Shown here: positions 1-64,000 of the stretch, piece by piece
Layout: every line of letters begins with the position of its first letter
Numbering within the stretch: position 1 is the stretch's first letter
Origin: an uncultured Erythrobacter sp.
GTDB lineage: Bacteria > Pseudomonadota > Alphaproteobacteria > Sphingomonadales > Sphingomonadaceae
NCBI GenBank assembly: GCA_947503275.1
Contig: CANNCZ010000001.1
Coordinates: forward strand, 1,426,001 to 1,490,000
Reading direction: 5' to 3'
DNA length: 64,000 bases
Program-made: the position numbers and the translations under genes
The notes under the pieces: model-generated
The model's database searches: none
Told to the model about the DNA's origin: nothing
Seen by the model: the letters and a program-made list of their open reading frames with translations, nothing else

Positions 1-1
1 C

Positions 2-361
2 CTGCGCTGCGTAGTGCTAGAGGCAGTGCCATGGCCGCGCCCTGATATTCTTCACAAAGCCCGCCGCGCCGCCGCACCGGGTCCCGGCAGCGCACATGAC
101 GACCGCATCATCCGCGCACGTCTTGCACAAGGGTTCGGACGGTTGATCCGCAACAAGGACGACGCAGGCCATTTCGTGGTCCTTTCGGCCGCCTTCCCCA
201 CCCGCCTACTCAGCGCTTTTCCAGAGGGAACGCACGTCCGCCGCGTCACTCTCGACGAAGCGTTAAGCCGTGTTGCAGGCGGATTGATCGGCGAAGATGC
301 GACCTCACCCGCCGAAACAGGTGGAAACATCGACGCCGATGCCCCAGATACGATCGGATGA
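2..361 (+). CDS. ATP-dependent DNA helicase, DinG/YoaA type (C-terminal fragment)
   Basis: Only the last 119 or so codons are in the window; the frame is open from base 2 and ends with TGA at 359-361. The segment VVLEAVPWPRPDILHKARR, then IIRARLAQGFGRLIRN and FVVLSAAFPTRLLSAF, matches the final helicase subdomain of DinG-like superfamily 2 DNA helicases, which carries the last motif with the arginine finger (QGFGRLIR). These enzymes unwind DNA with 5'-3' polarity, and several have an iron-sulphur cluster; that part lies outside the window. The tail after about residue 100 is acidic and unrelated to the core. A more precise subfamily cannot be given from this end. Confidence 0.75.
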   Translation: MRCVVLEAVPWPRPDILHKARRAAAPGPGSAHDDRIIRARLAQGFGRLIRNKDDAGHFVVLSAAFPTRLLSAFPEGTHVRRVTLDEALSRVAGGLIGEDATSPAETGGNIDADAPDTIG

Positions 362-377
362 CCAAGCAGAGGCACCT

Positions 378-1460
378 ATGATCGAACATGTTGATTATAT
401 TGTCCGTCTGATCGGCATTGGAGCCAGTTTGATGTTGCTTGCATTGATCGTCGCCAATGAGGTGCGCACGCATATCAAAATCCCTCTGATAGGTATGATC
501 ATTGGTGCTGCCGGTTACTTGATGAATTCAACGCCATTGATGATGGCAACTACGCCGATTGATCCGATTATCGATCTTCTCTCAATTTCAACCCCATTTT
601 GGATATGGCTGTTTGCCCGCCGCCTGTTTGAAAGAGAGCCAGAGCATAGAATGCGCTACACTGCGTTCGGTCTATTGGCGCTCGGCTGGTTTATCGGGAA
701 TTTCCTTCCGTCGACATGGCCTGCGGGGTTTTTGCTGCTGCATTTCACGGCATTGGCTCTGATAGGCGATTTGATCAGGATTGGCGTGTTTGAGCGGGAT
801 GATGATCTAGTCGAACAGCGCCGAGCCATCCGACTTTGGTTACCGCTGTTGGTCGGTGCGCAGGCAGCGAGCATCTTGATCTTTGAGCTGTTTGAGCTGG
901 CAGCCGATATGGAAGGCCAACTGCCTTTGATCAGCGTTATCAACTCTACCATAATTCTGGTGTTGGTATTGTTTTCTGGTCTCGCTGTATTGCGCACGGA
1001 TCCCGAGCTGCTGGGTGAGACGGCGAAGGACGCTGCGGCTGATGAAGAAGACGTCCCTGCACTCGATTTGTCGCCCAGCGAAACCGTGCTGCATGACAAG
1101 CTGACCGCGGCCATGGATGACGGTGCCTATCGTGAACCGGGTCTGTCTATCGCAGGGTTGGCGGCTTTGCTGGACACGCCGGAGCATCGTCTGCGCGCGC
1201 TCATCAATCAGCGGCTCGGCTATCGCAATTTCTCCGCCTTTTTGAACCGCCACCGGATCACCGAAGCGCGCGAAAAACTCTCCAGCCGCGATGATGTGGA
1301 CTTGCCCGTGCTCACAATTGCGATGGATTTGGGATACAATTCGCTGCCGACCTTCAATCGCGCCTTCCGCAGCGAAACCGGCACAACACCCAGTGAATTT
1401 AGGCGCTTAGCGATCACAGACGGGACTGTTGAGCTCGAAGGAGCGGCTGTTCAAAACTGA
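378..1460 (+). CDS. AraC-family regulator with N-terminal membrane domain
   Basis: 360 residues. The first 220 or so residues form about six or seven hydrophobic segments, followed by an acidic linker and a C-terminal AraC/XylS double helix-turn-helix (LSIAGLAALLDTPEHRLRAL, then VLTIAMDLGYNSLPTFNRAF with the ending TGTTPSEFR). This is the known architecture of membrane-anchored AraC regulators. The ATG at 378 is preferred over the upstream in-frame start at 297 because the hydrophobic domain begins right after it and AGCAGAGG lies just upstream. The hydroxylase gene follows 107 bases downstream on the same strand, with a palindrome between them, which suggests local control. Ligand or signal unknown. 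Confidence 0.85.
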   Translation: MIEHVDYIVRLIGIGASLMLLALIVANEVRTHIKIPLIGMIIGAAGYLMNSTPLMMATTPIDPIIDLLSISTPFWIWLFARRLFEREPEHRMRYTAFGLLALGWFIGNFLPSTWPAGFLLLHFTALALIGDLIRIGVFERDDDLVEQRRAIRLWLPLLVGAQAASILIFELFELAADMEGQLPLISVINSTIILVLVLFSGLAVLRTDPELLGETAKDAAADEEDVPALDLSPSETVLHDKLTAAMDDGAYREPGLSIAGLAALLDTPEHRLRALINQRLGYRNFSAFLNRHRITEAREKLSSRDDVDLPVLTIAMDLGYNSLPTFNRAFRSETGTTPSEFRRLAITDGTVELEGAAVQN

Positions 1461-1467
1461 AAAAGCA

Positions 1468-1489
1468 CGGTCAGTTTCGAAATTGACCG
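1468..1489. promoter_or_regulatory. 22-base palindrome, candidate operator between AraC regulator and hydroxylase
   Basis: Outer arms CGGTCA (1468-1473) and TGACCG (1484-1489) flank the central palindrome TTTCGAAA (1475-1482); only one base pair of the 22 breaks the symmetry. It lies directly after the regulator stop codon and about 80 bases before the hydroxylase start. That suits an operator for the upstream AraC-type protein, although the assignment is inference. It has no following T run, so it does not look like a terminator. Confidence 0.5.
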
Positions 1490-1567
1490 CATGTTTTTGG
1501 CATTGAGAGGATTTTGGCGGTCGTGATCGGCAGTTTGGGCTCATCAGCTCAAACAGGAGACCGCTCC

Positions 1568-2485
1568 ATGCAACCCAGTGAAGCCCAATCGACGCTCGAT
1601 TACACAATCGACCTCGTCACATCGCACTTTGTGAATGTGCTCTATTTCGACCTTGGGCGGTATCTGATTGCTGCTGGCGCGATGACGGCCGCGCTGCTGA
1701 TTTTTCGCGGTTATGCAAAAGCGCGCCAGATCCAGAAACGCAAAGCCAATCGAGGCGACTATATCCGCGAGATTTCTTCATCGCTGCGCACAGTGTTTGT
1801 CTTCTTCGTCACGACTTTGGCGACAATCATTGGCGTTGAGTTTGGTGTCATCAACCTCAAGATCGACAGCGCTCCGCTACTTACCGTTGCTTGGCACTTT
1901 GCGCTGATCGTGTTGCTCCACGATGCCTATTTCTATTGGATACACCGCGCGATGCATACGAAGCGGTTGTTCAAGGCGACCCATCTGCATCACCACAAAT
2001 CGCGTACGCCCACCCCTTGGACAGCATACAGCTTTTCCACCTGGGAAGCCGCGGTCGAAGCTGCATTCGTCCCGCTCTTCCTGTTGATTACCAGTATGAT
2101 GGGCATCGCATTTGCCGGCTTCGCAATGTTCTTGTTCCTTTGGAACATGATCATCCGCAATGTGATGGCTCATGCCGGGCATGAACTGTTCCCCGCAGGA
2201 TGGCTGGACATTCCTGTCCTGCGTTGGATCAGCACCACGACGCATCATGATCTGCACCACTCATCCGGCTACAATTTTGGGTTCTATTTCACCTGGTGGG
2301 ACAAGTGGATGGGCACCGAACACCCACGCTACGCCGAAGCATTCAACGCCAATGCAAAGCCGCTGCCTTTTCCGAAAGTCACCCGCCAACTGGCCGAGCG
2401 GGTCAGCGTAATCTGCGCCGCATTGCTGGCCGCTGGAGTTACGCTGAACGGCTGGTTGATTGCAGCCGAGCCCGGATTGATCTGA
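1568..2485 (+). CDS. Sterol desaturase / fatty acid hydroxylase family membrane di-iron enzyme
   Basis: 305 residues from an ATG preceded by CAGGAGA at 1554-1560; the in-frame start at 1514 lacks a site. The protein has about four membrane segments and the histidine clusters of the family: HDAYFYWIHRAMH, HLHHH, and TTHHDLHH with a final HP. These ligate two irons and would hydroxylate or desaturate a lipid at the inner membrane using oxygen. The substrate cannot be told; carotenoid, sterol-like and fatty acyl substrates are all known in the family. It sits directly downstream of a membrane AraC regulator and is probably controlled by it. Confidence 0.88.
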   Translation: MQPSEAQSTLDYTIDLVTSHFVNVLYFDLGRYLIAAGAMTAALLIFRGYAKARQIQKRKANRGDYIREISSSLRTVFVFFVTTLATIIGVEFGVINLKIDSAPLLTVAWHFALIVLLHDAYFYWIHRAMHTKRLFKATHLHHHKSRTPTPWTAYSFSTWEAAVEAAFVPLFLLITSMMGIAFAGFAMFLFLWNMIIRNVMAHAGHELFPAGWLDIPVLRWISTTTHHDLHHSSGYNFGFYFTWWDKWMGTEHPRYAEAFNANAKPLPFPKVTRQLAERVSVICAALLAAGVTLNGWLIAAEPGLI

Positions 2486-2676
2486 CCCACTTGCCCAGAA
2501 AACCCGCACACGCGCCGCTTTCTTCTCGCGGTGGCCGTTTGCGGGGCGGCAGTCTTGCCAGCGCCCTTCCCTAGTTGGACGCTGCGAGGCTGCCGCATTG
2601 GCATGTGCGCTTGTTGGTGCCATAGGGGCAACCAGTTGCGCAGGCGCGTTGCCTCGTTCGGTGGGATAGCAGTAAT

Positions 2677-3207
2677 TTGAAGATATTGGGCCTCTTTCGC
2701 CATGCTAAATCGGAATGGGATGCCGGTGTCAGCCGTGATTTTGATCGCGGCTTGAATGAGCGCGGCCGCACAGGTGCCAAATTGTTGGGCGATCATATTC
2801 GCGGCCACGGCATTAAGTGGGATCGCATCATCGCCAGCCCAGCGGTGCGGGTCACCGAAACGCTCGATATCGCGGTGCCAGAGATCGAGACGGTCTATGA
2901 CCAGAAGCTATACCTCGCCAGCCCAGAGACGATCCTAGAGGTCGCCGCTGCGCATGGCGATGATGACCCGGCGGCGATTATGATGTCGGGGCACAATCCC
3001 GGTTTGCAGGAAGTGCTGCTAGATCTGGTGGCTCCCGCGCGTGAGAATGATCTGTTTCGCGAAGCGGCTGTGAAGTTTCCAACCGCTGCATTCGCGGTGT
3101 TGGAATGCAAGATTGATCGCTGGGCTGACCTCAAGGTTCGTTGCGCAGAGCTGGTGCATTTTGCCCGGCCGCGCGATCTCAATCCGGAACTTGGACCTGA
3201 CTATTAA
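2677..3207 (+). CDS. SixA-type histidine phosphatase
   Basis: 176 residues. It opens with the catalytic LFRHAKS (RH motif) and has the second histidine in MMSGHNPG, both typical of the histidine phosphatase superfamily, SixA/PHP branch. Family members remove phosphate from phosphohistidine or small phosphoesters in the cytoplasm. The start must be TTG at 2677: LKILGLFRHAKS begins right there, no ATG lies near, and GGTGGGA sits about ten bases upstream. It ends in a four-base convergent overlap with soxR. The substrate is not evident from the context. Confidence 0.82.
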   Translation: MKILGLFRHAKSEWDAGVSRDFDRGLNERGRTGAKLLGDHIRGHGIKWDRIIASPAVRVTETLDIAVPEIETVYDQKLYLASPETILEVAAAHGDDDPAAIMMSGHNPGLQEVLLDLVAPARENDLFREAAVKFPTAAFAVLECKIDRWADLKVRCAELVHFARPRDLNPELGPDY

Positions 3208-3665
3208 ACAGGCGGGTCAAGCACCAGCCGAGGCCCTGCACCCAACTGCGCCATCTTATCTTCAGGATTGTAAATCGCGCAGCGCTTCAGACTGAGGCAC
3301 CCGCACCCAATACACCCGTCAAGCCTGTCACGCATCGCGCTCATCTGTGCGATTTTGCGGTCTAGCAGTGCGCGGATTGAACGGCTGATCACCTCCCAAT
3401 CGCGTGCGGTCGGCGTGCGCCCCTGCGGAAGCTTGCGCATCTCCGCATCAATCTCACCCAGCGTCAGGCCCAATTGTTGTGCGATGAGGATAAAGCTTAC
3501 CCGGCGAATATCGGATCGCAAAAAGCGCCGTTGATTGCCGCTGGTGCGGACAGGTTCGATCAATCCGCGATCTTCGTAAAACCGGATGGCGGAGACCGAT
3601 AGCCCAGTCCGACGAGCCATTTCGCCGATAGGAATGAGGTCGGATTTGGAGAGGCGTTTTGACAT
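3204..3665 (-). CDS. soxR: Redox-sensitive transcriptional activator SoxR
   Basis: 153 residues, MerR family. An N-terminal winged helix-turn-helix (IGEMARRTGLSVSAIRFYE, residues 13-31) is followed by a dimerisation helix and the 2Fe-2S cluster cysteines at about 118, 121, 123 and 129 (CIGCGCLSLKRC), spaced as in E. coli SoxR. Oxidation of the cluster by redox-cycling compounds switches on the target promoter. The ATG at 3665 is chosen because the upstream extension is not part of the family. There is no soxS in the window; the likely direct target is the divergent VOC gene, through the SoxR box at 3696-3713. Confidence 0.95.
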   Translation of the reverse strand: MSKRLSKSDLIPIGEMARRTGLSVSAIRFYEDRGLIEPVRTSGNQRRFLRSDIRRVSFILIAQQLGLTLGEIDAEMRKLPQGRTPTARDWEVISRSIRALLDRKIAQMSAMRDRLDGCIGCGCLSLKRCAIYNPEDKMAQLGAGPRLVLDPPV

Positions 3666-3691
3666 GCGTAACGACCTAGCGAAAAAATAGC

Positions 3692-3722
3692 TTGATCTCA
3701 AGTTAACTCGAGGTTGCATGAT
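3692..3722 (+). promoter_or_regulatory. SoxR-controlled promoter with SoxR box
   Basis: The 18-mer TCTCAAGTTAACTCGAGG (3696-3713) matches the SoxR box consensus CCTCAAGTTAACTTGAGG at 16 positions. It lies between TTGATC (3692-3697) and CATGAT (3717-3722), a spacing of 19 bases. That long spacer is the hallmark of MerR-family promoters, where the regulator untwists DNA. The promoter faces the VOC gene starting at 3756. The same box lies just upstream of soxR on the other strand and may also serve autoregulation. Confidence 0.85.
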
Positions 3723-3755
3723 CACGGCAGACAACGAATCAGGAGACGCATCGTC

Positions 3756-4160
3756 ATGCCAATAGGAACCATTGAACACGCCAACCTCACCGTCACCAAT
3801 CCCGAACGCAGCGCGCAATTGTTCAAGGAATTGTGCGGGTGGGAGGAACGGTGGCGCGGTCACTCAAAGCTAGGCGGCGATACTGTGCATGTTGGACAGC
3901 CCGGAAATGGCGCAACCTATGTGGCGCTCTACACCAACGCAGATGTGCGCGCCGACAGCGAGAGGCGCTATGCGAAGGGGCAACCGCTCAACCATATCGG
4001 GCTGCTTGTGGATGATCTGAAGGCGGCAGAGGCCGCCGTGAACGCCGCTGGTCTCACGCCGTTTGGCCATGATGACTACGATCCGGGAAAGCGGTTCTAC
4101 TTCTTCGACTGGGACGGGATCGAGTTCGAGGTGATCACCTATTCAGGAGCAGTCGCATGA
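3756..4160 (+). CDS. VOC (glyoxalase/bleomycin resistance) family protein, SoxR target
   Basis: 134 residues with the vicinal-oxygen-chelate fold: IEHANLTVTNPERSAQLFKEL at the start, LNHIGLLVDDLKAAEAAVNAAG in the second half, and DWDGIEFEVITY at the end. Metal ligands are plausible at His8, His81 and the Glu in EFEV. The start at 3756 has AGGAGA at 3741-3746; the earlier in-frame start lies within the promoter. Placement behind a SoxR box suggests a role in detoxifying redox-active or electrophilic compounds. Whether it is a lyase, dioxygenase or binding protein is not visible. Confidence 0.88.
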   Translation: MPIGTIEHANLTVTNPERSAQLFKELCGWEERWRGHSKLGGDTVHVGQPGNGATYVALYTNADVRADSERRYAKGQPLNHIGLLVDDLKAAEAAVNAAGLTPFGHDDYDPGKRFYFFDWDGIEFEVITYSGAVA

Positions 4161-4235
4161 ACGAGCCAATTTTGCGCGAACCGATGTTCGGACCACCAAC
4201 CAACAAGGGTAAACGATCCAAATGGTCCTCTCCCG

Positions 4236-5156
4236 TTAAGCGCCCGCATTCCCGACCACAAAACACGCAGCTGCCATCAGGCCCCCTGCCCAGCGGTTAG
4301 AGCGAAAGCGGGCGAGCGGATTGTCGGGATCGGCAGGATCAAGCGTGGCGACTTGCCAGAGAAGGTGCAGAGCAACGGGCAACAAGGCGACAAGCGCAAA
4401 GACGTCGGGACGGTACAGCCAAACACCGATCCCCCACAGCGCAATCGTCGCAGCATAGAACGCGCCAACGCCGCCATGCACCCGCTTGCCCATGCGCAAT
4501 GCAGAGCTTTTGATGCCAACCAACGCATCATCCTCGCGGTCTTGCAACGCGTAGATCGTGTCGAAACCAATGACCCAGCAGATCGAGCCAAGATAAAGGC
4601 ATGCGAGCACCGCCCAATTGTCAAACCGCAGCTCCACCCAGCCGACCAAAATGCCCCACGTGAACACCATGCCCAGCCAGGCCTGAGGCCACCATGTGAT
4701 CCGCTTCATAAAAGGATAGGCGGCGACCAGGGAGAGACTAGCCAGCGCCACGACCTGCGCCTCCAAACGCAATTGAAGCAAGACCACCAACCCGACCAGA
4801 CACAAGGCGATCAACCAGCCCCAAGCGACCCGTTTGCTCACCCGCCCGCTGGCAATGGGACGCGCGGCGGTGCGGGCCACCTGCTTATCAAGGTCCGCAT
4901 CGATGATATCGTTGTAAACGCAACCGGCCCCGCGCATCGCAACCGCGCCCAGAAGCATCCAACCAAGCAGCGCCAATTGCGGCCCAGCCCCGGCCAACCA
5001 AACGCCGAAAACACAGGGCCAGAACAACAGCCACCACCCTATCGGCCGATCAAACCGTGCCAATTGGGCCAAGTCGCGCGGCAATTGTGGCAACCGCGCG
5101 ACCAGGCCGCCCGACACACTCTTGTGTTCAGTATCGGGGACGATCGTATCAGTCAT
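4236..5156 (-). CDS. ubiA: 4-hydroxybenzoate polyprenyltransferase
   Basis: 306 residues and about nine membrane helices. Both aspartate-rich prenyl diphosphate binding motifs are present: NDIIDADLDKQVARTAARP and DTIYALQDREDD. UbiA attaches the polyprenyl chain to 4-hydroxybenzoate in ubiquinone synthesis at the inner membrane. It starts at an ATG that overlaps the end of the upstream membrane-protein gene by four bases (ATGA), so the two are translationally coupled. Length and motifs are normal for UbiA; menA- and ctaB-type prenyltransferases differ in the first motif. Confidence 0.93.
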   Translation of the reverse strand: MTDTIVPDTEHKSVSGGLVARLPQLPRDLAQLARFDRPIGWWLLFWPCVFGVWLAGAGPQLALLGWMLLGAVAMRGAGCVYNDIIDADLDKQVARTAARPIASGRVSKRVAWGWLIALCLVGLVVLLQLRLEAQVVALASLSLVAAYPFMKRITWWPQAWLGMVFTWGILVGWVELRFDNWAVLACLYLGSICWVIGFDTIYALQDREDDALVGIKSSALRMGKRVHGGVGAFYAATIALWGIGVWLYRPDVFALVALLPVALHLLWQVATLDPADPDNPLARFRSNRWAGGLMAAACFVVGNAGA

Positions 5157-5536
5157 GATTTGGCCTGCTTGTCAGCTGCTCTCCACCCGACAAAGCAGGC
5201 GATAAACATCGTGAGGTTACCGGCAAAATCGAGCATTCCGATGGAGGTGAGCACCGGCATTTCGTAGTGAAAATACCAGTTAAAGATAAAGAACGGCACC
5301 AGCACCACAGCGAAGATCGCAAAGGCCCGCCCGGACCATTTCACCACCAGCGCCATAACGCCAAACATCACCGCCTGCGCGCCGAAACATGCCATCGTAA
5401 AACGCATCAAGAACGTGTTCTCGCGGTAGTTTTCGGTAATGGCGACGTCGATCACGTGGCCCGGAAAAAAGAGCGCCCATCCGCCAAGTCCGAGGAACAC
5501 GAAAGCAATGTAGATCTGGGCCAGTCGTGCAGTCAT
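5153..5536 (-). CDS. Small four-helix membrane protein upstream of ubiA
   Basis: 127 residues with four clear hydrophobic segments: near residues 5-25, 42-63, 67-88 and 98-117. The ending is short and charged. No catalytic motif is visible and I do not recognise a named family with certainty. It is the first gene of a two-gene unit with ubiA (ATGA overlap). Its start codon is preceded by TAGGGAGCAAGC, which is one arm of the inverted repeat shared with rsmE. Confidence 0.8.
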   Translation of the reverse strand: MTARLAQIYIAFVFLGLGGWALFFPGHVIDVAITENYRENTFLMRFTMACFGAQAVMFGVMALVVKWSGRAFAIFAVVLVPFFIFNWYFHYEMPVLTSIGMLDFAGNLTMFIACFVGWRAADKQAKS

Positions 5537-5574
5537 GCTTGCTCCCTAGCGGTGGACAGGCTTAGGGAGCAAGC
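5537..5574. repeat. Perfect inverted repeat forming mirrored leaders of two divergent genes
   Basis: Arms of 12 bases at 5537-5548 and 5563-5574 (TAGGGAGCAAGC when read towards either gene), separated by 14 bases. Each arm holds the ribosome binding site (AGGGAGC) of one gene and ends at or one base before its ATG. Only 39 bases separate the two start codons. In either transcript the arms could pair and hide the binding site. Confidence 0.8.
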
Positions 5575-5575
5575 C

Positions 5576-6343
5576 ATGCCTGCGACACCTTCATGGCCTC
5601 CGAAAAGCGCACCGCGCCTGTTTGTTGCCGATCAGCTCGGCGATGGGCGCATTTTGGCACTCGACGGCAATCACGCGCATTATCTGGGCAAGGTCATGCG
5701 AGTTCGCGAAGGTGAAACGGTGATCTTGTGCGATAACCAAACGGGCGAGTGGGCTGCGCGTGTCGGACAGGTCGATAAGCGCCGCGTTGATCTGACTGTG
5801 ATTGAACGCCTGCGCGCGCGTGAAGAAGTGCCTGACCTATGGCTTTGCCCCGCTCTGCTCAAAAAAGACCGGTTTGATGTGGTGCTGGAGAAGGTGACCG
5901 AGCTTGGCGTGGGGCGCATTCAACCGGTCATTACGCGCCGCTGTGTGGCAGATAAGCTCAATCTTGATCGCGCTCGCACGATCACGACTGAGGCCGCTGA
6001 ACAATGCGCGCGAACTGCGCTTCCCGAACTGGTGGAGCCGGTAAAACTTGATGCTCTGCTCCGCAATTGGCCCACGAACCGCGCGTTGTTCTTTGCCGAT
6101 GAGGAAGGCGGGCAGCCTGCTGGCGATGCCTTCGCGCATCAAGGTGGACCTGCGGCGATACTAATCGGTCCCGAGGGCGGCTTTGACGATGCGGAACGCA
6201 GCGCTATTCGCGCCCATCCCAATGCGCACGCCATCTCGCTTGGTCCCCGCATCCTCAGAGGCGAAACCGCCGCAATTGCGGCACTCGCGGTTTGGATGTC
6301 GGAGGCCGGGGACTGGGCAGACGGTGGCGCGGACGAAGAATGA
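5576..6343 (+). CDS. rsmE: 16S rRNA (uracil1498-N3)-methyltransferase
   Basis: 255 residues. N-terminal PUA-like RNA-binding part (HAHYLGKVMRVREGE), then a SPOUT/alpha-beta-knot methyltransferase domain with LIGPEGGFDDAE and the knot motif SLGPRILRGETAA, both diagnostic of RsmE. It methylates U1498 of 16S rRNA in the 30S decoding region. The ATG at 5576 has AGGGAGC close upstream; longer in-frame readings run through the divergent gene and are not credible. The C-terminus ends in an acidic tail. Confidence 0.94.
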   Translation: MPATPSWPPKSAPRLFVADQLGDGRILALDGNHAHYLGKVMRVREGETVILCDNQTGEWAARVGQVDKRRVDLTVIERLRAREEVPDLWLCPALLKKDRFDVVLEKVTELGVGRIQPVITRRCVADKLNLDRARTITTEAAEQCARTALPELVEPVKLDALLRNWPTNRALFFADEEGGQPAGDAFAHQGGPAAILIGPEGGFDDAERSAIRAHPNAHAISLGPRILRGETAAIAALAVWMSEAGDWADGGADEE

Positions 6344-6383
6344 CTTCGCCGCACAAAACAGAAATTTCACTTCCCACATGGGA

Positions 6384-6406
6384 ATCGGTTTTCTAGGGCA
6401 ACCGAT
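6384..6406 (+). promoter_or_regulatory. Hairpin in the gshA leader
   Basis: Arms ATCGGTT (6384-6390) and AACCGAT (6400-6406) with a nine-base loop, ending about 17 bases before the gshA start and just before GAGAGG. It has no T run, so an operator or a translational control hairpin is more likely than a terminator. Function is inference only. Confidence 0.35.
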
Positions 6407-6423
6407 ATGAGAGGCCTCCCCAT

Positions 6424-7806
6424 ATGAGCACCAGAGAAGCATCCAGCCCCGATGAGCCGGTGATCGAAACGCTCGATCAACTGATCGCGCCCATGCGCGT
6501 CGGCGAAAAGCCAAAGGATCAATGGCGCATTGGGACAGAGCATGAAAAGCTAGTCTACAAGCGCGCCGATGCCGACGGAAACCGTCGCGCACCATCCTAT
6601 GATGAGCAATGCGGCATTCGTGACCTGCTGATGGGCCTCACCGAATTTGGGTGGGAGCCGGTGGAAGAAGGCGGGCACGTCATCGCCTTGAAAGGCAAAG
6701 ATGGCGCGGTCAGTCTGGAGCCTGCGGGTCAGCTGGAATTATCAGGTGCACCGCTCACCAACCTGCACGAAACCTGCGCGGAAACCGGGCGACATCTGGA
6801 GCAGGTGAAGACCATCGGAGAACGCTGCGGCGTTGGTTATTTGGGCCTTGGCATGTGGCCGGATAAGGCACGCGCGGACCTGCCTGTGATGCCGAAAGGC
6901 CGATATAAGATCATGATGGAGCACATGCCCAAAGTCGGCTCGCTCGGTCTTGATATGATGCTGCGGACCTGCACAATTCAGGTCAATCTCGACTACCAAT
7001 CAGAAGCAGACATGGCGCAGAAATTCCGCGTCGGCCTCGCGCTGCAACCGCTGGCAACCGCTTTGTTTGCCAATTCGCCATTCACCGAAGGTAAGCCCAA
7101 TGGCTACCTTTCCTACCGCAGCCATATCTGGTCCGACACCGATCCGCACAGGACGGGAATGCTGCCTTTCGTTTTTGAAGATGGCTTTGGCTATGAACGC
7201 TGGGCGCAATACATGCTCGATGTGCCAATGTATTTCGTGTTCCGCGATGGCAAATATCTTGATGCGGCTGGACTTTCCTTTCGCGATTTTCTCGAGGGCA
7301 AACTCTCAATCCTGCCCGGCGAACTTCCCACGGCGAGCGATTGGTGGGACCACCTCTCCACCGCATTCCCCGAAGTGCGCCTGAAAAGCTTCCTAGAGAT
7401 GCGCGGCGCAGATGGCGGGCCTTGGAGCCGGATTTGCGCGCTGCCCGCTTTGTGGGTTGGTTTGCTTTACGATCAAGGCGCGTTGGATGCGGCTTGGGAT
7501 TTGGTCAAAGACTGGTCGATGGAAGAGCGTGAGCAATTGCGCAATGACGCGCCAAAACTTGGCCTCAACGCGCCCATTCCCGGCGGCGGTACAATGCAGG
7601 ATCTGGGCAAAGAGGTTCTCGCTATCGCCCATTCCGGCTTGGCGGCTCGGGGCAAGCTGAATGCCAGCGGCGACAACGAAACGGGGTATCTCGAAACGCT
7701 TGACGAAATCGTCAAAACTGGCAAAGTGCCAGCACAACGCCTGCTCGACGCCTATCATGGCGAATGGGGTGAAGACGTATCGCGGGTCTACAAATACTCG
7801 TTCTAG
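6424..7806 (+). CDS. gshA: Glutamate-cysteine ligase (GCS2 / plant-alphaproteobacterial type)
   Basis: 460 residues, the usual length for the GCS2-type ligase of alphaproteobacteria and plants, which is unlike E. coli GshA. Typical stretches are WRIGTEHEKLVY, SLEPAGQLELSGAPL, GRYKIMMEHMPKVGSLGLDM, RTCTIQVNLDY and FLEMRGADGGPW. It couples glutamate and cysteine with ATP, the first step of glutathione synthesis in the cytoplasm. Start ATG at 6424 with GAGAGG upstream. It stands alone; no gshB is in the window. A small hairpin lies in its leader. Confidence 0.94.
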   Translation: MSTREASSPDEPVIETLDQLIAPMRVGEKPKDQWRIGTEHEKLVYKRADADGNRRAPSYDEQCGIRDLLMGLTEFGWEPVEEGGHVIALKGKDGAVSLEPAGQLELSGAPLTNLHETCAETGRHLEQVKTIGERCGVGYLGLGMWPDKARADLPVMPKGRYKIMMEHMPKVGSLGLDMMLRTCTIQVNLDYQSEADMAQKFRVGLALQPLATALFANSPFTEGKPNGYLSYRSHIWSDTDPHRTGMLPFVFEDGFGYERWAQYMLDVPMYFVFRDGKYLDAAGLSFRDFLEGKLSILPGELPTASDWWDHLSTAFPEVRLKSFLEMRGADGGPWSRICALPALWVGLLYDQGALDAAWDLVKDWSMEEREQLRNDAPKLGLNAPIPGGGTMQDLGKEVLAIAHSGLAARGKLNASGDNETGYLETLDEIVKTGKVPAQRLLDAYHGEWGEDVSRVYKYSF

Positions 7807-7875
7807 TTCGTCGGCACCGTACTATCTGAAATCCTTGGTCAAATGCACCTTCTCCTGCAGCAGTAGGGGAAGAAC

Positions 7876-9189
7876 ATGTCAAATCATCGTATCACTCTGA
7901 TCAGGCAGGCTGATGCTCACATCGACGCATTAGATCCAGTTATGATCGTCGAACAAGCAATTCACACATGCCGCGATATGGTAGCCAGTGCGAGCAAAGA
8001 GATCAGTGACATTCGGCTGGCTGGTGGTGAAGCAGGCGAAGGGATGGACAAGGTCAAGGAAGCCTATTTCAACAGCGAGGGGAAGAGCTTTCCAATCTGG
8101 TTCGGCTGGCATGAACGCAACCCAGACAGAGCTCTCAAACGCATCGAAACACGCTTTAACGAGATCATTCAGAGGATTGATAAGGGTCTGAATATCCGAT
8201 GCCGCCCCGCTACCGGGCGCAGGTCCGGCCGCTGCGACAAAGACGGCTTTGCTTATCAGGTGGGCGGATCAATTAGGGCGCGCAAATTTCACCTGTGTCC
8301 AAAGTGGTTCAACAAAGAGTTTGAGGACGGCGGTCACGCGCTGAAGCTTGATAACAATGTCTATCGCGCGTCGATTATTGCACATGAAATCTGTCATGCG
8401 GTTGGTGGGCTTGGTACTAGAGATCAAAGACTGGCTCCTTGCGTCAAGGTTTACAACGAAAACAAAGCCCTTGCCTTCGCCGCCAACGAACCATTGAAGG
8501 CGGCAAAGAGCCCAGAAAATGTCGAACAGTTTCTGGTGTACCGGGAACGGGTTCGGCAAAAGCCGGAGTCCTTTATCCGTATGCCAAAGGCTGACGACAC
8601 CCCTCCCTTGCAATGGACCGGCGTGCCGGCCAATCCTGATACTGCGGTCCATCATCCCAACGGCAATATCTATTTCTTTAAAGGGGACAGATATTGGCGA
8701 TACAATCCAACCACTTTTCAGGTCGACAAAGCCAATGCCAGAATTGGTATCGATGGGTGGGCTGGCGTCCCTCACAATTTGGATGCGGCACTGCTGCATC
8801 CAAGCAATGGCAAGATCTATTTCTTCAAAGGAGACTGCTATTACCGGTATGTTCCGGGCGTTGGCATTGATCACGATGATACTCGCAAAATTGGCGAATA
8901 TGGGTGGGCCGGGGTTACACCCAATATCGACGCTGCGATCATGTCGAAGAACAAATCCCATGCGCTGTTTTTCTATGGACCATATTATCGCACATTCAGC
9001 TTCGGATCAGGCCGCGCAGGCGCTTTGATGCACATCCGAGACACGCGAAAGTGGGGCCAATTTGACTATTTGTACGGCAGCTTCGATGCGGCATTAATGA
9101 ATGAACAGACGGGCCACGGGACGTTTTTCACCGGCGATCATTATCAAATGGACGATATGGCAGGATACAACACCCATTTTGGCAGCTAG
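7876..9189 (+). CDS. Aspzincin-like metallopeptidase with hemopexin propeller
   Basis: 437 residues, start ATG 7876 behind AGGGGAAG. Residues 1-230 contain HEICH at about 170-174 followed by LGTRD, the zinc motif HExxH plus GTxD of the M35 deuterolysin/lysine-specific (aspzincin) clan, so Asp183 is the expected third ligand. Residues about 240-437 hold four hemopexin blades, each with the pattern W-GVP-N-DAA, then YFFKGD-YYRY; the fourth is degenerate. No signal peptide is visible, so export would need another route. A peptidase that binds partners through a four-bladed propeller is the simplest reading. Bacterial hemopexin proteins are uncommon. Two small ABM genes follow. Confidence 0.78.
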   Translation: MSNHRITLIRQADAHIDALDPVMIVEQAIHTCRDMVASASKEISDIRLAGGEAGEGMDKVKEAYFNSEGKSFPIWFGWHERNPDRALKRIETRFNEIIQRIDKGLNIRCRPATGRRSGRCDKDGFAYQVGGSIRARKFHLCPKWFNKEFEDGGHALKLDNNVYRASIIAHEICHAVGGLGTRDQRLAPCVKVYNENKALAFAANEPLKAAKSPENVEQFLVYRERVRQKPESFIRMPKADDTPPLQWTGVPANPDTAVHHPNGNIYFFKGDRYWRYNPTTFQVDKANARIGIDGWAGVPHNLDAALLHPSNGKIYFFKGDCYYRYVPGVGIDHDDTRKIGEYGWAGVTPNIDAAIMSKNKSHALFFYGPYYRTFSFGSGRAGALMHIRDTRKWGQFDYLYGSFDAALMNEQTGHGTFFTGDHYQMDDMAGYNTHFGS

Positions 9190-9223
9190 GCTGCGCGGAA
9201 TGGGAATCAGGAGTAAGTCGACC

Positions 9224-9526
9224 ATGTTGATTGTATTGGCAGAAGCCACATTGGGCGAAGGTGCGTTGGAGGCAGCGCGTGGCGCTATGGCGACAATGGT
9301 TGCCGCATCGAATGCTGAAGAGGGCTGTGTAAGCTACGCCTATGCGGTCGATGTGCTCGATCCATCGAAGCTCCACATTGTTGAGAAATGGGTTGATGAA
9401 GCCGCGCTCGCCTTCCATTTCCAAACCCCGCATATGGCCGCGTTTCAGCAGGCTTTGGGTTCCCTCGACGTGCAAATCACAGAGCTTGCGAAATTCGCAG
9501 CCGATGATGGCTCACCGGTAATGTGA
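9224..9526 (+). CDS. Antibiotic biosynthesis monooxygenase (ABM) family protein, copy 1
   Basis: 100 residues of ferredoxin-like dimeric fold: MLIVLAEATLGEG, then AEEGCVSYAYAVDVLDPS, IVEKWVDEAALAFHFQTPHM. The EEGC-Y-Y and E-W-D-ALAFHF-TPH pattern is that of ABM/quinol monooxygenase (YgiN-like) proteins, which oxidise aromatic compounds without a metal or flavin. Start ATG 9224 with AGGAG at 9209-9213. A second paralogue follows after 22 bases; the pair is probably cotranscribed and may form a heterodimer. Confidence 0.85.
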   Translation: MLIVLAEATLGEGALEAARGAMATMVAASNAEEGCVSYAYAVDVLDPSKLHIVEKWVDEAALAFHFQTPHMAAFQQALGSLDVQITELAKFAADDGSPVM

Positions 9527-9548
9527 ACCAGACGAAGGGGGGACAGAT

Positions 9549-9851
9549 ATGATCGTAGTCACCGGCACATTCCGCGTGCCACCCAGCATGATGTCGGTTG
9601 TTATCCCGGCGATGGAGCAGATGATCGCCGCCAGCCGCGCCGAGGAAGGCTGCATCGAATACGCCTATGGCTTTGATGTGCTGGACACGGGGCTGGTCCG
9701 GGTCAGCGAAACATGGCGCGATCGCGAGGCGCTGGAATCGCATTTCCGCACCGCACATATCGCCGAATGGCGCGCGCAGTTTTCAGCTTTGGCTATCTCA
9801 GAACGTGATCTGTTTGCTTATGAAACGGCCGACGAGGGCTTCCACATCTGA
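9549..9851 (+). CDS. Antibiotic biosynthesis monooxygenase (ABM) family protein, copy 2
   Basis: 100 residues, the same length and fold as the preceding gene: MIVVTGTFRVPPSMM, AEEGCIEYAYGFDVLDTG, VSETWRDREALESHFRTAHI. The two copies share the EEGC core and the E-W-D/R-E-AL--HF-T-H helix, but differ widely elsewhere, so the duplication is old. Ribosome site GGGGGGA lies upstream of the ATG. The substrate is not known; the tandem arrangement is the main clue. Confidence 0.85.
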   Translation: MIVVTGTFRVPPSMMSVVIPAMEQMIAASRAEEGCIEYAYGFDVLDTGLVRVSETWRDREALESHFRTAHIAEWRAQFSALAISERDLFAYETADEGFHI

Positions 9852-9860
9852 CGCGCTGGG

Positions 9861-11255
9861 TTACTCGGCTGGCTCATGCGCTTGAGGCTGTTCCGGTGCT
9901 CTACCAGTCCGACCAGACAGACGTGCGCCAATGCGGCGTTTGATGCGAGCCAAAGGCGCAGTGATCACGCCATTGGCCTCCATCCAGTCATAGTACTGCC
10001 GATATTTGGGATCTTCGGCGAGCAAATGCGCCTCTTCGGTACGAGCGCGCCAGTAATATATGGCATTCACGATCAGCAAGAAGAACGTGTTGCGGATCAT
10101 ATCCACCGGCGATCCGCTCGTGACGAGGAACGGCATGACCGAGCACCACCAGAACAGGTTCTTTGACAGATAGGCCGGGTGGCGGGTGTAGCGATACGGC
10201 CCGTTGGTCAGCACTCCGCGATAGGTGAGGTTGGAAAAGCGAATGCCAAACGCAACCGTTGCCCATGCATAGATCGCAGTGAGGAAAATCAGCCAAGCCG
10301 CCCATGCCCACAGCATCGGCTCATTGCCCGCTAGCCAGTGGCCCCAGCCCTCAACATTGGCTTCGTAGCTGAGTATCTGATTGTTGTTTCCTATGATCCC
10401 CCACACAAAGGGCGGATAACACAGCAACGCCGCCAACCACCCGCCAAGGAATGGGTTGCCGGAACGGATATGCGCATCAAGCGGACGCAGCGTGAACAGA
10501 TAACCCACCGTGCCAATCTGCACGTCGATCAGGAACAGCAGCGTGATTAACAGCATCCCGAACTCAACCGGGTTGGAGAGGATCGCGGCGGGATTGCTCT
10601 CAACGATAAAGGCGAAACCTGGTGGCAGGATCGAGATCATAAACGCGCCAAAAAACGCCTTAATCGCCCATGCGCGCCAATGTTTCTTGATCAGGTCGAC
10701 GTCCCACTGATCGCGCCCAACTAACATTGCGCCAAAATGCCATGTACCGTCCGCGCGTGGGTCAATCATATAGCGGTCAAGCCAGATGATATAGGGCACT
10801 GACAGCACCACCATGGGCACAATCGCAAAGCCCAGAACCTCCATCGCAAACAGGTATGACCCGTCCCAATACCATCGCGCGAGGCAGTAAAAACCCGCGA
10901 GGACAACCCATGTTGCCCAAAGCCCGGCGATTTTAACCGCAGCAGTTGGCATCGCATCATTGACGCTGCGCGAGAGGCTCCAATCAAGTCCAGTCGATGG
11001 GCGCAAATGCACTCGGTCAACCAGCAGCGACCAAATCGCCATTGGGCCTGCGGTAAACACCATTGCGGTCAGCGCAGCATAAGGGCCGGATAAGACGCCA
11101 TATTCCCCTTCCAACCCAACCATTTCGGCAAACGCTGGAAAGGTACGGCAGAACAAAATCCACACGAACAGACCCAGCAATCCGGCAAGGCCCACGCCTG
11201 CGGAAACATCGCTTTTCGGCAATGTTAAGGGTTTCGAGGGGGAACGCTCGCTCAT
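9861..11255 (-). CDS. Polytopic membrane protein with ICMT-like methyltransferase end
   Basis: 464 residues with about ten hydrophobic segments. The C-terminal quarter carries GPYRYTRHPAYLSKNLFWW and later AHLLAEDPKYRQYYDW, the signature of isoprenylcysteine carboxyl methyltransferase/phospholipid methyltransferase-like membrane enzymes that bind S-adenosylmethionine at the membrane face. The long N-terminal membrane domain is unusual for the simple ICMT proteins of about 200 residues. Substrate unknown. It is convergent with the ABM pair, ending ten bases from it. Confidence 0.75.
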   Translation of the reverse strand: MSERSPSKPLTLPKSDVSAGVGLAGLLGLFVWILFCRTFPAFAEMVGLEGEYGVLSGPYAALTAMVFTAGPMAIWSLLVDRVHLRPSTGLDWSLSRSVNDAMPTAAVKIAGLWATWVVLAGFYCLARWYWDGSYLFAMEVLGFAIVPMVVLSVPYIIWLDRYMIDPRADGTWHFGAMLVGRDQWDVDLIKKHWRAWAIKAFFGAFMISILPPGFAFIVESNPAAILSNPVEFGMLLITLLFLIDVQIGTVGYLFTLRPLDAHIRSGNPFLGGWLAALLCYPPFVWGIIGNNNQILSYEANVEGWGHWLAGNEPMLWAWAAWLIFLTAIYAWATVAFGIRFSNLTYRGVLTNGPYRYTRHPAYLSKNLFWWCSVMPFLVTSGSPVDMIRNTFFLLIVNAIYYWRARTEEAHLLAEDPKYRQYYDWMEANGVITAPLARIKRRIGARLSGRTGRAPEQPQAHEPAE

Positions 11256-11365
11256 TACCCCCGGCCAATAGCGCCAAAGGGTTAATTCTCCGGCTACATT
11301 ATCCGCGTTGTGCCGCAGGCGGACACGCTCGCTTCATTGGTTAACAGTGCACCACCGCCAACGCC

Positions 11366-12715
11366 TCATTTCCAGGCGTGGATGGTTCCGCTGTCGTCCA
11401 GAATATAGAGCATGTTGTCGGCGACCACCGGCGGCAAAGTCACCGGCTGATCAATGTCCGCAAACATTTCCGCAGAGCCTTCGCCTACACTGACTTTCCA
11501 GATTTCGCCGCGCGAACTTGCAACCCACAGATTGCCGCCAGCAAGAACGGGACCGGTCCAGAAAATCGGGCCTTTGCGATCTTCCTCGTCGCGGAATTGC
11601 TGCAACTGGCTGATCCAGCGTACGCGCCCGGTTGAGCGTGCAATGGCGAGCAAACGGGCATCATCGGTGAGAGTGAAAATCCACTCACCCGCGATGGAAG
11701 GGGTTGAGATACCGGCTAGGTTCAACTCCCAAATCCGCTGACCCGTGACCAGCTCGTATGCGGCCATGCGGCCACCTTGGCCAAGGGCATAGACCCGGCC
11801 TGAATCGATGATGGGGTCCGCATCAATATCGGTCAGCGAGCTGACCGTGGTCGAGATGTTAGTCCGCGCCAAAGCGTCGGCCCACAATGTGCGTCCGTTC
11901 TCGTACCGATAGGCGCTGAGTTCGCCGGATGAATAGCCGGCAATCACAGTGCCATTGCCAGCCGCAGGCGCAGCAACGCCGAAAACGCCGGATTGTGCGC
12001 TGGAGCCGGATTCGTTCCACAACAGCGCGCCGTCAGAAGCATTAAGAGAGATGACCTGATTGTCCTGCGTCATCACAAACACTTGGCCAAAGGCGACGGT
12101 TGGCGAACCGCGCAGTGGACCGGCAGGCTTGACCTTCCAGATCACCTCTCCGGTAATTGCATCCAACGCCTTAGCTTCACCCGCGCCATTGGTCGCGTAG
12201 AGGCGGCCCGCGTCAAAGCTCACCCCACCACCAAAGAGAGATGGGCGCATATCGTCGCTCATTTCATCGTCGCCGCGTGTCCAAACAGGCGCACCGGTCT
12301 TACGATCAAAAGCATGGATTATGCCGTCTGTTCCCTCAGCAAACAGCATGTCACCGCCTACGACTGGGGCAGCGGCGAGACGTTCGCGGTCGCTCGATCC
12401 CCGGATTCGCGCAGTCCAAGCCTTCGTTGGATTTTCGGCCAGCGTCAGGTGACCATAGGATTTGCTCGCGGAACCGCCGACCTGTGGCCATTCGGCATTA
12501 GTCCGTGCGGGCGGCAGGACGACGGAGACAGTCGCAAGCGTGGGATCGACCGCAGCGCCTGTTTCAATGCGCGACAGGATCGGAGTGCGGTTGCCGACGG
12601 TCGGCGTGGTTTTTTCACCACCGCCAAACAGGCCGCCACCGGCGCATCCGGTTAGCGCCGCTGCGAGTGCGCCAACTGCCAAAGCGCCCTTCATTCGGGT
12701 CAATCGTTTATCCAT
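11366..12715 (-). CDS. bamB: Outer membrane assembly lipoprotein BamB
   Basis: 449 residues. The N-terminus is a lipoprotein signal (ALAVGALAAALTGC, Cys at about 24). After it come repeated PQQ-type propeller blades such as IIHAFDRKTGAPVWTRG, AKALDAITGEVIWKVKP and LLAIARSTGRVRWISQL, as in the eight-bladed BamB. BamB joins the BAM complex at the inner face of the outer membrane and helps fold beta-barrel proteins. Its upstream neighbour, 24 bases away, is the TPR protein often paired with bamB. Confidence 0.9.
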   Translation of the reverse strand: MDKRLTRMKGALAVGALAAALTGCAGGGLFGGGEKTTPTVGNRTPILSRIETGAAVDPTLATVSVVLPPARTNAEWPQVGGSASKSYGHLTLAENPTKAWTARIRGSSDRERLAAAPVVGGDMLFAEGTDGIIHAFDRKTGAPVWTRGDDEMSDDMRPSLFGGGVSFDAGRLYATNGAGEAKALDAITGEVIWKVKPAGPLRGSPTVAFGQVFVMTQDNQVISLNASDGALLWNESGSSAQSGVFGVAAPAAGNGTVIAGYSSGELSAYRYENGRTLWADALARTNISTTVSSLTDIDADPIIDSGRVYALGQGGRMAAYELVTGQRIWELNLAGISTPSIAGEWIFTLTDDARLLAIARSTGRVRWISQLQQFRDEEDRKGPIFWTGPVLAGGNLWVASSRGEIWKVSVGEGSAEMFADIDQPVTLPPVVADNMLYILDDSGTIHAWK

Positions 12716-12739
12716 CTATCCGTCCAGTCCAAATTGTCT

Positions 12740-13552
12740 TTATTGCTGAGGTCCGGTGGGTCCAGCTGATGCGGCCCCATCGGCAGGGATCACACCTTCA
12801 TCTTGAAGCAATTGCTCCACATCCTCGATCGCATCCACACCTAATAGACCCGCCATCTGGCGCGCACGTGAACGCAATGTCTCAGGAAGGTCCTCATCTT
12901 TCGAAATTTCGCCAAACAGCGCGCCTGCCTCATCACGGTTGCCCGCTTCGAGATGCGCGATGGCTACCAGTTCACCAGCACTGCCAAAGAATGCGTGACC
13001 GGGCACAGCGAGCTGGTCGAGCTTTGCGATGATGTCGGCGGGTTCGCGGTCGTCAAAAGTGGTGGCCACTTCGCGCACCAGAGCAAGATCGCGCATCGCT
13101 TGAGGTGCTTCGGTATCGGCGACAATGGCGGCGTACAGCTCTACTGCGCGGCCTGTGTCGTCTTGTTCAAGAGCGGAGGCAGCTTGAAGGAAGCGCGCGA
13201 CCGTACGCGCGCCGGGTGATCCATCTTCGATAAGAGGCGCGACCTTTTCGTCCGCCCCTGCGAAATCTTGCACATCCACCGAATCGAGCGCGCTAATGAT
13301 GGCCTCTGATTGCTCTTCGAGGCCAGCCTCTGTGGTGCTGTCCCAATACCAATATCCAAACAAACCGGCCAAAAGCAGCGCAATCCCGCCGCCCAATGCA
13401 ATACCGTAATCCTTGAGGAACGTGGCCGCATCATCCTTACGGACAGCCTCATCGATCTCGCGCATGAGGATTTCGTCCTCGCGCGATGGGCCTTCTGGAT
13501 TAGTCCCACCAGGTTGTTCTTCGCCGGGAATTTCAGTTGGAGTGCGCGCCAC
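12740..13552 (-). CDS. YfgM-like membrane-anchored TPR protein
   Basis: 270 residues. A soluble charged N-terminus of about 45 residues with DEILMREIDEAVRKDDAATFLKDYG is followed by one membrane helix (IALGGGIALLLAGLFGYWYW) and a helical TPR-like domain with several ALEQDDTGRAVELYAAI-style repeats. This is the YfgM/TPR_21 arrangement, an ancillary periplasmic chaperone-type factor of the Sec translocon. The gene order ahead of bamB supports it. The Pro/Gly/Ala-rich tail is low complexity. Confidence 0.8.
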   Translation of the reverse strand: MARTPTEIPGEEQPGGTNPEGPSREDEILMREIDEAVRKDDAATFLKDYGIALGGGIALLLAGLFGYWYWDSTTEAGLEEQSEAIISALDSVDVQDFAGADEKVAPLIEDGSPGARTVARFLQAASALEQDDTGRAVELYAAIVADTEAPQAMRDLALVREVATTFDDREPADIIAKLDQLAVPGHAFFGSAGELVAIAHLEAGNRDEAGALFGEISKDEDLPETLRSRARQMAGLLGVDAIEDVEQLLQDEGVIPADGAASAGPTGPQQ

Positions 13553-13730
13553 GGGGCGGATTTCCTCGTTACAATGTCTAAGATTGGCTTGCGCGGCTCT
13601 TTAAGCAGCGCAGCGCGTGGGCGCAATGGCGCACGGACAGGCGATCACAGTTGCGATTGACACTCCCAGCTCACAATTAACGACCCAGCCCGAATTGGAG
13701 GATGACCCTGCGAAGTTGAACGCGCAATTA

Positions 13731-13748
13731 AGGGCGCTCAAGCGCCCT
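13731..13748 (-). terminator. Possible terminator hairpin over the glycosyltransferase stop codon
   Basis: AGGGCGC (13731-13737) and GCGCCCT (13742-13748) pair around the tetraloop that contains the stop codon. On the minus strand TTAATTG follows, a weak U tract. A factor-independent terminator is possible but not certain. Confidence 0.4.
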
Positions 13749-14877
13749 GCTCCATCGCCCCCCAATACAATGCTCGATAGCTGGCGATCATGCGCGTTTC
13801 ATCAAAGTGTTCTGCGGCCCGTTCGCGGTTGGCCGCACCCAATTGAGCACGCAAGTCCGGGTTCGCGGCTAGTGCATCCAACGTATTCGCCAATGCATCC
13901 ACATTGTCCGGAGCAGCAATCAGCGCACGGTTGGGTTCAGACAGGATAGTGCGAATATCGCCAACATCGGGCGCGGCCACAGGCAGGCCAGCGGCCATCG
14001 CCTCAACCACTGAAAGCGGGAATTGCTCACTTTTGGAAGACAGCGCGAAGATATCGAACATCCCGATCAGCTTTTCCGGCTCCGTCACAGCGCCGGGCAG
14101 ATGAACACGGTGCGACACCTCCAGATCATCGGCGACCGCTTTGATCGCTTCGCGGTCCGGCCCCTCACCCAAGATCACCAGCTGCCAATTTTCGGGAAGT
14201 TGAGCAAACGCACGCACCATCATGGTCAGCTGCTTAACCGGGCGCAGACCCGCAAGTGTCCCGACCCAGCGCTCTCCCGTGCGCTTAACCACGCGGAATC
14301 CCTTGGGATCGGCTTTGCCGGCGAATTTTGCGGTCGCGATACCATTGGGAATGCGCGAGACCTGTTCGCGCGGTTGTTGCCAAGCATTGTGCGCAATCTG
14401 CTCCAGCACCCGGCTCGGCACGACCAATTGATGCGTTCGGCGCAGTGCTATTCGGCGGAACCAATTGCGCGATGATTTGAGCTGATCCGCCTCATCCTCG
14501 TTAAAGCCATCCTCATGATGGATCAGCGGGGGCAGCTTTAGCGGGTCGCAAAACACCGTGTGCGCCATCACCGCATTCATTGCGCCCCAATTGTATGTGA
14601 GAACAAGGTCAAACGGCTTCATCGCCTTGGCTATCGCAACCATGCGCCCCGGCGTTGGTAGACCTGTGAGCGAAGGAAAACTTGCTGGAAAAGCGGCATT
14701 CACACCGCGCGAAATATGATCGCGCGCGCCCAGTTGATCGGGCATTCCAGAGACGATTGTGTGTGACAATTCGTCACCAAACGCATTCATCAATTGCACC
14801 GCGCGCAGCTCTTTGCCGCCCGGCGCAAAGGTCGAATGCAAGTGCAGGATTTTGGGAACTTTGGCCTCAGACGTCAT
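13738..14877 (-). CDS. GT4-family glycosyltransferase
   Basis: 379 residues with two Rossmann-like halves. The N-terminal half has HLHSTFAPGGKELRAVQLMN. The C-terminal half has LAGLRPVKQLTMMVRAF, VILGEGPDREAIKAVADD and the donor-binding stretch ALSSKSEQFPLSVVEAMAAGLPV with the E-x7-E motif. This is the GT-B fold, family 4 layout. It would transfer a sugar from a nucleotide donor at the cytoplasmic face of the membrane, for a lipid or capsule; the acceptor is unknown. It follows the hydrolase gene after nine bases, on the same strand, so the two are probably cotranscribed. Confidence 0.88.
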   Translation of the reverse strand: MTSEAKVPKILHLHSTFAPGGKELRAVQLMNAFGDELSHTIVSGMPDQLGARDHISRGVNAAFPASFPSLTGLPTPGRMVAIAKAMKPFDLVLTYNWGAMNAVMAHTVFCDPLKLPPLIHHEDGFNEDEADQLKSSRNWFRRIALRRTHQLVVPSRVLEQIAHNAWQQPREQVSRIPNGIATAKFAGKADPKGFRVVKRTGERWVGTLAGLRPVKQLTMMVRAFAQLPENWQLVILGEGPDREAIKAVADDLEVSHRVHLPGAVTEPEKLIGMFDIFALSSKSEQFPLSVVEAMAAGLPVAAPDVGDIRTILSEPNRALIAAPDNVDALANTLDALAANPDLRAQLGAANRERAAEHFDETRMIASYRALYWGAMEQGA

Positions 14878-14886
14878 GACGTCGCG

Positions 14887-15750
14887 TCACACTTTCGCCA
14901 ACAGCGCATTGATCGCCGCGCGCGCTTCGGGTTCGTCCAAAGTCGGCGCATGGCCGACACGCGGGACAGTGACGCTGGTCATAGCTGGGTTGCGCACGCC
15001 CATCTGCTTCACCGTTTCCTCCGTCAAAAGGTCGGATAATTCACCGCGCACCAGCACCATCGGCACATCGCGCAACGCTTCATAAGCGAGCCACAGATTG
15101 GGCGGCGCGGCATTGCCTGCGTCCTTAAACGGCTCAGCAATCGCCATGTCATAGTCGAACCCGATCCGCCCGTTTTGCCCGACCACAAATGTGCGCTTGG
15201 CCATCTCCAACCATTGATCGAGGTCGTAGTCTGGGAACGAGGATGAATGCACATCGCTGATCGAGCGGGCCGCGTGCATCCAGGTGGGATAGCTGCGCGA
15301 TTGGCCGACATATCCAGAGATACGCTCAATCCCCGCTGGGTTAATCTCTGGCCCGATATCATTCAACACCAATGCCGCGATCCGTCCCGGCCCAGCTGCG
15401 GCCATCAACATCGCCATCAACCCGCCCATCGAGGTGCCGATGATAATGAACTTGTCTACGCCCAACTCGCTCAGCAGTTTTTCCACATCCGCGACATATT
15501 GCATTGGATTGTAGGTCGCCGATGAAGGCGCATAATCGCTTTGCCCGCGACCGCGCATTTCGGGGACAATCACCCGGCGGCTTTGCGCAATATGTGCGGC
15601 CAGATCGGCGAAATCGCGCGAATTGCGGGTCAGGCCATGCATGCACAAAACCGGCAGTCCATCATAACCCTTCGGCCCTGCATAATCGCGGTAATAGAGG
15701 TTAAGGCCGTCCGCACTGGTCCAGCTTTTATCGTCGAAATTATTGGCCAT
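14887..15750 (-). CDS. Alpha/beta hydrolase
   Basis: 287 residues from MANNFDDKSW at 15750; the open frame runs much further upstream but into the divergent selO region. Oxyanion segment HGLTRNSRDF, nucleophile elbow GTSMGGLMAM (Ser), and the catalytic His in VPRVGHAPTLDEPEA are all present, with a lid region between. This is a standard esterase/lactonase-type alpha/beta hydrolase. No good Shine-Dalgarno precedes the chosen ATG, so the start is less sure than the identity. It is first in a two-gene unit with the glycosyltransferase. Confidence 0.85.
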   Translation of the reverse strand: MANNFDDKSWTSADGLNLYYRDYAGPKGYDGLPVLCMHGLTRNSRDFADLAAHIAQSRRVIVPEMRGRGQSDYAPSSATYNPMQYVADVEKLLSELGVDKFIIIGTSMGGLMAMLMAAAGPGRIAALVLNDIGPEINPAGIERISGYVGQSRSYPTWMHAARSISDVHSSSFPDYDLDQWLEMAKRTFVVGQNGRIGFDYDMAIAEPFKDAGNAAPPNLWLAYEALRDVPMVLVRGELSDLLTEETVKQMGVRNPAMTSVTVPRVGHAPTLDEPEARAAINALLAKV

Positions 15751-15821
15751 GAAAGGAACGCGCCCGTTAGCAAATGTTGAGCGCGCTTGCAGGCACGCTT
15801 GCTTACCCCCACTATCGCGGG

Positions 15822-17222
15822 ATGACCGACGAACCGCAAGCCGCGATGTACACCCCTGACCCCGCTGTAAACACTCTGGCCGATTGGCTCGCTGCGCCGG
15901 TGGAGGGTGCAGATTTCCCCGAAACCATTTTGCGTTTTCGCAATGATCGCGCGGCGGCCAGCATCGGCTTAGCAGGCTTAAGCGACGAGGCATGGTGCCA
16001 ATATATGGGCCGTTTTGAACCGTTGGAGGAGAATTTGCCTCAGCCGCTTGCGCTGAAATATCACGGCCATCAATTCCGGGTCTACAATCCGGAAATCGGC
16101 GATGGGCGCGGATTTCTGTTTGCACAAATGCGTGATGAGCATGGCCGATTGATGGACCTTGGAACCAAGGGTTCGGGCACCACCCCCTTTAGCCGTTTGG
16201 GCGATGGTCGGCTGACGCTGAAAGGTGCGGTGCGCGAGATTTTGGCGACTGAGATGCTGGAGGCGTTGGGCGTCAACACATCGAAGACACTGAGCGTCAT
16301 CGAGACCGGCGAAAAGCTGATGCGCGAGGATGAGCCATCGCCCACCCGTTCAGCAGTCATGGTCCGATTAAGCCATTCGCATATCCGCATCGGCACATTC
16401 CAACGCCTGCTCGCACATGAAGAAACCGAGCAGATGGCGGCGCTGGTCCAATATTGCCTCACTCATTTTCCTGGCTCGCCTCCACCTTCCGATGCGCCGG
16501 GCCGCGATGAGCCTGCGGTCAAATTGATGCACAATCTGGTCGAACGCATGGCCGATCTCGCGGCAAGCTATATGGTCGCAGGGTTCGTGCACGGCGTGCT
16601 CAACACCGACAATATGAATGTGACAGGTGAGAGCTTTGATTATGGACCGTGGCGTTGGCTGCCGACATGGGACCCTAGTTTTACTGCCGCCTATTTCGAC
16701 CATGCCGGCCTCTATTCCTTTGGCCGCCAGCCAGAGGCCCTGCACTGGAATTGCGGGCAATTCGCGGTCGCTTTGCGACTGCTGGCTGAAACTGAACCGC
16801 TGGTCTTTGCGCTCGAACGGTTTGGGCCGCTTTATATGGAAGCAATTGCGCGCCGATGGTGTTGGCGATTGGGCGTGGAGCCGCGCGGAGTCGAATACGA
16901 CAGCACGCTTGTTTCCCTATGCGAAAAGGCGATGCGCGATAGCAAGGCGCAACCCGATGCGTTTTTCTTCAAACATCGCGGCGGGGATGGGACGGATGGC
17001 GAGCTGGCTGAGGCATTAATTGACTACACCATCAGCGATAATTCGCACGCCTATTGGAGCGATGCGGTCCCACAATCCATGGTAGTGGATGAAGTCGAAG
17101 CGATATGGTCAGCGATTGATGAGAGTGATGATTGGCAGCCACTCAACGACAAGGTCGCCGCCTTGCGTCGGATGGGCGATGCGCATGGCCCTGCACCCAC
17201 TCCAGCCGGGCACGCCGACTAA
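15822..17222 (+). CDS. selO: Protein adenylyltransferase SelO (YdiU family)
   Basis: 466 residues. Key stretches are LKYHGHQFRVYNPEIGDGRG, GTKGSGTTPFSRLGDGRLTL, SHSHIRIGTFQRLL, and FVHGVLNTDNMNVTGESFDYG, where NTDN and DYG are the pseudokinase catalytic and metal residues. SelO transfers AMP from ATP to Ser, Thr or Tyr of proteins and is linked to oxidative stress. The C-terminal Cys or selenocysteine of some homologues is absent: the protein ends in PTPAGHAD. The start at 15822 gives MTDEPQAAMYTPD; the earlier in-frame start lies in the divergent promoter region. Confidence 0.92.
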   Translation: MTDEPQAAMYTPDPAVNTLADWLAAPVEGADFPETILRFRNDRAAASIGLAGLSDEAWCQYMGRFEPLEENLPQPLALKYHGHQFRVYNPEIGDGRGFLFAQMRDEHGRLMDLGTKGSGTTPFSRLGDGRLTLKGAVREILATEMLEALGVNTSKTLSVIETGEKLMREDEPSPTRSAVMVRLSHSHIRIGTFQRLLAHEETEQMAALVQYCLTHFPGSPPPSDAPGRDEPAVKLMHNLVERMADLAASYMVAGFVHGVLNTDNMNVTGESFDYGPWRWLPTWDPSFTAAYFDHAGLYSFGRQPEALHWNCGQFAVALRLLAETEPLVFALERFGPLYMEAIARRWCWRLGVEPRGVEYDSTLVSLCEKAMRDSKAQPDAFFFKHRGGDGTDGELAEALIDYTISDNSHAYWSDAVPQSMVVDEVEAIWSAIDESDDWQPLNDKVAALRRMGDAHGPAPTPAGHAD

Positions 17223-17398
17223 GCATTCCAACGGAAGCCTTGTTCCAGTGTAAACACATGTCTTCGCACTATCATTTTGCCGAATCCCAGACTAACAATG
17301 CGGTCTAGGGGGGCGCAGGCTGTTCGGTCGGCGTTTATTTCGGCAATGCAGGCCCAAATTTGGGCACGGCAGGCAGGGACAGCCAACGAACCGGCACG

Positions 17399-18811
17399 AT
17401 GACGGACGACATTCTGATATCTTATGGCCCTGCCACGGGCGAAGAAGTGTGGCGTGGGAACTATGGCGATGTAGACGCTGCGGTTAGCCGCGCCCGCCGC
17501 GCATGGCCCGCATGGGCTGGTCGCGCGCTCGCCAATCGGATTGAGCTGGCGCGCCGTTTTGCCAATGAAGTGCGCGCCGATACGGATAAAATTTCCGAGC
17601 TGATCGCTAATGAGACCGGCAAACCCATTTGGGAGGCCCGCACCGAAGTCGACGCAGTGATCGCCAAAGTTGATATCTCGGTACAGGCCTACGCCGAACG
17701 CACCGGCAAGAAAAAGCTCGACAGCGCATTGCAAGGTACAGCGGCGGTTCGCCACAAACCACACGGGGTTATGGCGGTGCTTGGCCCTTACAATTTCCCT
17801 GCGCACCTGCCCAATGGCCACATGGTCCCCGCATTGATCGCGGGCAATGTCGTCTTGCTTAAACCATCGGAAAAAGCACCGGGCGTGTCAGAGGCATTGA
17901 TCGAATGCTGGCGCCGCGCGGGCGCACCAGACGATGCAATACAATTGGTGATTGGCGGCCCTGACGAAGGCAAAGCTCTGGTCGCGCATCCGGGCGTCGA
18001 CGGCGTGCTGTTTACCGGTTCCGCGCAAGCAGGCATCGCAATCAACCGCAAACTGGCGGCCAATCCGGGCAAGATCGTCGCACTGGAAATGGGCGGTAAC
18101 AACCCGATTGTCGTGATCGACACGCCCAAGGTGCGCGATGCGGCTGTGCTGATTATTCAAAGCGCTTTTACCACCGCCGGACAACGCTGCACCGCAGCGC
18201 GGCGATTGGTGGTCGTCGACAGCATGTATGATACGTTGATGGCGGAATTGCTGCCCATGGCGAAAAAGCTGATCGTGGGTGAACCCTTTGCCGATCCGCA
18301 ACCGTTCATGGGTCCGGTGATCGACAACGAATCCGCTGAACGCTTGATGGAAAGCTTTCTCACTTTGCTGACCGCAGGTGGCAAAGCGTTGCTGCCCATG
18401 CGCCGCACTGATCCTGATAAGCCCTTCCTCACGCCCGGGATTATCGACACGACCGATATACCAGACCGCCCCGATGTCGAATTGTTCGGCCCCGTTTTGC
18501 AAGTCATCCGTGTGCCCGATTTCGATGCTGGCATTGCAGAAGCGAACAACACACGCTTTGGCCTCTCAGCCTCGCTGATCGGCGGTTCGCCTGATGACTA
18601 TGGGCGGTTCTGGGCGAACATTCGGGCCGGCATTATCAATTGGAATCGCCCGACCAATGGCGCGTCTTCATCGGCTCCGTTTGGGGGGATCGGCCTGTCG
18701 GGCAATCATCGACCCGCCGCCTATTACGCCGCTGATTATTGCGCATACCCAGTTGCCAGCACTGAGATGGATCAACCGCGCGCGAATATCGGGATTGGTC
18801 TGAAAGACTAA
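17399..18811 (+). CDS. astD: N-succinylglutamate 5-semialdehyde dehydrogenase (AstD-like)
   Basis: 470 residues, aldehyde dehydrogenase superfamily: LGPYNFPAHLPNGHMVPALIAGN, the glutamate in LEMGGNNPIV and the catalytic cysteine in FTTAGQRCTAARRL. The combination YNFPAHLPNGH with GQRCTAARR is characteristic of AstD, the fourth step of the arginine succinyltransferase pathway. No other ast gene lies nearby, so the pathway role is by similarity only. The start at 17399 fits the family; an alternative in-frame ATG at 17360 has the better upstream purines. Confidence 0.85.
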   Translation: MTDDILISYGPATGEEVWRGNYGDVDAAVSRARRAWPAWAGRALANRIELARRFANEVRADTDKISELIANETGKPIWEARTEVDAVIAKVDISVQAYAERTGKKKLDSALQGTAAVRHKPHGVMAVLGPYNFPAHLPNGHMVPALIAGNVVLLKPSEKAPGVSEALIECWRRAGAPDDAIQLVIGGPDEGKALVAHPGVDGVLFTGSAQAGIAINRKLAANPGKIVALEMGGNNPIVVIDTPKVRDAAVLIIQSAFTTAGQRCTAARRLVVVDSMYDTLMAELLPMAKKLIVGEPFADPQPFMGPVIDNESAERLMESFLTLLTAGGKALLPMRRTDPDKPFLTPGIIDTTDIPDRPDVELFGPVLQVIRVPDFDAGIAEANNTRFGLSASLIGGSPDDYGRFWANIRAGIINWNRPTNGASSSAPFGGIGLSGNHRPAAYYAADYCAYPVASTEMDQPRANIGIGLKD

Positions 18812-18833
18812 CCATACGGTCGGTCTTCGGCGC

Positions 18834-19553
18834 CTATTTGCGCCAGTGGATCACATCGACAGCTGTCATACCGCCAGTGCCTTCACGCACATGCACCGCC
18901 ATCACCTGATCGCGCCGCTCTGCGCGCAATTGCATCTCTGGTAAATCAAATCGCTCAATCCGGAACCGCGCCCGATCAGCTTTGGTGAAATGGTATTCCA
19001 ACGCATCCTCACGCGACACAGGCGTCAGATAGCGCACAACGCGAATAACGCAGGTGCCCTCATCCACACCCGCCGCTTGACGAACCATCCCATGCGGCAT
19101 GATCGCGGAGGTTGGCGGAAGGCCGGTCGACCATGAGAGCCGTCCGGTGAGGTTTTCGATACAGTCCGTGCGGCTTCCGACCGCCTCAACCATCTCTCCC
19201 GCATTTGTCAGCTCGGCAAGCGATGGGTTACCTTCGCTACCATTGGCGGCAGGCAGGTCAGGAATCGGCCCCTCTTCAAGCAATTCAATCCTTGCCGCAT
19301 CGCGCGCTCTGCCAGCGGCATCGTCGCGCGCGTTAAACGGCGGCAACGGATGGCCATCGCGATAGGCAATCACTGCATTTGCCTCATTGCGCCAGGCAAG
19401 ATCCGGGTCGACCATAAGCGGATCGTTCAATGCTCGCGCCAATAGCGGATCCTGCGCGAGGACCTGCTCTGGCTCAGCGACCGGCTCCTCTGTGCACGCG
19501 GCAAGAGTGAACGCGGTGATGGCGCATAGGAAAAGGGGGATGCGGCGTTGCAT
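18834..19553 (-). CDS. Lipoprotein of unknown function
   Basis: 239 residues with a lipoprotein signal: charged MQRRIP, a hydrophobic core and the lipobox LAAC with Cys at 20. The mature part begins with an acidic linker (TEEPVAEPEQ) and holds two cysteines (TDC and GTC) that could form a disulphide in a C-terminal domain of about 110 residues. No family is recognised. It is convergent with astD and has a free-standing gene position, with a 373-base gap upstream. Confidence 0.75.
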   Translation of the reverse strand: MQRRIPLFLCAITAFTLAACTEEPVAEPEQVLAQDPLLARALNDPLMVDPDLAWRNEANAVIAYRDGHPLPPFNARDDAAGRARDAARIELLEEGPIPDLPAANGSEGNPSLAELTNAGEMVEAVGSRTDCIENLTGRLSWSTGLPPTSAIMPHGMVRQAAGVDEGTCVIRVVRYLTPVSREDALEYHFTKADRARFRIERFDLPEMQLRAERRDQVMAVHVREGTGGMTAVDVIHWRK

Positions 19554-19926
19554 GCGCGCTCTTTTGCCGGATTTTGGTTAATTTTCGCTGTTTTTTGCCA
19601 TGCAAAATCTTGATCGCGCGACGGACCAGAATCGAAAACGCCCCCACGCTCCCCGAAGGGACCATGAGAGCGCTTTCCACGGCTGGTGGGAGCCGCGCCA
19701 AGGCCACCGGGTGGTGGTGACCCAAGTTTGGATCAAAGGACCGTCTAAAGTGGTGTGGGAGGTGACGCCCCTTGACTGTGCGTTCATCTATACATCGTCG
19801 AAAATGAACGGATCGCGAGCATGATGTTGGGGTTTGTTCAGGCTTTTGTCCAGAAACCTTACAATTGCGCGATGCTTGCTGCGCCCTTGCGCCGACTCTT
19901 CGCGCAGCCTAGGGCGCGGTTCTCCC
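19554..19926. other. Intergenic stretch between a lipoprotein gene and rarD
   Basis: 373 bases between divergent genes. It must hold both promoters. A plus-strand frame at 19600-19824 could encode 74 residues (with VVVTQVWIKGPSKVVWEV in its middle), but it has no ribosome site, and the opposite strand is open over the same stretch. Several GC-rich self-complementary segments lie at 19660-19730, so a structured leader or small RNA is also possible. I cannot decide between these. Confidence 0.4.
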
Positions 19927-20850
19927 ATGCAAAATGCGCCCCCTTCACAGTCTGATGAGACACCATCCGGCCTTCCCGCGGCGCTCGGCGCGTACGTCAT
20001 CTGGGGTTTCCTGCCGCTGTATTTGCTGCTGGTGAGCGAGGTTCCACCGTTCGAATTTGTCGGCTGGCGCATCATTTGGACGCTGCCGCTTTGCTTGCTC
20101 ATCATCACGGTCCGGCGGCAAATGCCTGAGTTGAAAGCGCTCCTTGCGAATCCGCGCGCCCTTTTGGCGCTGTTCGCAAGCGCGCTTCTTATCGGCATCA
20201 ACTGGTTCGTCTATGTCTGGGCCATCGCCGAAAATCAGGTCTATGCCGCCAGCCTTGGCTACTATCTCAATCCGCTCTTGAACGTATTGTTGGGCACCGT
20301 TTTGCTGAAAGAGCGGCTGTCCAAATGGCAGTGGATAGCCGTCGCAGTAGCGGCAAGTGCGGTGGCTTTGCTGTCGGTGGGCGCTTTGACCAGCCTTTGG
20401 ATCAGCTTGACGCTCGCATTGAGCTTTTGCCTCTATGGTCTTGTTCGCAAACAAGTTGCTGTCGGGTCATTGCCCGGATTGACCATTGAAAGCGCGATCC
20501 TGTTACTGCCCGCTTGTGGCATTGCGGCATGGTATGCGGCCAGCCCAGAGGGCTCTGCATTCGGCAATGATGCTAAGCTTAGCCTCATCATCATCTTCTC
20601 CGGAGTGGTGACAGCGGTACCGCTTTTGCTGTTTGCGATAGCCGCGCGGCGGATGCCCTATTCGACGCTCGGCTTCATCCAATATCTCGCGCCGACCATT
20701 GTGTTTCTGCTAGGCCTAACCGTGTTTGGTCAGCAGCTGCGCCCAGTGCAATTGGGCAGCTTCATCCTCATCTGGATTGCCATTGCGATCTTCGTCGCCG
20801 ACCTTTGGGCAAAATCACGCCGCGCCAAAGCGGCAGCAACAGCGGTTTAG
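19927..20850 (+). CDS. rarD: RarD-type EamA transporter
   Basis: 307 residues and ten predicted membrane helices in two EamA halves. [13 protein letters not shown] at the start, [21 protein letters not shown] and [17 protein letters not shown] are typical of RarD (named from chloramphenicol sensitivity), a member of the drug/metabolite transporter superfamily. The transported substrate is unknown. The ATG at 19927 places the first helix normally. The stop overlaps that of pyrC on the other strand by four bases. Confidence 0.9.
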
Positions 20851-21884
20851 CCCACAAAGCGCCAATCCAGCGTTTGACCACCATGCCACGGGACGATTTT
20901 GGAGCCTGCAAGATCGAGTTCATCGGGCACGGCGTTACCGGCCCGCTCCAACGTCACGGTCTCGTCATTCACGGGCAGACCGTAAAATGCAGGACCATTG
21001 AGCGAGGCAAAGCCCTCAAAATGCTCCAACGCATCCTCTTCATCAAAGACGGTCAGATAGCTTTCCAGCGCATAGGGCGCACCAAAAATACCCGCACATC
21101 CGCACGCACTCTCTTTATCCCCGCGCAGATGCGGGGCCGAGTCGGTGCCTAAGAAGAACTTTGGAGAACCCGATGTCGCCGCTGCGCGCAGCGCTAATCG
21201 GTGCAGCTCACGTTTGGCCACGGGAAGGCAGTAATTGTGGGGCTGTATCCCACCCACCAACATGGCGTTGCGATTGATATGAAGGTGTTGTGGCGTGATC
21301 GTTGCGGCGACTTGCGGCCCCTCACCCATCACAAAGTCCACCGCATCCTTTGTGGTAATGTGTTCAAACACCACCTTAAGACGCGGAAAATTCGCCACAA
21401 TTGCGCGCATATGGCGATCGATAAACTCTGCCTCTCGGTCGAAGACGTCGATATCCGCATCGGTCACTTCGCCATGAATGCACAGAACAATGCCCTCTGC
21501 CTCCATCCGCTCGAGCACGGGATAGATGCGCTCAACATCGCTGACGCCATGCGCGGAATTGGTGGTGGCATTGGCGGGATAGAGTTTGGCGGCAGTGAAA
21601 ACACCGTCTGCCGCGCCCCGCGCCAGATCATCAGGATCGGTGGTGTCGGTGAGGTAGCATGTCATCAGCGGGGTGAAGTCGACGCCCGCTGGCACGGCGG
21701 CCGAAATTCGCTCCCGATATTCCGCCGCCAGCGCAGCCGTCGTCACCGGGGGGGTCAGGTTCGGCATCACAATTGCGCGTCCGAATTGCCGCGCGGTGTA
21801 GGGCACAACGCCGCGCATGATCTCTCCATCGCGGAAATGCAGGTGCCAATCATCGGGGCGGCGAATTGTGAGCGTGTCAGTCAT
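20847..21884 (-). CDS. pyrC: Dihydroorotase
   Basis: 345 residues, type II dihydroorotase. Zinc ligands DWHLHFRDG, carboxylated lysine in AAKLYP, histidines in CIHGE and [12 protein letters not shown], and aspartate in FLGTDSAPH are all there. PyrC closes carbamoyl aspartate to dihydroorotate in pyrimidine synthesis. The ATG at 21884 is preferred over an in-frame TTG six bases upstream. pyrE, two steps later in the pathway, is in the same window at 39.2 kb but not linked. Confidence 0.95.
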
Positions 21885-21950
21885 GGGCAAAGCCTTAGTG
21901 CGACGCGAAAAGGCTTTCCAGTCCCGCCGCGCGGCAATAGACGGCTAGCC

Positions 21951-22856
21951 ATGACCACAATCGGATTTCTCGCCTGCGAAACGACTCTGCCCACAGGCGA
22001 AGACAGCACAAAGGTGCGGCGCGACGATGCGTTTGAGCACGATCTGATGATTCGAGCTTTGGAGCCTGCCTTTGCAGCGAAGGGACTGGAGTTGAAAGTC
22101 ATCGATTGGGAGGCCCCGATTGATGAATTTGATGGGGTCGATCTGGTGATGCTCGGCTCTGCATGGAATTATCAGGACCGGGCGGATGCCTTTCTGGCTA
22201 AGCTTGATTCGCTGGCCGCAAGCGGGGTCATGGTCTGCAACTCGCCAGAGGTCGTGCGCTGGAACATCGCAAAAACCTATCTGCGCGAATTGAAGGAAAA
22301 AGGCGCAGCGACAATCCCTACTTTATGGCGAGAGGACGTGACGGCAAAGGGCGTAATCGAGGCTCTCGACGTGTTTGAATGCGACCGGGTGGTGGTAAAA
22401 CGCCAAGTCGGCGCGGGCGCAGAGGGTCAAGAATTGATCGCGCGAAACACTTTGCCGGGCGCCGATTGGAGCTTTGGCCAACCCGCCATGATCCAACCCT
22501 TCCTGCCCGCAATCGCGCAAGAGGGCGAGCTGAGCTTCATCTTCATCGATGGCGAATTCAGCCACGCTTTGCGCAAATGCGCGGCTAAGGGCGAATACCG
22601 CATCCAGTCACTCTATGGCGGCACGGAGGAAAATCACGCGCCTTCTCACGAAGAAGCCAAAGCGGCACGCGCGATCATCACCGCCCTGCCCTTTGACCCG
22701 CCACTTTATGCCCGCATCGATATGCTGCGGATGGAGGACGGCGCATTGGCGGTTATGGAAGCGGAGATGATCGAACCCTATCTCTATCCCGTGCAAGGGC
22801 CGGAATTGGGCGAGCGTTTAGCCGTGGCGATAACGAAGAGAGTGTCTGCAAAATGA
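21951..22856 (+). CDS. ATP-grasp domain protein
   Basis: 301 residues from ATG 21951 (MTTIGFLACETTLPTGEDST). An N-terminal pre-ATP-grasp part has DLVMLGSAWNYQDR and is followed by NSPEVVRWNIAKTYLRELKEKG. An ATP-grasp core has DRVVVKRQVGAGAEG (phosphate-binding lysine), IQPFLPAIAQEGELSFIFIDGEFSHAL and RIDML with VMEAEMIEP (metal-binding Glu). Such enzymes ligate a carboxylate to an amine, as in the DcsG-like branch. The substrate is unknown. It is coupled by ATGA overlap to the ygfZ-type gene. Confidence 0.82.
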   Translation: MTTIGFLACETTLPTGEDSTKVRRDDAFEHDLMIRALEPAFAAKGLELKVIDWEAPIDEFDGVDLVMLGSAWNYQDRADAFLAKLDSLAASGVMVCNSPEVVRWNIAKTYLRELKEKGAATIPTLWREDVTAKGVIEALDVFECDRVVVKRQVGAGAEGQELIARNTLPGADWSFGQPAMIQPFLPAIAQEGELSFIFIDGEFSHALRKCAAKGEYRIQSLYGGTEENHAPSHEEAKAARAIITALPFDPPLYARIDMLRMEDGALAVMEAEMIEPYLYPVQGPELGERLAVAITKRVSAK

Positions 22857-23584
22857 CTGCGATGATCCTGAAATCTCGTGCGATCATTCGCATGTCCCCC
22901 GCCGAAGTGGGCGAGAATGTGCGCGAGTTCTTACAGGGACTGGTTACCAATGATGTGTCCGGCGATCTGCCAGTCTATGCCGCGCTGCTCTCTGCCCAAG
23001 GCAAGGCCATGTTCGACTTTTTCGTATGGGAAGGTGCCGATGGCGGAGTGTTGATCGATTGTGAGGGAAACGGCGCGGATGATCTGGTCAAGCGGCTGTC
23101 ACTCTATCGCCTGCGCCGCAAGATCGACATCGCGCGCGAACCGGCACTTGGCACCTATTGGAGCACCGACGCGTTCGAGGGTTCCTCACCAGACCCACGC
23201 CTGCCATCACTCGGCAACCGCATGGTCGGACCTATTGGAAACGCGCCATCAGCGGATGCAGACTACCTCGCACACCGACTCGCGAAAGGCGTAGCAGAGG
23301 GCCGCGCAGAACTGGGCGATATCCTGTGGTTGGAGACCAATGCGATTGAACTTCACGGCGTAAGCTTCGAAAAAGGCTGCTATATAGGCCAAGAAAACAC
23401 GGCGCGGATGAATTGGCGGCAAAAGGTCAATCGGCGCTTGGTTGTCGTGCCGCTGGACGCATCTCAGGAAAAGCGCCGCAAGATCGCCTATCCCGACCTC
23501 GGCCTTGCCATCGACCATTTGCGTGTCGCCGATCTGGACTCAGCCAGCCTGCCCGAATGGCAAAGCGCCAGTATCACCGACTAG
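22853..23584 (+). CDS. ygfZ: YgfZ/GcvT-fold iron-sulphur cluster assembly protein
   Basis: 243 residues. An aminomethyltransferase-like fold (REFLQGLVTNDVSG, AALLSAQGKAMFDFFVW) carries the diagnostic motif KGCYIGQEN around residue 178, whose cysteine is essential in YgfZ/IbaG57-type proteins. The family uses folate to help build 4Fe-4S clusters in enzymes. It starts inside the end of the ATP-grasp gene (four-base overlap) and ends in a four-base convergent overlap with the TetR gene. Confidence 0.88.
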   Translation: MTAMILKSRAIIRMSPAEVGENVREFLQGLVTNDVSGDLPVYAALLSAQGKAMFDFFVWEGADGGVLIDCEGNGADDLVKRLSLYRLRRKIDIAREPALGTYWSTDAFEGSSPDPRLPSLGNRMVGPIGNAPSADADYLAHRLAKGVAEGRAELGDILWLETNAIELHGVSFEKGCYIGQENTARMNWRQKVNRRLVVVPLDASQEKRRKIAYPDLGLAIDHLRVADLDSASLPEWQSASITD

Positions 23585-24177
23585 GTTTGATAATGCGCGG
23601 CCATTGAGGCTTCGAGGTTTGCCGCTGCCCGATCCCGCGCAGTATCGCGCGGTAAGTTGAGAGACTTAGCCAGAGCAGCCCCAATCAACGCATCGCCCAG
23701 CGCGAGCAGCACTAGGCTGAGCGTGTCTTTGTGCACATGCATTTCATCGCCGTGCATCTCTGCCTCGCCAGGCGCAATCTCATCGACCAATTCGTGGATG
23801 GTCGAAATTATCGGATTAAGCGCATCCTCATTGCCCGTCAGCAGCATCCAACTGGTCAGAGCGCCCGCTCCTTCGCGGTCAAATGCATCAAAAGCCAGAT
23901 CCACCACTTCGCGTGCAGAACCCAGGCCTGCGCGGCTGGCATGGACTGCCTCGATAATCGTCTCGCAAACCGTCCGCGCCAGATGTTCAGCGAGTGCCTT
24001 TTGCAGGCCAGATGCCGAGCCAAAATGGTGCAGCAGATTGGCGTGCGTGCGCCCAATCCGCCCAGCCACCGCTTTCAAAGTGACCGATTGCGGACCTGTT
24101 TCGATAAGCAATGCACGAGCAGCCTCAAGGGCCGATTTGCGCGATTCTTCGGGGCTTAGACGTTTGCGAGCTGTCAT
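23581..24177 (-). CDS. TetR/AcrR-family regulator
   Basis: 198 residues. N-terminal helix-turn-helix: ALEAARALLIETGPQSVTLKAVAGRIGRTHANLLHHFGSA; the rest is the helical ligand and dimer domain. The DNA-binding part is typical, with a slightly unusual recognition helix (THANLLHHFGS). The gene follows a GNAT gene on the same strand after 33 bases, so the pair may be cotranscribed. The ligand and target are not visible. Confidence 0.87.
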   Translation of the reverse strand: MTARKRLSPEESRKSALEAARALLIETGPQSVTLKAVAGRIGRTHANLLHHFGSASGLQKALAEHLARTVCETIIEAVHASRAGLGSAREVVDLAFDAFDREGAGALTSWMLLTGNEDALNPIISTIHELVDEIAPGEAEMHGDEMHVHKDTLSLVLLALGDALIGAALAKSLNLPRDTARDRAAANLEASMAAHYQT

Positions 24178-24210
24178 CAGCAATACGGTTAGGCGAGTTG
24201 GTACGCACGC

Positions 24211-24747
24211 TCAAGCCGCGCGCTGCACCGGGCTCACATCTTCCACCAGTTCCATCTCGAATTCGTTCGCGAGCGCCGCTTCACCACGCCCCAGCGAATG
24301 CTGCATCCGCTGCGTTCCGGTCGAGACAAAGCCGATCTTGCGCAAAACCGCGCCTGATGCGGGATTATCGACAAAATGCGCCGCCGTGATCCGCCGAAAG
24401 CCAAGTGTGCGTGCCATCGCAACCACAGCGCGCCCCGCTTCGGTGGCATAACCTCGCCCCCAGTATGGCCGCGCAATCCAATAGCCGACCTCACCATCGC
24501 TCTGGTCAGAGGCGTCCAGTCCAATCGTGCCAACAACAGCGCAGGTCTCAGGACAGGTGATCAGGAAACGCGGATGCATGGCAGGGATTGATCGGCTCGC
24601 GAACTGGCGCGCATCGGCATCGGTATAAGGATGCGGGGCGCTAGCCAGATTGCGCAGCACTTCAAGATCGGCAATCCCGGCTTTGATACCTTGCCAATCT
24701 TCGGGCCATATGGGCCGGAGCAGCAATCTTTCGCTTCTGTGAAACAC
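24211..24747 (-). CDS. GNAT acetyltransferase (RimJ/RimL-like)
   Basis: 178 residues. ERLLLRPIWPEDW at the start, GEVGYWIARPYWGRGYATEAGRAVVAMA (acetyl-CoA site with R-G-x-G-Y-A) and NPASGAVLRKIGF at the end are the classic RimJ/RimL-type pattern. These enzymes acetylate the N-terminus of proteins or small amines. The TetR gene follows. A C-terminal extension after about residue 150 is not part of the fold. Confidence 0.88.
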   Translation of the reverse strand: MFHRSERLLLRPIWPEDWQGIKAGIADLEVLRNLASAPHPYTDADARQFASRSIPAMHPRFLITCPETCAVVGTIGLDASDQSDGEVGYWIARPYWGRGYATEAGRAVVAMARTLGFRRITAAHFVDNPASGAVLRKIGFVSTGTQRMQHSLGRGEAALANEFEMELVEDVSPVQRAA

Positions 24748-24855
24748 GTCTCTCTCCCTTCCTTACCACATTGCCGGACCTCACCGCAGGACTTACCCGC
24801 CGCAAGTGACAGTGTGACGACCCAGTGTCCGCGTGGACATCCGGATCAATACTCA

Positions 24856-24918
24856 AGGGAGAAACGAGAAGAGGGAGACAGCTCCCCCGGTTTAATCCGG
24901 GGTGGCCCTTCTCCCTCT
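24856..24918 (-). terminator. Terminator of the rplU-rpmA operon
   Basis: A nested hairpin 67 bases past the rpmA stop: the outer stem is AGAGGGAGA (24870-24878) with TCTCCCTCT (24910-24918), and the inner stem is CCCCGG with CCGGGG around the loop TTTAAT (24891-24896). On the minus strand a T-rich tract (TCTCGTTTCTCCC) follows. Position and structure suit factor-independent termination. Confidence 0.7.
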
Positions 24919-24984
24919 ACGCTGCCGGTATGTTGACCCGGCTAGGACCGCCCCGATGGACGATCCTTTTATTGAAACGTCCAG

Positions 24985-25254
24985 TTATTCTGCCGCTAGC
25001 GCGATCGTATCAACCGATACGTATTTGCGACCAAGCTTGCCTTTGTGGAATCGGACCACGCCTTCTTCGAGTGCGAAGAGGGTATGATCCTTGCCCATGC
25101 CGACATTGGTGCCCGGATAGAATTTGGTGCCGCGCTGACGCACGAGAATGTTGCCGCCGATCACGCCCTGACCGCCGAATTTCTTCACACCAAGGCGGCG
25201 ACCGACTGAGTCGCGACCGTTACGCGATGAACCGCCTGCTTTTTTATGTGCCAT
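24985..25254 (-). CDS. rpmA: 50S ribosomal protein L27
   Basis: 89 residues beginning [16 protein letters not shown], with [26 protein letters not shown] and [13 protein letters not shown]: complete and typical. L27 sits near the peptidyl transferase centre of the 50S subunit. The N-terminus starts with MAHKK, so no leader peptide needs to be removed. It follows rplU after 12 bases in the standard order. Confidence 0.97.
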
Positions 25255-25266
25255 GGGTCCTGATCC

Positions 25267-25782
25267 TTACTTGCTGTCGTCAGCTTTGGGCGCGGCTTTC
25301 TTAGCCGGTGCCTTTTTCGCTGGAGCTTTTTTCGCAGCAGGCTTTTTCGCCGCCGCTTCGGTTTTCGGTGCCGCAGCCTTCTTGGCCGGAGCCTTTTTAG
25401 CTGGTGCTGCCTTTGTTTCCGTCTCTGCCTTTGGCGCAGCTTCCTTTTTGGGAGCAGCTGCCTTCTTTGCAGGGGCCTTCTTGCCTTCGCCCACATCGGT
25501 GATGCGCAGCAAAGTCATTTGCTGACGGTGGCCAGCCTTGCGACGATAGTTGTGACGGCGACGTTTTTTGAAAACGATCACCTTCTCGCTTTTCGCCTGA
25601 GCGATAATCTCAGCCGATACGGTGACCTTAGCGGCGTCAGCGATAGAATCGCCCTCACCGGCCAAAAGGACATCGCCCAGCGTGACGGTATCACCCGCTT
25701 CACCAGCGAGCTTCTCAACAGAAATTTTGTCTCCGGCGGCAACCCGATATTGCTTGCCGCCTGTGCGCACTATCGCGAACAT
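25267..25782 (-). CDS. rplU: 50S ribosomal protein L21 with Ala/Lys/Pro-rich tail
   Basis: 171 residues. The first 102 or so are ordinary L21 ([43 protein letters not shown]), a 23S rRNA-binding protein of the large subunit. The last 70 residues are low complexity, built from repeats such as [15 protein letters not shown], with a few glutamates. Histone H1-like tails of this type occur on L21 of some Sphingomonadales and related groups. The extension nearly doubles the protein. Upstream lies a good promoter at about 25.9 kb and a leader of about 100 bases. Confidence 0.95.
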
Positions 25783-25888
25783 GGCTTAATACTCTCAATC
25801 TTGTGCTGTGCCCGATCCAAAGCAAACAAGTTGCACCGGTCGAACGGCAGTTCGGCGCCGCGAGTTTGCAGCGTCGGAAAGAAGGGAG

Positions 25889-25917
25889 CCGTTAAGGGGA
25901 ATGCTGCGCCAAGTCAA
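25889..25917 (-). promoter_or_regulatory. Promoter of rplU-rpmA
   Basis: On the minus strand, TTGACT (25917-25912) and TAACGG (25894-25889) are spaced by 17 bases, about 107 bases before the rplU start. TTGAC is the strong -35 seen at ribosomal promoters of alphaproteobacteria; the -10 is weaker. No other gene lies in between. Confidence 0.55.
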
Positions 25918-25998
25918 CGCTGGTCTTCGCACAAATTGGCCAATTGCGATCAACTGGCCGCTTTCTCGATCATCCTTGTGATGATAACGCAGAGCGCA

Positions 25999-26499
25999 AT
26001 GATATTGAAGACACCGCGAAACCTTTGCCTTTGTGCCCTTTCCAGCGCCCTTATCACAGGGTGTGCGGGGAGCAGCGATCTCTATCCCTCGCTCGCCGTG
26101 CGTGATGCGGAGCGCGCTAGCGGGCAAAACGGGCCCGTTAGCCCTGCGCCGCCGTCTCCGATTACAGTGGCGGACCGCACCCGCATCGGTGATTTGCTCG
26201 AGCAAGCGCGCCTTTCGCATCAGGCTTTCGAGGCGGCACAACCCCGCGCAACACAGCTTGCGAGAGCCGCAGGGGGAATCGAAAGCGACAGCCGAGCGCG
26301 CGCTTTGGTAGCGATAGCCGGACTCAGTACATTGCGCGGTCAAACCACGATTGCCCTAGCGAGCCTCGACCAATTGTCAGCGCAGGCCGCATCTCAATTC
26401 ACAATGACCGAGGAAATTGACCGCGCTCAATCACAGGTCGAAGCGATGGTCAGAGCGCAGGATAATGCTCTGACATCGATTGAGGCGGCTTTGCGGTGA
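25999..26499 (+). CDS. Small lipoprotein coupled to the Fnr-type regulator
   Basis: 166 residues with a lipoprotein signal (LCLCALSSALITGC, Cys at about 22), then a Pro/Ser-rich linker (NGPVSPAPPSPI) and a helical region of about 110 residues rich in Ala, Arg and Gln. No family is recognised. An in-frame ATG at 25981 would add six residues. It ends in an overlap with the GTG start of the downstream regulator gene, so the two are translationally coupled. Confidence 0.7.
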   Translation: MILKTPRNLCLCALSSALITGCAGSSDLYPSLAVRDAERASGQNGPVSPAPPSPITVADRTRIGDLLEQARLSHQAFEAAQPRATQLARAAGGIESDSRARALVAIAGLSTLRGQTTIALASLDQLSAQAASQFTMTEEIDRAQSQVEAMVRAQDNALTSIEAALR

Positions 26500-27197
26500 C
26501 CAATCTCGCCTGCGAGACCTGTCCGGTGCGCGACAGCGCGGCATGCTCGGTATTGAGCGAGGAAGAACGCGACGCTTTGGCAAAAGCTGGCCGTACGCGC
26601 ACGCTCAAACGCGGTGAAATGCTTTTCGCCGCAGGAGATAGCGAAGCCGCTTGCGCCACCTTAGTCAGCGGGGCCTTGAAAGTTTCAGCAGTGGATAGGG
26701 ATGGCCATGAGCAAATCCTCGCTTTGGTCCACCCATCGGGCTTTATCGGGGAAATGTTCGCGCCCTTTGCGCATCACGACGTGACTGCGTTGACAGACAG
26801 TAAGCTGTGCACCTTTGCCCGTGGCGATTTGGAGAATGCGTTAGAGGCCTACCCTGCTCTTGCCCGTGCATTGCTTCGCCGGTCTCAGGAGGATTTGCTC
26901 GCCACGCGCAATCTGTTGGAGTTAACCGGGCAGACCAGCGCCGAGACCCGCATCGCGGCGCTACTGCATGATTTTGCGAGCGCGGCGAGCCAATCATCGT
27001 GTCATTTGGCAAGTGAATTTGAACTGCCTCTGACCCGAGGTGAGATCGCCAATATGTTGGGCCTGACCATCGAAACCGTCAGCAGAAAGCTGGGTGAGAT
27101 CGAGGCGATGGGAGCGATCCGACGCAAAGGGAAACGCGGGATCGAACTGGTCGACCCCGCGCTCCTCCTGGACCTTTCGGCCCGCCCAACTGGTTGA
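26496..27197 (+). CDS. Fnr-type transcription regulator (Crp family)
   Basis: 233 residues from GTG 26496 (overlapping the lipoprotein stop by four bases). The N-terminus has CETCPVRDSAAC, giving cysteines at about 6, 9 and 17, with a fourth at about 105 (SKLCTF). That is the FnrL-type set of cluster ligands, which suggests an oxygen-labile 4Fe-4S sensor. The cyclic-nucleotide-fold domain follows, then a helix-turn-helix LTRGEIANMLGLTIETVSRKLGE with ETVSR, the Fnr recognition helix. Likely an oxygen regulator, perhaps for the oxidase and molybdenum cofactor genes next door; that link is inference. Confidence 0.88.
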   Translation: MTNLACETCPVRDSAACSVLSEEERDALAKAGRTRTLKRGEMLFAAGDSEAACATLVSGALKVSAVDRDGHEQILALVHPSGFIGEMFAPFAHHDVTALTDSKLCTFARGDLENALEAYPALARALLRRSQEDLLATRNLLELTGQTSAETRIAALLHDFASAASQSSCHLASEFELPLTRGEIANMLGLTIETVSRKLGEIEAMGAIRRKGKRGIELVDPALLLDLSARPTG

Positions 27198-27199
27198 TC

Positions 27200-27643
27200 C
27201 TACACCAGCGCGGCAATGACCACTACAGTGAGCCCCCAAGCGACGATCAGTACCGGCAGGATCAGCATTTGGATCGTGGCATCCCGCGCTGTCAGCCGCC
27301 CGGTGTTGGTCATAATTCCACTTTGAGCGAACTTGCCCATGGTCATCGGCTTTGTGTCATTGCCCTTCAAACGGGTCCAAGCAGCCGGAAAACCGAAAAG
27401 GCCCAGTGTGAACACCACAAAAATTGCCATCGGAATGATCAGGCCCGGTGTGGCAAGCCCAGCAGCCAGCACCGCAAAGAATGTGAGATAGAGGCCCACA
27501 GTTACTGCATAAAGCGCGGTGGGAAGCTCAAAATTGCGATCAACCTCCACTTGATGACGGTGCGCAAGCTGGACAGCATCCGGCGCGGCGACGATCCGCG
27601 CTTTGCCATGGTCGAGTTGCTCTTGGATCTGCTTGCTCATCAT
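27200..27643 (-). CDS. Membrane protein of unknown function
   Basis: 147 residues: a hydrophilic N-terminus of about 38 residues with charged helices, then two hydrophobic helices close together (about 45-65 and 67-90), a loop and a last helix (124-146). No motif is recognised. It lies 59 bases downstream of moaE on the same strand and is convergent with the Fnr-type gene, separated by two bases. It might belong to the moa unit. Confidence 0.7.
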   Translation of the reverse strand: MMSKQIQEQLDHGKARIVAAPDAVQLAHRHQVEVDRNFELPTALYAVTVGLYLTFFAVLAAGLATPGLIIPMAIFVVFTLGLFGFPAAWTRLKGNDTKPMTMGKFAQSGIMTNTGRLTARDATIQMLILPVLIVAWGLTVVVIAALV

Positions 27644-27702
27644 TCTGCTCCTTTGTTGGATGCAGAACTACTGCGTGTGTCAGTGGCCGACATTGATCTG
27701 GA

Positions 27703-28161
27703 TCAAACTGGCCCGCTTTTTTCGCTCCAACGCGCCAAGTCGGTGTGATCGGCCGCGCGTGGCTCAATCCACTGCCATTCCCCGCCACGTTTCTCTCGCT
27801 TCCAAAACCATGCGGCGCTTTTGAGGTGATCCATGCAGAAATCGACAGCTTCGATTGCATCGCGCCGGTGACGTGCAGCGGCTGCGACACAGACGATAGG
27901 TTCGCCCGGTGCGAGCTCTCCGACACGGTGCAACATCACCAGCCCCATCAGGTCAAAGCGCGCATGGGCATGACTTGCGAGCGCCTCCATCGATGGCAAT
28001 GTGAGTAGTTCGTAATGCGACAATTCGAGGGCTTCGACACCGCTCGCTCGCACTTTTCCGATGAAAGTCGCAATTCCGCCTGCATCGGACGCAGCAACAG
28101 CGAGATTGTCGACAGCTTGATTCGGATCGAGCAGCCCCGTGACCAAGCGAATATCGTCCAT
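27703..28161 (-). CDS. moaE: Molybdopterin synthase catalytic subunit
   Basis: 152 residues. GGIATFIGKVRA, LELSHYELLTLPSMEA, HRVGELAPGEPIVCVAAAARHRRDAIEA and MDHLKSAAWFWKRE match MoaE, including the active-site lysines. With MoaD it adds two sulphurs to cyclic pyranopterin in molybdenum cofactor synthesis. ATG at 28161 is chosen; the open frame upstream is in the moaD gene. The small subunit gene precedes it by ten bases. Confidence 0.94.
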   Translation of the reverse strand: MDDIRLVTGLLDPNQAVDNLAVAASDAGGIATFIGKVRASGVEALELSHYELLTLPSMEALASHAHARFDLMGLVMLHRVGELAPGEPIVCVAAAARHRRDAIEAVDFCMDHLKSAAWFWKREKRGGEWQWIEPRAADHTDLARWSEKSGPV

Positions 28162-28171
28162 CACGTGCCTC

Positions 28172-28414
28172 TTAGCCGCCCGAGACAGGGGGAAGCAGCG
28201 CAACCTCTTCGCCGTCTTTCGCGTTGAGCTGCGTCTTGTCAGAGAGGACTTTGCCGCCACACGCGACATTGACGCGCGCCTCGTTCAACTGTTCAGCCAC
28301 CGCCTCACCGACATGCTCAAGCAATCCCGCCCAATCGAGTGGTCCGGGGACTTCGCGGCTCTCTGCGCCTGCCACGTCACGCAAGGGGCCTAAGAAAATG
28401 ATCGTGACCGCCAT
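28172..28414 (-). CDS. moaD: Molybdopterin synthase sulphur carrier subunit
   Basis: 80 residues with the beta-grasp ubiquitin-like fold and the needed C-terminal Gly-Gly (LLPPVSGG). It is thiocarboxylated at that end and donates sulphur to MoaE. The order moaA-moaD-moaE and tight spacing make the assignment secure. The divergent-looking reading frames on the other strand are shadows. Confidence 0.93.
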   Translation of the reverse strand: MAVTIIFLGPLRDVAGAESREVPGPLDWAGLLEHVGEAVAEQLNEARVNVACGGKVLSDKTQLNAKDGEEVALLPPVSGG

Positions 28415-28419
28415 CGCCG

Positions 28420-29469
28420 CTATCCTCCTGTCATTGACATATGCCGCGCCAAGGCTGGATCAGCGCCGCGTTGGTCCATGCGGAATTGGTGTCGCTCAGG
28501 CTTAATCGTCATCGCTTCCTCCAACGCTTTGACAAGCTCGCGTTGCGGAGCATCGGAGCGCAAGGCCGCGCGCAAATCCACCTGTTCGGCCCCACCAAGG
28601 CACGGGTAAAGTTGACCCGTTGCCGTCACACGCAAACGGTTGCAGCCTGCGCAGAAGTTGCTGGTGTGCGGTGTGATCAGGCCCAGCCTGCCGCTAGTCT
28701 CTGCGATATCAATATAGCGTGCTGGACCACCCGTGGACGCATCACTGTCGGTCAAGGTCCAGCGCTGCTCAAGACGAGCGCGAACATCATCCAGCGGCAG
28801 ATATTGGTCGAGCCGCTCTTCCTCCACATCGCCCAGTGGCATAACCTCTATCAAGGTCACATCGTGGCCTTGTGCGTGCCCCCATGCGATCAAATCGGGC
28901 AGCTCATCCTCGTTCACATCCTTTAGGGCGACAGCGTTGAGCTTCACCTTCAGCCCCGCATCGCGCGCCGCAGCGATCCCTTCGAGAACCTGTGGCAAAG
29001 CATCCCGCCGCGTCAGTTCAGCAAAACGAGTGCGGTCCAGCGTATCGAGTGAGACATTGACCCGCCGCACGCCCGACTTTGCCAGAGCATCCGCATGAGC
29101 AGCCAGTTGCGTCGCATTGGTGGTGAGCGTTAGCTCTTCGAGACCATGCCCCAATCGGCGTCCCAGCGCGGAAAACAGGTCCATAATATCGCGCCGTACC
29201 AATGGCTCTCCGCCGGTGATGCGAATCTTGGTGACGCCGCGATCGATAAATCCGCTGGCCAGCTCATACAGCTCCTCCAGCGTCAAAACTTCGCGTTTCG
29301 GCAGGAAGGTCATGCGCTCAGGCATGCAATAGGTGCAGCGCAGGTCGCAGCGATCCGTCACCGACAGACGCAGGTAAGTGATCCGCCGTTGGAAGGTATC
29401 AACCAGCGGCATTGGTTGATGATCATCGACCACAATCCGGTCGCGGGTTCTGGAGGTAACCTCAGTCAT
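28420..29469 (-). CDS. moaA: GTP 3',8-cyclase (MoaA)
   Basis: 349 residues from MTEVTSRTRD. Radical SAM cluster CDLRCTYC near residue 43, ITGGEPLVRRD, and the C-terminal second cluster NFCAGCNRLRV are all present. MoaA makes the cyclic pyranopterin precursor from GTP, and its N-terminal arm ends in Gly-Gly (SMTGG), which is essential in MoaA. It starts inside the preceding 109-residue gene (eight-base overlap). moaC and mog are not here. Confidence 0.95.
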   Translation of the reverse strand: MTEVTSRTRDRIVVDDHQPMPLVDTFQRRITYLRLSVTDRCDLRCTYCMPERMTFLPKREVLTLEELYELASGFIDRGVTKIRITGGEPLVRRDIMDLFSALGRRLGHGLEELTLTTNATQLAAHADALAKSGVRRVNVSLDTLDRTRFAELTRRDALPQVLEGIAAARDAGLKVKLNAVALKDVNEDELPDLIAWGHAQGHDVTLIEVMPLGDVEEERLDQYLPLDDVRARLEQRWTLTDSDASTGGPARYIDIAETSGRLGLITPHTSNFCAGCNRLRVTATGQLYPCLGGAEQVDLRAALRSDAPQRELVKALEEAMTIKPERHQFRMDQRGADPALARHMSMTGG

Positions 29470-29791
29470 GCGCCTCAACATAGTGCCCCGTGACGCCGGG
29501 CGCATTCCCCAAATAGGCTAGCACCTCTTCAAGGCTCTTTCCCGGAGCGCCAGCGGCGACATTCACCCGTTTCGGAGTGTATTCACGCGCCAGATCACGG
29601 GCGATGGCGGTGCGCCAATCTTTATGTTCGGGGCCAGCAGCAGGTAGTGCAATCGCCAAAGCAGCGACCGCATCATCGCTCAACAATGCGCGCGCTTCTT
29701 CAAGATGATCGGCCATAAAGGCTTCCGCGGCCATAAGGCTGCTTTCAGGCAGTTGAGTGACACTCAACACGCGCTGTTCGCCGACACTCAC
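29462..29791 (-). CDS. Small protein between folB and moaA, Rossmann-like end
   Basis: 109 residues from GTG 29791, overlapping the folB stop by four bases. It has short beta-alpha stretches (AALAIALPAAG, WRTAIARDLAREYTPKRVNVAAG) like the C-terminal part of a short-chain dehydrogenase or dihydropteroate-type fold, but without a nucleotide motif. It is clearly a real gene because both ends are coupled to neighbours. Function unknown; its place between folB and moaA hints at pterin metabolism. Confidence 0.65.
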   Translation of the reverse strand: MSVGEQRVLSVTQLPESSLMAAEAFMADHLEEARALLSDDAVAALAIALPAAGPEHKDWRTAIARDLAREYTPKRVNVAAGAPGKSLEEVLAYLGNAPGVTGHYVEAHD

Positions 29792-30171
29792 CCGGATGGG
29801 CGCTCTCGGTGGAGGGTGATACCGATCTTCTCATTCGCCTCTGCAATGGCCAGTTTCACGATCTTCACCGTGACCGCCTGAACGCGATTGTCCTGTACAA
29901 ACAGCGTCTCACAAATGTGATCGCCCACCGCCTCAATCAGCTTGAAATGCACACCCTTTGGCAGCCCTTCAGAGGCTGCAAATTTGAGATCCATGTAGTT
30001 CTTGCTCGCATCCAGCGGCGTGTCCGGATCATACCTGTCCGCAATGTCATATCGCGCCTGCACAGTGATGCGCAGGGGTTGAGGTTTGCCGGTTTCTTCC
30101 GAGTAAATGCCGGTGAGGACATTCACTTCGAGATCGGTGACTTCGAGGATGAGCGAATCGGTGTTGGTCAT
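29788..30171 (-). CDS. folB: Dihydroneopterin aldolase-like protein
   Basis: 127 residues from MTNTDSLILE; the longer open frame reaches into the methyltransferase. LEVNVLTGIYSEETGKPQPLRI, then LDASKNYMDLKFAASEG, HFKLIEAVGDHICETLF and VQAVTVKIVKLAIAEA match the tunnelling fold of FolB. FolB cleaves dihydroneopterin on the way to folate. The glutamate and tyrosine of the active site appear to be present. It is coupled to the small gene that follows. Confidence 0.85.
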   Translation of the reverse strand: MTNTDSLILEVTDLEVNVLTGIYSEETGKPQPLRITVQARYDIADRYDPDTPLDASKNYMDLKFAASEGLPKGVHFKLIEAVGDHICETLFVQDNRVQAVTVKIVKLAIAEANEKIGITLHRERPSG

Positions 30172-30184
30172 ATTGGCCGCTGCC

Positions 30185-31075
30185 TTAGCCCGGATTGGAC
30201 CACCGTGCGAAGATAGCGGTTGGCAGCAGGCGGCCACCCTCCCCCTGTTCGCGCACGGCAAGGTCGCCATGTTCGATTTTGCCAGGCAAATCACTGAGAG
30301 CTTCGTCAAGCAGACCTGCAATCGAGAGGCTACTCATCCGCACAGCATAGACAGTGAGGAACAGGAACGCGCTCTTGTCATCCAGCAGCCTCGCGCAATC
30401 GCCGATCAGGTCAGGGAGGCCCTCTTCGATCCGCCAGGTTTCATTCTTCGGTCCGCGCCCGAATTTGGGAGGATCTAGGATGATCCCGTCATAGCGCTTC
30501 TCGCGCCGAACTTCGCGCGCGGCAAATTTCGCCGCATCATCAATCAGCCAGCGGATCGGGCGGTCCTCCATATTGGACAGCGCCGCATTTTCCCGCGCCT
30601 GTGCCACCGATTTCTTCGATGCATCAACATGGGTGACCGGACCATGCTGGCTCAGCGCAAGCGAACCAAGGCCGGTATAGCCAAACATGTTCATGGTCTC
30701 AGCATCAGTCCGGCTCCCAAGCTGCATGCGCATCCAATCCCATACCGCCGACATATCGGGAAAGAATTGCAGGTGGCGAAAAGGCGTGGGGAGCGCGGTG
30801 AAGCGCACATCATTCCAAGCCAGCTCCCAACCCGTTTCCGGGACAGCAGGATCAAGCGACCAGCGACCACCGCCATCCTCATCCGAGCCGGGGATGAACT
30901 CGCCTGCTGCGGGCCAATCGGAAAGACGAGGTTGCCACATTGCCTGAGGCTCGGGCCGGATAAAGGCGTGGGGGCCAAACGCCTCATATTTACGCCCAGC
31001 TCCGCTATCCAGCAGGCGATAGGCGTCCCAACCGGTCGCCTCCATAACCAACGGTTGCTGGACCAGCTGCGCCAT
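30185..31075 (-). CDS. Class I SAM-dependent methyltransferase (RlmI-like)
   Basis: 296 residues. MNMFGYTGLGSLALSQHG (SAM site), THVDASKKSVAQARENAALS and DGIILDPPKFGRG with the DPPK motif place it with the RlmI/RlmK-type nucleic-acid methyltransferases, but it lacks a PUA domain. The target is most likely RNA. It begins inside the stop codon of thrC (one base overlap), so the two are coupled. Confidence 0.85.
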   Translation of the reverse strand: MAQLVQQPLVMEATGWDAYRLLDSGAGRKYEAFGPHAFIRPEPQAMWQPRLSDWPAAGEFIPGSDEDGGGRWSLDPAVPETGWELAWNDVRFTALPTPFRHLQFFPDMSAVWDWMRMQLGSRTDAETMNMFGYTGLGSLALSQHGPVTHVDASKKSVAQARENAALSNMEDRPIRWLIDDAAKFAAREVRREKRYDGIILDPPKFGRGPKNETWRIEEGLPDLIGDCARLLDDKSAFLFLTVYAVRMSSLSIAGLLDEALSDLPGKIEHGDLAVREQGEGGRLLPTAIFARWSNPG

Positions 31076-32496
31076 CAGCCTTTGGCTGCAGACGCGTTTT
31101 CGAGCACGAAGTCACGCGACGTCTCATAGTCACCGGCGAGCTCAGTGAAGTGCTCCTCTCTTCCGAACAAATCGCCCACACGCGGCGGCAAAGGAGGCCG
31201 CACTCCAACGGCGCGCTCAACCGCATCGCGGAACTTGGCCGGATGCGCAGTGGCGAGCGTCACGATGGGTGTGCCGGGTGCGACTTGATCTTCAGTCGCA
31301 TTCAGGCTGGCGTGCAAGCCGACACCCGTATGCGGATCGATCACTTGTGCAGTGTTGCGATAGACCCACTGCAGAGCCCGCGCGGTTTCGTCTTGATCGG
31401 CACGGGCGCTGGTGAACAACGCGGCTGCTCCTTCACGCTGAGCATTGGTGAGCTGCATCGCGCGATTGGCGTCGAACTCCGCCATCTGCGCAGCCATTGC
31501 TGCACCATCCCGTCCTCCGCAGTCGAACAACAGCCGCTCAAAATTCGAGCTGACCTGAATATCCATCGATGGCGTGATTGTCGCGGTTGTGTCGCCAGCG
31601 GAGTAGTCCCCATCAGACAAAGCACGGTGGAGGATATCGTTGACGTTCGTCGCCACGATCAGCCGCTCTATCGGTAACCCCATTTGCGCCGCGACATAGC
31701 CTGCAAACACATCACCAAAATTGCCGGTCGGCACGCTATAGGCAACCTTCCGATCAGGCGCGCCCAATTGCAGCGCGGAGGTGAAGTAGTAGACCACCTG
31801 CGCCATCAAACGCGCCCAGTTGATAGAATTCACCGCGCCAAGGTTCAGCGGGCCATTCACGCTAGTGTCTGAGAACATCGCCTTCACGTGACGCTGAGCA
31901 TCGTCAAAGCTGCCATCGATGGCGATATTGTGAACATTCGGTGCGCGCACCGTCGTCATCTGACGACGCTGCACTTCACTTACCCGGCCTGCGGGATGGA
32001 GCATAAAGATCTCTGTCCGATCACGCCCGGCCACCGCATTGATAGCCGCAGAACCCGTGTCACCGCTGGTCGCACCCACAATCGTAAGCCGCTCACCACG
32101 CCTTTCCAGAAACGTCTCGAACAGATGACCCAGCATTTGCAATGCCACATCTTTGAATGCGAGCGTCGGTCCGTGGAACAGTTCGAGCAGCCAATGCGTC
32201 TCATCCAATTGTACCAATGGCGCGACAGCGGAGTGGCCAAAATCGCCATAGACGGCGTGGCACAGGCCCGAGAGTTCATCATCGCTAAGGCTACCCGCCA
32301 CAAACGGACGCATGATACGAATGGCGACCTCTGCGTAAGAAAGCCCGCGCAGGTCGCGAATCTCTGCTTCACTCATCCGCGGCCATTCGCGCGGCAGATA
32401 CAGCCCGCCATCGTTCGCCAGCCCCGCCAGCGTGACACCTTCAAAATCGAGCACGGGCGCAGCGCCCCTGGTGGATACGTATTCCATAATGGTCAT
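31075..32496 (-). CDS. thrC: Threonine synthase
   Basis: 473 residues. The PLP lysine is in LFHGPTLAFKDVALQ; GATSGDTGSAAINAV binds phosphate, and VPTGNFGDVFAGYVA follows. ThrC converts O-phosphohomoserine to threonine. The start at 32496 (MTIMEYVSTRG) or 32487 (MEYVSTRG) is possible, both close to the family start. It lies 52 bases after the surf1 gene on the same strand and may be served by the oxidase operon promoter. Confidence 0.94.
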   Translation of the reverse strand: MTIMEYVSTRGAAPVLDFEGVTLAGLANDGGLYLPREWPRMSEAEIRDLRGLSYAEVAIRIMRPFVAGSLSDDELSGLCHAVYGDFGHSAVAPLVQLDETHWLLELFHGPTLAFKDVALQMLGHLFETFLERRGERLTIVGATSGDTGSAAINAVAGRDRTEIFMLHPAGRVSEVQRRQMTTVRAPNVHNIAIDGSFDDAQRHVKAMFSDTSVNGPLNLGAVNSINWARLMAQVVYYFTSALQLGAPDRKVAYSVPTGNFGDVFAGYVAAQMGLPIERLIVATNVNDILHRALSDGDYSAGDTTATITPSMDIQVSSNFERLLFDCGGRDGAAMAAQMAEFDANRAMQLTNAQREGAAALFTSARADQDETARALQWVYRNTAQVIDPHTGVGLHASLNATEDQVAPGTPIVTLATAHPAKFRDAVERAVGVRPPLPPRVGDLFGREEHFTELAGDYETSRDFVLENASAAKG

Positions 32497-32548
32497 GCGG
32501 TTAGCGGGGAGCGGTTGCGGGGGCAAGCAAGCAGGTGTTGCGGGTCTT

Positions 32549-33118
32549 TTAGTCCCGCTTCGCAATCCGCGCGCGAACCGCCAGCCAATAGATGACCAAC
32601 GCCGTCAGCGCGAAGAAGAACCACTGCCCCACATAGGCCATGTGGTTGTTGGGCAGATCATTTGGATCGGGCTCAGCGAGCGGCTCAAGTCCCGAGACCG
32701 GCGTGCTTGCGACAAGCCTAGGTCCAGGTGCGATAATTCCGGACACCGGGCCGCCCTCCCACTCCACATCAATCAGATCGCGGGAAAAGCCGATATCGAC
32801 CGTGACCTCGGCACTTGCGCTGGTCGCGCAGGTCGCGCGCTGTGCCCAACCTTTTTGCCCCCGCGCCGATGTCCCGGCGATTGTCTTGATTGAAAGCACC
32901 TGTTCGCAATCAATGCTAGAGCGGCGGAACCATAGGTCTTCACCGGGTCCAGTGAGTGGGAACTCGGCCTCTTGTGCAACAGCACTGGATGCTGAGTATT
33001 GCTCAATCAGCGCGTCTTTCTCCGCAGCCCGGCCCAGTTGCCAAAAGCCCAGCCACACCATTGTGACAACGGCGGCAAGAACCAGCACAGTCGGGATAAT
33101 CGGCAATTGGCGGATCAT
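32549..33118 (-). CDS. SURF1-family cytochrome oxidase assembly protein
   Basis: 189 residues with one membrane helix near each end (VLVLAAVVTMVWLGFWQLGRA and WFFFALTALVIYWLAV). The WLGFWQLGRAAEKD motif and the final NNHMAYVGQWFFFAL are hallmarks of SURF1, which helps insert heme A into subunit I. It is shorter than most SURF1 proteins, and the periplasmic part has three cysteines. The start overlaps the end of the DUF983 gene by four bases. Confidence 0.9.
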   Translation of the reverse strand: MIRQLPIIPTVLVLAAVVTMVWLGFWQLGRAAEKDALIEQYSASSAVAQEAEFPLTGPGEDLWFRRSSIDCEQVLSIKTIAGTSARGQKGWAQRATCATSASAEVTVDIGFSRDLIDVEWEGGPVSGIIAPGPRLVASTPVSGLEPLAEPDPNDLPNNHMAYVGQWFFFALTALVIYWLAVRARIAKRD

Positions 33119-33495
33119 TGGCTTTGGCTCTCGCTATCTTCAAACGCTTCGTACAACAGCGCGGTTTTGAACAAGCGCAACGTCCCGATCACCCCAAACA
33201 CCGTCATCGGTGCCCAAAACGCCGCCTGCAACCAGAGCGGTGGGCGAAATATGGTCTCAACCCCATAGGCAATCAGGATCAACACAATTGCGATCAAAGC
33301 GGTCAGCACTCCACCAAGCCGCCCACCGCGTTCCAACGAGCCCAGATCGAGATCGCATTGCGGACAGGTCATCGCGACACGCGCAGGCGCTTCAAAAAGA
33401 GTTTTCTCGCCGCATTGGGGGCATAGACCCAAAAGGGCAGCCCGAAATATTCCGGACTGCCCTTTTTGTGTCTCAGAGCTTTCGCCCGGGTTCAT
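33115..33495 (-). CDS. DUF983 family membrane protein
   Basis: 126 residues. An N-terminal zinc ribbon (CPQCGEKTLF and CPQCDLDLG) precedes two membrane helices and a short tail. DUF983 proteins regularly sit next to cytochrome oxidase genes, but their role is not firmly known. It is coupled at both ends: one base with ctaE and four with surf1. Confidence 0.87.
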   Translation of the reverse strand: MNPGESSETQKGQSGIFRAALLGLCPQCGEKTLFEAPARVAMTCPQCDLDLGSLERGGRLGGVLTALIAIVLILIAYGVETIFRPPLWLQAAFWAPMTVFGVIGTLRLFKTALLYEAFEDSESQSQ

Positions 33496-34379
33496 CAGTG
33501 AACTTCAGCGCCCGCACCGCCCCAGATGTAGATGGCGATAAACAGGAACAACCACACAACATCGACAAAATGCCAATACCACGCAGCCGCTTCAAAACCG
33601 AAATGTTGGCGCGAGGTGAAGTGGCCAATATAGGCGCGGTATAGGCACACTGCGAGGAAGATGGTGCCGATCAGAACGTGGAAACCGTGAAAGCCGGTCG
33701 CCATGTAAAACGCCGAGCTATAGGTGTTCTGTCCGAATACGAACGGTGCAACGCTATACTCATATCCCTGAATAAAGCTGAACAATACGCCAAGAGCGAC
33801 AGTCGCCCACAGACCCTGTTTCAAACCTTCGCGATCACCATGGATCAGAGCGTGATGCGCCCATGTGACGGTGGTGCCAGAGCACAGCAGGATCAACGTG
33901 TTGAGCAGTGGCAGGCTGAACGGGTCGAGCACTTCCATGCCGTCCGGCACGAGCGTGCCAAGCGCGGTCACACCTTCGGTAATGAACAGATTGGTTGTCG
34001 CTTGATCGGCAGTGCCAGCGGCAGCCACTTCGAGCGGTGCAGGAAAAAGAGCGAAGTCGAAAAAGCTCCAGAACCAACCGACAAAGAACATGACTTCCGA
34101 AGCGATAAACAGGATCATGCCGTAACGCATGTGCAGTTGCACCACAGGCGTATGATCGCCGCGCTGCGCTTCAACCACGACATTCTTGAACCAGAAGAAG
34201 AACGTGGCGAGCAAGCCTGCAAGCCCTGCCCATATGACGATATTGGCAGCCGCCCCGAACAGATCAGGGTAAAAGCTGAGCACCATACCGCTGGTGAAAG
34301 TCAGGCCCGAGAACGCGCCGATCAGTGGCCACGGATCCGGGTCCAGAATGTGATAATCGTGGTTTACATTGCCAGCCAT
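33495..34379 (-). CDS. ctaE: Cytochrome c oxidase subunit III
   Basis: 294 residues with seven membrane helices. HDYHILDPDPWPLIGAFSG at the start, MRYGMILFIASEVMFFVGWFWSFF (with the conserved Glu), TTVTWAHHALIHGDREG and GFHGFHVLIGT are classic. The third subunit stabilises the oxygen-reducing core of the aa3 oxidase in the inner membrane. Gene order with ctaG upstream is standard for alphaproteobacteria. Confidence 0.96.
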   Translation of the reverse strand: MAGNVNHDYHILDPDPWPLIGAFSGLTFTSGMVLSFYPDLFGAAANIVIWAGLAGLLATFFFWFKNVVVEAQRGDHTPVVQLHMRYGMILFIASEVMFFVGWFWSFFDFALFPAPLEVAAAGTADQATTNLFITEGVTALGTLVPDGMEVLDPFSLPLLNTLILLCSGTTVTWAHHALIHGDREGLKQGLWATVALGVLFSFIQGYEYSVAPFVFGQNTYSSAFYMATGFHGFHVLIGTIFLAVCLYRAYIGHFTSRQHFGFEAAAWYWHFVDVVWLFLFIAIYIWGGAGAEVH

Positions 34380-34424
34380 GGTAATTGTCCCATCCCTAGG
34401 AGAAATGCGTCGTATTGCGAGCGG

Positions 34425-35006
34425 TCAAGAGCCTGATACGGGGTCTATCGCGCGGTGAAAAGTGTAACTGAGTGTTATTTGTTCGATATCGCCGATCACC
34501 TCATCATCAAGGATGGCGGGATCAACGTAATAGAGTACCGGCATATTGACCTCTTGGCCCGGTGCCAGCGTCTGCTCGGTGAAGCAGAAACATTGAATCT
34601 TGTTGAAATAGATGCCTGCTTGCGCGGGCTCTACGTTGAATGTCGCGGTGCCAGTAATCGGCTCGCTGGAATTGTTGCGCGCCACATAGGTCGCAATGTC
34701 GCGTTGGCCGATGCGGACGGTGTCGGTCGATTGCGAAGGGCGAAATTCCCATGGCACATCACGCGCAGTCGAAGCATCGAAGCGGATTGAAATGTCGCGG
34801 GTGGTTGCCAGCGCTGCGGCGCGGTTAGCATCAGCCTCGCTAGCCACCTGAGTGGTGCCGCCAAAGCCGGTGACCCGGCAAAACAAATCATACAGCGGCA
34901 CCGAAGCATAGCCGAGCCCCAGCATCGCAAGCGCGCCAAATATCGCCAGCGCGCCAGTTTGCGCGTTCTTGCGATCCGCTTCGTTCGGGATAGGCACACT
35001 AGCCAC
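34425..35006 (-). CDS. ctaG: Cytochrome c oxidase copper assembly protein CtaG/Cox11
   Basis: 193 residues: one N-terminal membrane helix (ALAIFGALAMLGLGYASVPLYDLFC), then an immunoglobulin-like domain with the copper-binding CFCF (KIQCFCFTEQTL) and the VLYYVDP motif. It delivers copper to the Cu-B site of subunit I. The start codon lies eight bases inside the small coxF-like gene. Confidence 0.95.
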   Translation of the reverse strand: MASVPIPNEADRKNAQTGALAIFGALAMLGLGYASVPLYDLFCRVTGFGGTTQVASEADANRAAALATTRDISIRFDASTARDVPWEFRPSQSTDTVRIGQRDIATYVARNNSSEPITGTATFNVEPAQAGIYFNKIQCFCFTEQTLAPGQEVNMPVLYYVDPAILDDEVIGDIEQITLSYTFHRAIDPVSGS

Positions 35007-35136
35007 TTAGCAAGTTCTCCCATTTAACAATTGTGATCACGTAGAAAAGCACCGCGAAGAAGAGCAGCGTGCCGCCGACCACAAGATTGCGGCTCTTTTG
35101 GCGTCGTTTAAACTCGGTTTCTTCATCGGGCGTCAT
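34999..35136 (-). CDS. CoxF-like small membrane protein
   Basis: 45 residues: charged start [17 protein letters not shown], then one membrane helix ([22 protein letters not shown]) and NLLSG. Alphaproteobacterial oxidase operons carry a gene of this size and shape between ctaB and ctaG, often called CoxF. It overlaps ctaB by four bases and ctaG by eight. It was probably missed by automatic gene finders because of its length. Confidence 0.75.
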
Positions 35137-36092
35137 GCGAACATCCCTGCGCCGATAAGGCCGTTCGCGGCGAGCACGCGGTCTGCAACGAGCGCTGCGA
35201 ACAGGACGAAGAGGTAATAGATGCTGAATTTGAACAGCGTCTTTTCCGGCGCCATGGCGTCTTCGTCGGAGCGTTCCCGCGTGCCCACTGGCATGGCGAG
35301 CGCGAAGAACAAGAGTGAAAGCACAACCGCGACCGAGCCATAGACCCAGCTCGTCCCGCCAATTGCCCAAGGCGCAATCGCCACCGGCGCGAGCAAGACG
35401 GTGTAGGCCAATATCTGACGACGGGTTGATCGCTCACCAGCGACCACAGGCATCATGGGAATGCCAACCTTCGCATAGTCAGACTTCATAAACAGCGCGA
35501 GCGCCCAGAAATGGGGCGGCGTCCACATGAAGATGATAGCGAAAAGAAGCACCGGCATTGCGGTGATCTCACCTGTGACAGCAATCCATCCGATTAACGG
35601 GGGAAATGCGCCAGAGCCGCCACCGATGACAATGTTCTGAGGTGTTCGCGGCTTTAGCCACATTGTGTAGACGACAGCGTAATAGATGATCGCAACGAAT
35701 AACATCGCCGCTGCGAGCCAACCAATCGCCACGCCCATGAGCAGCACTGAGACTGCCGAGAGAAAGATACCGAAATCGCGGGCGTCGTTTGGGCGCATCC
35801 GGCCACTGGGTAAAGGACGCGATTGCGTGCGCTTCATGCCCGCATCAAGGTCCATCTCCCACCAATGGTTCAGCGCCGCCGAACCGCCTGCGCCCATGGC
35901 AATCGCCAGGATCGCGGTGAAGCCGAGGATAGGGTGAATATTGCCGGGAGCCGCGAGTAAGCCACAGATCGCGGTAAAGATCACCAGCGTCATCACGCGC
36001 GGCTTGGTCAGCGTGAAGAAATCACGCCATTCTGCCGGCAGAGGCGCTGTCCGCACGCCTTTATCAACGGTGGTGTTCGAAGCGGTGTTCAT
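35133..36092 (-). CDS. ctaB: Protoheme IX farnesyltransferase
   Basis: 319 residues from [12 protein letters not shown], about eight or nine membrane helices. UbiA-type motifs [20 protein letters not shown] and [20 protein letters not shown], plus [11 protein letters not shown], identify CtaB/CyoE, which makes heme O from protoheme for the oxidase. The open frame reaches upstream to 36194 but the family begins at the ATG at 36092. ctaA (heme A synthase) is not in the window. Confidence 0.95.
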
Positions 36093-36221
36093 ATCAGCTC
36101 GTAGCTTTGGTCTCGTATTCGAAGAAGAGCGCGCCAATACAGCGCGCCCTCCCCCATTTTCGTTTGTCACACCTTGGCGGAAAGTCCTCGGCAAGGCTGA
36201 ACACTATCAGGCGGGCTGCTG

Positions 36222-37934
36222 TTATGCAGTTGCCGGACGGTGATCGTGGTAGTCGTGGTGATCTTCAATCACGGGAAGGGTTTCAAACTGGTGGTATGGC
36301 GGCGGGCTAGGCAGCGTCCATTCCAGTGTCGTTGCGCCTTCGCCCCATGGGTTCGCCTCAGCCTTTTTGCCAGCAAGGAATGCATAGGCAAGGTTGATGA
36401 AGAACAGCAGCATGGAAGCCGCCATGATCACGTAACCTATCGAACTGATCGAGTTCCAGTAAGCAAACTGCTCAGGGAAATCAGGGATACGACGCGGCAT
36501 CCCGTTCATGCCCAAGAAGTGTTGTGGGAAGAAGATCACGTTCACGCCGATGAAGAACGTCCAGAAGTGGATATGGCTCAACATCTCTGAGTGCATCCGA
36601 CCGCTCATTTTCGGGAACCAGTAATAGAAGCCCGCGAACAGCGAGAACACGGCCCCCATCGACAATACATAATGGAAGTGCGCGACAACGTAATATGTGT
36701 CGTGCAGGTTATCATCGACCCCGCCATTGGCGAGCACAACGCCAGTCACGCCGCCAACGGTGAAAAGGAAGATGAAGCCCAATGCCCAAACCATCGGTGA
36801 TTTAAATTCAAGGCTGCCGCCCCACATGGTCGCGATCCAGCTAAAGATTTTCACGCCCGTTGGAACAGCGATAACCATCGTTGCCGCGGTGAAATACATC
36901 TTCGTATTCACGTCTAGGCCTACCGTATACATGTGGTGCGCCCACACAACAAAGCCAACAACGCCAATCGCAACCATCGCATAAGCCATGCCGAGATAGC
37001 CGAAGACCGGCTTTTTCGAGAAGGTCGCGACGATCTGAGAGATCATGCCAAAGCCCGGCAAGATCATAATGTAGACCTCTGGGTGACCAAAGAACCAGAA
37101 CAGGTGCTGGTACAAAACAGGGTCACCGCCACCAGCAGGATCAAAGAAGGTCGTGCCAAAGTTGCGGTCAGTCAGCAGCATCGTAATCGCCGCAGCCAGC
37201 ACGGGAAGTGCTAGCAAGAGCAGGAACGCTGTAACCAACACCGACCACACAAACAGCGGCATTTTGTGCAGGGTCATACCCGGCGCGCGCATATTGAAAA
37301 TGGTGGTGATAAAGTTTGTCGCACCAAGGATCGAGCCTGCGCCCGCCAAGTGCAATGAGAAGATCGCAAAATCGACTGCCGGGCCGGATGACCCCGTGGT
37401 GGAAAGCGGCGCATAGACCGTCCAACCAACGCCGGCGCCCAAACCACCACCGCCCGGTACGAACAGCGAGAACAGCAGGCTCAAGAAACCAACAACCGTC
37501 AACCAGAACGAGATATTGTTCATGCGCGGGAACGCCATATCTGGCGCACCGATCATCAGCGGCACAAACCAGTTACCAAAGCCGCCAATCATCGCTGGCA
37601 TGACCATAAAGAAGACCATGATCAGACCATGAGCGGTGATAAACACATTCCACATATGCCCGGTTGCCGCGAGATCCTCTGGCGAGGAGTTTGCGAACCA
37701 ATGCAGATATTGGATGCCGGGCTCAGCTAGCTCAAAGCGCATAACACCGGAAATGGCGCCGCCGATGATCCCTGCGATAATTGCAAAGATCAGATAGAGC
37801 GTGCCGATATCCTTGTGGTTGGTCGACATGAACCAGCGGGCAAAAAAGCCCGGCTTATGGTCCGCGTGATCATGCGAATGATCCCCGCCGTGACCGGCGG
37901 TTGGAGCGTCGAAACCTTCTGCGGTGGTGGCCAT
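36222..37934 (-). CDS. ctaD: Cytochrome c oxidase subunit I
   Basis: 570 residues with twelve membrane helices: [16 protein letters not shown] near the start, [20 protein letters not shown] (Cu-B ligand and cross-linked tyrosine region), [14 protein letters not shown] (as [14 protein letters not shown] here) and the final [15 protein letters not shown]. This is an aa3-type subunit I carrying heme a and the heme a3-CuB centre. The histidine-rich ends ([21 protein letters not shown]) are notable but common. Confidence 0.97.
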
Positions 37935-37990
37935 CGTTTGCGTCTCTTTAGTTCGGTTTAAATCGTAATTCTTGGCGTCAAAGCTGCGAC

Positions 37991-38992
37991 TTATGCAGGC
38001 TCTTGAGCAGTGTCTTCGTCAGCAGGCGCTTCTTCGGCGCCCTCTTCAACAGCAGCCTCGGCCACTTCTTCAGTACCCGGCATGCTGCCGCCTTGCGAAG
38101 CAACCCAAATCTCAAACTGCTCCATCGGAACCGCTTCAACCGCGATAGGCATATAACCATGCAAAGAGCCACACAGTTCCGAGCACTGCCCGTAATACAC
38201 GCCCGGCTCATCAATCACGAGCATCCGTTCATTCAAACGACCCGGTACCGCATCTTGCTTGAACCACAGTGATGGAACCGCAAAAGCGTGGATCACATCC
38301 GCCGCAGTGGTCTGCATTCGGATAGGAACGCCAACAGGCACAACCATGCGATTATCAACTGCCAACTGATGCGTCTCGCCGCTATTCAGCGCTTCGTTTG
38401 CATCCAGCATGTTGGAGATAACTTCGACGTCGTGATCGGGATATTCGTAACCCCAGTACCACTGATACCCGACAGCCTTCACCGTGATCGCATCGGCGGG
38501 CGGCGTTTCATATTGGCGCGCCAGCAGGGTGATAGAGGGAACCGCGATCACGACAAGGATCAATGCCGGGATCACCGTCCAGATTACTTCGATAGCGGTG
38601 TTGTGCGTCGTTCTTGATGCAACGGGGTTTGCCTTACGATTAAAGCGCACAACCACATAAAGAAGCAGTCCGAGAACAAACAGGCTGATCAATGTGATCA
38701 CCGGCATCAAAATCCAGTCATGCATCCACAGCGCATATTCGCCATCGGCAGTATACTGATCTTGGAATGTCATGCTTTTCCAAGGGTCGGATTCGAAGCT
38801 TGTGGGCATGCCCTTGTCTTCGACCGGCTCAAGCGATTGATAGGTAGGGGCCGCATCAGCCGCCTCCTCCACCGGAGCAGCTTCTGCCGCCTCCTGTGCA
38901 ACCGCTATTTGCGGTGCTGCCATGGCGAACACAGCCGCCATCAACGCCACAATCCCAAATTTCATACGGGCAAAAGCCTGAACCATTTTCAT
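37991..38992 (-). CDS. ctaC: Cytochrome c oxidase subunit II
   Basis: 333 residues. After a signal peptide ([22 protein letters not shown]) and an Ala/Glu/Pro-rich linker come two membrane helices and the Cu-A domain, ending with [21 protein letters not shown], the complete Cu-A site. The last 35 residues are an acidic Ala/Glu tail that is not part of the fold. It is the first gene of the operon; its ATG lies behind a leader and a palindrome about 80 bases upstream. Confidence 0.96.
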
Positions 38993-39071
38993 GCCTAATC
39001 GGTCTCTCGAATGTATCCCATGCTGGCCGTGTGAGGAGTGTTAAATTGTGCCCCACGCGTCCAACGCGCAA

Positions 39072-39087
39072 ATGACATTGCTGTCAT
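39072..39087. promoter_or_regulatory. Palindrome upstream of ctaC and pyrE
   Basis: ATGACA (39072-39077) and TGTCAT (39082-39087) with four bases between. It lies in the 250-base divergent region, 80 bases from the ctaC ATG, where an activator or repressor of the oxidase operon would bind. The regulator is unknown; a two-component or Fnr/Crp-type protein is conceivable, but the sequence is not an Fnr box. Confidence 0.45.
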
Positions 39088-39242
39088 AGTCTGCCGTCCC
39101 CTTAGCCGCGCTTGCTCAGTGCCTCAAGCGCTTCTAGGGAGAAAAATATGCAAGCCTCCATGAAGCCTGCGCAAGTCGGCCAGTGTGTTGGCCTTCATCT
39201 TGCTCGCATTTGCAGCGCAATACGCTACGGAAAATCACTGAT

Positions 39243-39848
39243 ATGACCGCCTCAGAAACTATCCCCAACACTGTTGAAGACGTGCTTGCAGAATTCCGCA
39301 GCTGTGGTGCGTTACTCGAAGGGCATTTCAAGCTCTCCTCCGGGCGGCATAGCGGACACTACCTACAATGCGCGCGCGTGCTAATGAACCCGGCGCGTGC
39401 GGCCCGACTTGCTCAAGGGGTGGTGAATGGCCTCCCAGCGGATGTGCTCGCGGCTGTCGATGTGGTCGTCTCGCCTGCGATGGGCGGCATTATCATCGGG
39501 CACGAAGTTGCGCGTGTGCTCGGTAAGGATGCGCTGTTCCTTGAACGTCCTGAGGGAACGTTTCATTTGCGACGCGGCTTTGCACTCGAACCCGGCTCCA
39601 AAGTCCTAATGGTAGAAGATGTGGTCACGACTGGCCTCTCCAGCCGGGAGGCCATCACGGCCGTCGCTGCAGAAGGGGGCGAGGTCATCGCCGAATGCTC
39701 ATTGATCGACCGCTCTTTGGGTTCAGTCGATCTGGGCGTGCCGTTCTACCCACTGGCTGCTTTTGATTTCCCAACATATGACGCGGACGACATCCCCGAG
39801 GAACTTGCCAACGTAGCTGTCACAAAACCTGGCAGTCGCAAAGCATGA
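39243..39848 (+). CDS. pyrE: Orotate phosphoribosyltransferase
   Basis: 201 residues. PRPP loop VLMVEDVVTTGLSSREAI, plus FKLSSGRHSGHYLQCARVL and VVVSPAMGGIIIGHEVAR, are typical of PyrE, which turns orotate into orotidine 5'-phosphate. The ATG at 39243 fits the family; the longer frame starts in the leader. It heads a plus-strand run that continues through pdxJ and acpS. Confidence 0.94.
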   Translation: MTASETIPNTVEDVLAEFRSCGALLEGHFKLSSGRHSGHYLQCARVLMNPARAARLAQGVVNGLPADVLAAVDVVVSPAMGGIIIGHEVARVLGKDALFLERPEGTFHLRRGFALEPGSKVLMVEDVVTTGLSSREAITAVAAEGGEVIAECSLIDRSLGSVDLGVPFYPLAAFDFPTYDADDIPEELANVAVTKPGSRKA

Positions 39849-39858
39849 TGGACGCACA

Positions 39859-40599
39859 ATGACTAACCCCTTGCGCCTTGGCGTGAATATCGATCACGTC
39901 GCCACAATCCGCAATGCCCGCGGCGGCGATCATCCCGACCCCGTGCGTGCGGCAGAGATCGTCGCACTGGTGGGCGGCGATGGCATTACGGCGCACTTAC
40001 GCGAAGACCGCCGCCATATCCGCGATGAAGACCTCGCGCGTATTCAGGAGGCAACCAATCTGCCTCTCAATTTGGAGATGGCGGCGACGCAAGAAATGCT
40101 GACGATTGCATTGCGCCATAAACCCCACGCCGCCTGTATCGTCCCAGAAAAGCGCGAAGAACGCACAACCGAAGGTGGATTGGACGCAGCGGGGCTTCAC
40201 AACACGCTGGTTCCGATTGTCGATCAATTGCGCGATGCGAATATCCGCGTGTCGTTGTTTATCGAGGCAGACGAGCGGCAATTGGATACCGCCATTCGTC
40301 TGGGTGTGCCGGTCGTCGAATTTCATACCGGCGAATACGCTCATGCTATTCTTGATGGTGATACAGAGCGCACTGCTTCGGAATTACGCCGCATCACCGA
40401 CATGTCGGCCCTCGCGGCCAAAAACGGGATTGAGCCGCATGCCGGCCACGGCCTGACATTCGACAATGTCCAACCCATCGCTGCGATCCCCCAACTCGCA
40501 GAGCTGAATATCGGGCATTATCTGATCGGAGAGGCTGTGTTCACCGGACTTGAAGGCGCAATCCGGCGGATGCGCGATTTGATGGATGAGGCACGTTGA
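39859..40599 (+). CDS. pdxJ: Pyridoxine 5'-phosphate synthase
   Basis: 246 residues. LGVNIDHVATIRNARGG, then HLREDRRHIRDEDL, LNLEMAATQEM and GHGLTFDNVQPIA are the conserved PdxJ motifs. It condenses 1-deoxyxylulose 5-phosphate and aminoacetone phosphate in vitamin B6 synthesis. Ten bases after pyrE, in a run that ends with ruvX. Confidence 0.96.
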   Translation: MTNPLRLGVNIDHVATIRNARGGDHPDPVRAAEIVALVGGDGITAHLREDRRHIRDEDLARIQEATNLPLNLEMAATQEMLTIALRHKPHAACIVPEKREERTTEGGLDAAGLHNTLVPIVDQLRDANIRVSLFIEADERQLDTAIRLGVPVVEFHTGEYAHAILDGDTERTASELRRITDMSALAAKNGIEPHAGHGLTFDNVQPIAAIPQLAELNIGHYLIGEAVFTGLEGAIRRMRDLMDEAR

Positions 40600-40601
40600 A
40601 T

Positions 40602-40886
40602 ATGGCGGCGGAGGAACTGCCAGAGTTGTCACGCGCGCAAAAGCTTTGGTCGCTCTCCGCGGCGATCTTATTTCTGATCGCGGTCGCTTTTCTTGGCTTT
40701 GCTCTCAATACGGGGATCATGCGTGGGTTCGCGATTGGTTGGGTCGCATTGCAGATTTTTGGCTTTGTCGGCGCGCTGAAATTCGCGAAGGGCGATTTCG
40801 CGCATCCCTTGTTTAAGTCGCAGGTAATGCTGCATGGGATTGCGCTAATGCTGCTTGTTGTCGTTATAGTGAGGGCATTCCAATGA
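40602..40886 (+). CDS. Small membrane protein between pdxJ and acpS
   Basis: 94 residues with three hydrophobic segments: [37 protein letters not shown] and [19 protein letters not shown]. No motif or family is recognised. The ATG is two bases past the pdxJ stop and the stop overlaps acpS by four, so it belongs to the operon. The longer TTG start at 40596 would overlap pdxJ. Confidence 0.75.
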
Positions 40887-41284
40887 TCATCGGACTGGGT
40901 TCGGACCTTTGCAATATCGATCGCATTGCCAATTCTCTCGAACGGTTTGGTGAACGGTTTGAAAACCGCGTCTTTACCGAAACAGAGCGCGCAAAGGCTC
41001 GTCGAAGACCTTACACAATCGCCGGAACCTACGCTAAGCGGTTCGCTGCAAAAGAAGCGTTTAGCAAAGCCGTTGGCACGGGGTTCAGACGCGGCGTTTT
41101 CATGAAAGACATCGGCGTTGTGAATGCCCCTTCTGGTGCACCGACGCTTTCGCTCACAGGTGGGGCGGCTAATCGGCTTGAACAAATGATCCCATCGGGC
41201 CATGAGGCGCACATTCATCTTACCCTAACCGACGATCACCCATGGGCGCAGGCCTTCGTCATCATTGAGGCGATACGGGCGTGA
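40883..41284 (+). CDS. acpS: Holo-[acyl-carrier-protein] synthase
   Basis: 133 residues. [30 protein letters not shown] and [20 protein letters not shown] match AcpS, with the magnesium-binding Asp8 and Glu in AAKEA. It attaches phosphopantetheine to ACP for fatty acid synthesis. The start is coupled to the preceding membrane gene by ATGA. Confidence 0.95.
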
Positions 41285-41321
41285 TCGTGTGCGTGAACAA
41301 TCTAAGGCAAAGTATTCACTC

Positions 41322-42197
41322 GTGACCGAAGACAAAAACGATGAAGCTGAAAAGGTCAATTGGTTCGCCGAATTTCGCGGGCTGGCCTTAATGCTGCTAG
41401 CGGTGCTGGCATTCCACAGCTTTATCGCCAAGCCATTTTACATCCCCTCTACATCCATGATGCCCGCTCTTCATGTGGGTGATCGGTTGGTGGTGAGCAA
41501 ATACCCATACGGTTGGTCATGGGCATCGGCGAGCTTTCACATCCTGCCACGCGGCGACTGGCGCGTCTTTGGCGCAACGCCGGAATATGGTGACGTGGTC
41601 ATTCCTGTGCATCCGACCCGCAATGAGGATTACATCAAACGCGTCGTCGGCCTACCCGGTGATGTGATCGAAGTGCGCGACAGCCGCCTGATCCTGAACG
41701 GCGTGCCGGTCAAGCGCGAGATCGTGCCGCCTGTGCGCATTCCATTTGAGCCGGAATTGCTGTGCGAGGGACGCCCGTGCCTTATCAATTTCGAAAGCTA
41801 CCGGGTGCGCGAGGCAAATGGAGACGAGTTTTACGAACCGCCTACCTATCGCGAGACTTTGCCCAATGGTGCGACCTATCTGATCATCGATCACAAGACG
41901 CAGTTTCTCGACAATTACGGCCCCTACACTGTGCCAGAGGACAACGTTTTCGTGATGGGTGACAACCGTGATGAAAGCGCCGACAGCCGCGCCTCCGCAG
42001 AGAATCGCGGATTGGGCTATGGCGTACCCTTGGAGAATATTGGTGGGCGCGCAGAGTTCATCACATTCTCGCTCGATGGATCGGCAACATGGAACCCATT
42101 CAGCTGGTACTCCGCCATGCGCGGTGACCGCGCGTGGACAACCTTGCGCCCAGCCCTTGCCGAGCAGCCCGACCCTCAGCCACAGCCTGCCGAGTAA
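41322..42197 (+). CDS. lepB: Signal peptidase I
   Basis: 291 residues from GTG 41322 (MTEDKNDEAEKVNW); an ATG earlier in frame overlaps acpS. One membrane anchor (GLALMLLAVLAFHSFIAKPFYIP), then the catalytic Ser45 in PSTSMMPAL and Lys106 in DYIKRVVGLPGD, and the box GDNRDESADSR. It removes signal peptides at the periplasmic face. The tail is proline- and glutamine-rich. Confidence 0.93.
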   Translation: MTEDKNDEAEKVNWFAEFRGLALMLLAVLAFHSFIAKPFYIPSTSMMPALHVGDRLVVSKYPYGWSWASASFHILPRGDWRVFGATPEYGDVVIPVHPTRNEDYIKRVVGLPGDVIEVRDSRLILNGVPVKREIVPPVRIPFEPELLCEGRPCLINFESYRVREANGDEFYEPPTYRETLPNGATYLIIDHKTQFLDNYGPYTVPEDNVFVMGDNRDESADSRASAENRGLGYGVPLENIGGRAEFITFSLDGSATWNPFSWYSAMRGDRAWTTLRPALAEQPDPQPQPAE

Positions 42198-42215
42198 TAT
42201 TGGAGCGCTGCGCGA

Positions 42216-43346
42216 ATGGCTAAGAAATTCCTCTATTTCGTCGCGATCTGCATCGTGCTCTTCCTTATCGGACGGATCGGTTGGGAGATGTTTCAGGACG
42301 AACTGGCAGAAATCGCATTGGTCCCAAGCTCTGACTTCACGCCCACTCAGGCGCTGGAGAGCAACGCTTATCAAGACCCCGGCCTATGGTATTCGCGCCC
42401 TGGTATCGGCGTCACCGACCCAGCGCGTTGGCAACCGGCGGTGGCTGGCGGCTCTGAGGCTGCGCCAACATCCGACTTACCCGATTTCGCGGTCTTCTTC
42501 GTCCACCCGACCAGCTATCTCAGCCGCGATAGTTGGAATGCGCCGATGGGCGATGAAGAGGCAGAACGGATTGCACGTATCTATGTGCGCGGGATGGCGA
42601 GCCCCTTTAATGCTGCCAGCGAAATTTGGGCACCGCGCTATCGTCAGGCGACCATGGGTGCATTTTTGACTGATGAGCCTGAGGCTGAACAAGCCATCTC
42701 AGCGGCCTATGATGACGTAGTCGAGGCGTATCGCTATTTCCTCGATACAGTCGAAGCGGATACACCCATAGTAATCGCTGGGCACAGTCAGGGCTCGCTC
42801 CACGTGTTGCGCTTGCTGCGCGAGGAAGTGCGCGGATCTCCTGTAGCAGACCGCTTGGTCGCTGCGTACGCAATCGGCTGGCCGATATCGGTTGAGCATG
42901 ACGTTCCTGAGTTGGGCTTTGCCGCCTGCGCGACACCTGCGCAAACAGGTTGCCTGATCTCTTGGTCGAGCTTTGCCGAACCCGCCGATCCATCCTCTGT
43001 GATAGAGACCTATGCTGCCTCCATCGGCTTTGATGGGACACCACGCGGAGATAGCCAGATCCTATGCACCAACCCGATCACCGGAACATTTGGCGGCTCG
43101 GCTCCGGCTAGCGCGAACCTGGGCACACTGGTCCCGGATGACAGCATGTCTAACGGTGAACTGATCCGCGCCGCTGTTCCGGCACGCTGTGACGAACGTG
43201 GGCTGTTGTTGATCGGCGATCCGCCAGAGCTTGGTTCTTACGTCCTGCCGGGCAACAATTACCACGTCTATGATATCCCTCTGTTCTGGGCGAACACACA
43301 AGCGGATGTTGCGCGGCGGGTCTCAGCCAAGGTTTCAGCAAACTGA
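42216..43346 (+). CDS. DUF3089 family alpha/beta hydrolase
   Basis: 376 residues. A membrane anchor or uncleaved signal (FLYFVAICIVLFLIGRIGW) is followed by a lipase-like domain with the nucleophile elbow IAGHSQGSLHVLRLL and a late histidine in NNYHVYDIPLFW. The FVHPTSYLSRDSWNAP stretch is typical of DUF3089. Probably a periplasmic esterase. It follows lepB by 18 bases. Confidence 0.85.
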   Translation: MAKKFLYFVAICIVLFLIGRIGWEMFQDELAEIALVPSSDFTPTQALESNAYQDPGLWYSRPGIGVTDPARWQPAVAGGSEAAPTSDLPDFAVFFVHPTSYLSRDSWNAPMGDEEAERIARIYVRGMASPFNAASEIWAPRYRQATMGAFLTDEPEAEQAISAAYDDVVEAYRYFLDTVEADTPIVIAGHSQGSLHVLRLLREEVRGSPVADRLVAAYAIGWPISVEHDVPELGFAACATPAQTGCLISWSSFAEPADPSSVIETYAASIGFDGTPRGDSQILCTNPITGTFGGSAPASANLGTLVPDDSMSNGELIRAAVPARCDERGLLLIGDPPELGSYVLPGNNYHVYDIPLFWANTQADVARRVSAKVSAN

Positions 43347-43393
43347 TCACCGAGTTCGCACCTGATTTTGCCGATGCGCTGCCCGATGGTGGT

Positions 43394-43813
43394 GTGCTGA
43401 TCGGGCTTGACCTCGGCACAAAGACCATCGGCACGGCGATCTGCGATGCCGGTTGGCGTTTTGCCACTAATGGTAAGACAATCGCGCGCGGCAAATGGGC
43501 GCGTGACCGGGCATTGCTGGGCGAAGTCATCGCCGCTCGCCGAGCCAAAGGCCTCATCCTTGGCCTCCCCCGCAACATGGACGGCAGCGAAGGACCTCGC
43601 GCACAAGCCAGCCGCGCCTTTGCGCGCAATGCGCAAGAAGCATTTGGGTTGCCAGTGCTGCTATGGGATGAACGCTGGTCCACCCAAAGCGCCGAGGCCG
43701 CGATGATCGGACAGGATATGAGCCGCGCCAAGCGAGCCGAGGCCATCGACAGCCATGCCGCAGCGGTAATCTTGCAAGGGGCAATCGACCGGCTGGCAGG
43801 CGGGATCCTCTAA
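43394..43813 (+). CDS. ruvX: Putative pre-16S rRNA nuclease RuvX/YqgF
   Basis: 139 residues from GTG 43394. RNase H-like fold: LIGLDLGTKTIGTAICD, GLILGLPRNMDGSEGPRAQ, LWDERWSTQSAEAAM and EAIDSHAAAVILQ, with acidic active-site residues. It acts in 16S rRNA maturation and possibly on Holliday junction-like DNA. Many homologues begin about 17 residues earlier; here the frame is open upstream, but the only possible start there is a CTG at 43343 that overlaps the DUF3089 stop. Confidence 0.88.
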   Translation: MLIGLDLGTKTIGTAICDAGWRFATNGKTIARGKWARDRALLGEVIAARRAKGLILGLPRNMDGSEGPRAQASRAFARNAQEAFGLPVLLWDERWSTQSAEAAMIGQDMSRAKRAEAIDSHAAAVILQGAIDRLAGGIL

Positions 43814-44706
43814 GCCCGACGCATCCGCGCTATTGTGGCGACCATGCGGCTGCCATTCCGCTCCGCCTCTTGCCACACTTCATCGCAAGCCTCCGAGCCG
43901 ACCGCCTTCCCGACGCGCGCCTCGAAACTCGCCAGTCGCAAGCGCTCGCTGGGATGGGTTGCCCCAACCCATTGCGCAAAATCCTCCGCTTCCTCTGACC
44001 CGCTGGCCACCGCAGTACGCAGGAACACTTCGGTCGCATTCGGGCTGAGCACGCGGGTAACTTCGCCGCGATCAAGGTCAAAACCATATTGGTCATGCCA
44101 TGGCTGTGCAGGATCGACATGCATCACATTGAGCGAGACTGACAGGCTAGCCGGCGGCAATTGCGAATGCACGTCGAGATGTGCACGATACAGCATCAAC
44201 TCGCCTTCCTCCAACGCGCTGCGCCCGGCAAATCTCAGGTCGGCATCCTCGCCCGAATATCCGGTCACTTGGGCATAGTCATAAGTGTAGTAATCGCTGC
44301 GATAGCCCGGCCCGAGATAGCCGCTCGTCAGAAACGCGAAATTGTGATCATGCGGGATGCCGTAAACAAACGTCTTTGCTCCGCTGTTTTGAAAACACAG
44401 ATCGTGTTCCGCAGGCCAGATATTGGCGCGAAGGAACATGCCGCCGCGCGCGCCTGTTCGTAGGGGGCTGAGAATGATGGCTTGCGGGCCATAGGCGCTT
44501 TCGGGTTCACCAGCGATCCGCCCTGACAATCGGTCGATGAGCCGGTCTGCGAGGAATGTTCGATTGTTGCTCAAACGCCGCAACCACTGCGCGGCCTTGG
44601 CTGTACATGACGGATCGCGTGGGTCGAAATCGAGCGCCGCTATCGCCTCTACAGCTTCGGGCAACGAGCAACTCTCTTCGCAAAGTTCTTGGATAATCTG
44701 GGGCAC
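43810..44706 (-). CDS. Cupin-like protein, third gene of the peptide cassette
   Basis: 298 residues from GTG 44706, which shares one base with the stop of the preceding gene. An N-terminal helical part is followed by a beta-rich domain with FVYGIPHDHNFAFLTSGYLG (His119 and His121, the HxH of a cupin metal site) and YRAHLDVHSQLPP (His176 or His180 as third ligand). The stretch GPGYRSDYYTYDY is tyrosine-rich. A metal-dependent oxygenase or isomerase is the simplest reading. I know of related unassigned proteins but no experimentally known member. Its two upstream partners are a 323-residue protein and a 53-residue peptide. Confidence 0.7.
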   Translation of the reverse strand: MPQIIQELCEESCSLPEAVEAIAALDFDPRDPSCTAKAAQWLRRLSNNRTFLADRLIDRLSGRIAGEPESAYGPQAIILSPLRTGARGGMFLRANIWPAEHDLCFQNSGAKTFVYGIPHDHNFAFLTSGYLGPGYRSDYYTYDYAQVTGYSGEDADLRFAGRSALEEGELMLYRAHLDVHSQLPPASLSVSLNVMHVDPAQPWHDQYGFDLDRGEVTRVLSPNATEVFLRTAVASGSEEAEDFAQWVGATHPSERLRLASFEARVGKAVGSEACDEVWQEAERNGSRMVATIARMRRA

Positions 44707-45677
44707 TATGATGCCTGCCTTTCATATCGGCGCAGCTGTGGGTTCGCGATCATGAGCTGATTGCACGTAGCCACCGCTGGCGCATGCAAAGGATCGCCCA
44801 CATGGTTTGACAATTCGGCAAGCAGACTTAGCCCACACGCCGTATCCATTGCCAAAATCTGCCTTACCCCCTCCCACCGCGCATCGGGATCATTAGCGCT
44901 TTCACGCGCAAAATTCACCATCGCACCCAGTCCCGCCCGGTGATCCATTGCGCCCAAAACAGCCAGCGCCATAACCTGCTCACTCGCGCGTTTGTCGCCG
45001 CTGATCTGATGGATAAGAGCGCCATCGGACACACGATGCTCAAAGGTCGGCCTGGGATTGGACGGCGTTCGGCTAAGCTGAAGCACCAACGCGGTTTTGT
45101 GCACGTGAACAAAATGCCGGGTGTCGTGCCCGGCGCGCCGATCAATGCGATCGCCAGCTCGCCAACGGGCGGCGTGTGATGTGATAGTGGGTACGCCCTT
45201 TTGGGCACTATCCAGAGTATGAAAAAGGCCATCCACAGCGCCTGCAATCACGGTCTCGACCACGTCGGAATCGACGAATTGGGCGACAGTGGGGGTTCGC
45301 GATTGAGCCAGTGGCTCATAGGCACAAAGCGTCATCAGCGTGCCTCCGCTTTGCAGCAATTGCAGCCGGGAAAACCCTGTGCTCGACCCATGCCGCAAAG
45401 GCACCTCGCACAGAGGTTCAGTTCGCAACGCGTCGATAAAAGTCGCACAGAACCCGCGCACAAATTCCACGGCACCTAAGTGGTCGGCAAAAAGCTCACG
45501 CAGATGCGGGAGCGCGTTCAGCCCGTCACCCTGATCATATTGTGCAAGCTCACGGCGCAACTCCGTGAGCCCATCGCACGATGCCCATTGGCCAAGCGCA
45601 GCCCGAGCGACACAATGTGAACGGCGCTGCAAAGAGGGATCTCTTTGCAGCGCCGAGATTGCAGGGTGTACACGCAT
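44706..45677 (-). CDS. Protein of unknown function, second gene of the peptide cassette
   Basis: 323 residues from ATG 45677, with GGCGGGG in front. Mostly helical in the first 90 residues, a beta-rich middle with FSRLQLLQSGGTLMTLCAYEPL, the stretch HFVHVHKTALVLQLSR (residues 188-203), and a helical C-terminal third (SGDKRASEQVMALAVLGAMDHRAG). The histidine-rich centre could bind a metal. I do not recognise the family. It starts 18 bases after the peptide gene and is followed directly by the cupin-like protein, so all three are one operon. Confidence 0.65.
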   Translation of the reverse strand: MRVHPAISALQRDPSLQRRSHCVARAALGQWASCDGLTELRRELAQYDQGDGLNALPHLRELFADHLGAVEFVRGFCATFIDALRTEPLCEVPLRHGSSTGFSRLQLLQSGGTLMTLCAYEPLAQSRTPTVAQFVDSDVVETVIAGAVDGLFHTLDSAQKGVPTITSHAARWRAGDRIDRRAGHDTRHFVHVHKTALVLQLSRTPSNPRPTFEHRVSDGALIHQISGDKRASEQVMALAVLGAMDHRAGLGAMVNFARESANDPDARWEGVRQILAMDTACGLSLLAELSNHVGDPLHAPAVATCNQLMIANPQLRRYERQAS

Positions 45678-45695
45678 CGGTGTCCGCCCCGCCGA

Positions 45696-45857
45696 TTAGA
45701 AGAATGTGGGCGGTGGTGGAGGTGGGGTTGTATCGTAGACATAGACCATGACACCGACGATGGAATCTTCATAAGTCGAGGCTTGCGCCCGCACGGCTCC
45801 AAACAGGGACTGCGCAGTTTCGAGGCCCGGAATTTGGGCAAGATCGATTTTTGGCAT
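45696..45857 (-). CDS. 53-residue Pro-rich peptide, probable precursor-like peptide
   Basis: 53 residues from MPKIDLAQIPGLE with AAAGG about ten bases upstream. The N-terminal 30 residues look like a soluble helical leader (LAQIPGLETAQSLFGAVRAQ); the end is hydrophobic and aromatic (DSIVGVMVYVYD) and finishes with TT, six prolines and TFF. It has no signal peptide. It is too short for standard gene calling, but ribosome site, operon position and composition support it. A leader-plus-core layout with two coupled downstream proteins resembles a ribosomally made, modified peptide system; a structural small protein is the alternative. Confidence 0.55.
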   Translation of the reverse strand: MPKIDLAQIPGLETAQSLFGAVRAQASTYEDSIVGVMVYVYDTTPPPPPPTFF

Positions 45858-45995
45858 AATGCATTACCTTTCTTGGCTATCTTGGTGCTCGCCGACACGA
45901 ACAACTCGTTCGGCATTTATAAACTGATCGAGAGTGATGCCTTCTTGAAATTAAATTATTGTAATGCCCAAATAAAAGAGACAAAATTTACCAAA

Positions 45996-46505
45996 ATGAG
46001 CAAAAATAAAACCCAAGAACTCCCCGATTTTGATGCAGAAGCCGCCTCGAAGTTTTTCTTCAAAGCTGGCCACACAGGCTGGCTTGGCTTGCGCTATTCG
46101 GCGCATGGTGATGATTGGGTTGAGCTTGAGCTTCCCTGGCGCGAGGATTTGCTCGGCGATCCGACCCAAGCCGTGCTGGCTTCAGGTCCGATTATCAGCC
46201 TGATGGACATGGCTAGCGGGATGTCGATCTGGCAAACGACCGGAAGATTTGCTCCGGTCGCAACACTTGACCTGAGGGTCGACTATCAACGCCCTGCCCG
46301 CGCACGCAGCGCGGTTTGGGGCCGGGTTGAATGCTATCGCATGACGCGTTCGGCCGCCTTTGTGCGGGGGATCGCCCATGATGGAGACCGTGATGACCCC
46401 GTCGCCCATGTCGCAGGCGTTTTCATGACCATCGGCAAAGACCCACGCCAAGGCAAAGTGCCCGGCACCGAAGGCACTAACACAGCGGGAACTGGTGATG
46501 AGTGA
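45996..46505 (+). CDS. PaaI-type hotdog thioesterase, copy 1
   Basis: 169 residues from ATG 45996 (MSKNKTQELPDF). Hotdog core: WVELELPWREDLLG, VLASGPIISLMDMASGMSIW and ATLDLRVDYQRPARARSAVWGR, with the catalytic Asp-type residue at MDMA. PaaI-type enzymes hydrolyse aryl- or acyl-CoA. It overlaps the second thioesterase gene by eight bases. The 138 bases in front of it are AT-rich and divergent from the peptide cassette. Confidence 0.87.
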   Translation: MSKNKTQELPDFDAEAASKFFFKAGHTGWLGLRYSAHGDDWVELELPWREDLLGDPTQAVLASGPIISLMDMASGMSIWQTTGRFAPVATLDLRVDYQRPARARSAVWGRVECYRMTRSAAFVRGIAHDGDRDDPVAHVAGVFMTIGKDPRQGKVPGTEGTNTAGTGDE

Positions 46506-46887
46506 TCTGGAGCTTCCGCCCTATGCGAAAGCCTTGGGTATCGAATTGACCGCAATCGAAGATGGCGTGCCCGTGCTGACGGTTGAATTCGGTACCAATG
46601 TCGAAGGGCGTCCCGAGCATTATCACGGCGGTGCGACGGCGGGATTGCTTGAGAATGCGGGCTACGCGGTCTTGCGCGCACAGTTGATCCAAGAAGGACG
46701 CGAAGTGCAGCTCAAACCGGTGAATATCACGGTGCAATATCTGTCCGCAGGCAAATCACAGCCCAGCTTTGCCAAGGGGCGCATCACGCGGCTCGGACGG
46801 CGCAACGCCAATATCGCGGTTGAGGCATGGCAGGATGATCCCGCGCGGCCCATTGCGACAGCGATTATGAATATTCTGATGCGCTGA
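46498..46887 (+). CDS. PaaI-type hotdog thioesterase, copy 2
   Basis: 129 residues: LPPYAKALGIELTAIEDGVPVLTVEF, then HYHGGATAGLLENAGYAVL (HGG and the helix dipole), VNITVQYLSAGKSQPSFAKG and ANIAVEAWQDD. It is related to but clearly different from the upstream copy; a heteromeric enzyme is possible. It ends 17 bases from the convergent PBP gene. Confidence 0.85.
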   Translation: MSDLELPPYAKALGIELTAIEDGVPVLTVEFGTNVEGRPEHYHGGATAGLLENAGYAVLRAQLIQEGREVQLKPVNITVQYLSAGKSQPSFAKGRITRLGRRNANIAVEAWQDDPARPIATAIMNILMR

Positions 46888-46904
46888 TATCGCGCTGACC
46901 GAGG

Positions 46905-49046
46905 CTATTCGGCGGGCTCGACCTCTTCGATCCGGAAGCCGTCTTCATCCAAACGGATTTCCACCGGCACGCCGTCTTGCGATAGGACAATGCCTTCTTC
47001 TTCAAACCGTAATGAGGTTCCGTCTTCGCCAAGCGGAATTTCCTCGCCCTCTTCAATATCGAGCGGTTGCACGGGGCCTTGGGGATCCGGTGCCGCGCTG
47101 GGTTTAGGAGCAGGCAGAGACAGGGCGCCGCGCATAAAGTCCTTCCAAATGCGCGCAGGCAATCCGCCGCCGCTTATCTGGTCTAGCGGGGAATTGTCGT
47201 CATTGCCGATCCATACACCGACGACCAGATCGCCTGCATATCCGACGAACAAGGCATCGCGATAATTCTGGGTCGTGCCGGTCTTGCCGAAATTGGCAAT
47301 CGGCAGCTCCGCCGCCTTGCCCGTCCCGCGATTAATCGCACCGCGTAACATGGCCTCTATATCATCATGCGTGCGCGAGGAGGCGCTGTCGCTGGGAGTG
47401 GTCATCCATTCCCACCATCCCTGCTCCTGCGGTGCAAAGGCATAGGGGCGCACCGGAAACTGGTTCGCGGCAACCCCGGCATAGGCGGTGGTCAGCTCAA
47501 GCAAGCTCATGCTCGATGTACCCAAAGCCATGCTGGGATCGCCTTTTGTAAGGTCAGACGTCACGCCAAGCGACCGCGCCATGCGGATCACCCGCTCACT
47601 ACCAACCTCATTAAATAACCGCACAGCGGCGACGTTGCTGGAGGTCGCAAAAGCATCGGCCAAAGTGATCTCGTCGGAGTAATTCTCACGTGAGTTTTTG
47701 GGGCGATATGATCCCGTCTCAATCGGCGTGTTGGCGATCGTGTCATCGGGCGACCATCCGGCCTCCAACGCCGCGAGATAGACGAATAGCTTGAAGGTCG
47801 ATCCCGGTTGCCGCCGCGCCTGCGTCGCGCGGTTGAACGGCGATTCCGCATAACTGCGCCCTCCGACCATCGCGACAACTTCGCCTGTGGGCCGCATCGC
47901 GACAAGCGCAACTTGCGCATCGCCCAAAGCCGCCCGGCTCGTCACCCGATTGGCAAGCGCCTGAAGCTGAGCATCGAGCGTCGTGGTTAGCACTTGGCGC
48001 GCATACCCTGCCTCTATATCATCACGCGCAATGGGCAGCGCCCAATCGGCGAAATATGTGCCAGTCGGCAAGTCGTTGCTGGTGCGCACGTCTAGCACCG
48101 GATCAGGCAGCGCATCGGCTTCGGTCTGTGTCAGATATCCCGCTGCAACCATTGATCCGATCACCTGATCCATGCGCGCCTTTGCCCGGTCATAATGACG
48201 CGTCGGGGCATAGCGTGATGGCGCTTGCAACAATCCAGCCAGCATCGCGGCCTGCGCGGGTTTGAGGTTCTCGGGTTGGCGATAGAAATAGTGCAAACTC
48301 GCCGCGCGCAATCCGTATTGATTGTCCCCGAAATAGGCGTTCGAAAGGTATCGCTCTAAGATCTCATCCTTAGTCAGCCACCCTTCCAACCAGAGCGCAA
48401 TCATCGCTTCGCGCGCTTTGCGAGTCATGGTCTGTTCGGGGGTGAGAAACGTGAACTTGGCGAGCTGCTGTGTGATGGTACTGCCACCGCCGCGCCCGGT
48501 CCACGCCGCACGCGCAATCCCGCGCGGGTCGATGCCCCAATGTGAATAGAAGCGCCGGTCCTCAATCGCCAAAAATGCCTCAACCACATGCGGCGGCAAA
48601 TCCTCGACCTCAACCGGAGCATCCACCATCGCCCCATGGCGCGCTATCGGAGTGCCATCGCTGGCCAGCAATGTGACTTGCGGTGCAGCAATCGGCTCTA
48701 AGCTTTTGGAAAGTGGTGCGGTCCAAGCAAGCCACACAAACAGCACAATAAACAGCGCAAGACACGCAGCGACAAAGCGTACCGCCCACCAGCGCTTTCG
48801 ACGGCCCAGCCAATAGCTACGCCGCCAAAACGGCAGACGTCGCCGTTCCTCACGCTCCACATGCACATCAAGTTGAGAGAGGCGATCGTCCCAAGTGTCG
48901 TAATTGGGTGAGCCAGCCGGGCGATAGGCGGGCGTATCATCGTCATACGCAGGGCGCTGCGATTCATATGTCGCGTAATAGCCCGGCTCACCCGAAGGCG
49001 AGGCGTCACTATCTCTCCGCTTCCAGAATCGTTCGAACAGCGCCAT
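46905..49046 (-). CDS. Class A penicillin-binding protein (PBP1)
   Basis: 713 residues. After a charged cytoplasmic start and one membrane helix comes a glycosyltransferase domain (AIEDRRFYSHWGIDPRGIARA, GGGSTITQQLAKF). A transpeptidase domain follows, with the nucleophile in RRQPGSTFKLFVY (STFK), SSN in ATSSNVAAVRL and FGKTGTTQNYRD (KTG). It polymerises and cross-links peptidoglycan at the periplasmic face. The tail (EEGEEIPLGEDGTSLRFEEEG) is acidic and disordered. The start at ATG 49046 is preferred over the GTG one codon earlier. Confidence 0.95.
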   Translation of the reverse strand: MALFERFWKRRDSDASPSGEPGYYATYESQRPAYDDDTPAYRPAGSPNYDTWDDRLSQLDVHVEREERRRLPFWRRSYWLGRRKRWWAVRFVAACLALFIVLFVWLAWTAPLSKSLEPIAAPQVTLLASDGTPIARHGAMVDAPVEVEDLPPHVVEAFLAIEDRRFYSHWGIDPRGIARAAWTGRGGGSTITQQLAKFTFLTPEQTMTRKAREAMIALWLEGWLTKDEILERYLSNAYFGDNQYGLRAASLHYFYRQPENLKPAQAAMLAGLLQAPSRYAPTRHYDRAKARMDQVIGSMVAAGYLTQTEADALPDPVLDVRTSNDLPTGTYFADWALPIARDDIEAGYARQVLTTTLDAQLQALANRVTSRAALGDAQVALVAMRPTGEVVAMVGGRSYAESPFNRATQARRQPGSTFKLFVYLAALEAGWSPDDTIANTPIETGSYRPKNSRENYSDEITLADAFATSSNVAAVRLFNEVGSERVIRMARSLGVTSDLTKGDPSMALGTSSMSLLELTTAYAGVAANQFPVRPYAFAPQEQGWWEWMTTPSDSASSRTHDDIEAMLRGAINRGTGKAAELPIANFGKTGTTQNYRDALFVGYAGDLVVGVWIGNDDNSPLDQISGGGLPARIWKDFMRGALSLPAPKPSAAPDPQGPVQPLDIEEGEEIPLGEDGTSLRFEEEGIVLSQDGVPVEIRLDEDGFRIEEVEPAE

Positions 49047-49090
49047 CACCTAGTGTGTTAGCAGGCTATTACACCCAAGTGCAAGTTTGC

Positions 49091-50071
49091 TTAGACCGCG
49101 CTCTCTGGCAGGTCTTCGTCAAACACGCGCTGGTAATATTCGCTCACCAATGTCCGCTCTGCCTCATCGCATTTGTTGAGGAAGGAAAGACGGAAAGCAA
49201 AGCCGACCGAATTGAAGATTGCGGTATTCTGCGCCCAAGTGATGACCGTACGCGGGCTCATCACGGTTGAAATGTCGCCGTTCATAAAGCCCTGACGGGT
49301 GAGCTCGGCCACCTTCACCATGTCCGCGATCATCGCATCGTTGGTGTCCGGTGTCTTGGATTTGACGATGGCTTGTTCGGTTTCCGCAGGCAGGTAATTC
49401 AACGCGCACACTATGTTCCAACGATCCATCTGCGCTTGGTTGATCGCCTGCGTGCCGTGATACAGCCCGCTCGTATCGCCCAGTCCGACCGTGTTGGTGG
49501 TCGCGAACAGACGGAAATGCGGGTTGGGTGTGATCACGCGGTTCTGATCGAGCAGCGTCAGGCGGCCATCGAATTCCAGAATTCGCTGAATCACAAACAT
49601 GACATCGGGGCGGCCCGCGTCATATTCATCAAAGGTCAGCGCAACCGGGTGTTGCAGCGCCCAAGGTAAGATGCCCTCTTTGAATTCAGTGACTTGTAGG
49701 CCGTCCTTCAGGACGATCGCATCACGCCCGATCAAATCGATCCGGCTGATATGCGCATCAAGGTTCACCCGGATGCTGGGCCAATTCAGCCGCGCGGCGA
49801 CCTGTTCGATGTGAGTTGATTTGCCCGTGCCGTGATAACCCTGAATCATCACTCGGCGATTATGCGCAAAACCGGCAAGAATCGCGAGCGTCGTGTCGTG
49901 ATCAAACACATAGCTTTCATCAAGCTCCGGCACGTGCTCATCGTTCGAGGCAAAGGCTGGGACTTGCCAATCGATATCAATGCCAAATGTGTCACGCACA
50001 TCGACTATCGCGTCGGGCTTGGACGGAATGGCGCTGGCGCCGGCGAATTCTTCAGAGGAGTGTGAGTTCAT
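49091..50071 (-). CDS. cobS: Cobaltochelatase subunit CobS-like AAA ATPase
   Basis: 326 residues. Walker A in [16 protein letters not shown], Walker B in [11 protein letters not shown], then [20 protein letters not shown] and sensor arginines in SPRTVITWA. These match CobS, the MoxR-type ATPase of aerobic cobalamin synthesis, which drives cobalt insertion with CobN and CobT. Neither cobT nor cobN is next to it here, so it might be an orphan MoxR-type ATPase. Confidence 0.85.
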
Positions 50072-50144
50072 TACGATTGCGGCGTTAATGGCCTATCGCG
50101 ACGTGGGCAAGAGGTCCATCGCGCATCGCCCCTGACATTTTTGC

Positions 50145-50819
50145 CTAGCCCTGGGGTGGAACCCGGATTTCACTGAGATGGCCGCGCTTGATCCAGACCC
50201 GCGCGGCCGCGTTACCGATTGTAAATTGCACACATGTTTGCGCCGGTATGCGCAGCCAGTCATGCGTCTGATAGGTTGCGCCAGCGTAAGCCACTTCACC
50301 GGACAGAATAAGCACCTCTGCCCCGCCATCATCAACAATCTCGATTGCCGCGCCCGGCTCCCATTCCTCCAACGCAACTTGCTCATAGATCCGGTCGGCC
50401 AAAATGGCGCGGCGCACACCGTCTCCTGCATCGGTCAATTCAAGCGCATTCAAATCAACCGCAATCTGCTCCTGATCATCGGGATCAAACTGCCACAATT
50501 TGACGAAGATTGTGCAGCCCGGATCAGAACGCGGCACATGGTGCGTGCCCACCGGATTGCGGACATAGGTGCCCGCAGGATAATCGCCGTGCTCATCTTG
50601 GAAGACACCCTCGAGAACAATAAATTCTTCACCGCCCGAATGCGTGTGTTCTGGGAAAGCGCTTCCTTTGGCATATCGAACGATGGAGGTCGCGCGGGCT
50701 ACCTCATCACCGATCCGGTCGAGCATCCGCCGGTCAACGCCTGCCATCGGGGACGGTATCCATTCCAATGCGCTGGTTTTAACTTGAGCAGGCTCAGCAA
50801 AGTTCGCGTTGATCTCCAT
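50145..50819 (-). CDS. Double cupin protein (ChrR-like cupin)
   Basis: 224 residues from MEINANFAEPA; the open frame reads on upstream to 51419 inside the divergent gene and is not a real extension. The first cupin has FPEHTHSGGEEFIVLEGVF, a proper HxH-x4-E metal site, and GTHHVPRSDPGCTIFVKL; the second (AEVLILSGEVAYAGATYQTHDWLRIP) is weaker. This resembles the ChrR cupin domain that releases an ECF sigma factor, but without the zinc-binding N-terminal part. Divergent from the MpaB-like gene. Confidence 0.78.
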   Translation of the reverse strand: MEINANFAEPAQVKTSALEWIPSPMAGVDRRMLDRIGDEVARATSIVRYAKGSAFPEHTHSGGEEFIVLEGVFQDEHGDYPAGTYVRNPVGTHHVPRSDPGCTIFVKLWQFDPDDQEQIAVDLNALELTDAGDGVRRAILADRIYEQVALEEWEPGAAIEIVDDGGAEVLILSGEVAYAGATYQTHDWLRIPAQTCVQFTIGNAAARVWIKRGHLSEIRVPPQG

Positions 50820-50900
50820 GACGAAAGAAATGGGGAGGTTTGAGTCAAAGTTAAAGCAAACCCGCTCGAAAAATGCGATCGGGATCACTACGTTGCCCTT

Positions 50901-51740
50901 ATGGCTGATCCGATCGAATCCTTGCGTCTGCGCCTTGTCGATCAGGTGCGCGGCGTTTTTAACGACACCTCCAACGGGCAAAAGCCGACCCCGCCATCGG
51001 ATGATGCGCTGTTCGCCAAGGACACACCGATCCGCATGGTGCACGCCGATCTGGTGGGCATGATGACCGGAGGTATCCGCAGCCTGCTGCTGCAAATGCT
51101 CCATCCAGAGGCGCTGCAAGGGGTGCTCGACCATTCCAATTTTCGCGAAGACATGCATGGCCGCCTGCGCCGGACTGCTCAATTTATCGCTGTCACAACT
51201 TTTGGGCACGAAACCCGCGCGAATGCCGCGATTGCGAGGGTTAATGCGATCCATGCAAAGGTCACAGGCACTCTGCCCGATGGCACGCCCTATCGCGCCA
51301 ATAACCCCCGCACCCTTGCATGGGTCCACGTGGTGGAGGCGCAAAGCTTTCTTGCGGGATATCTGCGTCATGTTCGCCCCAATATGCCGGGTGCACAGCA
51401 GGACGAATACTACCGGCAATTCGCTGTCATAGCGCGCGCATTGGGTGCCGATCCGGTGCCGGAGACGCGCAATGAGGCGGAGGGGATTTTCCGCGAGCTT
51501 CGCACAGACCTGCGCCCGTCACCAGAGGCGCGCGAGATTGCGCAACTGGTCCTGACCCAAAAGCCCGAAGGCACGCCGCCCGGAGTGCAAGCCATTCTGG
51601 GTGCAGAGGCGGTGGCCATGGTGCCCGACTGGGCCCGCTCAATGCTAAAATTGCAGCGCCCAGTGCTCACCGCATTGCCCGCCCGCGCGGCGACTTGGGG
51701 CGTGGGTCGCACGCTGCGTTGGGCTTTCAAACAGAATTGA
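50901..51740 (+). CDS. MpaB/DUF2236-family oxygenase
   Basis: 279 residues. LVGMMTGGIRSLLLQMLHPEALQGVLDHSNF, TTFGHETRANAAIARVNAIHAKVTG and LAWVHVVEAQSFLAGYL are the heme-binding family motifs shared with rubber oxygenase (Lcp) and fungal MpaB; the histidine in VNAIHAK is probably the heme ligand. It would cleave or oxidise a lipid-like substrate. It starts 81 bases from the divergent cupin gene. Confidence 0.83.
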   Translation: MADPIESLRLRLVDQVRGVFNDTSNGQKPTPPSDDALFAKDTPIRMVHADLVGMMTGGIRSLLLQMLHPEALQGVLDHSNFREDMHGRLRRTAQFIAVTTFGHETRANAAIARVNAIHAKVTGTLPDGTPYRANNPRTLAWVHVVEAQSFLAGYLRHVRPNMPGAQQDEYYRQFAVIARALGADPVPETRNEAEGIFRELRTDLRPSPEAREIAQLVLTQKPEGTPPGVQAILGAEAVAMVPDWARSMLKLQRPVLTALPARAATWGVGRTLRWAFKQN

Positions 51741-51794
51741 CCGAAAGCCGGCGTATTCTGCTATTCTCCCCTATCGAAGCTTGGGAGAATGGAG

Positions 51795-52172
51795 ATGTAC
51801 GTAGCCATCGCAGCACTATCGGTGCCGGAGAAAAACCGCGAAGCTTACATTGAGGCCGCCGAATTCATGGCCAATTGGTCGATGGACCACGGCGCGATTG
51901 AGGTGATGGAAGCGTGGGAAGCCCACGTTCCCGAAGGCAAAGTTACCGATATGCGCAAGGCTGTCGCTGCCCCGGACGGCGAAAAGATGGTCACGGGCTG
52001 GGTGATTTGGCCTGACAAAGAAACCTTAGACAAAGCCAAAGAAGCCATGGGCAAAGGCGAAGGTTTTGAAAACTACCCGGAAGGTGACCCACCCTTTGAC
52101 GGCTCACGGCTAATATTTGGCGAGTTTGAGCCTCTGTTGACGCGCGGGCGAAAGGGGACCGGAAATGGCTGA
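51795..52172 (+). CDS. DUF1428 family protein
   Basis: 125 residues from MYVAIAALSVPEKN, preferred over the ATG at 51789 because GGGAG at 51783-51787 then has proper spacing. EAYIEAAEFMANWSMDHGAIEVMEAWEAHVPEGKVTDM and GWVIWPDKETLDKAKEAM are typical of DUF1428, a ferredoxin-like dimeric fold of unknown role. It overlaps the start of the truncated GST gene by eight bases. Confidence 0.85.
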   Translation: MYVAIAALSVPEKNREAYIEAAEFMANWSMDHGAIEVMEAWEAHVPEGKVTDMRKAVAAPDGEKMVTGWVIWPDKETLDKAKEAMGKGEGFENYPEGDPPFDGSRLIFGEFEPLLTRGRKGTGNG

Positions 52173-52782
52173 ATTTACGTTTTTCACCAATCCACAAAGC
52201 CGCGCATGGATCGTTTGGTGGGCCCTGAATGAGGTAAGCGCGGACTATAAGCCAGAGCTGGTTGAATGGTCCAACAAGCCGCGTGCGCTGCTCGACGCCA
52301 ACCCTTTGGGAAAAGTGCCCACCATTGTCCATCACTGCGCAGGTAGCGATCACGTCGTGACTGAGGCTGCGGCGATCTGCCACTATCTCGCCGAAACCCA
52401 TCCCGATGCAGGCTTGCTGCCCCTTGCCAAAGAGCGCGCCGACTATTTTCGCTTGATGTTTTACGTTGCAGGACCGGTTGAACAGGCGTTGATCGCCGAT
52501 GCGATGGGTTGGAAAAGCGAAGACCCTTCGCGTCATGCGATGCTTGGCTTTGGCAACTACACGCTAGCGATGGACACGCTTGAAACACTGCTTGCGCGGT
52601 TTGATTATGTGTGCTGTCAAGTTCCAAAGTGCGGTCATGGTTCCAGTCACTTGGAGGTATCGTTCAATGCATTGAATTTGTTGCTCTACTTATGGAGCGA
52701 GAGCAGTTGGGATTTGCCGGGGCAAATTGGGATTCTCGGCAAGATCGGCTCTGGGCTACTAACTGGCCTTGGTTTTGCGTGA
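52165..52782 (+). pseudogene. Glutathione S-transferase, C-terminal half replaced
   Basis: The first 150 residues are a GST: FTFFTNPQSRAWIVWWAL, NPLGKVPTIV and VTEAAAICHYLAETHPD form the thioredoxin-like domain, followed by the first helices of the C-terminal domain up to LETLLARFDYVC (about base 52617). In homologues that point continues with a GDKFTAAD-type stretch. Here it is replaced by CQVPKCGHGSSHLEVSFNAL and unrelated sequence up to a stop at 52782. This looks like a gene cut by insertion or recombination at the left edge of a foreign segment. The missing end is not found elsewhere in the window. It may still make a protein. Confidence 0.7.
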
Positions 52783-53246
52783 GAAGAGGATGAAAATCGG
52801 GGTATTGGAGCACTCAAATACCGCAAAAAAGCTAACAGAATTGCTGCCCTTGCCCAGCTACGAAAACCGCCCTTGCCGACCCCAGTTGCTTCGCCTCGGG
52901 TGATTTCTCAATGAAGCTAGTAAGCAGCTTTTTTGGGGCCGAATAGACAGCGACAAGAAGCTTCCTAATGTCCATTTCGGGTGGATAACTGTTAGTCAAA
53001 AGGCACCTACCCTCACGTCTGTTTTAGCTTTGCTACGTTGCCTGATGGCTCAGTTGATAGGTCAGGTGCAGGGGGCAGCCTTGTACCTATATTAGGTCTG
53101 CTATGCGCCCCAATTTCGGACATTCACTCTCTAAGGGCCATATGCCGATAACGGACCAATTTATGCCCTCTAGACCTTTGCTGCTGGGTGTGGTCCGCAA
53201 ACATTCAAATGAAACCGTAGCGAACGGGATTACACTGCTCGACAAA
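52783..53246. other. Non-coding or decayed stretch at the left edge of the island
   Basis: 464 bases with no convincing gene. Short frames exist on both strands (minus 52832-52975, plus 53103-53300, and minus 53087-53305 over the same bases), but none has a ribosome site or a recognisable family. Base composition is less GC-rich than the flanks. It probably represents the junction and decayed ends of a past insertion. Confidence 0.5.
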
Positions 53247-54191
53247 CTAGGAGATCGAGGCCGAGGAATAAACTTTGGTGGGTTCCGGCTGCAGATATGA
53301 GCCAAGTGTTAGAGCGTCATACCGGTTGAAGAACGTTTCAAAGAAAAAACGGTGTTGAGCGCCATTGTCATCAGTCAGAATCAACTCACTCTCACCGAGC
53401 GGGCCGCCTCCTTGAGAGCCACAATAGCTGGCTATGGTTTGAAACACTTCAACTTCCGATTGGCGGCTGAAACGTTCAGCAAATGCAGGCGACTGAATGA
53501 AATGCCGGCATGGCTTTGCTGGATCAAAGTTCGCTGGTCGCCTTGATCGATGTGGGTGGGCGCTTATCATCCCCACCATCGGTACTTCCCGACCACGAAG
53601 CTCGACAAAGCGGTAAAGCGTAGTCGAGAACGTATTGCCAAACGCGCCCTTCAGTTCTTTCAGATTGTCGAGCGTTGGTGCGAGATCCAAGGCCTCGTCG
53701 CCGAAGCGACCTTGGAGGAACAGTAGCTGGCCGGCCGCATAGTTGGCTTCAGTTTCGATCTGATCGTGGCAATCATGAGATAAGGTAAAGCCATCGTCGC
53801 CAAGCATGACGTCGTGGTGCCACGGGAGCAAACTATGGCCAATTTCGTGACCCTCGTTCCATCGGTGCTTCAACTTCGGCTCGTTCCCATCGAGCAGGAT
53901 CCGGCGCTGGTCTGGGAGGTAGAGCGCCTTCAGCGACATTTTCCGAATAGCTTCGAGGAGGAGCTTAGGTCGCTCGTAGATTTGAACCGTCGCGACCTTT
54001 ATTCGGCTAACAGTTTCTCGAACAGCACCTGCGTCGGCAGCTGTGTAGAATTGTCTATCTAGCCGCAGAAGCTGGCGAACGTCGGACAACTCCAAAGGGG
54101 GCTCCGGGTTGCCAAGGCCATCCAACACCTTCGCAACTCGGCGGTCGATATCTGCCGCAGTTTTTTCCGAAAGAATTCGGTTCTTTGCCAA
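53247..54191 (-). CDS. ImmA/IrrE-family metallopeptidase
   Basis: 314 residues. The zinc site RWNEGHEIGHSLLPWH (HEIGH) with a downstream Glu in ETEANYAAGQLLF is typical of the ImmA/IrrE family, and the C-terminal 100 residues are an added domain (RFFFETFFNRYDALTLGSYL). These peptidases cleave helix-turn-helix repressors. The XRE protein upstream, 25 bases away, is the obvious partner and target. It is the last gene of a four-gene minus-strand unit. Confidence 0.88.
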   Translation of the reverse strand: MAKNRILSEKTAADIDRRVAKVLDGLGNPEPPLELSDVRQLLRLDRQFYTAADAGAVRETVSRIKVATVQIYERPKLLLEAIRKMSLKALYLPDQRRILLDGNEPKLKHRWNEGHEIGHSLLPWHHDVMLGDDGFTLSHDCHDQIETEANYAAGQLLFLQGRFGDEALDLAPTLDNLKELKGAFGNTFSTTLYRFVELRGREVPMVGMISAHPHRSRRPANFDPAKPCRHFIQSPAFAERFSRQSEVEVFQTIASYCGSQGGGPLGESELILTDDNGAQHRFFFETFFNRYDALTLGSYLQPEPTKVYSSASIS

Positions 54192-54216
54192 TCGTGCCCC
54201 CTTTGGCGCGTATCTA

Positions 54217-54693
54217 TCAATTGTCCGAGCTTAGCCGCGCAACGAAATCCTCTAATGCAGCACGCTCCTCGTCCGTGAGGTCTGCCATGGGGTCCGAGCG
54301 CGCGGCAAATCGCTCCATATGCCGTTCGATATTGTCGTTGCGGGCCTTGGCGAGGCCAGCAACCTGCATGAGCTTCGCGCTAGGGAGCTTGAAGACGCCG
54401 GAGATCTGATAGACCGAGCGAACATCCGGTTTATGCCGAACATCGTCCTCAATCTCGATAAGCTCTTTGATGTCGATATCTGCATCCTCGGCGAGCTTTT
54501 CACGTGACATCTTTTGCGAACGACGCATGAGTCGCACAAAGCGGCCGAATGCAACATTGGCCTCATCTGTATCGGTCACATCTGGTGCTTCTTCAAAAAC
54601 CGGGTCAAGCGCTAGCGCGCCAGCAGCGATCGAAGCGTCGCCTTCGAGCTCTGCCATTCTAAGACACCACTCTTTGGTCATATGAGTGCTCAT
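54217..54693 (-). CDS. XRE-family helix-turn-helix regulator
   Basis: 158 residues. The middle has FVRLMRRSQKMSREKLAEDADIDIKELIEIED, a Cro/CI-type helix-turn-helix, followed by a C-terminal helix-rich part that may bind the peptidase. It overlaps the GNAT gene by four bases. Together with the ImmA/IrrE-type gene it forms a known repressor/protease pair of mobile elements and toxin-antitoxin-like systems. Confidence 0.85.
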   Translation of the reverse strand: MSTHMTKEWCLRMAELEGDASIAAGALALDPVFEEAPDVTDTDEANVAFGRFVRLMRRSQKMSREKLAEDADIDIKELIEIEDDVRHKPDVRSVYQISGVFKLPSAKLMQVAGLAKARNDNIERHMERFAARSDPMADLTDEERAALEDFVARLSSDN

Positions 54694-55331
54694 CGATTCT
54701 TTCCTTTCGCGATGAACGCTTCTGCTTGCGCAGCCGTCATCTCATAATATCGTAATCCCTGTTTTGCTGTGTCGGGTCCGAGGTCGGTCATGCCACAGGT
54801 CGCGCTATAAAAAGCCTCGGCTTGCGGAAGGGCGTGCAGCCCGATGCGACCCTTGAATTCCTCGGCGATGCTGCGTTCAATTGCGGCTCCCACCAAGATA
54901 CTACCGATACCACGGTAGCGGGGCGCCTGTTTGAGTTCGGGTCTGTTCCAAGGCGCGTTCTCGACATAGTCGATATATACCAAGTTTCGCTTTTCGTTTT
55001 CCGGCAAACGACATCGATAGCTGCTCGTGTCGATCAGCATTAGGCCCTCGGTCATGCCTTGGCAGGTCAAGCAATAGCCGTCATGCGAGAGCAGACCTTG
55101 CAGCATCTCGACCTTCTGGCGCCAATCCCAATGCCTGTTCTCGGCGCCGGGCCATGCAGCCGGCGGTTTCCCCGCGCGTTTGAATTCACGGAAGCGGTCG
55201 TATAGGGCGGGCTTCCATTCACCTTCAACGTCGGTGAGTTGCGTTTCGGTGATAGACGAAAGCAACTCGGCCTCGCGCGGTTCTCCTGTTGCGGTATCCA
55301 GCAGTGTGACCTTCAAAGCGTTCGTGGTCAT
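54690..55331 (-). CDS. GNAT-like acetyltransferase of the island
   Basis: 213 residues. The C-terminal half carries the acetyl-CoA motif RYRGIGSILVGAAIERSI and GRIGLHALPQAEAFYSATCGMTDLG, a GNAT fold; the N-terminal 90 residues are unusual, with HWDWRQKVEMLQGLLSHDGYCLTCQG. It is coupled by four-base overlaps to an upstream ribbon-helix-helix gene and a downstream XRE gene. GNAT enzymes paired with ribbon-helix-helix antitoxins (TacT/AtaT type) acetylate aminoacyl-tRNA; whether this one does is untested. Confidence 0.72.
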   Translation of the reverse strand: MTTNALKVTLLDTATGEPREAELLSSITETQLTDVEGEWKPALYDRFREFKRAGKPPAAWPGAENRHWDWRQKVEMLQGLLSHDGYCLTCQGMTEGLMLIDTSSYRCRLPENEKRNLVYIDYVENAPWNRPELKQAPRYRGIGSILVGAAIERSIAEEFKGRIGLHALPQAEAFYSATCGMTDLGPDTAKQGLRYYEMTAAQAEAFIAKGKNR

Positions 55332-55540
55332 ACCATCATGATCTCGGCTTTATCCTTAGTCACTTCGTTCTCGACATAAAGCTTGTCGCCTTTCTCAACA
55401 CGAGCCTCGAGCAGCTGGTATAGGCGAAGGGCCTGCCGCATGACGGCCGTCTTGCTCATGTCTTTTCGCGCACTGAAGTCCTCAACTACCGACATTTCCG
55501 CGTCGGTGAGGTTGAGTGTCATTGTTCGTTTGGTTGCCAT
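55328..55540 (-). CDS. Ribbon-helix-helix protein, possible antitoxin
   Basis: 70 residues: MATKRTMTLNLTDAEMSVVEDF forms the beta strand and first helix, and SKTAVMRQALRLYQLLEARV the second, as in MetJ/Arc-type DNA-binding proteins. It is the first gene of the minus-strand unit and overlaps the GNAT gene by four bases. The promoter region in front holds nested inverted repeats that suit autoregulation. Start ATG 55540 is preferred over the longer frame. Confidence 0.78.
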   Translation of the reverse strand: MATKRTMTLNLTDAEMSVVEDFSARKDMSKTAVMRQALRLYQLLEARVEKGDKLYVENEVTKDKAEIMMV

Positions 55541-55598
55541 GTCCTGTCTCCATCGGGGTGCGTCTACATACACTTTAAAGCCAAATTGTCAATGCACG

Positions 55599-55639
55599 AT
55601 AGCCATTTACTAGCTGTCAATTAGCTAATATCTGGCTAT
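55599..55639. promoter_or_regulatory. Nested inverted repeats in the divergent promoter of the island
   Basis: Outer arms ATAGCCA (55599-55605) and TGGCTAT (55633-55639); inner arms TAGCT (55611-55615) and AGCTA (55623-55627). The octamer-like TGTCAAT occurs twice as a direct repeat (55587-55593 and 55616-55622). The region is AT-rich between the ribbon-helix-helix gene and the Ubl gene, so it probably controls both. Confidence 0.6.
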
Positions 55640-55695
55640 TCAGTGATGAAGCGGCGCTGAACATGGTGGCGTGTCACAACTTGAAAGGCAGCCAC

Positions 55696-55950
55696 ATGGC
55701 CAAGGACAAAAAGAAGGAAGTAACAATCTTCGTGGAGGGGACCCCGCATCAGTGGCCCAAGGGCGAGATTAGCTACGAGGAGGTCGTGGCGCTCGAAGAA
55801 CCCTGCTTCGCGAGCAACCCCAACATCACCTACTCGGTGACCTACAAGCGAGGCATGGGCAACAAGCCGGAAGGCACGCTCGTTGCCGGCGCTTCGGTGA
55901 AAATCAAAGATGGGATGCGGTTCAGTGTTTCAGAAACTGGTCAGTCGTAA
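55696..55950 (+). CDS. Multiubiquitin-type ubiquitin-like protein (single domain)
   Basis: 84 residues from ATG 55696 with GAAAGG upstream. KEVTIFVEGTPHQWPKGEISYEEVVALEE, then ITYSVTYKRGMGNKPEGTLVAG and SVKIKDGMRFSVSETGQS match the bacterial multiubiquitin domain, a beta-grasp fold. Family members usually carry two or more copies; this has one. The end is TGQS and not Gly-Gly, so a different C-terminal chemistry or prior processing would be needed for conjugation. It overlaps the E1-like gene by 41 bases. Confidence 0.85.
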   Translation: MAKDKKKEVTIFVEGTPHQWPKGEISYEEVVALEEPCFASNPNITYSVTYKRGMGNKPEGTLVAGASVKIKDGMRFSVSETGQS

Positions 55951-57118
55951 TCCAGACCTCGCTCGACTTGTCGAGCGAGGTTACGCCGTCGCTTTCGACC
56001 AGGGCCACCTGATCGTGAGGGACATTCCCTATCTGGACTCGGCAGGAAATTTACAGTCGGGCGCAATTGTTTCCAAGCTTGTGGCGGTAGATGGCGAGGT
56101 GATGAAACAGCAGGACCACCAGATCTACTTTGCGGGGTCGCATCCGCATAACCTCAAAGGGCAGCCAATATCGAACCTAGGTGGTGGTCTGACCTCCATC
56201 ACGTTGTCCGCTGAGCACTCGGACGTCGTCGTGCAACGCTCGTTCTCGAATAAGCCAAAGAACACCGGAAAATTCACCGACCATTTCGCTAAAATCGAGA
56301 GCTACGTTGCCATTATTTCCGGTCCGGCGATCGAGACGCGTGGGGTCACGCCCTACACATACAGAGCGGACAAAACCGAAGTGGCGGATCCGATATTCAA
56401 ACTCCAAGACACCTTGACTAGTAGAGCGGGCATCGCGGAACTTAATGCGGGGCTTGCTAACGAGAAAATCGCGATCATCGGACTTGGTGGTACGGGTGCA
56501 TTCCTCCTCGATTATGCTGTGAAGGCCCGAATACCGGAGATCGTCGGATTCGATGGCGACGACTTTCACGTCCATAACGCCTACCGATCGCCGGGAAAGC
56601 TCGACGAAGAAGAGCTCGGGCGAAAGAAGGCGGATGTCTATCAGGCGCGATACGAACCTTTCCGGCATGGCCTCACGCTAAAAGCCACCTACATCACAAA
56701 CGATTCAGCTGATGAGTTTAAGGGGGTTACGTTTGCTTTCGTTTGTGTCGACAAAGGCTCAGCGCGAAACGAAATCTTCGACCTACTGATCGGACTCGGC
56801 ATCCCGTTCATTGACGTCGGTATGGGCTTAAAGCGCAAGGATGGGCCCATTAGCGGAATGATGCGCACGACATATTTCCAGCCTGGCACCGCAAGTGACC
56901 TTAAAGCCAAAGGATTGGCCGAAACAGCAGATGGCGCGGACAATCTCTATCGCGACAACATCCAGATCGGTGAGCTCAATGCACTGAACGCATGTATTGC
57001 CATGATCCGCTATAAACAGCTTCGCGAATTCTACCGAAGCGATGAGGAAAGCCTCAATAGTCTCTTTGAAGTAGCGGACCTGAGCGTCATCAACGTGAGA
57101 TCGATCGATGACCTTTGA
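55910..57118 (+). CDS. E1-like ThiF-family adenylyltransferase with N-terminal domain
   Basis: 402 residues. Residues 1-165 form a separate domain (SRNPDLARLVERGYAVAFDQ, DHQIYFAGSHPHNLKGQPIS) of the kind annotated DUF6791. The rest is a ThiF/E1 fold: KIAIIGLGGTGAFLLDYAV, FDGDDFHVHNAYRSPG (ATP and Arg site), LGRKKADVYQ and VDKGSARNEI. It would activate the Ubl by adenylation. No clear E1 catalytic cysteine follows the adenylation core; the candidates are in FVCVDKGSAR and NACIAMIRY. ATG 55910 or GTG 55925 could be the start. Confidence 0.83.
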   Translation: MGCGSVFQKLVSRNPDLARLVERGYAVAFDQGHLIVRDIPYLDSAGNLQSGAIVSKLVAVDGEVMKQQDHQIYFAGSHPHNLKGQPISNLGGGLTSITLSAEHSDVVVQRSFSNKPKNTGKFTDHFAKIESYVAIISGPAIETRGVTPYTYRADKTEVADPIFKLQDTLTSRAGIAELNAGLANEKIAIIGLGGTGAFLLDYAVKARIPEIVGFDGDDFHVHNAYRSPGKLDEEELGRKKADVYQARYEPFRHGLTLKATYITNDSADEFKGVTFAFVCVDKGSARNEIFDLLIGLGIPFIDVGMGLKRKDGPISGMMRTTYFQPGTASDLKAKGLAETADGADNLYRDNIQIGELNALNACIAMIRYKQLREFYRSDEESLNSLFEVADLSVINVRSIDDL

Positions 57119-57503
57119 AGTTGAGCGCGTCCATTTCATGCCGAAGCAGCTTGAGTCGGGAGTATTATATGTGTCCGACGAATTCGAGACCGCAGCGCAT
57201 TTGTGCGCCTGTGGTTGTGGTTCGAAGATACGCACGCCTATCCTTCCGACCGAATGGCACTTGTCCGGCCCGGACTCTAGACCCACGCTCCGCCCTTCCA
57301 TCGGCAATTGGCAGAGGCCATGCCGCTCGCACTATTTCATCATGAATGGTAAAGTTGAATGGTGTGCGCAATGGACAGAAGAAGAAATCCTAGCAGGTCG
57401 ACGAGCCGAGCAGGTTCGCCGCGAACGCTACTACGATGATCTCTACGCTCCTTGGTGGAAGCGCCTTTGGAAATGGGTCACACGCAAGATTGGACGAATG
57501 TAG
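57108..57503 (+). CDS. DUF6527 family zinc protein
   Basis: 131 residues. HLCACGCGSKI with a later cysteine in NWQRPCRSHYFIMNGKVEWC gives a treble-clef-like zinc site; RPTLRPSIGNWQRPCRSHYFI is the strong family stretch. DUF6527 genes often accompany ubiquitin-like E1 or E2 genes. The protein ends in a Trp- and Arg-rich segment (WWKRLWKWVTRKIGRM) that may touch a membrane. It overlaps the E1-like gene by 11 bases; the third and last gene of the unit. Confidence 0.82.
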   Translation: MTFEVERVHFMPKQLESGVLYVSDEFETAAHLCACGCGSKIRTPILPTEWHLSGPDSRPTLRPSIGNWQRPCRSHYFIMNGKVEWCAQWTEEEILAGRRAEQVRRERYYDDLYAPWWKRLWKWVTRKIGRM

Positions 57504-57808
57504 TGGCTGTTGTGTTTCTTCGCATAACACTGACGCAGGACCCTAGCCGTTACGAAGCAAAAATTGATGAAACCATGCCTCAGGTTGGAGACTGAGACAT
57601 CACGCCGTTCCACCTAAGCTATGAGCCCACTCAACGTCTGCTTTCCAATCCTGCACAACGAGATCCGGACAGTCAGGAAACGGCCCATCTCCTGTCCCTG
57701 ACTAATGACCGAGACTGGGGGTGGAAGCGGACTAACCGCTCCTAATCAGATCATTCAAATAAGCACGTTTAAGACTCAGGCTAGCGGTTTCGATGCTTCC
57801 CTTTTGGG
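57504..57808. other. Non-coding stretch at the right edge of the island
   Basis: 305 bases with no convincing gene. It holds a 16-base GGGGGTGGAAGCGGAC motif at 57717-57732 that recurs at 60147-60162, and a tRNA-like run on the minus strand at 57562-57628 that lacks a matching acceptor arm. The island probably ends here. Confidence 0.45.
57717..57732 (+). repeat. Short repeat, copy 1 (second copy at 60147-60162)
   Basis: GGGGGTGGAAGCGGAC at 57717-57732 and GGGGGTGAAAGCGGAC at 60147-60162 differ at one of 16 bases. Both lie in intergenic DNA flanking the segment with the GNAT, hydrolase and ASCH genes, in the same orientation. They may be remnants of a dispersed element. Confidence 0.5.
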
Positions 57809-58336
57809 TCACATTACCGATTTGCGATACACCTCAACCAAACGATTGCACGTCGGATCATGAGTTTGTCGATCAAGTTGCATTCCGAGCTTTCTTATGA
57901 CGTTTCGCGATGCTTCATTCTCTGTCTGAACAATGCTGACGATTGCCTGTAATCCCAGATCGTTAAGGCCAAATTTGAGCGCAGCATATGCTGCTTCGGT
58001 AGCGTAGCCTTGTCCCCAGTGTTCGCGTGAAAGCCTCCAGCCAATCTCAATAGCCGGCATGATTTCAGGCAAAAAAGTTGGCTCGGATAGGCCCGAAAAT
58101 CCGATGAACGAGTTGGTCTCCAAAAGCTCCACAGCGAACAGTCCAAAACCCTTTTCATCCCATTCGTGCTCAAAAGCCTCTATTGAAGCCTCTGTCTGCT
58201 CGCGAGTTCGCGTATCTCCCGATCCGATAAATCGCATCACTTCCGGATCACGGCATATGGCCACGAAAGCATCGATGTCCTGAGGGAGCCACCGTCGTAG
58301 CAAGAGGCGATCGGTTTTGAGTGCTTGTTTGGTCAT
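57809..58336 (-). CDS. GNAT acetyltransferase
   Basis: 175 residues. DRLLLRRWLPQDIDAFVAICRDPEVMRFI, then EIGWRLSREHWGQGYATEAAYAALKFG and NEASRNVIRKLGM are the RimJ/RimL-type pattern. Most likely acts on an amine or protein N-terminus. It is separate from the island GNAT and closer to the one at 24.2 kb. A 64-base gap separates it from the hydrolase upstream. Confidence 0.9.
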   Translation of the reverse strand: MTKQALKTDRLLLRRWLPQDIDAFVAICRDPEVMRFIGSGDTRTREQTEASIEAFEHEWDEKGFGLFAVELLETNSFIGFSGLSEPTFLPEIMPAIEIGWRLSREHWGQGYATEAAYAALKFGLNDLGLQAIVSIVQTENEASRNVIRKLGMQLDRQTHDPTCNRLVEVYRKSVM

Positions 58337-58400
58337 TTATTGAGATTGTAGCGCTACCAACACCCATATCAGCCCAGTTAAAGTCGATTAGTGATGCCAT

Positions 58401-59432
58401 TCATTCTTCGACCGTGGCAAGGCCGCTGTTCGCACTCCCAATCGTGTCCTCCAAAAAACTGAGAATGCGCGGCCATTGATCCAAGCGGGCTGCCACGTCT
58501 CCATCGACAGTCCCGCCCATGCGCCCGAGAGTCTGAGAGTCGTTTTCGTGAATGTCGCTGGCTGGGCCAAATGCCCAATGGCCAGCATTGTCATAGGCCA
58601 GCACTTCGACTGCAGAGTCTGATCCCGTCGTCGCTCTTTCTTCGATTGCTTCTGCCATGCGGCAACCGGGCCAGAGCGTGTCGTCTCTCCCGCAAATCAA
58701 CAGAAGTGCTGTATTCGTGAGCTCAACAGGGATGAAAGCGTCCGGATGATCGGAAACCATATCTCTGCTGCGATTGAACATTTCAAACCTTGGAGCATCG
58801 ACACTGAAGTACTCATGCCAAGCTAGCGACTGATAGGGCAGATATGCGACCGGCTCACCGTCCTCGCTCCATGAAGAAGCGAACTGCGACATATCGATGC
58901 TGTCAAAGTCGAACCCTTGCCAAACAACATCACTGGGCATGGCCGCAACCACGGCCCCGACACGGGCGTCCCGCGTAGCAAGCAACAACGCGCCTTCTGC
59001 CCCCTTGGAATGGCCTATTACCGCAATCGGGCCAGGGCGTATGTCGGGATTGGACGATAGCCAATCGAGCGATGCATCCAAGGTCTCAAGAGGCACCATA
59101 TTGAATGACCGATTGCTTTCAGATGTTGCGTAATAGCTTTGGTAGAGCACCGCATAGCCCTCATCCGATAGCTGCCTTGCAAAGACATTTCGGTATTCGC
59201 GCAGGCCGCCCTCTGATCCACCTAGAAGCAGAATTGCAGGGCGTGGGCCGCCATCCTCACCCCGGTAAAAATTGGCGGGCAGGCCGTTGATGTTGACCCG
59301 CTCCCCTCCAATGCCAGCCTCTGCGATGACGAGCGGGCGTGGTTCGCGTGTAAACCAAAAATAGGCGTTCACTCCAATGAACACCAAGACAACAGCCAGC
59401 AGACCAAGCCCAATTTTGTATCGACGCTTCAT
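58401..59432 (-). CDS. Alpha/beta hydrolase, acyl-CoA thioesterase (BAAT)-like
   Basis: 343 residues. One N-terminal membrane anchor (LGLLAVVLVFIGVNAYFWF), then LLLGGSEGGLREYRNVFARQL, the nucleophile elbow AVIGHSKGAEGALLLA, LLICGRDDTLWPGC and a late histidine in YDNAGHWAFGP. The GHSKGAE elbow and GGSEGG are typical of the BAAT/acyl-CoA thioester hydrolase group. Probably periplasmic or membrane bound. The protein ends with an extra helix. Confidence 0.88.
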   Translation of the reverse strand: MKRRYKIGLGLLAVVLVFIGVNAYFWFTREPRPLVIAEAGIGGERVNINGLPANFYRGEDGGPRPAILLLGGSEGGLREYRNVFARQLSDEGYAVLYQSYYATSESNRSFNMVPLETLDASLDWLSSNPDIRPGPIAVIGHSKGAEGALLLATRDARVGAVVAAMPSDVVWQGFDFDSIDMSQFASSWSEDGEPVAYLPYQSLAWHEYFSVDAPRFEMFNRSRDMVSDHPDAFIPVELTNTALLLICGRDDTLWPGCRMAEAIEERATTGSDSAVEVLAYDNAGHWAFGPASDIHENDSQTLGRMGGTVDGDVAARLDQWPRILSFLEDTIGSANSGLATVEE

Positions 59433-59559
59433 GGCATATGTCTCTTCATCTGATTGCTCTTGCTGCCCATTAGGAGATCACTACGCGGCGATGAAGTGCT
59501 TGGACAAGCCGAAATACTAGGCCACTTGTGTATTCGAGATGGTTCAGTTCTGACTTGCA

Positions 59560-59967
59560 TCAATCTTGACCGGGTACTGGCAAAATCTCGATCAATTCAA
59601 ACCATTCGCACCACAAGAGCATCTCTGGATCAAAGCCGCCATTCCGGGTGAAGTAGGTTTGATGAGCCTGGCGCCAAGAGGCCAAAGTCCGATCTCCCTC
59701 TCCTTCGGCATAGGCAAACTCCTCATCAACTCGGTCGAATCGCTCGGTTCGCAAGTCAGTCGTCTCGAGGATGGCGCGCGGGTGTCCGCTACCATCTTCA
59801 ACGACCCAACGTCCGCCAATTTCTGTGTCTTTATCGCCCTCAGCCGCACTCCAACACGTCGCGCGTTTTCGACCAGTCAGAATCAACGCCAACAACTCGT
59901 CAGCCAACTCCGGCCCATCCCCAAACGGAAAGCTTGGGAGAGTTTTTAAGTCATAATCTTTGCTCAT
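59560..59967 (-). CDS. ASCH domain protein
   Basis: 135 residues from MSKDYDLKTL. ILTGRKRATCW, RWVVEDGSGHPRAILETTDLRTERFDRVDEEFAYAEGEGDRTLASWRQAH, and a final FEL are the ASCH (PUA-related) fold. Some ASCH proteins cleave RNA or hydrolyse N4-acetylcytidine; here the family is clear but not the substrate. The frame upstream of 59967 is open without better start. Confidence 0.88.
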   Translation of the reverse strand: MSKDYDLKTLPSFPFGDGPELADELLALILTGRKRATCWSAAEGDKDTEIGGRWVVEDGSGHPRAILETTDLRTERFDRVDEEFAYAEGEGDRTLASWRQAHQTYFTRNGGFDPEMLLWCEWFELIEILPVPGQD

Positions 59968-60146
59968 TACCGAGACCCAAGCAATTACTTGCCACATTCA
60001 GAATTGAATGCTTTTGAAGGAGAATGTGAACTAAATCTATGACTGAAAATGGGTCGTGATCAGACCAGCCGCTTTTTGTGTTTAGCCTGAAAAAGCCGAC
60101 AGACTGCAACAAGTCCGGCCTCTATGTGCCAGTTATGTCAGCTCAT

Positions 60147-60162
60147 GGGGGTGAAAGCGGAC
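60147..60162 (+). repeat. Short repeat, copy 2 (first copy at 57717-57732)
   Basis: GGGGGTGAAAGCGGAC, one mismatch to the first copy, located in the 259-base gap between the ASCH gene and the Arg-rich secreted protein gene. Otherwise the gap has no gene I can support. Confidence 0.5.
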
Positions 60163-60226
60163 ATAGGCGCGCCTCGCTATGACAACGGTCGGCGGAGTTT
60201 TCTGGTCAAGTCTTTTTCAAGGTCTC

Positions 60227-60907
60227 CTAGCGTCTAAAAAGCGGCTTGAACGGCTTTCCCAAGAAACTGATCACGCGCCTGACTAGGCTCGGTCGCTCTT
60301 GTTGTTGGCCGTTTCGCTGAGCGGTCTGGGCGGCGAGCGTGCTCCATTGGCGGCTTGGATCTTGCACTTGTCCGCTACCAATGGGCGCTGCCCCCGCCCG
60401 CGTGGCGCCGCGCGATGCGGCCGTTTGGGGAAACCCGTTTGCCGCGGCACGGCGCAGTTCTGCGGTCGAGGATGGATTGATGCGAGGGGCCCCGCGCTCC
60501 GCCTGCTTGTCCGCCAGCGCGCGGCTTCTTGCAGCAGAACGATTATCACGCGTAGCACTGCCGATCCGTGTGATCTGATTGCCTCTGCCATCGCGGCGCA
60601 GAGCACTGGCCGCGGTGCGTTCCTGAGCGGTGGGCGTCCTGAACGTTACTTGACGTGAGTTCAAAATGTAACCGGCACGGTTGCGGTACTGGTTGGGCCG
60701 CGTTCGATCCGCCGTCGCGCTGCCGCGGGTCGAGCGGTCGCGTGATCTTTGCACTCTTTGACCGTTCGCTGCCGTGGCTGAGCTGCTCGCAACCGCCGAC
60801 AAGCTCCCGTTCTCTGCCGCAGCCTTTGTGGTTGTCATTGCAAGGCTGCCGCCGGATGCGAGGAACACAGCGGCAATCATGCCTCGTTCAAATATTGATT
60901 TCATCAT
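60227..60907 (-). CDS. Secreted Arg-rich protein of unknown function
   Basis: 226 residues from ATG 60907 with AAAGGA nine bases upstream. A signal peptide (MMKSIFERGMIAAVFLASGG) is followed by a low-complexity, very basic region rich in Arg, Ala, Ser, Gln and Thr (VQRSRDRSTRGSATADRTR), ending with RRVISFLGKPFKPLFRR. No fold is predicted from the sequence. It lies 22 bases after the LamG-like gene on the same strand and may be part of the MACPF unit. Confidence 0.65.
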   Translation of the reverse strand: MMKSIFERGMIAAVFLASGGSLAMTTTKAAAENGSLSAVASSSATAANGQRVQRSRDRSTRGSATADRTRPNQYRNRAGYILNSRQVTFRTPTAQERTAASALRRDGRGNQITRIGSATRDNRSAARSRALADKQAERGAPRINPSSTAELRRAAANGFPQTAASRGATRAGAAPIGSGQVQDPSRQWSTLAAQTAQRNGQQQERPSLVRRVISFLGKPFKPLFRR

Positions 60908-60929
60908 ATCATTATCCTTTTTCAATTGC

Positions 60930-61592
60930 TTAAGGCGTAGTGTCTGCCAACAGGAAGTCCTCGCTGGCAAAGGCGCTGTGGCCGATTAAAAAGCGTAGGT
61001 CTGGATGTTCTGCTTGTTCTTCATCAAGCAGGTCACGCATCGCGTAATTGAGCACGTTGTCCTGAGACAGTGGCACGCCCCACAGTCGGATCGCCGCAAC
61101 CGCGCCCAAGAACGGATCATTGTTCCCATCAGCAGACCCAATGAACAAGCCATCCGCCGGAAGCGATTTGATGGTCATTTCGAGCACGGCGACCAGTGTG
61201 TTGTCGACCATCACTTCCATGCGATCGCCATAATCGATGATGGCGACAAAGTGCATCTTGCCGTCGGTAAAGTCGAACGGGGCGACCATAAAGGTGTCGC
61301 CCGACATGATCCCAATGCCATTCCGGTCACGCAGCAGCGCGACTAGATAGCTTGCGCCTTCTGGGCCGGCATAGGATAGAACCACTGGATCGAAGCTCGG
61401 AGCGGTTTCCCAATCGGGCTGGACCCAGAATTCAATCGTCGCGCCTCCTGATAAGTCGAGGCTTTCATCGGCAGGGAATCCAAGTGTGGTTGCCCCATCA
61501 AACTCCATCACGTCTGGCGTGTACTGGGCGCTAAGAGGCGATGCGATTAAAGCGATCCATACAAGGACAACAGAGTGTATTAGAAGTTTCAT
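60930..61592 (-). CDS. Secreted LamG/concanavalin-like protein, MACPF partner
   Basis: 220 residues. Signal peptide (LLIHSVVLVWIALIASPLSA, cut before QYTPD), then a single LamG-type beta-sandwich: VMEFDGATTLGFPADESLDLSGGATIEFWVQPDW, DFTDGKMHFVAIIDYGDRMEVMVDN and FLGAVAAIRLWGVPLSQDNV. Such domains bind sugars or proteins. The gene starts inside the end of the MACPF gene (four bases), so the two are translationally coupled and probably act together. Confidence 0.85.
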   Translation of the reverse strand: MKLLIHSVVLVWIALIASPLSAQYTPDVMEFDGATTLGFPADESLDLSGGATIEFWVQPDWETAPSFDPVVLSYAGPEGASYLVALLRDRNGIGIMSGDTFMVAPFDFTDGKMHFVAIIDYGDRMEVMVDNTLVAVLEMTIKSLPADGLFIGSADGNNDPFLGAVAAIRLWGVPLSQDNVLNYAMRDLLDEEQAEHPDLRFLIGHSAFASEDFLLADTTP

Positions 61593-63685
61593 GGTCCAAC
61601 TCCGTAGAGGAAATCGAGATAGCCGTTGTCGAACGCAGCCAGATCAATCGCGGTCGTGCCCAGCACCTGCGATGGATTGCCAGAGGCTTGGAAACCAAGC
61701 CGCAGCCTGGCAGTCGACGGGATAGTTGCGCAGCTCTGCCGTTTGTTCGAGCCGTAGGTTGTAAGGGTGCCCACGCCACTCACGGAAACAGTCATGTGGC
61801 GGGATCCCTCGATGCGGCTTTTCAGGCAAACCCGCACAAAGCCGGGCCTGAACGTGTCGCGTCCGTAGGCAACGCGAACATTTTCCCGCACACCGCGATA
61901 GGTGACGACCGGGATATTGGTGACCAGCCCCGGCGGGGCGCGCTCCGGAATGACAGACCCGAACCCATCTCGAATTGCAGCCTCTTCCAGGCGCTGTTCG
62001 ATGAGAGCCTCTAGACGCGGACGGACCTCGTTCCAGATTTCAGGCTCGTTTGGAAAATACAGGGGATTCAGCAGGTCGGAGATCGGGCGCAGATCAGCGA
62101 GGATCGGCACTGGAGTTCCGGTCGAAAAGCCGTTTTGATCAAAGCTGCCGGTGCCACCGACTGCATCGAATCCAGACTCGGAGCTCTCGGCCAGCTCGGA
62201 AGAATTGCGGGACTCTTCGATAAAACGCGATCCGCTTGCACCGACCTGGAAGCCGCCAATTGCAAGGCCGGCTTGAGCATTAATGTTTTTGCTCTGGCTC
62301 TGCCATTCCTGCATCGTCTGTTGGTCAAAGCTTGCCCACATACGCGCCTGTGAGCCGTAAGTGACCGCATAGGGATAGTGCGTGCCAAATTTGTCGATCA
62401 AGTCGTCGTAGCGGCCCATACGATAGGCGAAATCGACCGCATCAATGAAGTCATCGCTTAGCTTTGCAAAGGGTCGGTCGAGCACAAGCGTGTAGAGCTT
62501 GTGGCGCGCAAAGCCCATCGACACGGCGCGCTGCATGCCAAACTGGCGACCCAGCGTGCTGGACTTCGCGAAATCAGCGCCCGCCCCAAGTGAGCCTTTG
62601 GCCTCGCCAGTCTGTCTGTCCTTTCTGGTAAAGCCGATATTGAACCCGAACGAACTGGCAGCCGTGCGCTGAAAATCAAATTGCCGGGAGATCATTTCCC
62701 TAGATGTAACGCTGCCCTGCGCACCATCAGGAATGTATTTGAGGCCCAGTGGCACTGTACGCTTCTCGATAATCGCGAAATCGCGCGGAGCAGCCGTTGC
62801 GAAGATGTCCGCTTTTGAGTTGCGATTTAGTTCGAACGGATCCTGTCGGATCACGTCATAACCGCGTAGCGACGCGCGGTAATTGTCGAGATTGTTGCCG
62901 ATCAAGAAAACATCCGTGACATCAATGTCCTGCGCGCGAGAAACGGTCGGTTCGGGCCTGTTGTAGCTGTATCCGTTCCAGCGCAGCTCGGGCTTGCCGG
63001 TGCGTGAGACAGAGACGGTCAGCGTTGCATTTTGCCAGCGGCCCGTCCCCTCGCGATAGACATAGCGTTTGCTCGCGCCCGATGGCTTCATCACGTGACG
63101 CATTGGAGTGTTGTCGGCGGCAATCAGGACAATCGGTTCACGGCCCTGTGTGGCTGGTCGGATCGTGATGCGGCTGCCGTCATTCTCCATGCTGACATAC
63201 ATCAAGTCGGGTGTTGTAAAATTGGAGTGGGTCAGACGGTCGTTGAGTTGCTGACCGCCTAGCCCGGCAAACAATTCCATCGGCGCTTTACTGGGATCAA
63301 GGGCGAGTTCCGTGTCCTGCACCCAGATGCCATCCAGCCTGTAACGACAGTCTTCAGCCAAGTCGGCATCACTAGCCGGGCCTTCGGGCAAAACGAAAGA
63401 GGCAAAGACACGGGCAGCGGTTGGGTCTTGCGTCGTTGCATTGCGCGATTGCACGCGTTCAACGCTGCTGGGGTTATTGACTGGCAACCGCTCGGGCGCT
63501 CTGCACCCTTTGAATGCTTCGATCGGACGCCCTGTTCGGGCTGCAGATCCTTGAAACAGCTGATCGGGAGAGAGCTGGGGCATCGACCCGGGCACATTCT
63601 GCTGGGCAATGGCAGATGGCGCGATTGGCGCAACACACATTGTGGTGATCAGTAATCCGCCAAGAATCTTGCGTCGTCCGTTCAT
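61589..63685 (-). CDS. Secreted MACPF/perforin-family protein
   Basis: 698 residues. Signal peptide (GGLLITTMCVAPIAPSAIA, cut near residue 27). The centre contains YDDLIDKFGTHYPYAVTYGSQARM at residues 426-449: the first twelve fit the MACPF signature Y-x6-[FY]-G-T-H-[FY]. After it come glycine-rich amphipathic stretches (AGLAIGGFQVGASGSRF) that could be membrane hairpins. The N-terminal 250 residues and the C-terminal beta domain (about 590-698) have no family I recognise. MACPF proteins form ring pores or act as adhesion proteins. They are rare in alphaproteobacteria. A histidine kinase gene precedes it by 96 bases. Confidence 0.85.
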   Translation of the reverse strand: MNGRRKILGGLLITTMCVAPIAPSAIAQQNVPGSMPQLSPDQLFQGSAARTGRPIEAFKGCRAPERLPVNNPSSVERVQSRNATTQDPTAARVFASFVLPEGPASDADLAEDCRYRLDGIWVQDTELALDPSKAPMELFAGLGGQQLNDRLTHSNFTTPDLMYVSMENDGSRITIRPATQGREPIVLIAADNTPMRHVMKPSGASKRYVYREGTGRWQNATLTVSVSRTGKPELRWNGYSYNRPEPTVSRAQDIDVTDVFLIGNNLDNYRASLRGYDVIRQDPFELNRNSKADIFATAAPRDFAIIEKRTVPLGLKYIPDGAQGSVTSREMISRQFDFQRTAASSFGFNIGFTRKDRQTGEAKGSLGAGADFAKSSTLGRQFGMQRAVSMGFARHKLYTLVLDRPFAKLSDDFIDAVDFAYRMGRYDDLIDKFGTHYPYAVTYGSQARMWASFDQQTMQEWQSQSKNINAQAGLAIGGFQVGASGSRFIEESRNSSELAESSESGFDAVGGTGSFDQNGFSTGTPVPILADLRPISDLLNPLYFPNEPEIWNEVRPRLEALIEQRLEEAAIRDGFGSVIPERAPPGLVTNIPVVTYRGVRENVRVAYGRDTFRPGFVRVCLKSRIEGSRHMTVSVSGVGTLTTYGSNKRQSCATIPSTARLRLGFQASGNPSQVLGTTAIDLAAFDNGYLDFLYGVGP

Positions 63686-63757
63686 TCCCTGCCTCCTCCT
63701 CGACCTTCTGGCCTGATTGGCTGAGGCAAGAATGACAGTTCGGGAGTGGCGCGATAG

Positions 63758-63772
63758 TGGGGATTGTCCCCA
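63758..63772. promoter_or_regulatory. Palindrome between histidine kinase and MACPF genes
   Basis: TGGGGA (63758-63763) and TCCCCA (63767-63772) around three bases, in the 96-base gap before the MACPF gene. Either an operator or a short hairpin; no T run follows on the minus strand. Confidence 0.45.
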
Positions 63773-63781
63773 TTTCGCAGG

Positions 63782-64000
63782 CTATTTGCTGTCAGGGATA
63801 TGAATGGAGACCCTGCATCCCTGGCCGGAGGCGGACTCGATGTCGAAGTGAAAGCTTGATTTGGCACAGATGTCTTGCACAATCGCAAGGCCGAGCCCTT
63901 CGCCGTGAGAATGGCTGCCTTTGCCGCCGCGCTGCATGGCGCGTTGCAGCTCTGCCGTGCTCATGCCGGGGCCATTATCGCGTATCTCAATCTGCGTGCC
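63782..64000 (-). CDS. Sensor histidine kinase, C-terminal fragment
   Basis: Only the last 72 residues are in the window; the gene enters from the right. It holds the G1 box (IEIRDNGPGMS), the G2 box (GEGLGLAIVQDICA) and the final strand SGQGCRVSIHIPD of a HATPase_c domain. Sensor and phosphoacceptor domains are outside. It is on the same strand as the MACPF gene. Confidence 0.9.
   Translation of the reverse strand, partial: GTQIEIRDNGPGMSTAELQRAMQRGGKGSHSHGEGLGLAIVQDICAKSSFHFDIESASGQGCRVSIHIPDSK

Follow-up and report, generated by a model that had tools for sequence, protein, structure and literature searches.

The window, a 64,000-nucleotide stretch of DNA from an uncultured Erythrobacter sp. 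(contig CANNCZ010000001.1), contains a compact cassette at positions 55696-57503 of its plus strand. As the open reading frames and Pfam matches bear out, three overlapping genes encode a ubiquitin-like protein (Ubl) of one domain, an E1-like enzyme of the ThiF type that carries DUF6791 at its N-terminus, and a DUF6527 protein. The original prediction had this trio begin at 55541; the trio is real, but the Ubl gene begins with the ATG at 55696, and a further in-frame ATG lies upstream at 55663. The reading frame of the E1-like enzyme opens with an ATG at 55910, and the GTG at 55925 is its best start because homologues begin at the equivalent point. Four minus-strand genes that overlap or nearly overlap form a divergent operon. 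The features are as follows, with comparison loci given by L numbers.

55696-55950, plus strand: Ubl, 84 amino acids, one beta-grasp domain (Pfam Multi_ubiq PF14452, E 5.8e-15)
55925-57118, plus strand: E1-like enzyme, 397 amino acids from the GTG at 55925, with DUF6791 at about residues 10-163 and the ThiF adenylation domain from about residue 170
57108-57503, plus strand: DUF6527 protein, 131 amino acids (Pfam PF20137, E 1.9e-24)
55328-55573, minus strand: candidate RHH-like repressor, first gene of the divergent operon (weak Pfam RHH_9 match, E 0.058, below cut-off)
54690-55331, minus strand: GNAT acetyltransferase-like protein, 213 amino acids (Pfam Acetyltransf_10, E 3e-5), with relatives in L002, L016 and L019
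54217-54693, minus strand: HTH regulator, 158 amino acids (Pfam HTH_19, E 8.2e-11)
53247-54191, minus strand: M78 (ImmA/IrrE-like) peptidase, 314 amino acids, CapP-like (Pfam Peptidase_M78, E 6.9e-5; PADLOC capP, E 3.2e-11)
53096-57490, no strand: module boundaries, a 4.4 kb block with 83-85% identity to L002 and L019

The extra N-terminal domain that had been predicted for the E1-like enzyme is DUF6791 (PF20590, E 9.3e-41); the adenylation domain matches ThiF (PF00899, E 2.1e-9), and NCBIfam PRK06153.1-2 scores 562.9 bits on the protein. The DUF6527 gene overlaps the E1 gene by 11 bases. In agreement with the expectation that no E2 or deubiquitinase is encoded, a Pfam scan of nine neighbouring proteins found neither family, and a profile search run without a positive control found no BubB-type E2 anywhere in the genome.

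Conservation and distribution of the trio

The original prediction proposed looking for the three families together in other genomes, and it came through this first test because the trio co-occurs widely, with gene order and overlap conserved. By profile search, the Ubl gene adjoins DUF6791 upstream in 42 of 43 loci and the DUF6527 gene lies downstream in 41 of 43, the window included, the Ubl and DUF6527 profiles having been built from some of these same loci. The misses are L056, whose contig begins at the E1 gene, L015, where only 85 bases are left on the contig, and L004, where the E1 frame is interrupted and a DUF6527-like reading frame lies downstream. Five loci (L059, L060, L062, L065 and L066) were found through DUF6527, and excluding them leaves the Ubl in 37 and DUF6527 in 36 of 38 loci. 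The ten plasmid loci L045-L054 were chosen from a hit list that displayed gene names. In the least biased subset, the 19 genome loci retrieved via DUF6791 alone (L014-L020 and L033-L044), all 19 have the Ubl and 18 have DUF6527, with L015 as the exception.

The distribution of DUF6791 is patchy. Matches occur in 8 of 198 relatives, 7 of 385 genomes of the class and 8 of 398 of the phylum, with the window's own genome in each count, and the picture of a minimal, patchily spread cassette stands. Plasmid records contain the E1 in 114 of 72,556 cases and phage records in none of 50,697, and it is also present on four IMG/VR contigs. E1 relatives are common, with 7281 proteins at E <= 0.001 among 8000 candidates scored, and DUF6791 is present in each of 120 E1 relatives among the matches listed. 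PADLOC E1-E2 models match the window E1 weakly (best E 3.2e-4).

Several loci carry additional genes. A large UvrD-type helicase gene lies just upstream of the Ubl gene, on the same strand, in 7 of 37 loci, all with a long Ubl (L014, L015, L033, L039, L040, L048, which supplied the query, and L050). On L054, a Rhizobium beringeri plasmid, about 5.7 kb separates two sets of multi-ubiquitin genes (1-1620 and 7286-9634); one set includes a separate JAB gene and the other is of the DUF6791 type. The JAB gene, annotated Mov34/MPN and below the Pfam cut-off, stands beside a multi-ubiquitin gene other than that of the trio, at a distance of 6.4 kb from the Ubl of the trio. On the viral contig L057, a second, lone Ubl-like reading frame (6525-6749, minus strand) lies on the strand opposite to the trio and ends in NNA.

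The trio and the divergent RHH-GNAT-HTH-M78 operon together make up a recurring seven-gene module. In blastn comparisons, window positions 53096-57490 are 84.7% identical to L002, a Sphingomicrobium locus, and 53104-57484 are 83.1% identical to L019, from the window's own genus. The flanks differ, and window 50001-60000 shares one other similar stretch with these two loci, 95 bases with L002. Therefore, the trio recurs jointly with its divergent regulators. Additionally, L016 has relatives of each of the four regulators next to the trio, and L059 contains a matching stretch. A minimal set next to a truncated gene and a regulatory operon had been described; the operon belongs to the module, but the truncation, while real, lies about 0.5 kb outside it. 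The truncated gene encodes a GST (52165-52785) that keeps approximately the first 150 of about 208 residues. It resembles 11 relatives as far as 52614 (52620 for one), and a search of 51001-64000 for the rest of the gene gave nothing stronger than weak matches, the best at E 0.046.

Relationship to the Bub pathway

The nearest studied relative of the trio is the Bub pathway of Citrobacter, comprising BubA, BubB and BubCD (PDB 9ea4, 9ea5, 9ea8, 9eae and 9eav). The Bub operons fetched for comparison encode a Ubl, an E2 of the Prok-E2_E family, a JAMM-E1 and usually DUF6527. Common to Bub and the cassette are a Multi_ubiq Ubl (PF14452; the Bub Ubl of L063), DUF6527 within the operon and a related E1 core that conserves the same tyrosine. 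However, the cassette lacks a BubB (Prok-E2_E) gene, either free or fused to Ubl, and has DUF6791 instead of the JAMM domain. Moreover, its Ubl ends in serine, whereas Bub Ubls end in glycine.

The relationship of the E1 cores is evident by family profile, Foldseek and VIA-align, all of which give Citrobacter BubCD as the closest PDB match. The hhalign probability against BubC is 99.4, and the core is matched at E 1.1e-10 to BubC versus 1.6e-4 to MccB. Tyr342 is invariant in two E1 alignments that have four rows in common (31/31 and 60/60 rows) and aligns with the Bub E1 tyrosine, conserved in 10/10, which is presumed to be the one altered by mutation in PDB 9eav. As foreseen, no obvious catalytic cysteine was found: a 57-row family alignment contains no invariant cysteine, Cys274 being present in 47 rows and Cys357 in 29. 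CBASS Cap2 and Bil are likewise bacterial Ubl transfer systems, but neither dispenses with catalytic cysteines, in contrast to the window E1 without an invariant one. Cap2 has its E2 fused in front of E1 and uses catalytic cysteine residues. Bil, according to a review, includes an E1 with a Cys domain, an E2 and a JAB protein and also uses catalytic cysteine residues.

The window Ubl terminates in SVSETGQS and, as predicted, lacks Gly-Gly. Terminal serine is a family feature, found in 32 of 34 Ubls from the loci (window included), with the other two ending in alanine (L018 and L037), and 29 of the 34 have a T-x-[Q/K/R]-S tail. Among close homologues from a protein database, 118/120 end in T/S-G/S-x-S, a count that close relatives dominate since 113 are TGQS. 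The profile of the long-form family matches PDB 9cd2 (E 4.8e-52, positions 9-215 of 215, including the terminal serine). This structure is the ZDHYS365 multi-ubiquitin domain protein with the tail T-D-K-S, a multi-domain long form of the same Ubl family, whereas the window Ubl has one domain. For three more solved Ubls, one of them named Ubl-BilA, the match is confined to the beginning of the profile (positions 8-155, E 2e-27 to 1e-24), and the final Ubl domain of BubA from Citrobacter reaches only E 1.1 against it.

Bub Ubls with a separate E2 end in TEG (3/3), and six others run into the E2 through a G-[E/D] junction. These fusions (L064:2405-3523, L079:3246-3998, L081:3301-4005, L082:2898-3986, L083:2856-3998 and L084:2895-3956) are alike at the junction, which reads NNG, TDG or REG and then E or D. 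The JAMM domain probably cuts the fusion at the junction and frees the Gly tail.

Both operon types include DUF6527. In 26 proteins from DUF6791-type and 9 from Bub-type operons, C33, G36, C37, P63, S64, C72 and H75 are constant; C35 is found in 26/26 and 7/9, respectively, and H31 in 26/26 versus 0/9. A metal site is predicted among H31, C33, C35, C37, C72 and H75. The structural model of DUF6527 has a pLDDT of 92.8, and a structure search with it returned no PDB fold. Among ten Bub operons, DUF6527 is annotated in eight (two of which, L063 and L064, were found through DUF6527), recognizable by sequence in L080 and not seen in L079. DUF6527 is likely a small metal-site protein that would serve as a target-binding or deconjugating partner.

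The regulatory operon has a counterpart in L083. In this JAMM-type Bub operon, four regulator genes (413-2702) have the same order by annotation as those of the window. The counterpart of the RHH-like gene is annotated as a CopG-family RHH protein and matches RHH_1; by Pfam, RHH and HTH were matched and GNAT and M78 fell below the cut-off.

DUF6791 and the proposed route of Ubl transfer

DUF6791 takes the place of JAMM at the E1 N-terminus in 31/31 proteins scanned. H65, S108 and Y127 are present in 31/31 and 60/60 alignment rows and K110 in 31/31 and 59/60. Position 75 is His in 28 of 57 rows, including the window, Cys in 23 and Tyr in 6. Residues 1-150 of the window protein contain no cysteine, and nine BubB sequences have no invariant cysteine either. 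No BubB or BubD profile match was found in the fetched stretches of the 43 DUF6791 loci; both profiles did match in L063 and L064, whose sequences they include. Because these matches are missing, DUF6791 may be the E2 equivalent, an assignment to which profile comparison gave no support. Using 9 and then 13 BubB sequences, hhalign detected no signal (probability <=0.4%), the scores of 13.7-14.3 falling beside 11.1-14.4 for pairs without an expected relation. Similarly, profile comparison with JAMM found nothing, and Pfam searches at E up to 1 found no E2 family in any of 31 DUF6791 members. The AlphaFold model (mean pLDDT 89.8) has an order of elements in DUF6791 that resembles the E2 order given in section 14 of PMC1779556, a likeness of order and not a fold comparison.

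The cassette likely tags other proteins via tyrosine and serine, rather than cysteine, chemistry. The preferred reading, held tentatively and at a little below even confidence, is that the cassette is a compact relative of Bub. The fused enzyme is predicted to adenylate the carboxylate of the terminal Ubl serine, and Tyr342 would then accept Ubl as an oxyester. DUF6791 would replace the E2, with Ser108 as acyl carrier and His65 or Lys110 assisting, and Ubl would probably be handed from Ser108 to the target. The JAMM domain may be dispensable, since the tail of the Ubl is already exposed on synthesis. A stronger version, in which two polypeptides carry a complete Cys-free transfer chain, the terminal serine is conjugated, the E1/E2-like fusion passes Ubl from Tyr342 to Ser108 and DUF6791 is a serine-type E2 whose divergence puts it beyond the reach of sequence profiles, is rather unlikely.

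A different role for DUF6791 is a real possibility, if a somewhat doubtful one: a deconjugating serine hydrolase, built on Ser108 and His65, that replaces JAMM. The E1 would then transfer Ubl directly, or DUF6527 would be the transfer partner. Serine proteases with a Ser-His dyad reportedly occur in Bub operons, and H65 and S108, invariant in the alignments, could be such a dyad. DUF6791 also sits where JAMM sits in BubCD, and section 14 of PMC1779556 suggests that the non-JAB N-terminal domain could stand in for the JAB peptidase, and not for an E2, with an analogous function. However, this assignment leaves the pathway without any E2-type domain, a maturation cut seems unneeded for a Ubl whose tail is exposed as made, and the order of elements in the model, which is no comparison of folds, is more E2-like.

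Conjugation to proteins may also not occur at all, with the E1 nucleotidylating the Ubl C-terminus in the manner of MccB or the Ubl acting as a non-covalent assembling sensor. The serine-ended Ubl without Gly-Gly is compatible with this, MccB and PaaA are among the E1 relatives by profile and structure, and oligomerization of bacterial Ubls has been studied (Gong et al. 2025). Nevertheless, BubC is a closer relative of the E1 core than MccB is, and Bub operons that do encode an E2 also contain DUF6527 and, in L083, the regulators, which makes this alternative improbable. A sulphur-carrier system of the ThiS/MoaD type, suggested by the ThiF fold and the resemblance of the E1 to ThiF and MoeB, is very improbable given a Ubl without a Gly-Gly tail, an E1 without an invariant cysteine, no rhodanese in the nine neighbouring proteins scanned and spread on plasmids.

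Regulation and significance

The regulators bear on when the cassette might act. At 53247-54693, an HTH gene stands beside a CapP-like M78 peptidase gene, and the two may be a CapH+CapP pair; the RHH-GNAT pair is reminiscent of an acetyltransferase toxin-antitoxin system. Near the trio, 15 of 37 loci have M78 genes, and 4 of 37 have WYL genes at a distance of up to 4.2 kb, some of these loci having supplied the queries. According to PMC13373217, the DNA-damage regulators CapW or CapH+CapP stand beside 219 of 544 Bub operons, and phage protection by Bub operons is said not to have been shown. According to PMC4963859, DUF955-type toxin-antitoxin genes lie beside 70% of multiubiquitin genes (Synechocystis). 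The divergent HTH/M78 pair may induce the system upon DNA damage, and an immunity role is plausible by genomic context.

The original prediction regarded a three-gene form as still to be defined, which did not hold. Section 14 of Iyer et al. 2006 (PMC1779556) describes it as operon class 6e, in which a Ubl protein of one to three repeats is accompanied by an E1 and a metal-binding partner and whose spread is sporadic, and includes a sub-form in which an uncharacterized N-terminal domain replaces JAB on the E1; furthermore, 9cd2 is a Ser-tailed long-form Ubl already in the PDB. The family was thus outlined in 2006, and the cassette is not a new kind. It shares with the non-JAB subset described there a Ubl repeat number within one to three and an E1 with a non-JAB N-terminal domain. 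The partner motif given there, C-x3-C-x35-38-H-x2-C, is near in spacing to C33-x3-C37-x34-C72-x2-H75 of the window, with C and H swapped. Section 14 of that paper contains no Ser-tail rule, no E1 Tyr, Ser or His residues and no module boundaries. What sets the cassette apart as a distinct, testable variant is its Ser tail, the link of Tyr342 to Bub, the seven-gene module and the absence of both an E2 and JAMM. The Tyr342-BubC link and the few invariant residues reduce the role of the non-JAB domain to a few point mutants. Gly tails and cysteine thioesters are the usual defining features of ubiquitin-like conjugation, and a family with a Ser tail and invariant Tyr, Ser and His instead of cysteines would test which chemistry is essential.
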